From the IMG/VR virus record IMGVR_UViG_3300048834_000177, positions 1 through 36,736 of that record: DNA of 36,736 nucleotides; one strand, 5' to 3'. The notes beneath the pieces were generated by a model. The model was not told the DNA's origin and did no database searches. It saw nothing but the letters and a program-made list of their open reading frames with translations. This stretch comes from a virus. Position 1 is the first letter of the stretch, and every line of letters begins with the position of its first letter. This document shows positions 1-36,736 of the stretch, piece after piece. The position numbers were made by a program, and so were the translations under genes.

Positions 1-1
1 A

Positions 2-250
2 CCTGCTTTTGAAGATTTTCTCGCTCATGCAATTTCTAAAGTGCCTAACGTGTGTAAGGAAGCTGTCAAACTAAAATATGACAGTTGGGTAGAGAATGGG
101 TGGAAGGATGGCAATGACAAAAAAATAAAAAACTGGCACAGCAAGCTTACTAATACTGTTGGGTTCCTGCAAAAACAAAAAACAAATAATTATGGAAGAT
201 TTGAGCAAAAAGGAAATATTGGATATGACGAGGCACTTGCCAAGTGGTAA
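2..250 (+). CDS. C-terminal end of a phage replication protein (partial)
   Basis: An open frame runs from the first bases of the window to TAA at 248-250, so the gene starts upstream of the window. The visible 82 residues end in a lysine/tryptophan-rich tail (YDSWVENGWKDG, KIKNWHSKL). That tail style is typical of the C-terminus of Bacteroidota phage and plasmid replication-initiation or DnaD/DUF4373-like proteins, where a YxxWxxNGWKDGNGxxIKNWKxK element is common. The last part overlaps the next gene in another frame. The family assignment is by resemblance only. Confidence 0.55.
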   Translation, partial: PAFEDFLAHAISKVPNVCKEAVKLKYDSWVENGWKDGNDKKIKNWHSKLTNTVGFLQKQKTNNYGRFEQKGNIGYDEALAKW

Positions 251-1031
251 TAGTGAGCTTGATTTTTTTTTAAAAAATAGATCGGAAATAAAATTGCGCG
301 ATTTAGTGAATATAGAGCCGCTTAAAGAGGTGTTAAGATACTGCGTTGTTTTGGTTGGTATAAAAAAAGAAAACATGCCAAGCGATGCGCAAAAATCAGT
401 TTTAATTGATTTTCTAATTAACCGACTTGGAGGTTACTCCCCCAGCGAAATTAAACACGCTTTTTTGTTAGCTGTTGAAGGAAAGTTAAATGTATCTGTA
501 ACCGCGTATCAAAGTTTTGATTCCGTTTACGTTTCCGATATCCTGAAAGCATATAAGAATTATATTGTTCAAAAAAATTATCACACAAAAGAAACTCAAG
601 AGCCTATTAAAAAGGAAATAACAGAAAACGAAAAAAGAGCCGTTTTAAAGGTTTTTTTTCTTGATCTGATAGATAGGTATAAAAAATCTTTAAAATCGCT
701 TAGGAGTGAAATAAATGATGAGTACGGAGTTGTGTACGACCAATTGACTAGGTTAGGTATAATGAATGCGACTACTCAAGAGAAAATAAACGCTTTTGAA
801 AAGGCGAAACTGCTTACTTTCATTGTCAATATTGGGGATGCCAATGACAGGAGGGCGTTTAAGGCGTTTAAAGAATGCCATTTCAAAAATGGCTCTGGCG
901 ACAGGTCGAATGTTTATTACATCAAATGCAAGCAGCAATCAAAATCAATTCTAACCGATCAATTTATAAAGAAAAGCATAAAAGAAAATCGCGATCTTGA
1001 GGCGGAGATAAAAAAACATTTTGAATTATGA
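192..1031 (+). CDS. Hypothetical early phage protein, possibly replication-associated
   Basis: 279 aa from ATG at 192; an upstream in-frame ATG at 159 would overlap the preceding gene even more. No catalytic motif is recognised. Residues about 45-120 hold a helical region (SVLIDFLINRLGGYSPSEIK, VTAYQSFDSVYVSDILKAY) of the kind seen in short helical proteins that sit beside replication initiators in Bacteroidota phages. The second half is basic and mainly helical. Its place between a replication protein and the recombination genes suggests a helicase-loader or replication-accessory role, but that is inferred from position only. Confidence 0.6.
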   Translation: MEDLSKKEILDMTRHLPSGNSELDFFLKNRSEIKLRDLVNIEPLKEVLRYCVVLVGIKKENMPSDAQKSVLIDFLINRLGGYSPSEIKHAFLLAVEGKLNVSVTAYQSFDSVYVSDILKAYKNYIVQKNYHTKETQEPIKKEITENEKRAVLKVFFLDLIDRYKKSLKSLRSEINDEYGVVYDQLTRLGIMNATTQEKINAFEKAKLLTFIVNIGDANDRRAFKAFKECHFKNGSGDRSNVYYIKCKQQSKSILTDQFIKKSIKENRDLEAEIKKHFEL

Positions 1032-1144
1032 AAAGTAAAAGAATGAAAGCGCTAGAGGGCGCAGCGCATAGCTATATTGAGGCGCCGAAAGTTTTAAACT
1101 ATAAAAGTTTTTGCATTGGCTTAAGGTTTGAACATATTGTTTAG
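1028..1144 (+). CDS. Small 38-aa phage protein
   Basis: A clean ORF begins with an ATG that overlaps the stop region of the preceding gene (ATGA at 1028-1031) and encodes 38 residues beginning MKSKRMKALEGAAHSYIE. The stop TAG lies inside the palindromic regulatory motif at 1139-1157. The coupled start and the phage-like composition favour a real gene. No function is recognisable. Confidence 0.45.
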   Translation: MKSKRMKALEGAAHSYIEAPKVLNYKSFCIGLRFEHIV

Positions 1145-1157
1145 AATGATTATAAAT
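1139..1157 (+). promoter_or_regulatory. Palindromic operator-like motif, copy 1
   Basis: GTTTAGAATGATTATAAAT is a near-perfect palindrome. The same 18-19 bp recur at 10191-10209 and, on the minus strand, at 35540-35558, each time 45-60 bp upstream of a TATATTTG promoter element. It is a candidate binding site for a phage or host transcription factor. Confidence 0.6.
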
Positions 1158-1176
1158 TACAGAAATATAAAACTAT

Positions 1177-1210
1177 TTGCATGTTACTAAAGTATAATGT
1201 ATTATATTTG
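1177..1210 (+). promoter_or_regulatory. Early promoter (Bacteroidota type) for 1236-2572
   Basis: TATATTTG at 1203-1210 matches the Bacteroidota -7 consensus TAnnTTTG. A TTTG lies 23 nt upstream (1176-1179), longer than the usual 19-20 nt spacing. The stretch from about 1170 to 1211 is almost identical to 10234-10275 upstream of a second early operon, so the whole promoter region is duplicated. Confidence 0.65.
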
Positions 1211-1235
1211 AACAACAAAATAAACAAGTGAAGAA

Positions 1236-1508
1236 ATGATAGTAACATTAGAATTAGAGAACGAAGATTTTGAAACCATTTTAGGAGGTGAAGAAGTCAT
1301 CTCCATTGATTGCGAATGGTTATACGATGGCGGAACTGTTGAAGAGTGCCACGGGTTGCACGATATGGGGGGTTGGGTGCTTCAAAGCGCTAAGATAGAA
1401 GGTGAGTGTATATTAACCCAATTAGAAAATGAAATTTCATCGTCAAGAGGTGAAAAAAGACAGTTTTTAAAAGATGTTTCACAAAAAATACACCAATCAT
1501 GCTGTTGA
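1236..1508 (+). CDS. Hypothetical phage protein (90 aa)
   Basis: First gene after the early promoter; ATG at 1236 is preceded by GTGAAG. The protein is acidic in its N-terminal half (LELENEDFETILGGEE), contains ECHGLHDMGG near residue 38, and ends in paired cysteines. Its last codons overlap the start of the next gene. No family is recognised. Confidence 0.6.
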   Translation: MIVTLELENEDFETILGGEEVISIDCEWLYDGGTVEECHGLHDMGGWVLQSAKIEGECILTQLENEISSSRGEKRQFLKDVSQKIHQSCC

Positions 1509-1696
1509 GCTTCGACCAAAGAAAAGCGCTTTTGTCCAGGATAAAGGTGCTAGATAGCCGATCAAATGGCTTGTTTAAAAACTATTTCCAAACAAGAAAA
1601 GAAAAGGCGTTGGAGTTAAAAACAGCGGTAGATTTGGAGATAAGCGCTGTTTGGAATATTTACACACAAAACAGAAAACATGGAACCGAAATATAA
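1499..1696 (+). CDS. Hypothetical small phage protein (65 aa)
   Basis: Starts with ATG inside the end of the previous gene and ends inside the next one, so it sits in a translationally coupled series. The sequence is helical and basic (FKNYFQTRKEKALELK), with no diagnostic motif. Function unknown. Confidence 0.5.
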   Translation: MLLSFDQRKALLSRIKVLDSRSNGLFKNYFQTRKEKALELKTAVDLEISAVWNIYTQNRKHGTEI

Positions 1697-1931
1697 ATGC
1701 GTGTTTTACGTGTTCAATGAGGTTTTGCCCATTGAATCGATGGTTATAACCGCGCGAAACACGCTTGTGGCTAGGCAAAACGCTAGGGCGATAGCGGTGA
1801 ACTGCTTCAAAAGTAGCGTTAAATTTTCGCTAAAAAGGATAAGCGATGAAGAGTTTAACGCGTGGAATAATGAACAAGAACTTTCTTTTGTTCAAAATTT
1901 ATTAAACTTAAAAGATCTATTTAAACGGTAA
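1680..1931 (+). CDS. Hypothetical small phage protein (83 aa)
   Basis: ATG at 1680 overlaps the preceding gene by 17 nt, and the ERF gene starts 5 nt after its stop. The sequence alternates short strands and a basic helix (ITARNTLVARQNARAIAVN). It may be an accessory to the recombination gene that follows, on position alone. No family is recognised. Confidence 0.55.
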   Translation: MEPKYKCVFYVFNEVLPIESMVITARNTLVARQNARAIAVNCFKSSVKFSLKRISDEEFNAWNNEQELSFVQNLLNLKDLFKR

Positions 1932-1936
1932 AAAAT

Positions 1937-2572
1937 ATGAAAAATCTAATAAAAGCGGTTCTTGCGGTAATGAATGAATGCAAGGGTGTTGACAAATCAA
2001 TGACGGTAGGGGGCGGAAACTCTTCATATAAAGGGGTTTCCGACAAAGATGTTAAGTTAAAGATAGGCGAATCAATGGGCAAGCATGGTCTTGTCATATT
2101 TCCAATTGGTATAGAGGAAAAAACACAAATAGACAGGTGGGAGGCAAAAGATTATAACGGCAATCCAACCACAAAACAAAGCGTGTTTACAAATGTCGTC
2201 ACAAAATACCTCCTAGCTCATGAAAGCGGTGAAAGTATTGAGGTTTGTGGGTATGGTCATGGTGTTGATGTTCAGGATAAGAGCGCTGGGAAAGCGACTA
2301 CATACGCCTTAAAAAACTATTTGTTGTATCAGTTTCTAGTTGCCACGGGTCACGTTGATGACACTGATAGAGAGCACTCTGACAATATAGATATTCCTCA
2401 AGCAGCAAATGTTGGCGGCAATTTAAAAGAAGCGTACTCAGCTGAGAAACTAAAATCTTGCGCATCGGAAAAGGATTTGATGGCTTACTACAATAGCTTG
2501 TCGGAGGCTGAAAAAACAAAAAACAGAGACAGCTTTAGCGAGCAAAGGAAAATCATAAACAAAACAGTTTAA
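1937..2572 (+). CDS. erf: ERF-family single-strand annealing recombinase
   Basis: 211 aa. ERF proteins anneal complementary single strands during phage recombination and genome circularisation. The N-terminal core is visible: an opening helix (MKNLIKAVLAVMNECKGV), SSYKGVSDKDVK near residues 29-40 where ERF proteins carry the YxYxxhxdh element, a beta-rich middle, and the signature VQDKSAGKATTYALKNYLL followed by HVDDTD (residues about 111-143). The C-terminal 60 residues are a low-conservation tail. It is the last gene of the early operon starting at 1236. A YqaJ exonuclease (11933) and a RuvC-like resolvase (9765) elsewhere in the window would complete a recombination module. Confidence 0.85.
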   Translation: MKNLIKAVLAVMNECKGVDKSMTVGGGNSSYKGVSDKDVKLKIGESMGKHGLVIFPIGIEEKTQIDRWEAKDYNGNPTTKQSVFTNVVTKYLLAHESGESIEVCGYGHGVDVQDKSAGKATTYALKNYLLYQFLVATGHVDDTDREHSDNIDIPQAANVGGNLKEAYSAEKLKSCASEKDLMAYYNSLSEAEKTKNRDSFSEQRKIINKTV

Positions 2573-2603
2573 GGCATTTATCCTATTTTGAATTTAGAGA
2601 ATT

Positions 2604-2960
2604 ATGAAGGAAATATTTAAATACTTACAAGAATGTCAGGTAGAAGGGAAATATGTTTCTGCTGTTTTTGGCAGCAGATTTGAGTTTAAAATATACGATT
2701 GCGATATTAAAGAGATGATAAAATATAAAGTTAGAGAATTAGCTGGCGGAAGCACACAAACAACATTACGTTTATTTGGCTTTATATGCTGGGCGTGTTT
2801 AAGAGCGAAAAATAGCGGATGGTTTAGACTCTTTGGTATTGGAATTACTTGGACGCAAAATAGTATTACACCGATGTTTAGTAAGCGAATTGGTAAATAT
2901 AAAAAAATTACAATAGGAAATTATAGGTATGGGTATTTGAAGCCTTGCCTACAACGTTGA
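2604..2960 (+). CDS. Hypothetical protein, cassette-like unit
   Basis: 118 aa; ATG at 2604 follows the ERF stop by 31 nt. No family is recognised; the middle has an aromatic stretch (LRLFGFICWACLRAKNSGWF) and the end is basic. The stop TGA lies inside the left arm of the long inverted repeat at 2946-3079, the arrangement seen for the other cassette-like genes here. It has no phage-like overlap with neighbours, so I infer it arrived separately from the surrounding early genes. Confidence 0.55.
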   Translation: MKEIFKYLQECQVEGKYVSAVFGSRFEFKIYDCDIKEMIKYKVRELAGGSTQTTLRLFGFICWACLRAKNSGWFRLFGIGITWTQNSITPMFSKRIGKYKKITIGNYRYGYLKPCLQR

Positions 2961-3079
2961 GCATATACGAAGGCAGGGCTTTGAAATACTAAAGCTCGTT
3001 TACTTCCGAAAGTTTAATCAAAGTACAAAAGCTGAAAGTTTGCACTTCTGCCCTGCTTTTGTATATGCATTGTTGGCAG
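2946..3079. repeat. attC-like long imperfect inverted repeat (site A)
   Basis: The left arm has TGCCTACAAC, then GCATATAC and GGCAGGGC; the right arm has GCCCTGC, GTATATGC and GTTGGCA. Blocks pair with small mismatches and extra bases on one side, around a central spacer. The spacer motif GAAAGTTT is the reverse complement of the AAACTTTC seen in the other sites, so this copy may be in reverse orientation. About 134 bp, within the length range of integron attC sites. Confidence 0.6.
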
Positions 3080-3109
3080 TAGTGCTTTTTGTCAAGTTGT
3101 TTTTAAGTA

Positions 3110-3577
3110 ATGGATAAATATAGAGATTGGAATATTTTGCAAGAATTGCCACAAGGTTGGGTAATGGATAAAACGGCTGGTTCTCCTGCACCAAATACTG
3201 TTTTTATTACAAATGGCAAAAGCGTTTTAAATGGTCAAAAAAGGGCTTTGTTAAAAGTAGGAGCAAAACGAGATATTAACACACCAAAAAACGAGATATT
3301 AAAACCTAACCATATTGTTGAAGTCAACGAAATGGTAGAAAAAACGGAAATACCGATTTTCCCTGCTAAAACAGTAAATGATTTGGCTCGGTTAAAATTC
3401 AAAGAACAACTATTAAAAGAAATTATGTTTGACTTAATGGTTTGCGAAATTGAGAAGTGGGATAAAAAAGAGTACATAAATGAAATAAAAAAATTATTGA
3501 ATAGCATCGATACATCAAATAAAAAGAAAGTCCACACAGCAAGTCTTCCAGATTTGTTTAGTGCGGTCGGTCTTTAG
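3110..3577 (+). CDS. Hypothetical protein, cassette-like unit (155 aa)
   Basis: ATG at 3110 lies 30 nt after site A and the gene ends just before site B, making a single-gene unit between two hairpin sites. The N-terminus (MDKYRDWNILQELPQGWVMD, then TAGSPAPNTVF) resembles short proteins common in Bacteroidota genomes. A helical region (residues 90-140) follows, with a final SLPDLFSAVGL. No enzymatic motif is seen and the function is unknown. Confidence 0.6.
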   Translation: MDKYRDWNILQELPQGWVMDKTAGSPAPNTVFITNGKSVLNGQKRALLKVGAKRDINTPKNEILKPNHIVEVNEMVEKTEIPIFPAKTVNDLARLKFKEQLLKEIMFDLMVCEIEKWDKKEYINEIKKLLNSIDTSNKKKVHTASLPDLFSAVGL

Positions 3578-3583
3578 TGTTGG

Positions 3584-3717
3584 TGCTAACGGGTTCGGGC
3601 TAAACGATAGTGGCGGATTTTGGAGCGATACACTTTCAATTTAGCACTCACTTTATTAGATGCACAAATGTTTGATTTACCACTGAACCCGCTATTTCGT
3701 TTTAGCCCGTGTTATAT
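3584..3717. repeat. attC-like long imperfect inverted repeat (site B)
   Basis: The left arm TGCTAACGGG...GGGCTAAACGATAG (from 3584) pairs with the right arm CTATTTCGTTTTAGCCC followed by GTGTTAT (to 3717). The left arm carries unpaired extra bases (GGTT) near the core, as attC sites do. The central spacer contains ACTTTCAATTTAGCAC, a motif also seen in sites D and G. With the next repeat it fills much of the 398-bp gap between genes at 3577 and 3975. Confidence 0.65.
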
Positions 3718-3765
3718 TCCAGTTTTTCTTCTTCTTTTTTTTGTGCGTGGGAAAGAAGCGTTGGC

Positions 3766-3830
3766 TTTGTGGCTCTTTTAAAAACAATGGTTTGTGGGTT
3801 GATTTGTGCGGTTTTTAAATGTGCCACAAA
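3766..3830. repeat. Inverted repeat in the 3577-3975 gap
   Basis: TTTGTGGC at 3766-3773 is the exact inverse of GCCACAAA at 3823-3830, with 49 bp between. It lies between site B and the promoter at 3883, and may be the remnant of another hairpin site or a structured leader. Apart from this repeat, site B and the promoter, I see nothing in the gap. Confidence 0.4.
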
Positions 3831-3882
3831 TTGCGCTGGATGTATTGTTAATAACTTTATTGAACTAAACTTGAAAAAATAG

Positions 3883-3912
3883 TTGTAAAATAAAAAAGTA
3901 TAGTTATCTTTG
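3883..3912 (+). promoter_or_regulatory. Bacteroidota-type promoter of the helicase-ibrAB operon
   Basis: TTG at 3883-3885, 19 nt, then TATCTTTG at 3905-3912: an exact match to TTG-N19-TAnnTTTG. A short perfect palindrome GTGAA-TGT-TTCAC (3917-3929) lies at the expected transcription start and could be an operator. The next start codon in the right frame is 3975, which argues against the upstream ATG at 3921. Confidence 0.8.
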
Positions 3913-3974
3913 CTTCGTGAATGTTTCACAACCCAATGGCAAAAGGGAAAAGATGCCAAACAAAACTTACCACA

Positions 3975-4553
3975 ATGAATACAAAAAATGTAACAATAGA
4001 ACAACTTGCAGAAAGATTTAATCAGACTGTATGGGTAAAAGGAGATTTGAAAAGAATCTACTTAAATGATGAAGGTTATAACACAAAAAAAATGTCCACA
4101 AAGACCTTCATTTTTGAAAAAGACTGTGAATTTATAGTTAGCTGTCGTATTGAATGCCCAAGCCAACCTTACCAATGGATTCAATCACAGGAAGAAGAAG
4201 TAAAAGAGGGCGTGTATTCAAGAATTGAAGATTACATTGAGCGAATACTTGACCCTTCAATTGATGCAAAAGAGGCAGAAGAAGAAGCTAAAGCAACAGC
4301 AGAATGGGAGGCAGGAAGAGAAGAGAGAGAAAGAAAAGCATCCGAAGCTGCAAAGGAAAAAGAAGAACAAAAAAAAATTGAAGCTGAAAAAACTGCTGCT
4401 GTATTTGAAGCAGGTGGAGAAAAATATTCTCATTCTAAATTCGGAATAGGGATAGTTACTTCCGAAGATGACCAAACCATCACTTTAGTTTTTGAAGTAG
4501 TTGGAGAAAAGAAACTACTTAAAAGATTTGCCTCTTTAACTAAAGTAGTATGA
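3975..4553 (+). CDS. Coiled-coil protein with C-terminal PcrA/UvrD-Tudor-like domain
   Basis: 192 aa from ATG at 3975, chosen because the promoter's likely start point lies around 3918. The N-terminal 90 residues are a mixed domain. Residues about 95-140 are very rich in Glu, Lys and Ala and should form a charged coiled coil. The last 45 residues carry HSKFGIGIVTSEDD...EKKLLKRFASL, matching the H-x-x-F-G-x-G-x-V pattern of the Tudor-like domain at the C-terminus of UvrD/PcrA helicases, which mediates protein contacts. It heads an operon with overlapping ORFs (ATGA junction at 4550) that includes a helicase, so it may couple that helicase to a partner; this is inference. Confidence 0.6.
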   Translation: MNTKNVTIEQLAERFNQTVWVKGDLKRIYLNDEGYNTKKMSTKTFIFEKDCEFIVSCRIECPSQPYQWIQSQEEEVKEGVYSRIEDYIERILDPSIDAKEAEEEAKATAEWEAGREERERKASEAAKEKEEQKKIEAEKTAAVFEAGGEKYSHSKFGIGIVTSEDDQTITLVFEVVGEKKLLKRFASLTKVV

Positions 4554-4831
4554 TAAAATCAGTCAATATAAAGTTTGAGAAATTCCTACACGATACGGGC
4601 AAGGCAATCCTTGTTCGTATCAATGGAGCTGAACATTGGATACCAAAGAAACTTTGCAGGAAATTGATTGTAAATAATAAATTGGGAGGCAATGTGTGTA
4701 TCCCAACATTCATAGCTGAACGAATTGGCTTTGATGTAGATGATTGTAATCCTGATGTAGAGGTTATTCATCATATACCAGAAGCACAAGACAAATCAAA
4801 TATAAAGCACGATGCAGACCTTTTTAGATAG
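4550..4831 (+). CDS. Hypothetical protein in the helicase-ibrAB operon (93 aa)
   Basis: The start overlaps the previous stop (ATGA) and the end overlaps the helicase start by 20 nt, so the three genes are translationally coupled. The protein begins with strands (SVNIKFEKFLHDTGKAILVR) containing AEHWIPKKLC, and ends with an acidic, histidine-containing tail (EVIHHIPEAQD). No known family is recognised. The tight coupling implies function with the helicase. Confidence 0.6.
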   Translation: MIKSVNIKFEKFLHDTGKAILVRINGAEHWIPKKLCRKLIVNNKLGGNVCIPTFIAERIGFDVDDCNPDVEVIHHIPEAQDKSNIKHDADLFR

Positions 4832-6003
4832 TCAAATAAAAGCCATTGATAAACTTAACTCTGTAAAGTGTGGAGCTTTGTTTATGGAGGCAGGAACTGG
4901 CAAGACCCGTTCTGCAATGGAGTTGATTAAAAATACCGATGCCGATTATATTCTTTGGTTTACTCCTTTCCAAACAAAGGAAAATTTACAGGCTGAAATA
5001 AATAAATGGGGTGGTTTAGATTGTGATATTGTGGGTATCGAAAGCATTCAAAACAGCGATAGAATTTATTTAGAATATACCCAAAAATGCGAGCAAGCTA
5101 AAAAAGCATTTATTGTTGTGGATGAAAGTTTGAAGATAAAAAACGCTGATGCCAATACAACGACTTTTACAATTAGCTGAAAAATCAGCATATCGAATAA
5201 TATTAAACGGAACTCCCTTGAGCCGAAATTTACTTGACATATGGTCGCAAATGGAATTTCTTTCTCCAAAAATTCTAAAAATGGGATTAGCTGAATTTAA
5301 AAATACTTTTTGCGAATACATAAAAGTAACCTATCATTCACAGGGCTTTGGCAGGTCTTACTCAAAAGAGTTTATCAAAAAGTATCATAACATTGATTAT
5401 CTCTATTCATTGATTGAGCCGTTTATTTTTGAAAGCAAACTATCATTGAGTATCGGACAACAACATATTGATATTGATTACACTTTAACCGATGAAGAAA
5501 AAAGGCAACACGATAAACTGAAAGAAAAGTATTTGGATAATGAATATTTGCTTGCAAGGAATAATAACATATTTCTTGAGATTACTCAAAAGATGCAACA
5601 CAACTATTCTTTAAGTCTTTCAAAATTTGAGATAGCGGATAAATTATTGTCAGAAATTGACAAGTCAAAAGTGTTGATTTATGCAAAATATATTGACACG
5701 CAGGAAGCACTTGCAAAGCATTACAAAGATGTTCGGATAATGAGCCTACAAAAGCACTCATACGGATTGAATTTGCAGGACTATAATGTGATAATATTTT
5801 GGGATAAAACTTGGGATTATGCCCAAAGGGAACAGATTGAAAGAAGAATATTCAGAACAGGACAAAATTCAGAGTGTGTTTATTATGATTTGACTGGAAA
5901 TGTTGGACTGGAAAATATGATAAACCAAAACATTGAAAGGAAAAGAAATTTGTTAGATGTGTTTGCGGGGATGAGTGTTGAACAACTAAAAAAAGAACTG
6001 TGA
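4812..6003 (+). CDS. SNF2-type SF2 helicase/translocase, apparently frameshifted
   Basis: Two frames together make a complete small SNF2-like ATPase of about 396 residues. The first frame (4812-5180) has Walker A AGTGKT at residues 27-32 and the DES box (VVDES, residues 102-106). The second frame (open from 5149 to 6003) continues with RIILNGTPLSRN (motif III region) and the SNF2 motif VI region (REQIERRIFRTGQ). The shift needs one base less, most simply TTTT to TTT at 5164-5167, giving a smooth join before QLAEKSAYR. Either the gene is broken, the read has a homopolymer error, or a +1 frameshift occurs. Similar small SNF2 proteins are common in phages; here it overlaps the ibrA-like gene by 4 nt. 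Confidence 0.75.
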
Positions 6004-7184
6004 AAAAATACTTTGATATAAATGTTTATGATGCTGCAATTCAGCGAATGGAACTTATTTTTTCAGAATTTGAAAAGGTGTATGTTTCTTTTTCTGCTGG
6101 AAAAGATAGCGGTGTAATGGTGCAAATGGCTTTAGAAGTTGCAAGGAAACAAAACAAGGTGCCACTTAATGTTTTATTCATTGATTTGGAAGCACAGTAT
6201 AAAAGCACGATTGATTTTGCGGAATTAATCTTGAACAACCCCGAAATTAAACCTTACTGGGTGTGCTTGCCTATTCATTTAAGAAATGCAGTAAGCCAAT
6301 TTCAACCGCATTGGCTTTGTTGGGATGAAAACAAAAAAGATGCTTGGGTTCGGGAGTTACCAAAGAATTGCATCAGTGATGTAAATTACTTTCCATTTTT
6401 CAAGGTGGGAATGGAGTTTGAAGAGTTTGTTCCTGCCTTCGGTAATTGGTTTGCAAATGGAAAGAAAACCGCTTGTATGGTTGGGATTAGAAGTGATGAA
6501 AGTTTGAACAGGTTCAGAACTATTGCAAGCGATGAAAAAGAAACTTTTAACGGCAAGCAATGGACAACAAAACTAAATGATAATCTTTACAACGCTTATC
6601 CTATTTATGACTGGCGAACGGAAGATATTTGGAAAGCAAATGCAGTTAAAAAATGGAAATATAATAGGGTGTATGATTTGATGCACCTTGCAGGATTATC
6701 TATACACCAAATGCGGATTTGTCAGCCGTATGGCGATGACCAACGAAAAGGTCTTTATCTCTTTAAAATTCTTGAGCCTGAAACTTGGGCTAAAGTTGTG
6801 AATAGGGTTGAAGGGGCAAATTTTGGGAATAGATATTCCGAAAACGACAAAACCACTTTAGGAAACTATAAAGTGCATTTACCAGAAGGGCATACCTATG
6901 AGAGCTACGCAAAGTTTTTATTGGACACAATGCCACCGTATTTGAAAGAGCACTACCAAAAGAAGATTGATAAGTTTTTAGAATACTGGAAGAAAGAAAA
7001 CTTTGAAACCATTCCTGATATTTCAGATGCAAAACTGGAAGCAGCAAAGAAAATTCCTTCTTGGCGAAGGATTGTAAAAGTGCTTTTAAAAAACGATTAC
7101 TGGTGTAAAGGGCTTTCGTTTTCAGCTACCAAAAAAGAAATGGAAAAACAATTTGAATTAATTACCAAATATTCTGAATTATGA
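6000..7184 (+). CDS. ibrA: IbrA-like PAPS-reductase-fold protein (DUF3440 type)
   Basis: 394 aa, beginning with GTG at 6000 that overlaps the helicase stop (GTGA). The N-terminal PP-loop FSAGKDSGVM (residues 31-40) is the ATP-pyrophosphatase signature of the PAPS reductase/adenine-nucleotide alpha-hydrolase fold. Later elements VFIDLEAQYKST-like (VLFIDLEAQYKSTID), GIRSDESLNRFR and YPIYDWRTEDIWK are typical of IbrA and DUF3440 proteins. IbrA and IbrB were named in E. coli as regulators of immunoglobulin-binding proteins, but homologues occur as a pair in many phages, and PP-loop enzymes of this kind also act in DNA sulfur modification (DndC). The phage role is unknown; regulation or nucleic-acid modification are both possible. 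ibrB follows with ATGA overlap. Confidence 0.85.
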   Translation: MKKYFDINVYDAAIQRMELIFSEFEKVYVSFSAGKDSGVMVQMALEVARKQNKVPLNVLFIDLEAQYKSTIDFAELILNNPEIKPYWVCLPIHLRNAVSQFQPHWLCWDENKKDAWVRELPKNCISDVNYFPFFKVGMEFEEFVPAFGNWFANGKKTACMVGIRSDESLNRFRTIASDEKETFNGKQWTTKLNDNLYNAYPIYDWRTEDIWKANAVKKWKYNRVYDLMHLAGLSIHQMRICQPYGDDQRKGLYLFKILEPETWAKVVNRVEGANFGNRYSENDKTTLGNYKVHLPEGHTYESYAKFLLDTMPPYLKEHYQKKIDKFLEYWKKENFETIPDISDAKLEAAKKIPSWRRIVKVLLKNDYWCKGLSFSATKKEMEKQFELITKYSEL

Positions 7185-7786
7185 TAGATGAAATTTTGAA
7201 ACAAAATGCTGATTGCACCTTTGATGAAAAGGTTAAAATATACAATGCGATTTCACAACAGCTTTATGATTTTCTTGGTGTTAATCATCCAGTATTAAAT
7301 GTGCAACTTGTGCCAGTTGATGATGTGAAAGGGAATGATTACAACCCAAACAAAGTTGCTCCACCTGAAATGAATTTACTTGCTTTATCCATTCGTAAAG
7401 ATGGATTAACAATGCCTTGTGTAGTCGCAAATGATGAAAGCGGATATGTGGTTGTAGATGGATTTCACAGGCGAACACAAGTAGCGATGAAAAAAGATAT
7501 TCGTGAAAGTTTGTTTGGGTATTTGCCTGTATCAAAATTGAATAAAGGCATTGAAGATAGAATTACATCTACTGTAAGGCATAATATGGCAAGGGGAACT
7601 CATCAAGTAGAACTATCGGCTAAACTTATTACAATGCTTAAAAAGCATAATTGGACAAATGAACGAATAGGGAAAGAGCTTGGAATGGATGCAGACGAAG
7701 TTTTAAGATTAAAGCAAATTACAGGACTTGCAGAGGCGTTTGCACACAAAGAATTTTCCCGAAGTTGGGAAGTAGATAAATCCTGA
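7181..7786 (+). CDS. ibrB: IbrB-like ParB-fold nuclease/regulator
   Basis: 201 aa, close to the length of E. coli IbrB, so it appears complete. It shows the ParB/sulfiredoxin-fold core: VPVDDVKGNDYNPNKV (residues 45-60), LALSIRKDGLTMPCVV (67-82) and the phosphate-binding motif YVVVDGFHRRTQ (89-100). These are followed by a helix-turn-helix-like region near WTNERIGKELGMDADEVLRL. The 4-nt overlap with ibrA is the standard arrangement for this pair. ParB-like domains of this type bind or cleave DNA or hydrolyse nucleotides; which applies here cannot be read from the sequence. Confidence 0.85.
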   Translation: MIDEILKQNADCTFDEKVKIYNAISQQLYDFLGVNHPVLNVQLVPVDDVKGNDYNPNKVAPPEMNLLALSIRKDGLTMPCVVANDESGYVVVDGFHRRTQVAMKKDIRESLFGYLPVSKLNKGIEDRITSTVRHNMARGTHQVELSAKLITMLKKHNWTNERIGKELGMDADEVLRLKQITGLAEAFAHKEFSRSWEVDKS

Positions 7787-7865
7787 TGTTTACTGTGGTA
7801 AGTTTTCATCAGGCTGGCGAAATGGGGAGGATGCCAGTTGCTCCCCTTATTTTAAAAACAAAGCA

Positions 7866-8039
7866 ATGGCAAAGAAATTAACGCACGGTGGTGCAAGAAA
7901 AAAAGCAGGTCGCAAACCTATTGAGGATAAAAAACAACAAGTGAATTTATTCCTTGAGGGTTCGCTAATTGAAAAGCACGGAGGAAAAGAAAATGTTCAA
8001 CAGAAATGTTATGCGTTCTTGCGGGAGGGGAAAAAATAA
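7866..8039 (+). CDS. Small basic DNA-binding-like protein (57 aa)
   Basis: ATG at 7866, TAA at 8037-8039. The N-terminus LTHGGARKKAGRKP matches the GGxRxGAGRKP motif found at the start of many short phage and plasmid proteins thought to bind DNA, followed by a short helix (QQKCYAFLREGKK). It is followed closely by a terminator-like hairpin and so ends the helicase-ibrAB operon. Function unknown. Confidence 0.6.
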   Translation: MAKKLTHGGARKKAGRKPIEDKKQQVNLFLEGSLIEKHGGKENVQQKCYAFLREGKK

Positions 8040-8043
8040 ATGT

Positions 8044-8090
8044 GTGCAACTCTGCGTGGGGTTGCGGGAGGCGTTGCACTCTTTTGTTTT
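8044..8090 (+). terminator. Terminator-like hairpin after the ibrAB operon
   Basis: GTGCAAC at 8044-8050 pairs with GTTGCAC at 8073-8079, and a T-rich tract (TCTTTTGTTTT) follows. The 22-nt loop is G-rich and long for an intrinsic terminator, so confidence is moderate. It lies 5 nt past the last stop of the operon. Confidence 0.5.
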
Positions 8091-8144
8091 GTGCGATAGC
8101 CAAACTGCGGTGCAGAGGGAGAAAAAAAGAAGAAGAAAAATTGA

Positions 8145-8237
8145 ATATAACGGTTGGGCTATGTGCAGTTGCCCTTGTAGAAACTTTAAATATTGCACTA
8201 ACCTAAATTGGGCAATTGCATACAGCCTGTGTTATGC
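8145..8237 (+). repeat. attC-like site C
   Basis: The left arm ATATAAC-GGTT-GGGCTATGTGCAGTTGCCC pairs with the right arm GGGCAATTGCATACAGCC-TGT-GTTATGC (mismatches and extra GGTT on the left). The spacer holds GAAACTTTAAAT. About 93 bp. The right core is GTTATGC, one base off the integron R' consensus GTTRRRY. Confidence 0.7.
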
Positions 8238-8271
8238 CCCGTAATTGTTTAACTTATTAATCTTAAATACA

Positions 8272-8955
8272 ATGAATTATCAAATTATTAAAGACAAAGA
8301 AAAGCTACTGAAATTTATTGAATGGCTTCCTGAATTGCAAAATGGGGAGGCTTATTATTGCTGCCTTTTTGCACGTTCAAAATATTGTAAAGATGTTGCT
8401 CATATTAGCTCGGATAAACAACAGTTAAAAAGATTTACTTCGACTAAAGAGTTTTTGTTTGAAAAAATACAGCAATTAGAATGTGAAGTTGGCAGTTACT
8501 TTCAAAAGCATAATCCAATACCACAAGAAGCACTTGCAATTTATATTAACCCAAACCCAAGAAGCTACGAGAAAGCCGCAAAGAATGGATTAATAAAACT
8601 TGCTGAACTAATTACAAAACCTTACGGTGGATATAACCCACACCAAGAATTAATGAGCGAAATACAAAAGGCTTGTAGTCGAAAAGTGTATTTTGATATT
8701 GATTTTGATGGCGTTGAATTGGAAGTTGTTAGAAATAGAGCAATTGAACTTATAAACGAAGATTGTTTGCATTTTTTACAAACAAGGGGCGGTTTTCATT
8801 TACTTGTTGAGTTGTCAAAAATTAATAAGCAATACGAAAAAACTTGGTACAAATCAATTTCATCTATCGAGGGAGTTGATATTAAAGGGGACAATATGGT
8901 TCCTGTTATCGGATGCTACCAAGGTGGATATGTGCCGTCTTTTTATGGGGCATAA
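8272..8955 (+). CDS. Cassette gene: unknown protein with prim-pol-like motifs (227 aa)
   Basis: Start ATG at 8272 lies 34 nt after site C; the stop TAA (8953-8955) is part of the GCATAAC core of site D. The C-terminal half has [12 protein letters not shown] (a hydrophobic-D-x-D pattern), [13 protein letters not shown] (a small-x-H pattern) and [14 protein letters not shown]. The DxD and H elements in this order resemble archaeo-eukaryotic primase/primase-polymerase catalytic motifs, and the N-terminal half is helical and would be a separate domain. The third acidic motif is not clear, so prim-pol identity is a suggestion only. Confidence 0.65.
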
Positions 8956-9082
8956 CGGTTAGGCGGTTGGCGTTCGTTGCCGACTTTGGAACACAAAACT
9001 TTCACTTTAAAAATAAATTTGATATGGAAAACAAAACTTCAATTAACCACGAAGACGGCAATGACGCTAACCGCTTGTTAGC
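8950..9082 (+). repeat. attC-like site D
   Basis: GCATAAC at 8950-8956, then GCGGTTGGCGTTCGTTGCCG in the left arm; the right arm has CGGCAATGACGCTAACCGC followed by GTTAGC (9077-9082). The two arms pair over about 20 bp with mismatches, and the left arm carries extra bases (GGTTA). The spacer contains GGAACACAAAACTTTCA. The upstream gene's stop is inside the left core and the downstream gene starts within the spacer. Confidence 0.75.
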
Positions 9083-9326
9083 TGCTGGGCTTTTTGATTT
9101 ACAAGAATTTCACGGATGGCCACCAACAACAGTAAACAATTATTTTGAAGAGAAAGGGTGGGAAATGATTGATTGCTTTAATGATTATAAATGGGCTTGG
9201 GTAAATCATTCTCTTAATAAATCTATTGTTGCAAAAACTGAAATGGTAGATGAAGATGCTTTGGGAAATGAAATGATAGTTGATATTTGGTGGTATGATG
9301 GGATTTATTCAGAGCCTTGCAGCTAA
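9024..9326 (+). CDS. Cassette gene: hypothetical protein (100 aa)
   Basis: The only ATG upstream of the conserved-looking body is 9024, inside site D, so about the first 20 residues (INHEDGNDANRLL) are encoded by the right arm of the hairpin. The body (FDLQEFHGWPPTTVNNYF, KWAWVNHSLNKS, DIWWYDG) is aromatic-rich and compact. The stop TAA is in the core of site E. No family is recognised. Confidence 0.6.
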   Translation: MENKTSINHEDGNDANRLLAAGLFDLQEFHGWPPTTVNNYFEEKGWEMIDCFNDYKWAWVNHSLNKSIVAKTEMVDEDALGNEMIVDIWWYDGIYSEPCS

Positions 9327-9410
9327 TGACAAGTGTATGTGCCGTGCTTGTTGTGAACTTTATTAACGGCTACAAACTTTAATTGCATGGCATCATAATA
9401 CGTGTTATGC
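9322..9410 (+). repeat. attC-like site E
   Basis: The left arm GCTAATGACAAGTGTATGTGCCGTGC pairs, imperfectly, with the right arm GCATGGCATCATAATACGTGTTATGC. The right core GTTATGC is at 9404-9410. The spacer has GAACTTTATTAACGGC and ACAAACTTTAAT. About 89 bp. Pairing is weaker than in sites C and D but the order of elements is the same. Confidence 0.65.
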
Positions 9411-9423
9411 TTATTTTATTAAC

Positions 9424-9687
9424 ATGAAAATAGAGGCAGAACTTCAACAAATAGTAGTTAGCTCAAAATCTGAAAGGCTATTACGTTTACCAAAACAATA
9501 TAGGGGTGCTTATATTTTATCAGCACTTCCTTCTGAATACACGGATGGAACAGAAAATATATCTATAATTTTAAATAATAGTTATGATGGAGACAATGAA
9601 GATATGGATTTATATATGGATTTGACCAAAAAAGAAGCTATTCAATTTGCAAAATGTTTAATAGCAATAGCTGAAAGTATTGATTAA
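9424..9687 (+). CDS. Cassette gene: hypothetical protein (87 aa)
   Basis: ATG at 9424 lies 13 nt after the right core of site E, and TAA at 9685-9687 directly abuts the GCATAAC core of repeat F. The sequence has RLLRLPKQYRGAYILSAL, an acidic run (SYDGDNEDMDLYMDL) and a closing helix (KEAIQFAKCLIAIAESI). No family is recognised. It is the last cassette of the array. Confidence 0.6.
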   Translation: MKIEAELQQIVVSSKSERLLRLPKQYRGAYILSALPSEYTDGTENISIILNNSYDGDNEDMDLYMDLTKKEAIQFAKCLIAIAESID

Positions 9688-9745
9688 GCATAACACCGAT
9701 ATATCCCAATGTGGTTATATTGGTGGATAACCCAAATGGAATAGT
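9688..9745. repeat. 58-bp palindromic repeat F, copy 1
   Basis: It starts with the cassette core GCATAAC, then a near-palindrome: CACCGATATA(T)CC, loop CAATGT, GGTTATATTGGTG, and then GGATAACCCAAA. A second copy (about 53 of 58 positions by eye) lies on the opposite strand at 35808-35864. Both copies sit between the stop of a cassette gene and the start of a phage gene. Confidence 0.8.
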
Positions 9746-9764
9746 ACTATCTGATATTGGAATA

Positions 9765-10196
9765 ATGAAAGATATATTTGTTGACATCGGAATAACAAAA
9801 GGCAGCGCGGTAGTAATGGTGGACCACGAAAACAAAAGTATTGCCGTTTTAAAAAGGTTTTGCGCAGGCGAATTAATAGATCTCTTTTTAACCGAAAAAG
9901 GCACTATTTTCATCGAGGACAGTAATTTAATCAAAGGCAGTTGGCACGGAGCAACTTCGCGCGAAAATGTTGGTAAAAATAAAGGCTTTTCATCCGCTAT
10001 TTTCCAAATTCTAAACCACAAAGGAATAACTATCAAACCGCTAAAACCAAGCGGTTATAGTAGTTTCTTTGAAAAACACAAACTAGAAAAAATTTTCAAG
10101 AACAAGCCAAAAAAAACAAACACCGACCAGCGCGCAGCTCTAGCAATGGCATTACTACATTCATCAAGCCCAATTCAAAACTATTTATTTATTTAG
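9765..10196 (+). CDS. RuvC-like Holliday-junction resolvase
   Basis: 143 aa from ATG at 9765; an upstream in-frame ATG at 9711 lies inside repeat F and is unlikely to be the start. RuvC-fold motifs are in the right order: Asp7 in FVDIG, Glu in IFIEDSN (about residue 50), a lysine-rich NVGKNKGF element, and a C-terminal TNTDQRAALAMALL helix with the last acidic residue. Phage RuvC-like enzymes resolve branched DNA before packaging. The N-terminal ITKGSAVVMVD is a shortened first beta-hairpin. Its stop TAG lies in the operator palindrome at 10191-10209. Confidence 0.65.
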   Translation: MKDIFVDIGITKGSAVVMVDHENKSIAVLKRFCAGELIDLFLTEKGTIFIEDSNLIKGSWHGATSRENVGKNKGFSSAIFQILNHKGITIKPLKPSGYSSFFEKHKLEKIFKNKPKKTNTDQRAALAMALLHSSSPIQNYLFI

Positions 10197-10209
10197 AATG
10201 ATTATAAAT
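10191..10209 (+). promoter_or_regulatory. Palindromic operator-like motif, copy 2
   Basis: ATTTAGAATGATTATAAAT, the same motif as at 1139-1157 and 35540-35558. Halves ATTTAGAAT and ATTATAAAT mirror each other except at one position. It overlaps the stop codon of the RuvC-like gene. Confidence 0.6.
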
Positions 10210-10240
10210 TACATTATTTTGTAACTATTTATGTAACTAT

Positions 10241-10274
10241 TTGCATGTTATTAAAGTATAATATAATATATTTG
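10241..10274 (+). promoter_or_regulatory. Early promoter for 10339-12544
   Basis: TTG at 10241-10243, 23 nt, then TATATTTG at 10267-10274. The block starting AACTATTTGCATGTTA is nearly identical to that at 1171 with the same 23-nt spacing, so the two early promoters are duplicates. Confidence 0.65.
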
Positions 10275-10338
10275 AGTAGCAAGCTAAAACAAGTTCAGCA
10301 CACACGGTTATAAGAAAAGAAATAGAATCTTTAAGCAA

Positions 10339-10638
10339 ATGAGAAAAGATGCTAAAATAGTTCGGAAAGTTTTAGAAATTAGCCAGAACAGTAGGGATGA
10401 TGTTAATGAGTTATACGCCTGCTATTTGGGCGAAAAAGGCTTTAATGTTTTTTCCCTTGCCTATATTGACATTGTAAAATACATAGCACAGGGGCGTATA
10501 AAATCAATAGAAACCATCTCTAGGCTCAGTAGGTTAGCCCAGCAGAAACATATAGAACTGAGAGGCAAGGAGTGGGAGCGAAGACAGAAGCAGGCACGAA
10601 AAGTAAGCAACCAAATAATAAATAATGAATATGAATAA
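10339..10638 (+). CDS. Hypothetical early phage protein (99 aa)
   Basis: First gene after the second early promoter. It begins MRKDAKIVRKVLEISQNSRD, then ELYACYLGEKGF, a central helix and a basic C-terminus (LRGKEWERRQKQARKV). This pattern is recurrent in Bacteroidota phage early regions but has no assigned function that I know of. It overlaps the DUF3127-like gene by 14 nt. Confidence 0.65.
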   Translation: MRKDAKIVRKVLEISQNSRDDVNELYACYLGEKGFNVFSLAYIDIVKYIAQGRIKSIETISRLSRLAQQKHIELRGKEWERRQKQARKVSNQIINNEYE

Positions 10639-10930
10639 TCAACTATCTATCACCCTAGAAGGTGTTTTATTAGACAAAATGGAGGTGCAAAATGTTAGCC
10701 CAACTTTCACAAAGCAAGATTTCGTTTTGCAGGTGGAAACAAATAATGGCAAGGAGGTGTTTTTCGATTTCGTGAAAATTACGGCTTCAAAAATAATTCC
10801 AGCGCTGGAAAATATCCCGACAGGCTCGAATGTCCGTGTTTTCGTGAACATAAAAGGCAACAAAGTGGAGAAGTTTCCAAACACAAGCTATTTCACGAAT
10901 TTAAACGCTTGGAAAATTGAACAGATATGA
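10625..10930 (+). CDS. DUF3127 / SSB-like OB-fold protein
   Basis: 101 aa (ATG at 10625; a second ATG at 10631 is equally possible). The pattern LSITLEGVLLDKMEVQNVSP, TFTKQDFVLQ, then FVKITASK, GSNVRVFVNIKG and YFTNLNAWKIE at the end matches DUF3127, a Bacteroidota family resembling single-stranded-DNA-binding OB folds. In a phage with ERF and YqaJ recombination genes, a single-strand-binding role is plausible. Confidence 0.7.
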   Translation: MNMNNQLSITLEGVLLDKMEVQNVSPTFTKQDFVLQVETNNGKEVFFDFVKITASKIIPALENIPTGSNVRVFVNIKGNKVEKFPNTSYFTNLNAWKIEQI

Positions 10931-11184
10931 TAGGCGAAATTATCAAAATATATCTAAATGGCGAAAGAGAAGAGCTGTTCAGCCGTGTCGGTGATTTTAC
11001 ATTTGGTGAAATAGTGTCTTTTAAGGCTGAAACAAATGTATCTATTTACGGGATTAAGCGCATTTTCTACGTTGTTAAGCCTGTTCACGAGGTCGTTAAG
11101 CCGAAAAAAGTAATAGACGCAAGATTCGTTCAATTCACTGAGCCTCCAACGGTATTCAAAAGAATTGTTTTAAAAGATTATTAA
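10927..11184 (+). CDS. Hypothetical small phage protein (85 aa)
   Basis: ATG overlaps the stop of the DUF3127-like gene (ATGA). Beta-rich start (MIGEIIKIYLNGEREELF), central VKPVHEVVKPKK, and a basic end (TVFKRIVLKDY). No family is recognised. Confidence 0.55.
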   Translation: MIGEIIKIYLNGEREELFSRVGDFTFGEIVSFKAETNVSIYGIKRIFYVVKPVHEVVKPKKVIDARFVQFTEPPTVFKRIVLKDY

Positions 11185-11206
11185 CGGATAGTAAAAATTA
11201 CTGAAG

Positions 11207-11380
11207 ATGACACGGCACATTTTAAAAACAAGACACTTCAAGATTTGCCTCGTAATTGGATGCGGATATTGGAAAGATGCTTATCTGAAAGATAATATAG
11301 GCATCGAGGGAGTTACGCACAATTTAATACTGCCATTTCTCCGCATACAATGGGGGTATTTAGTAGCAGAAAAGGAGTAA
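11207..11380 (+). CDS. Small hypothetical protein (57 aa)
   Basis: ATG at 11207, TAA at 11378-11380. It begins MTRHILKTRHFKICLVIGCG and ends FLRIQWGYLVAEKE. Full-length open frame, no overlap, between the 85-aa gene and the degenerate cassette site at 11393. No function recognised. Confidence 0.4.
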   Translation: MTRHILKTRHFKICLVIGCGYWKDAYLKDNIGIEGVTHNLILPFLRIQWGYLVAEKE

Positions 11381-11392
11381 TGGTTACTATCC

Positions 11393-11507
11393 GCTAACGT
11401 TCCGAGTATTGCCGTTCGTTGCGGATTTAGAATTACAAACTTTCAAAACAGATAAAACATGAATACAGAACAAAACTTTCAAAATAGCACAGAAGCCAGC
11501 AATGACG
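11393..11507 (+). repeat. Degenerate attC-like site G
   Basis: GCTAACG at 11393, then GCCGTTCGTTGCGGATTTAG and ACAAACTTTCA. The left half and spacer closely follow sites B and D. The right arm is only represented by CCAGCAATGACG (11496-11507) and then diverges, with no GTTAGC core, so this looks like a truncated or fused site. Confidence 0.55.
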
Positions 11508-11659
11508 TTTTTCTTGGTTTCTTTTCGATACTATGGGTGGTTGCTTTGGTATTATGGGTAACATTTGTAATAAAAGGAATGATTACTGAAATGTGTATTG
11601 CAAATGCTTTTATGTGGATTGGTGTCTTTGGTCGCAGCTGGTCAAAAAATGGCAGCTAA
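11459..11659 (+). CDS. Cassette-like gene: small membrane protein (66 aa)
   Basis: ATG at 11459 lies inside site G, as the 9024 gene's start lies inside site D, and the stop TAA (11657-11659) lies in a GCTAAC core. Residues 17-41 (VFLGFFSILWVVALVLWV and on) and about 46-60 (CIANAFMWIGVFG) are two membrane-spanning stretches. Function unknown; its neighbours are phage early genes. Confidence 0.55.
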   Translation: MNTEQNFQNSTEASNDVFLGFFSILWVVALVLWVTFVIKGMITEMCIANAFMWIGVFGRSWSKNGS

Positions 11660-11687
11660 CGTTTTGCAGCTACACGCAGTAGCCGAA
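11655..11687 (+). repeat. attC-like half site H
   Basis: GCTAACGTTTTGCAGC looks like the left arm of a cassette site, but no distant right arm is found before the next gene at 11757. A small local hairpin GCTAC-ACGCA-GTAGC (11669-11683) follows the core. Likely the remnant end of a cassette. Confidence 0.4.
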
Positions 11688-11756
11688 GCAGGCAACAGCA
11701 TATCTATGATTTGAACGCAAACGAATTTTACAACGAATTAATGAAACTTAATTAAC

Positions 11757-11939
11757 GTGAGGGTATATCTGAACCATTTTCTAATGCCGTGCGACAAAAT
11801 AGTGGCGCGGCATATAGCCACAATAGATGAGGGAAAGCACCATTACGACAGTGAGAGCAAGATGTACCATTACGAGATACAGAAAATAACGCCTTTTGTA
11901 GATGTTAAAATTTTAAAGGTAAAAGAGAAGCTATGTTGA
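11757..11939 (+). CDS. Hypothetical small protein (60 aa, GTG start)
   Basis: Starts with GTG at 11757 (MRVYLNHFLMPCDKIVARHI) and its last codons overlap the YqaJ start by 7 nt, supporting translation. It has HHYDSESKMYHYE and PFVDVKILKVKEK. No family is recognised; coupling suggests work with the exonuclease. Confidence 0.5.
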   Translation: MRVYLNHFLMPCDKIVARHIATIDEGKHHYDSESKMYHYEIQKITPFVDVKILKVKEKLC

Positions 11940-12544
11940 GCCCCAGCAGAATGGGTAAGATCACTGGGTCAAGCTGCCATATCTTATTTCCCAAGAGAGA
12001 AAACAAAACAACACAAGAGAGCTATGCCATGGAACTAGCAATCGCTAAGCTTTTTAACTATCGGCAAAACGCATCTTCTTGGCAGATGGACCATGGGCAC
12101 ACACGCGAAGCAATGGCAATGGATATATTTAGAAATACCTACCCATTTGCCTATTTCCCTGAATTCAAAAGCCTTGGAGAATATGGAGGATCAGCAGACT
12201 GCATGATTCCAGACGAAGATTTTGGGGTTGACTTCAAGTGCCCGACTAGCTTAGAAAAGTGGCTATCTTACCTAAATGGCGTAGACCACCAACAGGAGCG
12301 ACAGGCTCAGATGTATATGTGGTTGTATGAAAAGCCAAAATGGAAGATCATCGCGTTTTTAAATGAAACCAACTTTATGATAGATAGCGGAGAAGCATAC
12401 CCAGTCCCCCCTGGAAAAAGGTTTATTGTTTGCGAAATTCACAGAGACCCGTTGTTTGAAGCGCAAATACAAGAGCGTGGTGCCATCCTTTTAAAACGAA
12501 GGGATGAAATCATTGAAGAGCTTAAAATAAAATTAAGTATTTAA
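11933..12544 (+). CDS. YqaJ-family (lambda-Exo-like) exonuclease
   Basis: 203 aa. YqaJ-type nucleases resect DNA ends so that an annealing protein can act; here the partner would be ERF at 1937. Visible elements: SRMGKITGSS near the start, GHTREAMAMDIF (residues 55-66) with the first acidic residue, EYGGSADCMI (83-92) with the metal-binding Asp, GVDFKCP (100-106; the D/E-x-K position) and QERQAQMYMWLY (121-132). These match the PD-(D/E)xK core of the family. It ends the second early operon and is followed by hairpins. Confidence 0.85.
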   Translation: MLSPSRMGKITGSSCHILFPKRENKTTQESYAMELAIAKLFNYRQNASSWQMDHGHTREAMAMDIFRNTYPFAYFPEFKSLGEYGGSADCMIPDEDFGVDFKCPTSLEKWLSYLNGVDHQQERQAQMYMWLYEKPKWKIIAFLNETNFMIDSGEAYPVPPGKRFIVCEIHRDPLFEAQIQERGAILLKRRDEIIEELKIKLSI

Positions 12545-12550
12545 AATATA

Positions 12551-12628
12551 CGAGGTAAAAACTAACCGTTTTTAAGCCGCAAGCCCCTCGTTAACACCAG
12601 TAGAGAAGGTCTTTACTGGTGTTCTTTT
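12551..12628 (+). terminator. Hairpin and intrinsic terminator after the early operon
   Basis: A first hairpin pairs CGAGG (12551-12555) with CCTCG (12586-12590). Then AACACCAGTA (12593-12602) pairs perfectly with TACTGGTGTT (12614-12623) around an 11-nt loop, followed by CTTTTG. The second is a typical Rho-independent terminator for the operon ending at 12544. Confidence 0.75.
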
Positions 12629-12656
12629 GAATTATAAAAAAAAAGACTTATATTTG
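12627..12656 (+). promoter_or_regulatory. Strong Bacteroidota promoter in the control region
   Basis: TTG at 12627-12629, exactly 19 nt, then TATATTTG at 12649-12656. Transcription should begin close to 12661-12664, exactly where the structured element starts. The next annotated gene is 460 bp away. Confidence 0.8.
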
Positions 12657-12660
12657 AATA

Positions 12661-12757
12661 GTTGTAGCAGCGACTAGTAACGATACTGGCAATGATAGGT
12701 GCAATGCCTAGAACCGCCATTAAAGCCAATGGATGCTGCTACATCTGTTGGCTTTTG
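12661..12757 (+). ncRNA. Candidate structured small RNA or regulatory leader
   Basis: Immediately after a consensus promoter, GTAGCAGC (12664-12671) pairs with GCTGCTAC (12735-12742), closing a domain with internal stems TAGG/CCTA (12696-12710) and CCATT/AATGG (12717-12732). A competing or terminating hairpin pairs AAAGCCAA (12722-12729) with TTGGCTTT (12748-12755), ending in TTTTG. A tRNA is excluded because there is no T-loop and the domain is 79 nt. It could be a short phage RNA with its own terminator or an attenuator for the late operon. Confidence 0.5.
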
Positions 12758-12910
12758 TCATTTTGCGCCATATAGCAAATATAAGGGTGAAAACTTTTAA
12801 GACGCTCCCCCAAAGGTTTATCAAAACTATTTTAAATTATAGGCATGGACGCAAAGCACTTTCCTCTATAAGCCAAAACCAAGCGAGAAACTCATTCGAC
12901 AGCTGTTATA

Positions 12911-12968
12911 GGTAATAGGAGATGCTTAATCTTCTTAGGGGGTAGGGGGTTAAGCACTTTCTATTACC
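12911..12968. repeat. Long hairpin in the control region
   Basis: GGTAATAG (12911-12918) pairs with CTATTACC (12961-12968), and TGCTTAA (12923-12929) with TTAAGCA (12950-12956). The loop carries a G-rich run (AGGGGGTAGGGGG). It could be a terminator-like structure, an origin element or a packaging signal; it lies 150 bp before the terminase genes. Confidence 0.55.
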
Positions 12969-12992
12969 TTCCTTCACTCAAATCTATTCTCT

Positions 12993-13055
12993 AGCTGTTA
13001 GCTGTTAGCTGTTTTTTCTCAATTAGAATTTTCACGAATTTTCACGAATTTTCAT
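12993..13055. repeat. Two sets of iteron-like direct repeats
   Basis: AGCTGTT occurs three times in tandem at 12993-13013 (a further copy at 12901). GAATTTTCAC occurs three times in tandem at 13026-13055, the last ending in T. Tandem short repeats next to terminase genes may be binding sites for terminase small subunit or a repressor. Confidence 0.6.
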
Positions 13056-13090
13056 AAAACACTATTTAGAACCTTTTTAAATAAAAATTG

Positions 13091-13115
13091 TATATTTGTT
13101 TAGAATCAATCTAAA
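13091..13115 (+). promoter_or_regulatory. Late promoter element with palindromic operator
   Basis: TATATTTG at 13091-13098 matches the -7 consensus; no clear TTG lies 19-20 nt upstream. Directly after it, TTTAGA-ATCAA-TCTAAA (13099-13115) is a perfect palindrome at the expected start point. It is related to the operator motif at the early promoters (shared TTTAGAAT). A protein bound here would control terminase and structural genes. Confidence 0.65.
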
Positions 13116-13120
13116 TAGAT

Positions 13121-13579
13121 ATGGCTAACCCAGTAGGTAGACCCAGAGGCATAAAATCACCCGAATTACTTTGGGAGCTTTTTTTAGAGTATAAAAAAGA
13201 AGTTAAATCAAAACCTTTTCTCGTTCATGACTTCGTGGGGAAAGATGGAATTTCTGTTTACAGAGAAAAAGAGAAGTGCTTAACCATGGAAGGCTTCGAA
13301 GATTTTATAGTAGAAAGCCCAAAAACAACGATAACTTTTGCGGATATTGATCCATATTTAAAGGGAGAATACGAGGAATATTCCTTAATCTCTGCGCGTA
13401 TAAAGAAAAGAATACGTGAAGATCAGATCACAGGAGGCATGGCAGGGGTGTATAATGCTAACTTAACAGCTCGACTTAACGCGTTAAGTGAGAGCCAAAA
13501 TATTGACATCACAGAGAAGCGCAAAACAGCTTTAGAACTATTTCCCGAAATTCCTGAGATAGATGGCGAGAGCGATTAA
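13121..13579 (+). CDS. terS: Terminase small subunit
   Basis: 152 aa. It begins NPVGRPRGIKSPELLWELF and has YKKEVKSKPF, the usual N-terminal layout of Bacteroidota phage small terminases, in which this region binds DNA. The middle (SARIKKRIREDQITGGMAGV, then NLTARLNAL) is helical and would build the ring oligomer. It overlaps the large subunit by 17 nt. This protein recognises phage DNA for packaging and hands it to the motor. Confidence 0.85.
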   Translation: MANPVGRPRGIKSPELLWELFLEYKKEVKSKPFLVHDFVGKDGISVYREKEKCLTMEGFEDFIVESPKTTITFADIDPYLKGEYEEYSLISARIKKRIREDQITGGMAGVYNANLTARLNALSESQNIDITEKRKTALELFPEIPEIDGESD

Positions 13580-14759
13580 TCCAAATTTTGTCGCATTAGT
13601 ACAACATTTTAAAAGCCCGAAAACAAAAGGGCTAATCATGCAAGGGTCGTCACGATCAGGCAAAACAATATCATGCGTTGACTTCGTGATATGGTACTGT
13701 ATAAACAATAGCGGGAAAACTATCAACGTGGTCAAGGAAACTTATAATGAGTTCAAAACCACTTTATACGATGATTTTAAAAAAAGGCTTGATGATTTTG
13801 GGCTTGACAATCCATTCAAGAGACGGCAAGAAGTTTCCACTTTTAAGATATTCGGCAACAAGATAAATTTTCTAGGGGCAGATAACGAAAAAAAAATACA
13901 TGGTGCTGGGTGTGATGTGCTTTGGGTGAATGAGGCAATACACGTATCAAAGAAAGTATTCGACCAAGCGGAAATGCGATGCCGCGATTTTTGGTTCATG
14001 GATTTTAACCCATCCGCAACGAGCCATTGGATATTTGACAGCGTGGAGAAAAGGGAGGATGTGAGAACTATAAAAACAACATATAAAGACAACCCATTTA
14101 TATCCGCAAGCGAGCGTGGCAAAATACTTTCATACGAGCCCACGGAAAAGAATATTCTGCAAGGCACAGCGGATGAAACGATGTGGAAGATCTATGGGTT
14201 AGGAGAGAAAGCCGAGATCAAAGGTCTTATTTTCAATAAGTGGACCACTACCAATGAGCCAATAACAGAGGGATATTACTATGGCTTAGACTTTGGGTAC
14301 ACCACCGACCCAACCGCGTTGGTTAAATACAAGAAGGAAGGCAATAATATATTTTGTGAGCTGCTAATATACGAGCCAATACCCGAGCCAAGTCTACTAA
14401 TTCAGAAGCTTGAAGAATTAAAAATTGAAAAACACATCCCAATTATTTGCGATAGTGCGGATAGGTATGTGAATGAGTGGGGCGTGAAGAATTATGTTAA
14501 CAGCCTACGCGAGGCAGATTATGAAGCCTCAAAAGTTTCCAAAAGAAAAAGCGTCATGTATTGGTTGGGAGAAATGCGTACATGCAATATTGTTGCATTT
14601 AAAAATAATTTATGTACCTTGGCGGTTAAAGAGCTAGAAAATTATCGAATGCAAGAAATTAATGGCATTTCAATTAATAAACCAATTGACAAAGACAACC
14701 ACTTCATTGACGCTTTACGCTATGCCTTCATGTCCGACACCGAAAGTTTCATCTTATGA
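13563..14759 (+). CDS. terL: Terminase large subunit (packaging ATPase and nuclease)
   Basis: 398 aa. The ATPase domain has Walker A GSSRSGKT (residues 28-35) and Walker B with catalytic Glu in CDVLWVNEA (117-125). The RNase-H-like nuclease domain follows with GLDFGYTTDPTA, IICDSAD and DNHFIDALRYAFM, carrying the metal-binding aspartates. This is the terminase_3/terminase_6 type found with HK97-like heads. It pumps DNA into proheads and makes the packaging cuts. Start chosen at the ATG overlapping terS; portal overlaps by 4 nt. Confidence 0.95.
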   Translation: MARAINPNFVALVQHFKSPKTKGLIMQGSSRSGKTISCVDFVIWYCINNSGKTINVVKETYNEFKTTLYDDFKKRLDDFGLDNPFKRRQEVSTFKIFGNKINFLGADNEKKIHGAGCDVLWVNEAIHVSKKVFDQAEMRCRDFWFMDFNPSATSHWIFDSVEKREDVRTIKTTYKDNPFISASERGKILSYEPTEKNILQGTADETMWKIYGLGEKAEIKGLIFNKWTTTNEPITEGYYYGLDFGYTTDPTALVKYKKEGNNIFCELLIYEPIPEPSLLIQKLEELKIEKHIPIICDSADRYVNEWGVKNYVNSLREADYEASKVSKRKSVMYWLGEMRTCNIVAFKNNLCTLAVKELENYRMQEINGISINKPIDKDNHFIDALRYAFMSDTESFIL

Positions 14760-15967
14760 TTTTAGAACTAGGCAAATTTAAAATGCAATGGGGGTTGAGC
14801 GATTCGGCTCGAATGCTTCGCGAAAGTTCGTTTTCAAGATTTGGCTCTACTCTTTTTGCTATGAATAACGAAGCTTTTTTAAACGAAGGCTACGTAAGCA
14901 ATTCAGATGTTTTCTCGGTGGTCCAAAGAATTATAACCGTGTACACTTCCCTCGACTGGATAGTGGAAGAAAAGACCGCTGATGGATGGGTAGAATTGAC
15001 AGGCACACCCGTTCACGAATTGATCGAAGCGCCAAATAAAGCTAAAGGATACTCAATGGATGACATTGAGCAGATGCTATTGATCTACTACCTATGTACT
15101 GGAAATGCTTACCTATATGGTGAGAGAGCGCTAGGGCGTATAGCTGAGATAGACGTTTTGCCAGCGCAATACATGGAAATCAAAGGTTCTAAAAACTTTT
15201 TTGAGCCTAACCTAAAATACACATTCAAAAACTACGGAAAAAACGAAACTATTGAAAGCGAGAATATCGCGCATTTTAGGTTTTTCAATCCTTTGTATTG
15301 CGAGAGCTTCTACGGTCTATCACCATTGCAGGCGGCAGCTAGAGTGGTGCAGACCTCCAATGATAAGTGGATAGCTGATAGTGTCCTTTTGCAAAACAAA
15401 GGTATGATCGGTATGGTGACAGATAAGTCTGAAATCGCCATGACGAAAGCGGAGGCTGAAAAGATACAGGCTTCATTTAATAGTGAAGTAGGTGGGGCAA
15501 GCAAATTTGGTCAAGTCAAAGTTTCAAATAAGAACTTGAGCTACATCCCTATGTCGCTTTCTTCGTCTGATTTGGAGCTAATTCAAAAGGGGTATGTTAC
15601 GCTAAGGGCGCTATGTTCTGTTTACGGGCTAGACTCATCGCTATTCAATGATCCCGAAAATAAAACCTACAACAACAGAGTTGAGGCAGAGAAGGCGATG
15701 TATTCAAACTGCATCATGCCTTTAGATGCTAAGATAAGCGCAAAGCTAAACCAGTTCATAGTTCAAGACCTTATGAAAGGGCGAAATGTGCGAATGAGGA
15801 AGAATTTTGACAACGTGGAATGCTTGCAAGGCAATTACAAAGAGCAGGCAGACGCATTGGTAAGCCTTTCCGCCAGTGGAATTATAACCACAGAGCAGGC
15901 AGCTACGGAGTTAGGTTATGAATTTCAACAACCACAGCAACAAAATGAAGAATCTAACAGGATATAA
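14756..15967 (+). CDS. Portal protein (HK97 type)
   Basis: 403 aa, ATG overlapping the terL stop. Typical HK97-family portal elements: VVQRIITVYTSLDWIV near residues 60-75, LLIYYLCTGNAYLYGER (108-124), SENIAHFRFFNP and YGLSPLQAAA near 170-200, and a C-terminal helical region with FNDPENKTYNN and AEKAMY. The portal forms the dodecameric ring at one vertex that the terminase docks on. The C-terminus is Gln-rich and overlaps the protease gene. Confidence 0.9.
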   Translation: MILELGKFKMQWGLSDSARMLRESSFSRFGSTLFAMNNEAFLNEGYVSNSDVFSVVQRIITVYTSLDWIVEEKTADGWVELTGTPVHELIEAPNKAKGYSMDDIEQMLLIYYLCTGNAYLYGERALGRIAEIDVLPAQYMEIKGSKNFFEPNLKYTFKNYGKNETIESENIAHFRFFNPLYCESFYGLSPLQAAARVVQTSNDKWIADSVLLQNKGMIGMVTDKSEIAMTKAEAEKIQASFNSEVGGASKFGQVKVSNKNLSYIPMSLSSSDLELIQKGYVTLRALCSVYGLDSSLFNDPENKTYNNRVEAEKAMYSNCIMPLDAKISAKLNQFIVQDLMKGRNVRMRKNFDNVECLQGNYKEQADALVSLSASGIITTEQAATELGYEFQQPQQQNEESNRI

Positions 15968-16679
15968 AATCAAAAACTTTGACCTGACCGTCAAAGATTT
16001 AGACATAAAAACAAGACGCGTAAAAATAGCGCTTTCGGCTTTCGATATAATTGACAGTGATAATGACCTAATTCGAAAAGGCGCATTTGCAAAGTCATTG
16101 ATGGAGCGCGGACCATCAAGCCAAACAAATAGAAAGATAGCTTTCCTTCGTTACCACGACTGGGAGCAGCAAATAGGGAAGTTTGTTGAGCTAACTGAAA
16201 CGGACTATTACTTGGAAGCTGTTGCCGATCTAGGAAGAAGCACAAAAGGGAATGACGCTTTAATGGACTACCAAGATGGGATCATTACAGAACACTCAAT
16301 AGGCTTCAACTACCTTCGCGACAAGATGGAGCTAGTGGGCGAAGGGGAAAAACAACACTATGAAATAAAAGAGTTAATTCTTTGGGAAGGTAGCGCGGTA
16401 ACATTTGGAGCAAACGAACTAACACCCACCCTAGATGTTAGCAAAGGCAACCACGAAGAACTAATTGAAAAAGTAAATAAAAAAATGGCGGGACTAATCT
16501 CCGCTTTAAAGAATGGCAATGGAACAGACGAGCGCCTTTACTCTATTGAGATGGGGTTGAAGGTAGTGCAAGAACAATACAACTCACTAATTAATCACAA
16601 GCCGTTCATTAAGAGCACTTTAGATGAAAAAGTCGAGGTTATTAAAACAAATAATAATTTCTATTTAAACCTAAAGTAA
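15945..16679 (+). CDS. Prohead protease (HK97 family, S78)
   Basis: 244 aa from ATG at 15945, preferred over 15918 because the protein then starts MKNLTGYKIKNFDLTVKDLD. The catalytic His is in RYHDW (about residue 71) and the catalytic Ser in TEHSIGF (about residue 118), both in family context. ELILWEGSAVTFGANELT is the conserved end of the protease domain; the rest is a helical tail. It removes the N-terminal scaffold of the capsid protein encoded next. Confidence 0.9.
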   Translation: MKNLTGYKIKNFDLTVKDLDIKTRRVKIALSAFDIIDSDNDLIRKGAFAKSLMERGPSSQTNRKIAFLRYHDWEQQIGKFVELTETDYYLEAVADLGRSTKGNDALMDYQDGIITEHSIGFNYLRDKMELVGEGEKQHYEIKELILWEGSAVTFGANELTPTLDVSKGNHEELIEKVNKKMAGLISALKNGNGTDERLYSIEMGLKVVQEQYNSLINHKPFIKSTLDEKVEVIKTNNNFYLNLK

Positions 16680-16685
16680 AACAAA

Positions 16686-17939
16686 ATGAACTGGAAAGAA
16701 TTTATTGCCCAAAAAGGCATTACAGAGCTGGACAAGAAGTCAGCAGAAGAGCTTGCAGTATTGCACAGCGAGTACATAGAAGAAGGTCGTAAGGAGCTTA
16801 TGAAAGCTATCGAAGCGAAGGCAGACGCTCAGATAATTCAAGACATTAAGTCTAACATGGACGAAAGTGTGGCGAAGATGTCTAAGAATGTTTTCGATGC
16901 TATGAAGGAGATGGAATTGCGTTTGGCGAAACAAAACAAAGGCAATGGTGAAGTAGTTGAGAAATCAATTGAATCACAACTATTAGCAGCGAAAGACAAA
17001 TTAGCAGATTTAAAAGCTAAGAAGTCTGGTTCGGGATTATCTATCAAGGCACCAGCGACAATGTTACGCGCGAACATTACAGGGCGTGCAGTACCTGAGC
17101 AGTACCTTTCGGGAATTGACTCATTACTTGATAGACGCGTTCGTTTACTTGACATCGTTTCAAGAGGAGTTGCGACTACCGATGTAATCAAATGGGTTTC
17201 GGAGGCTTCAAGAGATGGTGCACCTGGTCAAACAGCAGAGGGGGCATTAAAAGCTCAAATCGACTTTGATTTAGTTGTGACATCGGAAGTATTGAAGAAA
17301 ACTACCGCGTGGATCAAAGTATCAGATGAGATGATTGAGGACGTTCCTTTCATCATGTCGGAAATTAACAACCACCTTCAAACACGCTTATTGTTAGCTG
17401 TTGAAGATCAAGTGTATTCGGGTGATGGTACTGGTGAAAACCACAGAGGCATTAAAACTGTCGCTACGGCATTTTCTGCAGGCGCAAGGGCTAATCAAGT
17501 TGATAATGCAAATGAGGCGGACGTATTAGCAAGGGCTATCGAGCAAATCGAGGTGATTAACCAAGAGATGCCTAACTACATCTTGTGTCACCCATTCGAC
17601 ATCAACACATTGAAGTTTATCAAGAACTCAACCACTGATCGAAGATATGTTGACAGGTTACAGATCATCGCAGGTGACTTATCATTGGATGGCTTACCTA
17701 TCATCAAGTCAACTTTAGTTCCACAAGGAGAGTACTTGGTAGGCGCGTTCAATCTTGCGAACGTTTATTCTAAAGGCGGGATCGACTTAGAGATGGATAG
17801 AGAAATGGATGACTTTACCAAGAACTTAGTAACAATCCGTGCGGAGTGGAGAGGTCTCACATTGGTGAGAAACAACCACAGAAGCGCATTTGTTAAAGGT
17901 GTCTTTGCTACTGATAAAACAGCTTTAGAAACTCCATAA
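16686..17939 (+). CDS. Major capsid protein (HK97 fold)
   Basis: 417 aa. Residues 1 to about 115 are charged and helical (KADAQIIQDIKSNMDESVAK), as expected for the scaffold-like delta domain removed by the protease. The HK97 fold then follows, with LLDIVSRGVATTDVIKWVSE, KKTTAWIKVSDEMIED, VEDQVYSGDGTGENHRG and LTLVRNNHRSAFVKG near the C-terminus. Codon use and gene order agree with a highly expressed head gene. A strong hairpin follows 8 nt after its stop. Confidence 0.93.
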   Translation: MNWKEFIAQKGITELDKKSAEELAVLHSEYIEEGRKELMKAIEAKADAQIIQDIKSNMDESVAKMSKNVFDAMKEMELRLAKQNKGNGEVVEKSIESQLLAAKDKLADLKAKKSGSGLSIKAPATMLRANITGRAVPEQYLSGIDSLLDRRVRLLDIVSRGVATTDVIKWVSEASRDGAPGQTAEGALKAQIDFDLVVTSEVLKKTTAWIKVSDEMIEDVPFIMSEINNHLQTRLLLAVEDQVYSGDGTGENHRGIKTVATAFSAGARANQVDNANEADVLARAIEQIEVINQEMPNYILCHPFDINTLKFIKNSTTDRRYVDRLQIIAGDLSLDGLPIIKSTLVPQGEYLVGAFNLANVYSKGGIDLEMDREMDDFTKNLVTIRAEWRGLTLVRNNHRSAFVKGVFATDKTALETP

Positions 17940-17946
17940 TACTAAC

Positions 17947-17971
17947 GGGGGGCGTAAAAACCCCCTTTTAT
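17947..17971 (+). terminator. Terminator downstream of the capsid gene
   Basis: GGGGG paired with CCCCC (17961-17965) around a CGTAAAAA-type loop, followed by TTTTAT. It would cause partial termination so that the capsid gene is transcribed more than the downstream genes; the next gene begins 5 nt after it. Confidence 0.8.
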
Positions 17972-17975
17972 AACT

Positions 17976-18149
17976 ATGCAAGAAAAAATAATATACGGAA
18001 CAGGCAAGTCAAAGCACATGCCTTTGGGAATGAAAACAAACAGTTACGAGCCGCAAGCATCTTACTTGGTTGAAAAAGGTTATGCCTCATTCGAGCCAGT
18101 AAGCGAAGATGTTAAAGTTCCTAACCAAAAAACCATAAAAAAGAAATGA
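17976..18149 (+). CDS. Small head-region protein (57 aa)
   Basis: ATG at 17976, TGA at 18147-18149 overlapping the next start (ATGA). It begins MQEKIIYGTGKSKHMPLGMK and ends in a basic tail. A short gene in this place, between capsid and connector, is common in HK97-type phages; a decoration or neck role is possible but not shown. Confidence 0.6.
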   Translation: MQEKIIYGTGKSKHMPLGMKTNSYEPQASYLVEKGYASFEPVSEDVKVPNQKTIKKK

Positions 18150-18646
18150 TAATAACGTCCGCAGATTTCAAAGAAGGGGTTCACAAAATCGCCTTCGACC
18201 AATACACTAGGCTGGATTTAGAGGACTTAATTTCAAAAGAAGAAAGCAATCTAATGGTTAGACTATTGGGAATTGATCTGTGGCCGCTATTTCAAGCAGA
18301 CTTGGTAAATGGAGTGCCGCAAACTCAAATATACATTGACCTATACGAGCCTTTCACTATCGAAATAGGTGGGTGCTTGGTAATTTCAAAAGGAATCAAA
18401 GAATATTTGAAAGGTGCTATTTACTTCTTATACATGCGTGAGGTGGCGATCAAGGCAACTCCCAACGGAGCTGTGAAAGCAAATCACGAATTGTCAACAA
18501 CATTAACAGGCAACACATACGCAAGCGTACTGAAGCTAAACGAATCAAGAAACACAGGAATCTCTATTCAGATTTTAGCGGACAGCGAGCCAACTATCTA
18601 TCCAACATTCAAAGGGTACGAGCTAATGGAGGGCGAATGGTTATGA
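18146..18646 (+). CDS. Head-tail connector-like protein (166 aa)
   Basis: It begins MIITSADFKEGVHKIAFDQY and has EESNLMVRLLGIDLWPLFQ, a helical pattern like the DUF6712/gp6-type adaptors that bind under the portal in Bacteroidota phages. Its place after the capsid genes and the four-base overlaps on both sides support a neck role. Assigned by position and general pattern. Confidence 0.6.
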   Translation: MIITSADFKEGVHKIAFDQYTRLDLEDLISKEESNLMVRLLGIDLWPLFQADLVNGVPQTQIYIDLYEPFTIEIGGCLVISKGIKEYLKGAIYFLYMREVAIKATPNGAVKANHELSTTLTGNTYASVLKLNESRNTGISIQILADSEPTIYPTFKGYELMEGEWL

Positions 18647-18951
18647 GAACGAAAACACTATTTGACCAAGCCATAAGCGGTGAAGCTATAAGCGAGATAT
18701 TGAACTTCCAAGAGCAGGATGCACGATTTCTAATACAATGCGATGGCGCAGGCGTTATTTTGTATGTTGAAGAAAGCATTGATCAAACAATGTGGTCGCC
18801 AATGTGCGACAGCAACACTCTGCTAGAATACTATGCGGTCAACGGGCAAATAGCTATAAAAGATAACTACTTCATGGGCAAATACATGAGGTTGAGAGCA
18901 GTAGGAAGTGGTAATTTGAAAGCTTTAATAGGTTATAAAACTAAGCCATGA
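18643..18951 (+). CDS. Hypothetical virion protein (102 aa)
   Basis: ATG at 18643 overlaps the previous stop as ATGA; an in-frame ATG at 18637 is an alternative. Beta-rich: ARFLIQCDGAGVILYVEE, then KYMRLRAVGSGNLKALIG. The pattern resembles a small all-beta structural protein such as a decoration or fiber-attachment protein, but no family is recognised. Confidence 0.55.
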   Translation: MRTKTLFDQAISGEAISEILNFQEQDARFLIQCDGAGVILYVEESIDQTMWSPMCDSNTLLEYYAVNGQIAIKDNYFMGKYMRLRAVGSGNLKALIGYKTKP

Positions 18952-19283
18952 GCGAGAGCGATTTAAGAAAACATCAGAAGGTAGTAGTAACTGGGGCGGT
19001 GAGCATCATTCCCGAGCCATTGCCAGTACTTGCTAGTGTGGTAGAAGTGCCATCTAGTGACGTGCCTGTTTTGTTAAGTGCTCAAAATTTGGGCAGAAAA
19101 GAACTTATAATAGTTAACGATGGCGCTTACGACCTTTTTGTAAAATATAACTCAATACCATCTCTTACCAACTGGTCATTTAAGTTGAAGAGTGGCGACA
19201 CTACGGTGATTAAAGGAATAGCGGTGGCGGTATATGGTGTATGGGAAGAAATAAACGGAAAAGCATTAATAACTGAGATATGA
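18948..19283 (+). CDS. Small beta-rich virion protein, paralogue 1 of 3 (111 aa)
   Basis: The second half has VPVLLSAQNLGRKELIIVND, LFVKYNSIPS, and VAVYGVWEEINGKALITE. The same order of motifs occurs in the two genes that follow, so three tandem genes encode one small beta-sandwich fold. ATGA overlaps with both neighbours. A capsid-decoration or fiber role is likely, since such folds recur there, but this is inference. Confidence 0.55.
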   Translation: MSESDLRKHQKVVVTGAVSIIPEPLPVLASVVEVPSSDVPVLLSAQNLGRKELIIVNDGAYDLFVKYNSIPSLTNWSFKLKSGDTTVIKGIAVAVYGVWEEINGKALITEI

Positions 19284-19705
19284 CACAGATAATACGCGAC
19301 CCGAAAGGGCAAGAAATCTTATTAGAGGCACAGGCGCAAAACCTAGAGCTGCAAACGCTAAACACGCAAGGAGCTAAGGAAAGTAAGCAAGATTTGATGA
19401 TCGCTGCCATTGAAAACATTGGTGGAGGTTCGGCAACAACGGCAACAGAAACTAGCGTTGCTCAAAACGTGGCAAGTGTTGTTTTGAAAGCCGCCAACGT
19501 GAATAGAAAAGGTTTGTTTATTAGAAACAATTCACAAAAAAACAACCACATTTTGTATATCTCTTATTCAGGCACGGCAACGAATGCAGCACCAACGGCA
19601 TTAGCAAAAGGAGATGAATTGATAGAAGATAATTACACAGGTGTAGTTAGTGGCATTTGGTCGAATGCTGGTACTGGTGCAGCTCTAATTCGTGAATTAG
19701 TATGA
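19280..19705 (+). CDS. Small beta-rich virion protein, paralogue 2 of 3 (141 aa)
   Basis: An N-terminal helix (QEILLEAQAQNLELQTLNTQ) is followed by the shared domain: VVLKAANVNRKGLFIRNNS, ILYISYSGTATNAAP, and VVSGIWSNAGTGAALIREL. The domain aligns by eye with the genes on both sides. The extra helix is unique to this copy and could mediate trimerisation, as in head-fiber proteins. Confidence 0.55.
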   Translation: MTQIIRDPKGQEILLEAQAQNLELQTLNTQGAKESKQDLMIAAIENIGGGSATTATETSVAQNVASVVLKAANVNRKGLFIRNNSQKNNHILYISYSGTATNAAPTALAKGDELIEDNYTGVVSGIWSNAGTGAALIRELV

Positions 19706-20010
19706 TCATAAGCCGAGACATAGCAAGGCAGATAGCTCTATTGCCGATAGTAAGCACTAGAGTCGAAATCCCAGCAGCTAACACTAGCGCGCTGCTTGTT
19801 GCGGCAAATAATTCGCGGCTTGACGTTACTTTGGTTAATCGGTCTAATAAAAGCTTATGGATCAGCTATGGGGAGGCGGCAACAAAAAAAGACATTCTAA
19901 TTAAATCGGCAACTCAAATTACCATAACCAACGTGAAGGCAGATATTTATGGGATTTGGGACAATGGACCAAACAACGGAGTAACCATATTTGAAAACAG
20001 CGCAGGATGA
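19702..20010 (+). CDS. Small beta-rich virion protein, paralogue 3 of 3 (102 aa)
   Basis: It has SALLVAANNSRLDVTLVNRS, LWISYGEAATKKDILI, and ADIYGIWDNGPNNGVTIFEN, the same layout as the two preceding genes. It starts with a short helix (IISRDIARQIALLP). Overlaps of 4 nt on both sides keep the three genes in one translational unit. Confidence 0.55.
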   Translation: MIISRDIARQIALLPIVSTRVEIPAANTSALLVAANNSRLDVTLVNRSNKSLWISYGEAATKKDILIKSATQITITNVKADIYGIWDNGPNNGVTIFENSAG

Positions 20011-20561
20011 TTAACAACAACACGTGCATGATTAGCAAGGAAGTAGTAGTGCCAGCTCAGGTGGGTACTTACTCAGAGATTCTGTCTTTTCCCTACGAGA
20101 TAGGTCTATTGCGCGCTAAATGGTTTAACAAGGTATCATTTGGCGGTGACCTTGTTAAGGTTGAGATAGCGCCAAATAGTATTATAGGAGTACTTGCCGC
20201 GAATGCCGTGACAGGCTCTAATGAACTACTCTGTTCCCCAACTGTAATGGCGAATATAAACATAGGCTACTGCATTAATATAGGAGGTCAAGACCTTGGC
20301 GCAGTGATAGAAATATTGGCTGGGGAAGACAAAATAAAAACAGAAAACAATCTAAGTGCCGACCTATACGCTGGGGCTTATGTCTTTCAAACAATTAAAG
20401 TGGTGCCGCGCCTTTATTTAGATGCGGTCGATAGCATGATGGTGCTGGAGGGAGATGATGAATATTTGATACTTCCAAAAAACACCCCGCTAGTGATATC
20501 ATACACGAATAACAACGGGTTCGAAAAGACCTATTCTGTCAAACTTGAATACAAATACTGA
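20007..20561 (+). CDS. Hypothetical structural protein (184 aa)
   Basis: Beta-rich, beginning MINNNTCMISKEVVVPAQVG and ending EKTYSVKLEYKY. It shares strand-rich composition with the neighbours but not their motif order. Lies in the neck/tail-completion region between the small virion proteins and a tail-completion-like gene. Confidence 0.5.
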   Translation: MINNNTCMISKEVVVPAQVGTYSEILSFPYEIGLLRAKWFNKVSFGGDLVKVEIAPNSIIGVLAANAVTGSNELLCSPTVMANINIGYCINIGGQDLGAVIEILAGEDKIKTENNLSADLYAGAYVFQTIKVVPRLYLDAVDSMMVLEGDDEYLILPKNTPLVISYTNNNGFEKTYSVKLEYKY

Positions 20562-21229
20562 TGCTGATAGATGTTCATAATATACTAGCCACTATACTGT
20601 ACCAGCCTAGACCGTTACAGTACACCACAGTACAGCAGGGTATATCTACAACAGACATAACTGTTAAGGATGTGTTTTGGGTTCGAGCAGGAAAAGAGAT
20701 AGATATTGATGGCATTAAATATTTGGTGAAAGAAATTAACGGGAGTGTTATAACTGTTTTTGGCTTAGTAACACCAACACTTATAAAAGCAAACCAGCCA
20801 GTTTACTTGAATGGCACGATCCCACAGGCAAATAGTGAAAGGGTAAACATACAAGATAAGAGCAGCAACACACCATTAGTGTTCAATTACGAGGTGTTTG
20901 ATGAAGACTATGGCGACAAAAACAGCAATGAGGTAGAGATGGGTCTAGTGCTTTTCTTTTTAGATGAATCAAAATTCAGCGCAACAACTGGGGAGTACTA
21001 CTCCGATGTAATTGGTCCCATGCGCGTGCTTGCTGAAAACTTTCTTAACAATTTGCAAAAAGCAAAAGGAGTTAATGAAGTAGCAAGTATTGAAATTAGA
21101 AACCACACGCGGTTTGCGAATTACTCAGATAAGAATGGATATGAAAATATATTCCTTAGTGAAAATCTTTCAGGCGTAGAAGTGCGCTTTGATCTTTTTC
21201 TTTCAAAAACAATAAAATGTAAATGTTAA
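20561..21229 (+). CDS. Tail-completion or neck-like protein (222 aa)
   Basis: Its start shares the final base of the previous stop (TGATG). The C-terminal half (SNEVEMGLVLFFLDESKFSA, PMRVLAENFLNNL, LSGVEVRFDLFLSKTIKCKC) has the mixed helix-strand order seen in tail-terminator and tail-completion proteins. It directly precedes the tail tube gene, where such a protein is expected. Confidence 0.5.
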   Translation: MLIDVHNILATILYQPRPLQYTTVQQGISTTDITVKDVFWVRAGKEIDIDGIKYLVKEINGSVITVFGLVTPTLIKANQPVYLNGTIPQANSERVNIQDKSSNTPLVFNYEVFDEDYGDKNSNEVEMGLVLFFLDESKFSATTGEYYSDVIGPMRVLAENFLNNLQKAKGVNEVASIEIRNHTRFANYSDKNGYENIFLSENLSGVEVRFDLFLSKTIKCKC

Positions 21230-21248
21230 ACTAAACTAAATAAGTAAA

Positions 21249-22178
21249 ATGGCTCTATGTAAATGCGGTTCAGGCTTGGGAAATACGGGTATCCCTTCTT
21301 GCGTACAAGTACCCGAAAGAATTTCAACACTATTCCCTGTGTCGAAGTTGAAAAATGATGGAACGCCTAATAGCATTCCAGTTGGAACTACTATCGATCA
21401 AACTTTCCTAGATGGAAAACTTTCAGCGGTTGATCCATTTGTAAGATGGGGCAAAATTGCGAATTTCGAACAGGTAGAGAATGTTCGTGCTGAAAACGAA
21501 GTTGAGGAGAGCGATGGTATATCTCGTAAAACGGCTGATGGTTTAAAAACTTTCACAGGTCGTATCTACGATGGCGCAAGCAAGCAGTTTGCAGATATCT
21601 TAGACAACATGGGTTGCTCTGAAATGGGGTTCTATATTGCGGACATTGACGAGAATTTGGAAGTTCAGCTAGACAAAACACAGCTATTAATGTTACCTGC
21701 TTATGTGGAGCGTGGCACATTCTCAGCTATCTACGTAGAGGCGACAAGAACGTCAAGACCTTACATCAATGTTACTTTCTCTTGGTCTCGCTATTTGAAG
21801 GACGGGGATTCTTACATAATACCTTCCGATGAAATTACTGCTGACTTGGGGACTAGAGCGCTAATCGATGTAACGATTTCAAACCCAACGGCACTTACTA
21901 CTACTTCGGTAACATTCGATGCTAAAAGCAAATTCGGAACGGCAAACAACAGAGCTGTAAAAGGACTTCCAGTAACAGCATTTGAGGTTTTCAATGTAAA
22001 CACTTCTTCGGTGGTGCTTCCTACCGTTGCGGTTGAGAACACGGATGGAAATTATACGCTAACATTCCCAGCGCAAACGATAGGTAATGTATTGATCGTT
22101 AGATCAAGAAATACTGGCGGTGTGTACACGGTGAGCGGTTACGAGATCACTCCATTCACTAACGCGGCAATTGTTTAA
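21249..22178 (+). CDS. Major tail tube protein with C-terminal Ig-like domain
   Basis: 309 aa. Residues 1-195 are compatible with a tube domain: CKCGSGLGNTGIPSC at the start, GLKTFTGRIYDGASKQFADI, and INVTFSWSRYLKDG. The last 100 residues (LIDVTISNPTALTTTSVTFD, GLPVTAFEVFN, GNYTLTFPAQ) form a separate beta domain of Ig-like composition, a common decoration of tail tubes. It follows neck genes and precedes the tape measure by four short genes. Confidence 0.65.
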   Translation: MALCKCGSGLGNTGIPSCVQVPERISTLFPVSKLKNDGTPNSIPVGTTIDQTFLDGKLSAVDPFVRWGKIANFEQVENVRAENEVEESDGISRKTADGLKTFTGRIYDGASKQFADILDNMGCSEMGFYIADIDENLEVQLDKTQLLMLPAYVERGTFSAIYVEATRTSRPYINVTFSWSRYLKDGDSYIIPSDEITADLGTRALIDVTISNPTALTTTSVTFDAKSKFGTANNRAVKGLPVTAFEVFNVNTSSVVLPTVAVENTDGNYTLTFPAQTIGNVLIVRSRNTGGVYTVSGYEITPFTNAAIV

Positions 22179-22333
22179 TGCTACGAATTGGCAACTTAAC
22201 CATTGACCAGTCTATTTTAGTCGATATTAAAAAAAACGACTTTAAAAAAATGGTAGGTGGCTCTTTGAAGATAGACTTTGAAGAGGCGTGGAGGCTTGTT
22301 TTAGCGTTTAAGAATGAGCAGAGAAGCAAGTAA
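22178..22333 (+). CDS. Small tail-region protein (51 aa)
   Basis: Starts at the ATG overlapping the tail tube stop (TAATG) and ends TAA at 22331-22333. It begins MLRIGNLTIDQSILVDIKKN and continues with a helix. Too short for confident assignment; its place fits a tail assembly accessory. Confidence 0.5.
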   Translation: MLRIGNLTIDQSILVDIKKNDFKKMVGGSLKIDFEEAWRLVLAFKNEQRSK

Positions 22334-22334
22334 A

Positions 22335-22349
22335 TGCAACAATGTTGCA
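22335..22349. promoter_or_regulatory. Perfect small hairpin before 22355
   Basis: TGCAAC-AAT-GTTGCA is a 6-bp perfect hairpin placed between a stop (22333) and the next start (22355), with no obvious Shine-Dalgarno in between. It may affect translation of the following gene; no T-tract follows, so it is unlikely to be a terminator. Confidence 0.35.
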
Positions 22350-22354
22350 ATTAA

Positions 22355-22834
22355 ATGATAAGTGTGTCCACTGAAATAAAACACCAAATTAAAAGAGTGC
22401 TTCGTTTGAAAGAAAATGAAGCACTTTTTTCTATTGGGTCGGAAAAAGAGATACAAGATCAAATAGTTGAGCTGAATACCTACGGGCAGCTATTCAAGGG
22501 AGTAGATAGTGAAGGAAAAGAGCTGGTGAATAGCGAGAACAAGCGAACCACGTACACGCCATTTTCACAAAGATTAAAAGCAATTCGTTTTCCTGCTGGT
22601 TTCCCAACGCACTACACACTACTAGATAGTGGGGCGTATTATGATAGCTTCAAAGTTAAAGCGACCAAAAAAGGGTACATTGAAATCAATTCACAACCAA
22701 AAAAGAAAGATGGCGACCTATTTCAGAAGTTCGGTGCAGAAATCGAGGGGCTTAATGATAAAAGTCTTAGCCTTTTGCAGGAAGATGTACTTGTTTTTTT
22801 ATTGGCATACACAAAAACACAGATTGGTTTATAA
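22355..22834 (+). CDS. Hypothetical tail/neck protein (159 aa)
   Basis: It contains SQRLKAIRFPAGFPTHYTLL and DSGAYYDSFKVKATKKGYIE, a pattern seen in small phage proteins of the gp10/minor-tail type in which a D(S/T)G-aromatic turn precedes strands. The last 20 codons include a run of seven T (22794-22800). The following frame is open across this region, so a fused product is conceivable. Confidence 0.5.
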   Translation: MISVSTEIKHQIKRVLRLKENEALFSIGSEKEIQDQIVELNTYGQLFKGVDSEGKELVNSENKRTTYTPFSQRLKAIRFPAGFPTHYTLLDSGAYYDSFKVKATKKGYIEINSQPKKKDGDLFQKFGAEIEGLNDKSLSLLQEDVLVFLLAYTKTQIGL

Positions 22835-22847
22835 ATCAATCAAAGAA

Positions 22848-23246
22848 ATGCCGATTCAGAAGTGGAATGACATTTACAAAACTGGTGATTTGCGCCATGT
22901 TTTGAAGTTTTACAAGCCTTTTGAGGTTGATTTTGAGCCGTATTGGCACGCCTTAAATGATGAATTTATAGAGATTTTCGGGCTAAAACCTAGTTTTTTA
23001 GAGCGTTTGAAGACAAAAAAGAAGCTAATATCATTGATTGATCGGTTCTTGCGAACAAAAGATCGTCTATTGCTGAATGAGATTGAAATAATGCAAAACA
23101 GCCTTATGAAAGTGAATGAGAAGGACGAAGGGATAGAAGATGTTCTTTCGGCTCTTGAAAAGCACTATAATACTGGTTTTGATTCAAACATGAGCGTGTA
23201 CGACTTCTTTAGACGAATAAACTACCTACAAAATGGCGCAAATTAA
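22848..23246 (+). CDS. Tape-measure chaperone-like protein (132 aa)
   Basis: ATG at 22848 starts MPIQKWNDIYKTGDLRHVLK. The frame is open upstream to 22629, but there it overlaps the previous gene, so 22848 is taken. The protein is helical and charged, and overlaps the tape-measure start by 14 nt, the position of tail assembly chaperones in siphophages. Confidence 0.55.
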   Translation: MPIQKWNDIYKTGDLRHVLKFYKPFEVDFEPYWHALNDEFIEIFGLKPSFLERLKTKKKLISLIDRFLRTKDRLLLNEIEIMQNSLMKVNEKDEGIEDVLSALEKHYNTGFDSNMSVYDFFRRINYLQNGAN

Positions 23247-26200
23247 ACAAGAACAGCTATACCAAGCGGATATTTATAAGAATTTAATTGACAGTGCTAA
23301 ATTAGCGGAGCAGGCTACTAAGGAGCTTGACACTAAGGTAGTTGCGCTTTCAAAATCATTCGCTGAAATAGCAAAGCAAACGGTTAAATTAGATTCAAAA
23401 AGCATTCAAGCACTTAACAAGGCGTATGAAGGCAGCACCAAAACGCTTGAAAAGTCTATAAAAATTGATAAGCTAAAATTAGAGGCGCAAACAAAGTTAG
23501 AGCAATTACGGCAGCAACAACTAAAAAGCAAAATACAACAGGAAGCGCTGGATCAAAAAGTAGTTGCTGGAATTATTCGCGAAACAAAAGAAACCGAAAG
23601 GCTGGTAAGAGAGCAGGAGAAGCAAGCAAGGGCATCTGAAAAGCAAAGTCGGGCAAGCGAGATCTTAAATAATGCTTTCAAGAAACTTGAAAGGTCAACC
23701 AATGAGGCGCGTGATAGGTTTAGGACACTTGCGGCAGAGCAAGGTCTTAACTCCAAAGCAACTATACAGGCAAGGCAGGAGTTTGAGAGGCTTGATGGTA
23801 AATTAAGGGCGATAAATACGCTTGCAAAGGATGGGAAGAATGATGTAGGGCGCTATGGGATAGCTTTTAATGGGTTAAAAAGCAGCCTTTCGGATGTGGC
23901 TGGGGCGTTTGGCATTGGCACAGCAATAGCATTAGTCGGGGCAAGTTTAAGAGATGCCTTTAATACGATTAAAGATTTTGAGTTTTCGCTTTCAAATCTT
24001 CAAGCCGTTCTCGGGGTAAGTAAAGCTGAGATGAAAAGCCTTAACGATGAGATTTTAAGGCTAGGCAATTCAACTAAATTTAGCGCACAGGAGGTTGCAA
24101 ATGCCGCGACAGAACTTGCGAAGCTTGGTTTTACAGCTAATGAAATAGAGGCTTCATTGGAAGGTGTGTTAAATGGCGCAATAGCTCTAGGGGCTGAAAT
24201 TCCAGACGTTGCGGAGTTAACATCTAAAACCATTCGTGCTTTTGGATTAACTGCAGAAGATACCGAAAGGGTAGTTTCAACATTAGCGGCATCAGCTAAC
24301 AAAACGGCTACTGGTTTTGAGTTCTTTGCGGATTCATTGCCGTATGCCTCAACCGCTGCAAAACAACTAGGATTTTCAATAGAGCAAACAGCCACTTTCT
24401 TGGGAGTGTTGGCAGATAATGGTTTAAAATCATCTACTGCTGGGGTTTCTTTGCGTGATATTTTCACAGATCTAAGCGTAAAGGGTCTAACGCTAAACCA
24501 AGCGCTTGACAAGATCAAGAAATCGACAGATAAAAGTAAAACCGCGTTTGAGCTATTCGGGAAAACATCATCTAGTGCCGCGATCATTTTAGCTGATAAC
24601 AAAGATAAGTTTGAAGACCTTACCAAGGCTATAACTGGTCAAGAAGAAGCGTTGCAGAAATTGGTTGAAGTAAGAAGTGACAATTTACAAGGCGATATTG
24701 AAAAGCTATCAAGCGCGTGGGATGGGTTTATTTTAGGCGTTGTAAATGGTGAGGGGGCATTAGGTAGTTTCTTTAGAAGTTTTACGCAAGGAACGACAAG
24801 TTTTATAAGCAATCTAAACAGAGTTTCGTTAACAACAAAGGTTCTTCTTGGAAATTTTAAAAACCTAACTACCGTTGACTTTAAAAGTTTTACAGAAAGC
24901 TTTAGGCTTGATAACGGTAAAGATATTAGTGTATTTTTAAAAGAAACTGGGTTTGAACTTGATAAACTAACCAAAGCTTTCAACAACACAAAAGCATCTT
25001 TTGGTGAGCAAAATGGCATTAAATTCTTCAAATCAAAAGAAACGGAACAACTTATCTTTGTAAATAAATTACAGAAAGACTTAACAGCAAGCTTAGTGGC
25101 ACAAGGCGAAAAACTAACTGATGCAGCAACGTTTTCACGCAAATACATTGAACTACTTAAAGAGGAGGCAAAAAACAAAGAAGCTCTAAAAACTGAAACA
25201 AAAGAAAATATAATTATTAATGAAGATGAAGCGGAGGGTAAAAAAAGATTAACGGGCTTAATCGAAAAACAAGAGGACAAAATAAGAAAACTAAACGAGG
25301 CTTTGAAGGAATCTAAGAGAATAGGCGCGGAGGGGCAAAAAGGGACAATTAGACAGATACAGGCTGAAATTGAAGTTGCTCAAATTGAGCTTGATAGGTT
25401 GTTAGGGCGACAAAAAGAAGTTAAAACAGAAGCGGTAGAAGCGCCAAAAGATTTTACGGAAGAAAGGGTTGAGGCGTTGCGGAAATTGCGCCAAACTGAA
25501 CTTGACATTGCAGCCAATCAAAAATTGAATGAAAACCAAAAACTAGAGGCATTTAAAAAATCGCTTTCTGAAAAAGAAGCTGCGGAAATTGAAGCTTTAC
25601 AATTTAGTTTTGACAATCAAAGGGATGCGGCAAAGCAAACAATAGATGATGAAATAACATTAACGGCTGAACTTGAAAGGATAGAGTTAGAGAGAGGGGA
25701 GGCACTTGCGGACATAAAAGACAAAAACAGCAACATCATAAAAGAAAAAGAGAAGGAAGCGCTTCAAGAACGACTTGAATTGCAGCAGGCAGGGGTTGAC
25801 TTGGCAGCAAAACTATTTCAAAAATCTTCTGAGAAAACAGTAAAAGCAATAGACCAGCAACTAAACGACTTATCTTCAAGAGCCGATTCCTTGCGCCAAA
25901 GCGCAGCACTAGGTAATGCGGAAAGCGTGGCTAGCTTGGCGTTGGCGGACAAGAAGCAAGCCGAATTAAACGCGCAAAAAGAAAAGGAACTAAAAAAACA
26001 AAAACAGATAGAGGCAGGTTTAGCAGCTTATAAGGTGTTTGCAGCTAAGACAGAAGCAGGCGACAAGAATGCTCTTGGCAGCACTTTGAAGGAATTGCTT
26101 TCACTAGACGCCTTTGTTGCCGCACTGCCTACCTTCTATTCGGGAGCGGACCACGTGGGCAGCGCTATGGGTGCGCCACATTTGAATACTCAAAAAGATG

Positions 26201-26529
26201 CTTATATTGCTAGGGTTGACAAGAATGAAAGAATAGTTGACCCAACCAACGCTGCTTTAATAGGTTATAACACTCCGAATAGCTTAGTAGGTGAGGTAAT
26301 GAGCGATTTTAGGCGTGGTTTCTTGACTAGAGGTGATAGTGTTGCCCCTCCTGTGATAGTCAATATGCAAGGAATGGTGGTTAAGGAGCTGCAAACACAA
26401 AACGAGTTGCTAAAGAAACTACCTAACATGATGCCGAGGCATTCAACCGACTACGACACTATTACTAAAATAGTTTCGGACATTGAAAAAAGAAATACAG
26501 TTACAACGGTAAGAAGGCGCAAGTTATGA
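23233..26529 (+). CDS. Tail tape-measure protein
   Basis: 1098 aa, the longest gene. Residues 1-230 are coiled coil with Gln/Lys/Glu-rich heptads. Residues about 235-440 form the TP901-type core (ANAATELAKLGFTANEIEAS, SKTIRAFGLTAEDTERVVST, FFADSLPYASTAAKQLGFS, GLKSSTAGVSLRDIFTDL). Further coiled coils follow to about 920, and a globular C-terminus has FYSGADHVGSAMGAPHL. Tape measures set tail length; by the usual proportion of about 1.5 angstrom per residue this would give a tail near 150 nm. Confidence 0.9.
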   Translation: MAQIKQEQLYQADIYKNLIDSAKLAEQATKELDTKVVALSKSFAEIAKQTVKLDSKSIQALNKAYEGSTKTLEKSIKIDKLKLEAQTKLEQLRQQQLKSKIQQEALDQKVVAGIIRETKETERLVREQEKQARASEKQSRASEILNNAFKKLERSTNEARDRFRTLAAEQGLNSKATIQARQEFERLDGKLRAINTLAKDGKNDVGRYGIAFNGLKSSLSDVAGAFGIGTAIALVGASLRDAFNTIKDFEFSLSNLQAVLGVSKAEMKSLNDEILRLGNSTKFSAQEVANAATELAKLGFTANEIEASLEGVLNGAIALGAEIPDVAELTSKTIRAFGLTAEDTERVVSTLAASANKTATGFEFFADSLPYASTAAKQLGFSIEQTATFLGVLADNGLKSSTAGVSLRDIFTDLSVKGLTLNQALDKIKKSTDKSKTAFELFGKTSSSAAIILADNKDKFEDLTKAITGQEEALQKLVEVRSDNLQGDIEKLSSAWDGFILGVVNGEGALGSFFRSFTQGTTSFISNLNRVSLTTKVLLGNFKNLTTVDFKSFTESFRLDNGKDISVFLKETGFELDKLTKAFNNTKASFGEQNGIKFFKSKETEQLIFVNKLQKDLTASLVAQGEKLTDAATFSRKYIELLKEEAKNKEALKTETKENIIINEDEAEGKKRLTGLIEKQEDKIRKLNEALKESKRIGAEGQKGTIRQIQAEIEVAQIELDRLLGRQKEVKTEAVEAPKDFTEERVEALRKLRQTELDIAANQKLNENQKLEAFKKSLSEKEAAEIEALQFSFDNQRDAAKQTIDDEITLTAELERIELERGEALADIKDKNSNIIKEKEKEALQERLELQQAGVDLAAKLFQKSSEKTVKAIDQQLNDLSSRADSLRQSAALGNAESVASLALADKKQAELNAQKEKELKKQKQIEAGLAAYKVFAAKTEAGDKNALGSTLKELLSLDAFVAALPTFYSGADHVGSAMGAPHLNTQKDAYIARVDKNERIVDPTNAALIGYNTPNSLVGEVMSDFRRGFLTRGDSVAPPVIVNMQGMVVKELQTQNELLKKLPNMMPRHSTDYDTITKIVSDIEKRNTVTTVRRRKL

Positions 26530-28244
26530 TCACAAAAGCAAATATGAGAATTGGAGGCGTTGCGGTAAATTTACCAGTTGACTGGCAAAGCATTTCCATC
26601 AATGGCTCTTTCAACTCCGACAACGCTAGTAGTTCGATTGAAACAGATCAGATTAAACTGGTTTTAGAAGCCGCTAGGGAGGTGATTAATTACGTGGATG
26701 CAGGCACTAGCGGAGGCTTTGGTGTCACCGTTGGTCAAGATGTGGAATTAGAACTGGTCAACAATGATGGAACTATCAATGTCTTTCGCGGCATAATTGA
26801 TTTTACGGATGGGTTTGAAATTTTAGACAGCCAAACGGTAAGCTGCAAACTAAAGGCGCTTGATTCCCTTGCTTTGCTAAAACAGCGGATGGAGGGAACT
26901 ACCGTTGATTATTTGGAAAGCCAAAAAATATACACTCAAAACGATTACATCAAAATAAACTATCTAGTTGAGCCTGATAGTTCTATTCTTGAAATTGCTC
27001 TTTTAGGTTTGACTATTTATCTGCTTCAAAAAGAAGTAGCGGAAAGCATTAGGCGAACAGGGGAAGCCGCGGCAACTGCTTCGGGTATTATTTCAGGCAG
27101 TTTTACGGGAACTATTGGAGCAGCTGTTTTCTTAGTCGCCAAAGCGATCATTGAATTAGCGTACACCGTATTTATGGCTATCCAGATCATAAAACTGGTA
27201 AAGCAATTAAGCGGTGAATTAATTTCACCCACTCGACAGTTCAAAGGTATTAGCCTGTATTCATTGGTTAGCAAGGCGATAGGGTACTATGGCTATTCAT
27301 TAAAAACAGACATAAAAGAATTGAAGGAATATGTGTATTTGCCATCGAAAACATTAGGCAGATCAAATAATAGTGGCTTGCCTACTGTGAGCGATTTCGG
27401 ATATACGGTAAGTGAGGCGATAGAATTGTGTGAGCAGTTATTTGATGCGAAAACAGTTATAACAGGCAACGAATTTCATTTACGACCTAGGAATGATCCT
27501 TTTTGGCGTAAAAAATCAACCTATATTTTAACGGAGATTAGCCGTGAGGATTCCGAGAAGGTGGCGTTTAATTTGGACGAACTAAAAACTGGTTATTACT
27601 TGAAATTTGAACTAGACCCAAGTGATTTCTACACTTTGCGCGAATACAAGGGCACTGCTTTTACTGTGGCGACACAAAACAAAAAGCAAAACAATATTAA
27701 TAGGAATTTGATTCGTGGTTTTGAAGAAGAAGCATTTCCTTTGGCGCTTGGGAATGCGAAAATAGAGCTAAACGATCTTGAAAGCGCTATGAGTGGCTTG
27801 ATAGATGCTGCTAATGCGGTGTTGAAAATATTTGGGGGCAGCGTGACGAATCCAGTTAAGAATAGAAAAGGGATGTTGAAAATAAGTCAAAACACAACAT
27901 CACGCGCGAAGCTATTGTATTTAAGTGGGGGCAAAATTCCAACAAATCACAGGGATAAGTTAAGCGCAAAATACTTGTGGGATAGGTTTCACAATAGAAA
28001 ATCATTCGTGGCGAATAACTTCGGAGGGCAGTACCAAGTATTTAAGAATGTGCGGATCTCTTTGACTTTTAGCGATTACCAGCTACTAATAAGCAATAAC
28101 TTCATAACCGATTGGAAGGGTAGGGAAGCGGAAATTACGGAGGTGGTTAAGTGGAGTTTTGATTCTGATACTGCAATAGTTAACTTTAAGGTAAAGCAGA
28201 AATACACTGATAATTTAATCGAAATTAAAACAGAGCCAATATGA
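26526..28244 (+). CDS. Tail hub/distal tail protein with hydrophobic segment
   Basis: 572 aa, overlapping the tape measure by 4 nt, where distal tail or hub proteins are found. The N-terminal 130 residues are beta-rich (WQSISINGSFNSDNASS, VTVGQDVELELVNNDG). Residues about 152-222 are strongly hydrophobic: ILEIALLGLTIYLLQKEV, a Gly/Ala/Ser-rich stretch, then AVFLVAKAIIELAYTVFMAI. The second half (LYSLVSKAIGYYGYSLK, FGYTVSEAIELCEQLFDAK) looks hub-like. The hydrophobic insert is unusual for a tail hub and might contact membrane on injection. Confidence 0.65.
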   Translation: MITKANMRIGGVAVNLPVDWQSISINGSFNSDNASSSIETDQIKLVLEAAREVINYVDAGTSGGFGVTVGQDVELELVNNDGTINVFRGIIDFTDGFEILDSQTVSCKLKALDSLALLKQRMEGTTVDYLESQKIYTQNDYIKINYLVEPDSSILEIALLGLTIYLLQKEVAESIRRTGEAAATASGIISGSFTGTIGAAVFLVAKAIIELAYTVFMAIQIIKLVKQLSGELISPTRQFKGISLYSLVSKAIGYYGYSLKTDIKELKEYVYLPSKTLGRSNNSGLPTVSDFGYTVSEAIELCEQLFDAKTVITGNEFHLRPRNDPFWRKKSTYILTEISREDSEKVAFNLDELKTGYYLKFELDPSDFYTLREYKGTAFTVATQNKKQNNINRNLIRGFEEEAFPLALGNAKIELNDLESAMSGLIDAANAVLKIFGGSVTNPVKNRKGMLKISQNTTSRAKLLYLSGGKIPTNHRDKLSAKYLWDRFHNRKSFVANNFGGQYQVFKNVRISLTFSDYQLLISNNFITDWKGREAEITEVVKWSFDSDTAIVNFKVKQKYTDNLIEIKTEPI

Positions 28245-28414
28245 TGGTTGATTTTGACAAAGCGAAAATAATGAGAGATATAGAGGCTCATGTGCCTGCT
28301 GAGAAAAAACACCTATTCATTAGGCTGGTTTCAGATTTAGAGAAATGCGCCAAAACGCTTGATGCGGATGGGTGCTTGAAAATAGCAAACAAAATAAAAG
28401 AAATATGCCAGTAG
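28241..28414 (+). CDS. Small tail-region protein (57 aa)
   Basis: ATG overlaps the hub stop (ATGA), and the TAG stop (28412-28414) overlaps the next start at 28405. It begins MMVDFDKAKIMRDIEAHVPA and is helical. Overlaps on both sides support translation. No family is recognised. Confidence 0.5.
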   Translation: MMVDFDKAKIMRDIEAHVPAEKKHLFIRLVSDLEKCAKTLDADGCLKIANKIKEICQ

Positions 28415-30432
28415 TTGTTAATATAGCTTCATTAGGCTATTCGGATGAATTTAGTGCAGATCAGAATATCTTTGCGGCAACCTATTCGCCTCTATTTAAT
28501 GGACTGGCAGGCACTTATAATTACGTAAAAATTTTAGCGCAGCTGGAGTATCACATCTTGCTTAATGCTGAGCAGTTTTCTATTTACGAAGTAAAATATG
28601 AAGGCGGTGTAACGAAGATACCTGTATCAACAGAAGCGCCAAATAGCGTGTTTTCAGTTGGTGATTTGGTTTATTACGAAAGTTTTTACTTAGCGCTTGT
28701 GCCTCCAGTGACCCCCGTCACGATTCAAGGAACCGCGACCGTTGTCTTTGTTAGCGATTCGGAAATATGGCTTGATGATGATTTCTCATACCCAGTATCG
28801 AATGTTGAAAAAACGGTGGGTTTGAAAATAATCGGATTGTCGGAAAAAAACTTTGTTGAATATGCGACAGGCTTGGTTCAGAATGGCGATCCATATTCAA
28901 ATATTAGTTTTGTCACGAACGAATCAATGGCTTTTTACACCAAAACAGCAACTCAACCGCCAAATACGCTAAAAACACTAGCGCCTTTGGGCGTAAGCAA
29001 TTCTTGGCGCGACAAGTTTTTAGGCGTTATAAAACAAAAGGACTCATTAACAGGAACTTATTTCAGTTTCGGCAATAACGGGGCAGATGCAGCCCCTTTG
29101 ATAGTGCCTTACGCTATTCAGCAATATGAGTTGAATACTGGTTTCTTTATTCCTTTTTATACAGAAGACGAAAGAGAGAATATCATTAACGGCATCGCCC
29201 CGAATTCTCTTCTGGGCGACAATTCTTTGAAACACGTATTTCAGCTTCGTTTTAAAAAAACACTAGCGGACACTTCGCCTGCTGTTGGCGTATTTGATTC
29301 AAATAACGGTTCAGTAGGATGGCTTGGGGAATCGTTCAATGGTTTCACCAGCCAATATAGTGTTGAGAATGTCGTTATAAGAGACCTTTTGAATGAGCTA
29401 AAAACAACGGTAGATGTAGCAGGGAGCAAAGTTTCTTTTAGACTAAAATCTGTTGGAGGTTCGTTTGTAGCTTCGCAAAAAATACTAGTTTACTGGCAAA
29501 TGATGCCCGATGAAGGCGTGTATTTGAACAAAGCAAACAGATATGATCAAAATATAAACCAAGAAGTAATATCTATCACCGCAGGCTCTAGCGGTCCAAT
29601 TTCTCAGCCTAACATCTTTCAATCTTACTCCGCGGTTTTGGTTAATTCGGAAACCATTGATGTAGAAGTTGTTATTGATCCAAATGCCGATCAATTCGGG
29701 ATAGGGAATTCTTACGACATAGGCGATTATTTTGCGCTTTACACCGTAGTAGGAAAGCAGCCTATCATCGCAACACCTAGCAATGATGTTGTTTCGTTGT
29801 TTGTGAAGATTGGGCAGCTAGAAAAAAATACCGATGTGCCCGACCTTTTGTTTAACGAAGGTTTTGAGATCTTAGCGCCTGATGAAAACTATTACACCGA
29901 TTATGTTGGTGGGATAGAAGATGGAATTACGGTTAAGAATAGGTTCAAGTTGGACACGACAAAAAACGCACAGATAGATACCTTGAATGTGGAGTTCATC
30001 GGCTATGACCCATTAAACGGGTCAAGTTTCCTTATAAAATCGGAGGTTGTTAATTTCACCAGCCTATTTATTAACGGTCAACAGGAAATTAACATCGAAA
30101 CCACTCGCGGTTTTAACGCTATTGATGAAGTGTTTAATGTTGTAAAACTAAAATCTGACACATTTAATGGTCAATTTAGGTTTTACGATCTTGAATATTC
30201 CACTAAAATACCATTTAGAGAAAACATATTAGTTGCCGCGCCCGATGTTTTCTTTGACAACACGAAGCCGTTGAATGGCTTAAACGAAAAAGCTTCAAAC
30301 TATTCAGATTTGAATGGGTATGAAGTTAGGCTGCAAATAAGATTCGGAGTGAATAATGGGGAGGTTATCACTCAATATGCCATCACTTCACCAAAATTAC
30401 GTATATTTGATTACCACGAAATAATAGCTTAA
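28405..30432 (+). CDS. Large tail protein, probably baseplate or receptor-related (675 aa)
   Basis: ATG at 28405 is chosen because it overlaps the previous stop; the upstream ATG at 28372 runs through the small gene. The protein is almost entirely beta-rich with repeated Asn/Ser-rich turns (LFNGLAGTYNYVKILAQLEY, GSKVSFRLKSVGGSFVASQK, VVIDPNADQFGIGNSYDIGD). No enzymatic motif was seen. Position after the hub and before the beta-helix protein fits a tail-tip or fiber component. Confidence 0.6.
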   Translation: MPVVVNIASLGYSDEFSADQNIFAATYSPLFNGLAGTYNYVKILAQLEYHILLNAEQFSIYEVKYEGGVTKIPVSTEAPNSVFSVGDLVYYESFYLALVPPVTPVTIQGTATVVFVSDSEIWLDDDFSYPVSNVEKTVGLKIIGLSEKNFVEYATGLVQNGDPYSNISFVTNESMAFYTKTATQPPNTLKTLAPLGVSNSWRDKFLGVIKQKDSLTGTYFSFGNNGADAAPLIVPYAIQQYELNTGFFIPFYTEDERENIINGIAPNSLLGDNSLKHVFQLRFKKTLADTSPAVGVFDSNNGSVGWLGESFNGFTSQYSVENVVIRDLLNELKTTVDVAGSKVSFRLKSVGGSFVASQKILVYWQMMPDEGVYLNKANRYDQNINQEVISITAGSSGPISQPNIFQSYSAVLVNSETIDVEVVIDPNADQFGIGNSYDIGDYFALYTVVGKQPIIATPSNDVVSLFVKIGQLEKNTDVPDLLFNEGFEILAPDENYYTDYVGGIEDGITVKNRFKLDTTKNAQIDTLNVEFIGYDPLNGSSFLIKSEVVNFTSLFINGQQEINIETTRGFNAIDEVFNVVKLKSDTFNGQFRFYDLEYSTKIPFRENILVAAPDVFFDNTKPLNGLNEKASNYSDLNGYEVRLQIRFGVNNGEVITQYAITSPKLRIFDYHEIIA

Positions 30433-30434
30433 AT

Positions 30435-30680
30435 ATGATAGTACTACCAAATGGCGAAAACTGGGAAAATGAAGGCGAAAACACGCCTTTAGCTATCGCA
30501 TGGGTTCGCGACATGTTCATTAACGCCTCAACATCACGCGATTTAGCGCAAGGGTATGAAGTTCAGAAATATGGCTCTGAATGGTTCCACTCGAAGATCA
30601 TCGCTTATGACCTGTGCATTAGTACCGATGTTCGTTTTGATTTCACCACTAATTATATAATAGATGCCATTGGTTCATAA
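30435..30680 (+). CDS. Hypothetical small tail protein (81 aa)
   Basis: ATG at 30435, two bases after the previous stop, overlapping the next gene by 17 nt. It begins MIVLPNGENWENEGENTPLA and has FINASTSRDLAQGYEVQKYG. No family is recognised. Its place suggests a tail-fiber connector. Confidence 0.5.
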   Translation: MIVLPNGENWENEGENTPLAIAWVRDMFINASTSRDLAQGYEVQKYGSEWFHSKIIAYDLCISTDVRFDFTTNYIIDAIGS

Positions 30681-31917
30681 TTTTGAAAAGGGGTTAGACC
30701 TAGTTCTTGACCCAACAGGCGCAACACCGCTTGTAAATCATGTTTTTATCAGCAAGAGCGGTAATGATGGAACTGGTACTGGAACACCTTTGAATCCTTA
30801 CTTAACCTACGCAGCGGCTAGGGTAGCTCAGGGAACTGGAAAAACATTCATAATAGGAAGTGGCATATACACGGATTTCAATGTGATTGGAAATAACGCT
30901 ACCATCAAAGGAGATGGATTAGTTATATTTGAGAATAATGGAACGAATTATTTTTTTTCTGACGCAGTTCAAAACAACTTTATTGAAGATGTTGTGTTTA
31001 TTGGCTACTTAAGCTTAATGACAAACATAGGAAGAGGAATTAGGTTAACCAGATGCTTTCTGAAAGACACCGCTTGGGGCGGTACTAATGCGGCAAATGG
31101 TTCATTTGCCGATTGCACTATCGTTAATTGCACGATAAACTACACAGTGCCTGGCAATTCTGTTTTTTTAAGAAACAAACTTATAAATACTTCATTTACT
31201 TTCTCTTACACTTATGATTTCACATTCAAAAACAACTACCTCGATAGCACTAGTGTGGTTAATATGAGCGGAAATACTGGTGTAGTTAGAGATTTCTCGT
31301 ATAACAACAACCAAGGCACGTTAATAGGCACACCAACGGTAAGCATTGGAAACATAAATACAAACCCCTTGTTTGCAGGCAGTATTTCAGATAATGAAAC
31401 TCTGTTGCAATTAGCCTCGCCAATGTTAGGAGGTGGTGAAGGTGGTCAAAACATCGGTAACGGCAAATTTGGAGAGTTATTAAATGAGGCAAGCACATCA
31501 TTTGGGGTGTCGCCTTCCGCTAATGTCAACACTACATTTATAAGCGGTGATTTGGTTTTAACGAACCCCATATTAGATGGCTCGCGTACTTCTGCTATAA
31601 TTGACTTAGGTAAATTATATACCTCCCCACGAATTAAATTGGCTGGTTTTACCGATTTTCTAAACAACGTAGCAAGCACATCAAACTTACTTTCAAACCC
31701 AAATCATTTGACGGTAAATATCCGATACGCTGGATCAAATCAAGTTTACACGGCTTATAAACCGTTTAAAATCGACAATACGGGCGTTAGAATATTGCTA
31801 GATGCAGGAGGGAAAAGCACTGGCGAGGATGGTTTCAAGTGGGCGACTGCAACTACTCAGAAGCTTAGATACATTCAGATACAAGTGGTAGTGACTAATA
31901 ACTACATAGTTTCATAA
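30664..31917 (+). CDS. Beta-helix tail protein (pectate-lyase-like fold)
   Basis: 417 aa. The opening HVFISKSGNDGTGTGTPLNP then YLTYAAARVAQGTGKTFIIG and SGIYTD matches the entry of right-handed parallel beta-helix proteins of pectate-lyase type. Residues about 75-230 are rich in Asn/Thr/Ser with short periodic hydrophobic strands (FIEDVVFIGYLS, FADCTIVNCTINYTV, FTFKNNYLDSTSVVNMSG). Such folds are used in tail spikes to bind or cleave surface polysaccharide. No catalytic residues can be assigned by eye. Confidence 0.7.
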   Translation: MPLVHNFEKGLDLVLDPTGATPLVNHVFISKSGNDGTGTGTPLNPYLTYAAARVAQGTGKTFIIGSGIYTDFNVIGNNATIKGDGLVIFENNGTNYFFSDAVQNNFIEDVVFIGYLSLMTNIGRGIRLTRCFLKDTAWGGTNAANGSFADCTIVNCTINYTVPGNSVFLRNKLINTSFTFSYTYDFTFKNNYLDSTSVVNMSGNTGVVRDFSYNNNQGTLIGTPTVSIGNINTNPLFAGSISDNETLLQLASPMLGGGEGGQNIGNGKFGELLNEASTSFGVSPSANVNTTFISGDLVLTNPILDGSRTSAIIDLGKLYTSPRIKLAGFTDFLNNVASTSNLLSNPNHLTVNIRYAGSNQVYTAYKPFKIDNTGVRILLDAGGKSTGEDGFKWATATTQKLRYIQIQVVVTNNYIVS

Positions 31918-32552
31918 TGAGAGGTGTAGAGCTGTTTTTAGACCCTATCAAAGACCGCCTGCGTGGGTTGGAATTGGCTATTGAGGATAATGTTATAATA
32001 GAAGTGCGCGATAGTATCACTAATAACATTATAAACACAGCGAATATAACGATAGCAGGATCAACGAATGACAACGGAGTTCAGCTGGGAGGGGAATATA
32101 ATTTTGTCGAGCCCAATTCCGTAGCACTAACCATTTCAGCAGCCGCGCCAAGTTATACGGTAGATAGTGAGGCATTTGCTTTCACTGGCAAGGGCGCTTT
32201 AGCTAGGGTAACGCTTATACTTGTTAAGATTACTTTAGAATTTGATTGCGATATTCTAACATTCACAGAAGGAGGGGCATCGTTAAATCAAAAAATTTCC
32301 TCATCTGAAAACACAGTAATTAAGGCGACCTTCACAACCACTAATATGACCGTACCGCCAACAGGTCAACTACGGTGCATCATTAGACAATGGGCAAGCG
32401 TTGGAAACTTAAACGAAGGTGTGTTTGAGTACCCTTTAACGAGCATTTCCGAAAGTTTAAGCGGTTTTTCTCTAGTGTACACGCTAGTTATAACACCAGA
32501 GGAAGCCAACAGAGGGGATAGAATTTCAGCTAGATTAATAGACTTGCCATGA
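31917..32552 (+). CDS. Hypothetical tail protein (211 aa)
   Basis: Start shares its first base with the previous stop (TAATGA). Beta-rich: RLRGLELAIEDNVIIEVRDS, VALTISAAAPSYTVDSEAFA, and LVYTLVITPEEANRGDR. The composition is that of Ig- or fibronectin-like tail decoration domains. It overlaps the next gene by 4 nt. Confidence 0.5.
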   Translation: MRGVELFLDPIKDRLRGLELAIEDNVIIEVRDSITNNIINTANITIAGSTNDNGVQLGGEYNFVEPNSVALTISAAAPSYTVDSEAFAFTGKGALARVTLILVKITLEFDCDILTFTEGGASLNQKISSSENTVIKATFTTTNMTVPPTGQLRCIIRQWASVGNLNEGVFEYPLTSISESLSGFSLVYTLVITPEEANRGDRISARLIDLP

Positions 32553-33466
32553 TCCGAATATTCCAAACAAATAGCGCACCCATGGGTGGTACTGGCATAG
32601 TTTGCAACCTAGGCGCGACAGTAGTGAACACAACGGTAACACCTACACAAGCATTTGACTTCTGTCATTGCGACTATGAATGTGTGTACGAAGAACCTGC
32701 TTTCGTGAATTTAGCAGACTTAAATAACAAGCATGAAAACGACAAAAAAGAAGTTTTAGTGACGCTTCCAGATGATAGTGGCAGTGTTGATTTCTTTTTA
32801 ATAAATTCATCAACAGGGCAAGAAATACCTTTAATCGACAACACCTATGGAGTGAACTACCCATTCCCGTACTTTGGCGACAAAGCTGGCTACGTGGTGG
32901 AATGGAAGAAGGTAGTACCACTTCTTGGTTATTGCGTTTACCAAATTAAAGCGGTCATTGATAGCTTCGGAACTATTTCAGAGCAGATAACTCATAGGTT
33001 CAAAGTGTTGCCTTTTAGCGAAGAAAATGCGGACAACACGGTAAAAGTTAGAAGCATTCACAATGGCTACATTGAAGGTGGTTTTAACTATACAGGCATG
33101 AGCTGGGAGCGCAATGTGCGGTTTTACGGCAACATTACCGACTTCAACCCAACTCCTACGATAGATAACTATGAGAACAGGGATCGGGTAATAACGCAGA
33201 TCAAAACGAGTTTAGAAATAGCTTATTCGCTTAACTTATTTAGCGTTCCCGAAAGCGTTTTCGATTCTTTCTTCAAAGACCACTTACTGGCTAATGAAGT
33301 GTATTTGAATGACTTCAACCTATTCGCACCAGTGGTTAAAATGCGCGATAAGCTTGTTTATTGGTCTGAAAACAATGAGATTAAAAGTTTTGTGAGAAAC
33401 CGAAACCTTAAAATTTCGCTTAAAATGATAGAAAGCAATCGAAACATAGTTAAAAGGCAATGGTAG
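32549..33466 (+). CDS. Hypothetical tail/baseplate protein (305 aa)
   Basis: It has a cysteine-containing N-terminal segment (FDFCHCDYECVYEE near residues 37-50), then beta strands (DDSGSVDFFLINSSTGQEIP, YCVYQIKAVIDSFGTIS) and a mixed C-terminus (NEVYLNDFNLFAPVVKMRDK, LKISLKMIESNRNIV). The C-terminal pattern is that of phage proteins near the tail end. Function unassigned. Confidence 0.5.
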   Translation: MIRIFQTNSAPMGGTGIVCNLGATVVNTTVTPTQAFDFCHCDYECVYEEPAFVNLADLNNKHENDKKEVLVTLPDDSGSVDFFLINSSTGQEIPLIDNTYGVNYPFPYFGDKAGYVVEWKKVVPLLGYCVYQIKAVIDSFGTISEQITHRFKVLPFSEENADNTVKVRSIHNGYIEGGFNYTGMSWERNVRFYGNITDFNPTPTIDNYENRDRVITQIKTSLEIAYSLNLFSVPESVFDSFFKDHLLANEVYLNDFNLFAPVVKMRDKLVYWSENNEIKSFVRNRNLKISLKMIESNRNIVKRQW

Positions 33467-33846
33467 CAAGCGTATTCAGCGGAAAGTACTTCTACGAGGT
33501 TGAAGATCCGATAGTGTTCAAAGGAGTGGACGAGGAGTTGCGTTTTAGCCATCCTTATTGCAGAATACAAAAAGGTGTTTTAACAGTGAAACGCGGCTAT
33601 CAGTTTAATGGCGCAAGCCCTAGAATATCCTTTATGTCTTTAGAAATTGGCACGCCACAGGGGCGAGGAAACTACACGATAGAAGCCTTTGCGGTTCATG
33701 ATGCTTTGTACCAGTTTGGCAGAAAAATCGGTTTAAAAAGAAGTTGTTGCGACAAAATATTGCTTCAAATGCTGCAAGAAAAGGGATTTCCTTTTGCTAA
33801 AATATATTACTTAACTGTGAGGGCATTCGGATGGAAAGCGTGGTGA
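33460..33846 (+). CDS. DUF1353-family protein
   Basis: 128 aa. The family core is visible: YQFNGASPRISFMSLEIGTP (residues 47-66), YTIEAFAVHDALYQFG (72-87), SCCDKILLQMLQEKGFPF and TVRAFGWKAW at the end. DUF1353 proteins are frequent next to phage lysis genes, and the His/Asp in AVHDALY suggest a metal-dependent activity, though none is proven. It overlaps both neighbours and starts the lysis region. Confidence 0.75.
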   Translation: MVASVFSGKYFYEVEDPIVFKGVDEELRFSHPYCRIQKGVLTVKRGYQFNGASPRISFMSLEIGTPQGRGNYTIEAFAVHDALYQFGRKIGLKRSCCDKILLQMLQEKGFPFAKIYYLTVRAFGWKAW

Positions 33847-34169
33847 GAGTGTTTAAAAATTTAATATCGCAAGATTACGAAGCTGCAATTATAGAGGTGG
33901 GGGCAATAATAGATACAGTGGTGACAGGGGCAAATAATTCATTCATACACATAGTTACTGCACTCTACCTTCTTGGTAGAGTGGCGTATTTTTTTTACTC
34001 AAAATACGTATCTTTAAAAAAAGAGCATTCGGAGGCGCTTAGTGCTGAGATAGACACAAAAATAAAACTGGCACAACTAAAGAAATGGGATATGCTGAAT
34101 GTAGATGTTGGGCATGAAGAAGAAGTTGAGAAGTTAAAAAAACTGCGCGAAAAGCTATGGAAGAAATAA
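33831..34169 (+). CDS. Membrane protein with coiled coil, holin-like (112 aa)
   Basis: One clear membrane segment (FIHIVTALYLLGRVAYFF, residues about 38-58) followed by a charged coiled coil (SEALSAEIDTKIKLAQLKKW and EEEVEKLKKLREKLWKK). It overlaps the endolysin gene, where holin or antiholin genes sit. One membrane span means it could instead be an antiholin or membrane anchor. Confidence 0.5.
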   Translation: MESVVRVFKNLISQDYEAAIIEVGAIIDTVVTGANNSFIHIVTALYLLGRVAYFFYSKYVSLKKEHSEALSAEIDTKIKLAQLKKWDMLNVDVGHEEEVEKLKKLREKLWKK

Positions 34170-34552
34170 CATTTAAATTAAGTCAAAGAAGCATTGACAG
34201 GCTGCAAGGCATTCACCCTATTTTGATTGAAATAGCGGTTGAAGGAATTAAAGATTCACCTTATGATTTTGGTATTCCGCAAGATGGAGGTCTTAGAACC
34301 GCTCAAAGGCAAAATGAACTATTTAAGAAAGGTGTTAGCAAGCTTGATGGCTTCAAAAAGAAAGGAAGGCACCAAGAGGGTAAGGCATTTGATATTTACG
34401 CGTTTGTAAATGGCAAAGCTTCGTGGGATGCAAAGCACTTGAAACCAATAGCTAGACACCTTCAAAGCATAGCGAAAACAAAAGGCGTTTACCTGCGTTG
34501 GGGCGGTGATTGGGAGAATTTTAAAGATTTGCCACATTTTGAAATGTTATAA
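34157..34552 (+). CDS. Endolysin: M15-type (VanY/D-Ala-D-Ala carboxypeptidase-like) peptidase
   Basis: 131 aa. Zinc ligands fit M15 peptidases: His72 and Asp79 in RHQEGKAFDIYAF, and His127 in LPHFEML at the C-terminus; the preceding DGGLRTAQRQNELF is the usual GxRs element. No signal peptide is present, so export must rely on a holin. It cleaves peptide bridges in peptidoglycan. It lies between two putative membrane proteins and followed by the spanin, forming a complete lysis cassette. Confidence 0.88.
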   Translation: MEEITFKLSQRSIDRLQGIHPILIEIAVEGIKDSPYDFGIPQDGGLRTAQRQNELFKKGVSKLDGFKKKGRHQEGKAFDIYAFVNGKASWDAKHLKPIARHLQSIAKTKGVYLRWGGDWENFKDLPHFEML

Positions 34553-34554
34553 GA

Positions 34555-34776
34555 ATGGAAATATTAAGCAAAATATTTGAAAGAATTCAGGGAGGTTTAA
34601 TGTCAACCATCCTAGGCGTGTGCCTTATAGTTTCGGGCTGGAAGCTAATGGGTAAAGTAGAAGATCTGAGCTACGACAGTGTTGAGTTAGGTTTGTTCTT
34701 GCTGGGTTTGTTCTTTCTGTTAATATCTGACAAGTGGATCTTAGGGCTGTTTAAATTGATAAAGAAAAAGAAATGA
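34555..34776 (+). CDS. Holin-like protein (73 aa)
   Basis: Two membrane segments, residues about 17-32 (STILGVCLIVSGWKLM) and 44-62 (VELGLFLLGLFFLLISDKW), followed by a Lys-rich tail. Size and topology fit a class II holin. ATG lies 2 nt after the endolysin stop and the spanin overlaps its stop by 4 nt. Confidence 0.6.
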   Translation: MEILSKIFERIQGGLMSTILGVCLIVSGWKLMGKVEDLSYDSVELGLFLLGLFFLLISDKWILGLFKLIKKKK

Positions 34777-35228
34777 AGTATATACCATTTGCAGTTATAT
34801 TGTTTGTTTTCGTTGCTTGTAGTAAGGATGCGAGGCAAAAAAGAAGAGCAGAACGCAAGATAGAAGCTGCAAGGCGGTTAGATCCTTCACGTTTTGAAAA
34901 CGATACTATTACTGTTTTCGACACCGTTGTTTTCATCTCCAAAACAGTTGACACGGTTACTTTATTTCAAAAAAACGACACTATTACGGTCATCAATAGT
35001 GATAGCGTTATTTTGAAATATTTTTACAACACCAAAACAAATAACATCTACCACGAAGCCACCTGCATAGGCGACACCGTGGTAGTTGAAAATAAGGTAA
35101 TAGTTGAGAAAATAAAAATAATGAGTTTTTCGGAAACCCTTAGCCATTTTGGCTGGCGAAATCTGCTATTATGTGCCTTGCTGTTGCTTTTTATCTTGCT
35201 TTCTGTCGCATTCGTGACAAAAAGGTGA
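34773..35228 (+). CDS. Unimolecular spanin (u-spanin)
   Basis: 151 aa. A lipoprotein signal peptide MKYIPFAVILFVFVAC ends in a lipobox with Cys16 (FVAC). Residues about 17-125 are periplasmic, with repeated short valine/threonine-rich strands (NDTITVFDTVVFISKTVDTV, DTITVINSDSVIL). A C-terminal membrane segment NLLLCALLLLFILLSVAF with a short Lys-Arg tail ends the protein. A single protein lipid-anchored in the outer membrane and inserted in the inner membrane is the definition of a u-spanin, as in phage T1 gp11. It would fuse the two membranes in the last step of lysis. Confidence 0.8.
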   Translation: MKYIPFAVILFVFVACSKDARQKRRAERKIEAARRLDPSRFENDTITVFDTVVFISKTVDTVTLFQKNDTITVINSDSVILKYFYNTKTNNIYHEATCIGDTVVVENKVIVEKIKIMSFSETLSHFGWRNLLLCALLLLFILLSVAFVTKR

Positions 35229-35265
35229 GCAAAATCAATTTCCGTGTATTTCGTTATTTTACGCT

Positions 35266-35457
35266 TCATTTGCCATCTATTTTCTTCAAAACAATCTCAA
35301 GCCCCATCGCCTCCGCGTATTTCTCAACGGTCGACATTAAGCCTGTGCCGTTCTCAATATTTCGAATGGTTTGCTGGTGCATTCCTGTCTTTTCGGCAAT
35401 ATCCTTCCTGAATAGCTCTTTAAATTTCCTCTGCTTCCGTAGTTCGTCACCTATCAT
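35266..35457 (-). CDS. Small Xre-family HTH repressor
   Basis: 63 aa on the minus strand, start ATG at 35457. HTH signature FRKDIAEKTGMHQQTIRNIE followed by NGTGLMSTVEKYAEAMGLEI, typical of a short Cro/C1-type DNA-binding domain with no dimerisation domain. It is convergent with the lysis cassette and preceded by its own promoter with operator-like palindromes. Likely a phage regulator; whether it controls lysogeny cannot be judged. Confidence 0.8.
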   Translation of the reverse strand: MIGDELRKQRKFKELFRKDIAEKTGMHQQTIRNIENGTGLMSTVEKYAEAMGLEIVLKKIDGK

Positions 35458-35486
35458 TTGTGTATGTGTTTTGGTCTTATAACTTT

Positions 35487-35518
35487 CAAATATAGTGTTT
35501 TATACATTGTTGTAAAAC
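35487..35518 (-). promoter_or_regulatory. Promoter and overlapping operator of the Xre gene
   Basis: On the minus strand TATATTTG occupies 35494-35487. The sequence GTTTTACA...TATAAAAC (35518-35497) is an imperfect palindrome just upstream of it, a likely autoregulatory site. Transcription would begin near 35481, 24 bases before the start codon. Confidence 0.6.
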
Positions 35519-35539
35519 ATTATGTTTCAAATATCTTTA

Positions 35540-35558
35540 ATTTATAATCATTCTAAAT
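35540..35558 (-). promoter_or_regulatory. Palindromic operator-like motif, copy 3
   Basis: The minus strand reads ATTTAGAATGATTATAAAT, identical over 19 bases to 10191-10209. It lies a few bases after the stop of the 35563-35796 gene and 46 bp upstream of the Xre promoter -7 element, comparable to its placement at the two early promoters. Confidence 0.6.
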
Positions 35559-35562
35559 AAAA

Positions 35563-35796
35563 CTATCTTTTCGTTAGAAAATAAGCGTTTCCGCGAACTT
35601 GGTTCTTTTCATTAAATGTTCTTCGAATATCTATTTCTCCATTTCTGTATAAAATACGTAGGCAGCTGCGTAGCTGTGTTATTTTCAGCCCTTCGATTTT
35701 GATTCCTTCATAAATCGTTTTGGCAGAAGTAGGAGTTTCAACACTTAGTGCTTTCACTATTTCTGCAAATACATCCCTGTTTAGCACTTTACTCAT
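35563..35796 (-). CDS. Small winged-helix-like regulator (77 aa)
   Basis: ATG at 35796 (an upstream in-frame ATG lies inside repeat F). It has VFAEIVKALSVETPTSAKTI, LKITQLRSCLRILYRNGEID and IRRTFNEK...GNAYFLTKR, a three-helix plus beta-wing layout typical of small winged-helix DNA-binding proteins. It sits between repeat F and the operator, upstream of the Xre gene on the same strand, so it may act in the same switch. Confidence 0.55.
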   Translation of the reverse strand: MSKVLNRDVFAEIVKALSVETPTSAKTIYEGIKIEGLKITQLRSCLRILYRNGEIDIRRTFNEKNQVRGNAYFLTKR

Positions 35797-35807
35797 TGTT
35801 AATATAA

Positions 35808-35864
35808 TTATTCGGTTTGGTTTATCCACCAATATAACCACATTGGGTTATATCGGTGTTATGC
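35808..35864 (-). repeat. 58-bp palindromic repeat F, copy 2
   Basis: The minus strand reads GCATAAC, CACCGATATAACC, loop CAATGT, GGTTATATTGGTG, GGATAAACCAAA; it repeats copy 1 at 9688-9745 with a few substitutions and opposite orientation. It starts 7 bases past the stop of the DUF5131 gene and precedes the winged-helix gene. Confidence 0.8.
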
Positions 35865-35870
35865 AACAGC

Positions 35871-36527
35871 TTAAAGAAGTCTCTGCAAGTTCGATTTGTT
35901 GTGAATAATAGTGAACTTTTGCAACTCCGAAACCAATTGTAAAACCTTTTCTTTTGTTGGTTCAGGTAGGTTGTTTCGTCCGCTATCAGCTCCGATATTC
36001 ACTTGTTCAGGATTGCACTGTTTAAGCAAATCAACCATTGTGTTTAAATCAAAATCTAAAATCGGTTCAATGGTTACAAATGTTTCAAATCCACAATCCG
36101 AAAGCATTTTCATATATTTTGCACGTTCGTAAGGTTTTGGGCTGTTTGCCATTATTTCGCTGTAAAACCTATCGCTTTCTATTGTTGTGCAAATAACAGA
36201 TTTAGGCAATTTAAAACTTAGTATTCGTTTTGGGTTCTTAGTCTGAAATAGGTATTTGTTATCAAACTTTTGGCAATATTCCAAAGTCTTATTTATCCAT
36301 TCATCAGGTATGTTTTCGGCAAACATATCACAACTCGAACCAACGAAAATAAAATTTCCAGTTCCTAAATCTGTTTTCAATTCTTTAGCATCAAAACGAA
36401 CCTTATTGAGTTTGCCCCATCGCTTCATGTAGCAGTAAGAACAATCATGGTAGCATTCGCCTTTAATCGTGTTCCAAGTGTGAGTTATAAACTCATACAT
36501 ATTTCCTTTACTCAAATTTAATCCCAT
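35871..36527 (-). CDS. DUF5131 / phage Gp37-Gp68-like radical SAM protein (cassette)
   Basis: 218 aa from ATG at 36527 (starting MGLNLSKGNMYEFITHTW); an in-frame ATG at 36500 is also possible, and the frame continues upstream into site I. The iron-sulfur motif CYHDCSYCYMKRW (C-x3-C-x2-C) matches DUF5131, a radical-SAM-like family first seen in phages. FVGSSCDMF, LFQTKNPKRI, VICTTIESDRFY and TFVTIEPILDFD follow in the usual order, and the end is VNIGADSGRN-like. The substrate is unknown. It lies between an attC-like site and repeat F, so it may be a cassette cargo gene. Confidence 0.8.
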   Translation of the reverse strand: MGLNLSKGNMYEFITHTWNTIKGECYHDCSYCYMKRWGKLNKVRFDAKELKTDLGTGNFIFVGSSCDMFAENIPDEWINKTLEYCQKFDNKYLFQTKNPKRILSFKLPKSVICTTIESDRFYSEIMANSPKPYERAKYMKMLSDCGFETFVTIEPILDFDLNTMVDLLKQCNPEQVNIGADSGRNNLPEPTKEKVLQLVSELQKFTIIHNKSNLQRLL

Positions 36528-36565
36528 ATAGTTGTATTTTAATAATTTAACAATAAAAGCCGATT

Positions 36566-36697
36566 GCATAACACACGGTATAAAACAGTTGGGCATCCAT
36601 GGTTATTTGAGCATTTCAGCCCGTTTCAAACGTTATGGTAATTTGACAGGTCAGAGCATCGCAGCCCAACCGATTTCATGCCGTCATCGTTATATGA
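36566..36697 (-). repeat. attC-like site I
   Basis: On the minus strand, ATATAACGATGACGGCATG and GGTTGGGCTGCGATG form the left arm and CATGGATGCCCAACTG and ACCGTGTGTTATGC the right arm. They pair over about 25 positions with mismatches and extra left-arm bases (GATG). The right core GTTATGC (36572-36566) equals that of sites C and E. The spacer includes AACGTTTGAAACGGGC. It implies at least one more cassette beyond the window edge. Confidence 0.7.
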
Positions 36698-36736
36698 AAG
36701 TGGGCAGACCTACTTCGATTTAAGTTCTGTGAGAAA

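What the first reader, a model, noticed from the sequence alone, without database searches (positions are those of the whole stretch)
8145..9745. Integron-like cassette array inside a phage early region
Three unrelated single-gene units, all on the + strand, are separated by long imperfect hairpins with a recurring core: GC(A/T)TAA on the left and GTTATGC or GTTAGC on the right, extra bases on one arm, and a similar spacer motif (ACTTTCA). These match the plan of integron attC sites (R'' RYYYAAC, R' GTTRRRY) with one deviating base. No integron integrase is in the window. An integrase-less cassette array in phage DNA would mean that phages carry or acquire cassettes, or use a Bacteroidota-specific recombination system.
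Basis: partly seen in the sequence, partly recalled or inferred. Interest (0 to 1): 0.82.

Follow-up and report, generated by a model that had tools for sequence, protein, structure and literature searches.

The report
Swappable gene cassettes in Bacteroidota phages
This bacterial virus carries rows of small genes, each headed by a DNA hairpin, that near-identical sister viruses gain, lose and move at one exact step in the DNA, much like the integron cassettes known for spreading resistance genes in bacteria, but with the genes facing the other way.

Summary
The array is real and mobile. A sister phage, 99.9% identical in backbone, has the region rearranged at the hairpins: cassette D sits elsewhere, a 5.2-kb block is exchanged, and a second array (35.9-36.7 kb) holds another gene. 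Near-identical Flavobacterium psychrophilum phages also differ by whole cassettes. All 11 phage junctions compared fit a crossover at AA|C (G|TT on the other strand), the integron step. The unit is hairpin-then-gene, not gene-then-attC. Scored intervals run hairpin-to-gene in 87 of 92 cases in viral contigs but gene-to-hairpin in 36 of 44 in Bacteroidota chromosomes with the same hairpin family; no cassette protein is shared. Chromosomal arrays lie beside an attI-like site and a tyrosine recombinase outside the IntI clade (XerA-like, HARP-like extension). Hairpin-positive genomes carry it in 18 of 24 cases (116 of 395 overall), IntI in 3 of 24 (105 of 395). The window encodes neither, so I infer a host enzyme acting in trans. 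Integron parts in phages were known; the polarity switch and this recombinase link I did not find in print.

The parts
2955..3589 (+). Cassette A: hairpin (AAC...GTT 2953-3074), then a 155-aa ORF 3110-3577
   Evidence: hairpin score 17.6; left boundary is a junction in the sister phage (J2)
3590..8150 (+). Block A', 4.56 kb: hairpin from 3588, then several genes (helicase-, PAPS-reductase- and ParB-like among them); may be one very large cassette
   Evidence: end repeats GTTATATTC.../...GAATATAAC; block 2955-8148 absent from the sister; genes. Hairpin A' itself does not pass the detector
8151..8955 (+). Cassette B: hairpin 8149-8233, ORF 8272-8955 (no Pfam match)
   Evidence: left junction J4; own ends complementary, 14 nt (I11)
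8956..9326 (+). Cassette C: hairpin 8954-9079 with the ATG of its gene (9024-9326) in the loop
   Evidence: right boundary is junction J1
9327..9693 (+). Cassette D: hairpin about 9325-9406, ORF 9424-9687; in the sister phage it lies at site A instead
   Evidence: J1-J3; own ends complementary, 12 of 12 nt (I15)
9694..9743 (+). E: constant end of array 1, attI-like position, short dyad
   Evidence: same sequence in the sister beside another neighbour (J1); 93% identical over 54 nt to the sister's end of array 2
35809..35858 (-). I: constant end of array 2, copy of E
   Evidence: 33 nt at 97% to 9688-9720
35859..36689 (-). Cassette of array 2: hairpin J 36570-36691, DUF5131 gene (35871-36527); replaced by a DUF3560 gene in the sister
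   Evidence: J5, J6; Pfam; hairpin score 15.7

Best explanation
The window carries two integron-like cassette arrays without a recombinase. Each unit is a hairpin site followed by one gene, rarely several. A tyrosine recombinase, most likely an XerA-like 'array integrase' (my working name) of the Bacteroidota host, acts on the folded strand 5'-AA|CG...stem...TGTT-3', cuts between A and C, and excises or inserts whole units beside a constant end (E/I) or another hairpin, so that the phage line trades accessory genes one at a time. Shown: gain, loss and relocation of units between sister phages at AA|C; orientation marks of the hairpins; opposite gene polarity in viral and chromosomal arrays; an array integrase and attI-like site beside chromosomal arrays. 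Inferred: that this enzyme serves the phage sites, that it does so in trans, that the substrate is single-stranded, and that phage genes face this way because they must read with the phage operon.
For: Sister phages; F. psychrophilum phages; complementary own ends; marks AACG/long spacer versus AACA/short spacer agree in 168 of 202 hairpins, 2 disagree on spacer, the rest have incomplete marks (loci overlap); polarity 87 of 92 viral and 36 of 44 chromosomal the other way, second viral set alone 41 of 44; wobble pairs favour the AA|C strand 296:103 viral, 163:120 chromosomal; array integrase downstream-adjacent to hairpins in 8 of 9 loci with oriented hairpins out of 19 fetched only for the integrase; co-occurrence 18 of 24 against 116 of 395, p 2.4e-6; G|TT boundary at attI in plasmids and genomes; Foldseek best match is the Vibrio integron integrase 2a3v.
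Against: No recombinase in the window or sister, and the host is unknown, so the enzyme is not tied to these phages directly. 10 of the 19 integrase loci show no oriented hairpin (three end at a contig edge just downstream) and one shows it on the wrong side. Six of 24 hairpin-positive genomes lack the integrase at E 1e-70; four of the 24 rest on short matches (without them 14 of 20). A bona fide IntI1 recombined one attC of Polaribacter phage P12002L (PMC9892861), so IntI could do it. Most junctions leave a few bases of ambiguity; only J1 and J2 pin the step after AA. One 165-bp difference between the sisters is not at a hairpin.
Confidence: 0.65

Rival explanations
1. A classical IntI of the host moves the cassettes; the phage arrays are ordinary CALINs with a divergent attC type.
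For: IntI is common in the phylum (105 of 395 genomes over the curated cut-off); its arrays, as in L138, show the same marks TAACA...CGTTA by eye; IntI1 recombined attC2 of phage P12002L (PMC9892861).
Against: Hairpin-positive genomes carry IntI in 3 of 24 cases, no enrichment (p 0.15); blastn with these hairpins found one 26-nt match in 20 IntI neighbourhoods; the arrays found here lie beside the other recombinase.
Confidence: 0.22
2. Homologous or single-strand-annealing recombination, for instance by the phage ERF protein, shuffles modules between related phages.
For: ERF-like gene at 1937-2572; hairpins of one type are similar between cassettes.
Against: Exchanged neighbours share only about 3-10 bases at the junctions, and all 11 fit the outer edge of the hairpin; a 707-nt chromosomal duplicate has the same edges.
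Confidence: 0.04
3. Hairpin-headed units move as single strands by an HUH (IS200/IS605-like) transposase, which also uses hairpins and a fixed cleavage tetranucleotide.
For: Hairpin at one end, fixed cleavage step, strand bias of wobble pairs.
Against: No such transposase was sought or seen; the complementary unit ends, attI-like site and tyrosine recombinase fit integrons. The comparison with IS200/IS605 is recalled, not tested.
Confidence: 0.04
4. The hairpins are mRNA elements (leader, processing or translation control) and the mobility is incidental.
For: In 38 of 87 viral units the first in-frame ATG lies inside the unit's own hairpin; in phages the favoured strand is the coding strand.
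Against: In chromosomes the same strand is antisense to the genes and is still favoured (163:120, p 0.012); no Rfam match in 2500-12000; units are exchanged whole. A second role is not excluded.
Confidence: 0.05

Closest known systems
CALINs and attC sites in phages (Qi et al. 2023, PMC9892861; passages and section 3.4 read)
   Same: Integrase-less cassette sites in phages, Bacteroidota phage P12002L included; DNA methylase cargo; sites of P12002L at about 30.0, 38.0 and 38.8 kb look alike by eye
   Different: No sister-phage exchange, reversed polarity or non-IntI integrase in the parts I read; P12002L sites score below my threshold
Chromosomal and mobile integrons with IntI (TIGR02249)
   Same: Cassettes with complementary own ends, G|TT step, attI-like site next to the integrase, gene-to-hairpin order in chromosomes
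   Different: Recombinase below the TIGR02249 cut-off and outside the IntI clade; in phages the genes are reversed and no integrase is present
XerA-type recombinases (NCBIfam NF040815, 'site-specific tyrosine recombinase/integron integrase')
   Same: The three array integrases scanned score 223-229 bits, cut-off 220
   Different: Extension of about 100 residues with HARP-like similarity (Pfam HARP in 3 of 12, best E 0.0014); neighbouring cassette array

Membership tests
Integron (IntI type) | intI gene (TIGR02249) in cis | tested here: not met
   none among window ORFs; chromosomal arrays of this type lie beside another recombinase
Integron (IntI type) | attI site at the array end with crossover G|TT | tested here: inconclusive
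   E/I is in that position and constant but resembles no known attI; chromosomal arrays have a conserved attI-like site
Gene cassette (integron) | whole units gained, lost or moved at G|TT | tested here: met
   11 phage junction comparisons, two chromosomal or plasmid ones, and a 707-nt duplicate
Gene cassette (integron) | gene reads towards its own attC | tested here: not met
   87 of 92 viral intervals are the other way; 36 of 44 chromosomal ones do
attC site | core R'' RYYYAAC and R' GTTRRRY | tested here: not met
   only AAC/GTT is constant: GTTATGC, GTTAGCT, GTTGTAG, GTTATCG and others
attC site | imperfect hairpin with unpaired spacers, extra bases and one favoured strand | tested here: met
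   144 distinct viral hairpins: median spacers 5 and 1, extra base in the crossover-side arm 37 against 6, wobble 296:103
attC site | recognised by the standard attC covariance model or HattCI | not testable with these tools
   neither program nor model is available here
CALIN | two or more attC sites close together without an integrase | tested here: inconclusive
   met with this hairpin family as attC; not tested with the standard attC model

The most novel reading that the evidence does not exclude
Bacteroidota run a second kind of integron, driven by a HARP-headed XerA-like integrase that is a close relative, possibly the paraphyletic source, of IntI; and their phages keep a separate pool of cassettes on the same sites with the genes reversed, hairpin first, so that they read with the phage operon.
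Probability: 0.45. Interest if true: 0.93.

Novelty: new variant of a known kind. Interest (0 to 1): 0.85.

Why it matters
Sister pairs give natural evidence that phages trade single genes by site-specific cassette recombination, which would explain variable accessory regions in Bacteroidota phages. They also point to integron-like platforms outside the IntI clade in a phylum where a screen of complete genomes reported only one complete integron beyond the Chlorobi/Ignavibacteriae side (PMC9024848, passage read). The opposite gene polarity in phage and host suggests two cassette pools under different selection, a question that can be tested directly. Whether IntI arose from this recombinase group is left open by the tree (AU p 0.21).

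Tried and rejected
Folding alone and a permissive detector did not separate most sites from shuffles and were dropped as proof. A hairpin of the F. psychrophilum phages (L024:6936-7072) gave 3 short matches in 395 genomes of the order of G007, so the source of those cassettes is unknown. The cassette D protein has no match in the phage collection. Hairpin C in plasmids gave two weak hits. The genome-contig pattern scan gave 30 hits; I looked at 8 and kept 3 as real (L056, L059, L062); others are from distant phyla and were not examined. Blastn with these hairpins found one 26-nt match in 20 IntI neighbourhoods. The seeds of the IntI model were the longest ORF per locus and include wrong ORFs; it served for screening only. 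In one search the end-repeat displays of B and D are out of register; for these I rely.

Dropped before counts: L059 (a 4-kb MAG contig, two hairpin-to-gene intervals) was left out of the chromosomal count as possibly viral; with it the count is 36 of 46. L056, L062, L206 and L217 are not (L206 and L217 overlap L219 and L158). Intervals under 60 or over 2500 nt, between hairpins of unlike or unclear orientation, or bounded by hairpins below the threshold are not counted; cassette D is such a case. The chromosomal set includes 20 loci fetched for the integrase. Of the 8 chromosomal exceptions 4 were scanned: an IS110 transposase, a C5 DNA methylase, an isochorismatase-like and an rRNA-dimethylase-like protein. 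The 5 viral exceptions are ORFs of 43-123 aa.

Paper searches. I saw listings, plus passages of PMC9024848 and PMC8138268 and passages with section 3.4 of PMC9892861. Preprints and most subscription journals are not held.

Full report
WHAT IS THERE. The window is a 36.7-kb virus record with phage genes: terminase large subunit, portal and major head protein at 13.6-17.9 kb, helicase-, PAPS-reductase- and ParB-like genes at 5.1-7.8 kb. Between 2.95 and 9.73 kb it holds units that each start with an imperfect hairpin and carry + strand genes: A, A' (a 4.56-kb multigene block), B, C and D, ending at a short dyad E. A second array on the minus strand at 35.8-36.7 kb ends in a near-copy of E.

CHANCE. 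At score 15 the detector finds 5 hairpins in the window against a mean of 0.08 in 60 Markov shuffles; one of the 5 lacks the marks described below. D, A', E and I fail the test singly, and only C folds exceptionally well. The hairpins alone would be suggestive only.

SISTER PHAGES. Contig L005/G003 (36,652 bp, 147-bp repeat at its ends) matches the window at 99.9% over 9691-25052 and 24853-35862. It differs at the hairpins. The sequence left of cassette D is joined to E, so D is absent there; D sits at site A instead; the block 2955-8148 is missing and about 830 bp of other sequence is present; in array 2 the DUF5131 gene is replaced by a DUF3560 gene. One more difference, 165 bp at window 1084/1085, is not at such a site. 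A blastn search with hairpin C led to Flavobacterium psychrophilum phages of the genus Unahavirus. Five regions of 5-8 kb (2A, F7, D35, D15, D17) are 99.8-100% identical in their shared parts and differ by whole units present, absent or replaced; D17 equals D15. The 11 phage junction comparisons all fit a step at AA|C, that is G|TT on the other strand. Most leave a few shared bases of ambiguity; in J1 and J2 one partner has T in place of C, which places the step after AA. The own ends of a unit are complementary, for example 12 of 12 nt in D and 13 of 14 in B, a mark of integron cassette circles as I recall them.

POLARITY. The moving unit is hairpin then gene. Two DNA patterns gave 24 and 37 viral stretches. 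A common orientation mark emerged: AACG with a longer spacer on the crossover side, AACA with a shorter spacer on the other. Of 202 hairpins in the first survey, 168 carry both marks in agreement, 2 disagree on the spacer and the rest have incomplete marks; the loci overlap, so copies are counted. Between neighbouring hairpins of one orientation the longest ORF runs hairpin-to-gene in 87 of 92 viral intervals (79 of 84 clusters at 70% identity). The second viral set, fetched after the idea was formed, gave 41 of 44. In Bacteroidota chromosomes with the same hairpins it runs gene-to-hairpin in 36 of 44 intervals (36 of 43 clusters), the usual integron order. The crossover side is the same there: a unit present twice in genome G064, identical over 707 nt, starts and ends at AA|C. 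No protein is shared between the 92 viral and 44 chromosomal ORFs at E 1e-3.

WHICH STRAND. Wobble pairs favour the AA|C strand 296 to 103 in 144 distinct viral hairpins and 163 to 120 in 94 chromosomal ones. In phages this is also the mRNA strand, so RNA selection may add to the bias; in chromosomes it is antisense to most genes. In 38 of 87 viral units the first in-frame ATG lies inside the unit's own hairpin, as in window gene C.

RECOMBINASE. Screening with IntI and array-integrase models found no relative in the window or the sister. IntI proper is common in the phylum (105 of 395 genomes over the curated cut-off). Beside chromosomal arrays of this hairpin type lies another tyrosine recombinase: in L158, L163 and L229, fetched for their hairpins, and in 8 of the 9 loci with oriented hairpins among 19 loci fetched only for the integrase; 10 of the 19 show no oriented hairpin, three of them with the contig ending within 0.6 kb. 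The three scanned score over the cut-off of NF040815 and under that of TIGR02249. Twelve aligned members keep invariant residues at the catalytic positions R, K, HxxR, H and Y (positions assigned from recall). An extension of about 100 residues has HARP-like similarity in 3 of 12 members (best E 0.0014). The model of one (mean pLDDT 79, pTM 0.49) best matches the Vibrio integron integrase 2a3v and XerA. In the tree IntI and Xer are each one clade (100/100); the array integrases are not one clade, but one clade is not rejected (AU p 0.21). A sequence just after the integrase gene, CATATAAACAAG|TT and variants, borders the first unit; two Chryseobacterium plasmids share it and differ from about the G|TT step on, and two genomes share the first unit behind different sequences.

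CO-OCCURRENCE. Two searches of the same 395 genomes mark 24 as hairpin-positive (16, 12, 4 in both). The array integrase at E 1e-70 is in 18 of them against 116 of 395 overall (Fisher p 2.4e-6), IntI in 3 against 105 of 395 (p 0.15). Four of the 24 rest on short matches (G009, G193, G260, G396), all integrase-positive; without them it is 14 of 20. The threshold also admits short members without the extension. Two viral contigs encode relatives (L180, L202), so some phages may bring their own enzyme.

MECHANISM. Most likely a host array integrase excises cassettes from and inserts them into phage DNA at the folded AA|C strand, with E/I or a hairpin as target. Shown: unit, boundary, orientation, exchange between sisters, association in chromosomes. 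Inferred: the enzyme, action in trans, the single-stranded substrate. A host IntI is the main rival, since IntI1 recombined attC2 of Polaribacter phage P12002L (PMC9892861), and sites of that phage resemble this family by eye although they score below my threshold.

CARGO. Of 16 larger cassette proteins from phages and viral contigs scanned against Pfam, 5 match DNA methylases (three in L177, one each in L202 and L037), 2 RNA ligases (L192, L024), 1 Eco57I below its cut-off (L015) and 8 nothing. The window's own B, C and D proteins have no Pfam match. Counter-defence and repair are plausible roles; none was tested.

NOVELTY. Integron components and CALINs in phages are published (PMC9892861). 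In the searches listed under Tried and rejected I found no paper on cassette exchange between sister phages, on reversed gene polarity, or on a non-IntI integrase with attI-like site and arrays in Bacteroidota; I read only parts of three papers.

Noticed in passing
L027, L031, L036, L039, L045, L046: A hairpin subtype (...GGTTGGCGCAGTGCG...GCATTGCGCCAACC...) whose long loop appears to hold a whole small ORF.
   Followed up: partly
window 1084/1085; L015:16933-17097: The sister phage has 165 bp more inside an ORF, with no hairpin or AA|C boundary.
   Followed up: no
L015:11711-13467: In the sister phage array 2 continues beyond the point where the window ends, with two more hairpins and ORFs of 245 and 167 aa on the same strand.
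   Followed up: no
window 11389-11440 and 11653-11760: Half-copies of hairpin C and further GCTAACG motifs (D1) that the detector does not call; possibly decayed sites.
   Followed up: no
L138:9580-18890 (genome G150): A textbook IntI integron in a Bacteroidota genome with at least 13 attC copies, in a phylum said to have almost none among complete genomes.
   Followed up: partly
L262:13163-13302, 15258-15397, 17639-17778: Three equal-scoring 140-nt inverted elements inside a Chryseobacterium plasmid array; nature unknown.
   Followed up: no
L264:5029-6804: A shorter XerA-like relative lies beside an erm(F) resistance gene on a Flagellimonas plasmid.
   Followed up: no
L095, L100, L101: Short matches to the hairpin loop only; probably chance.
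   Followed up: no
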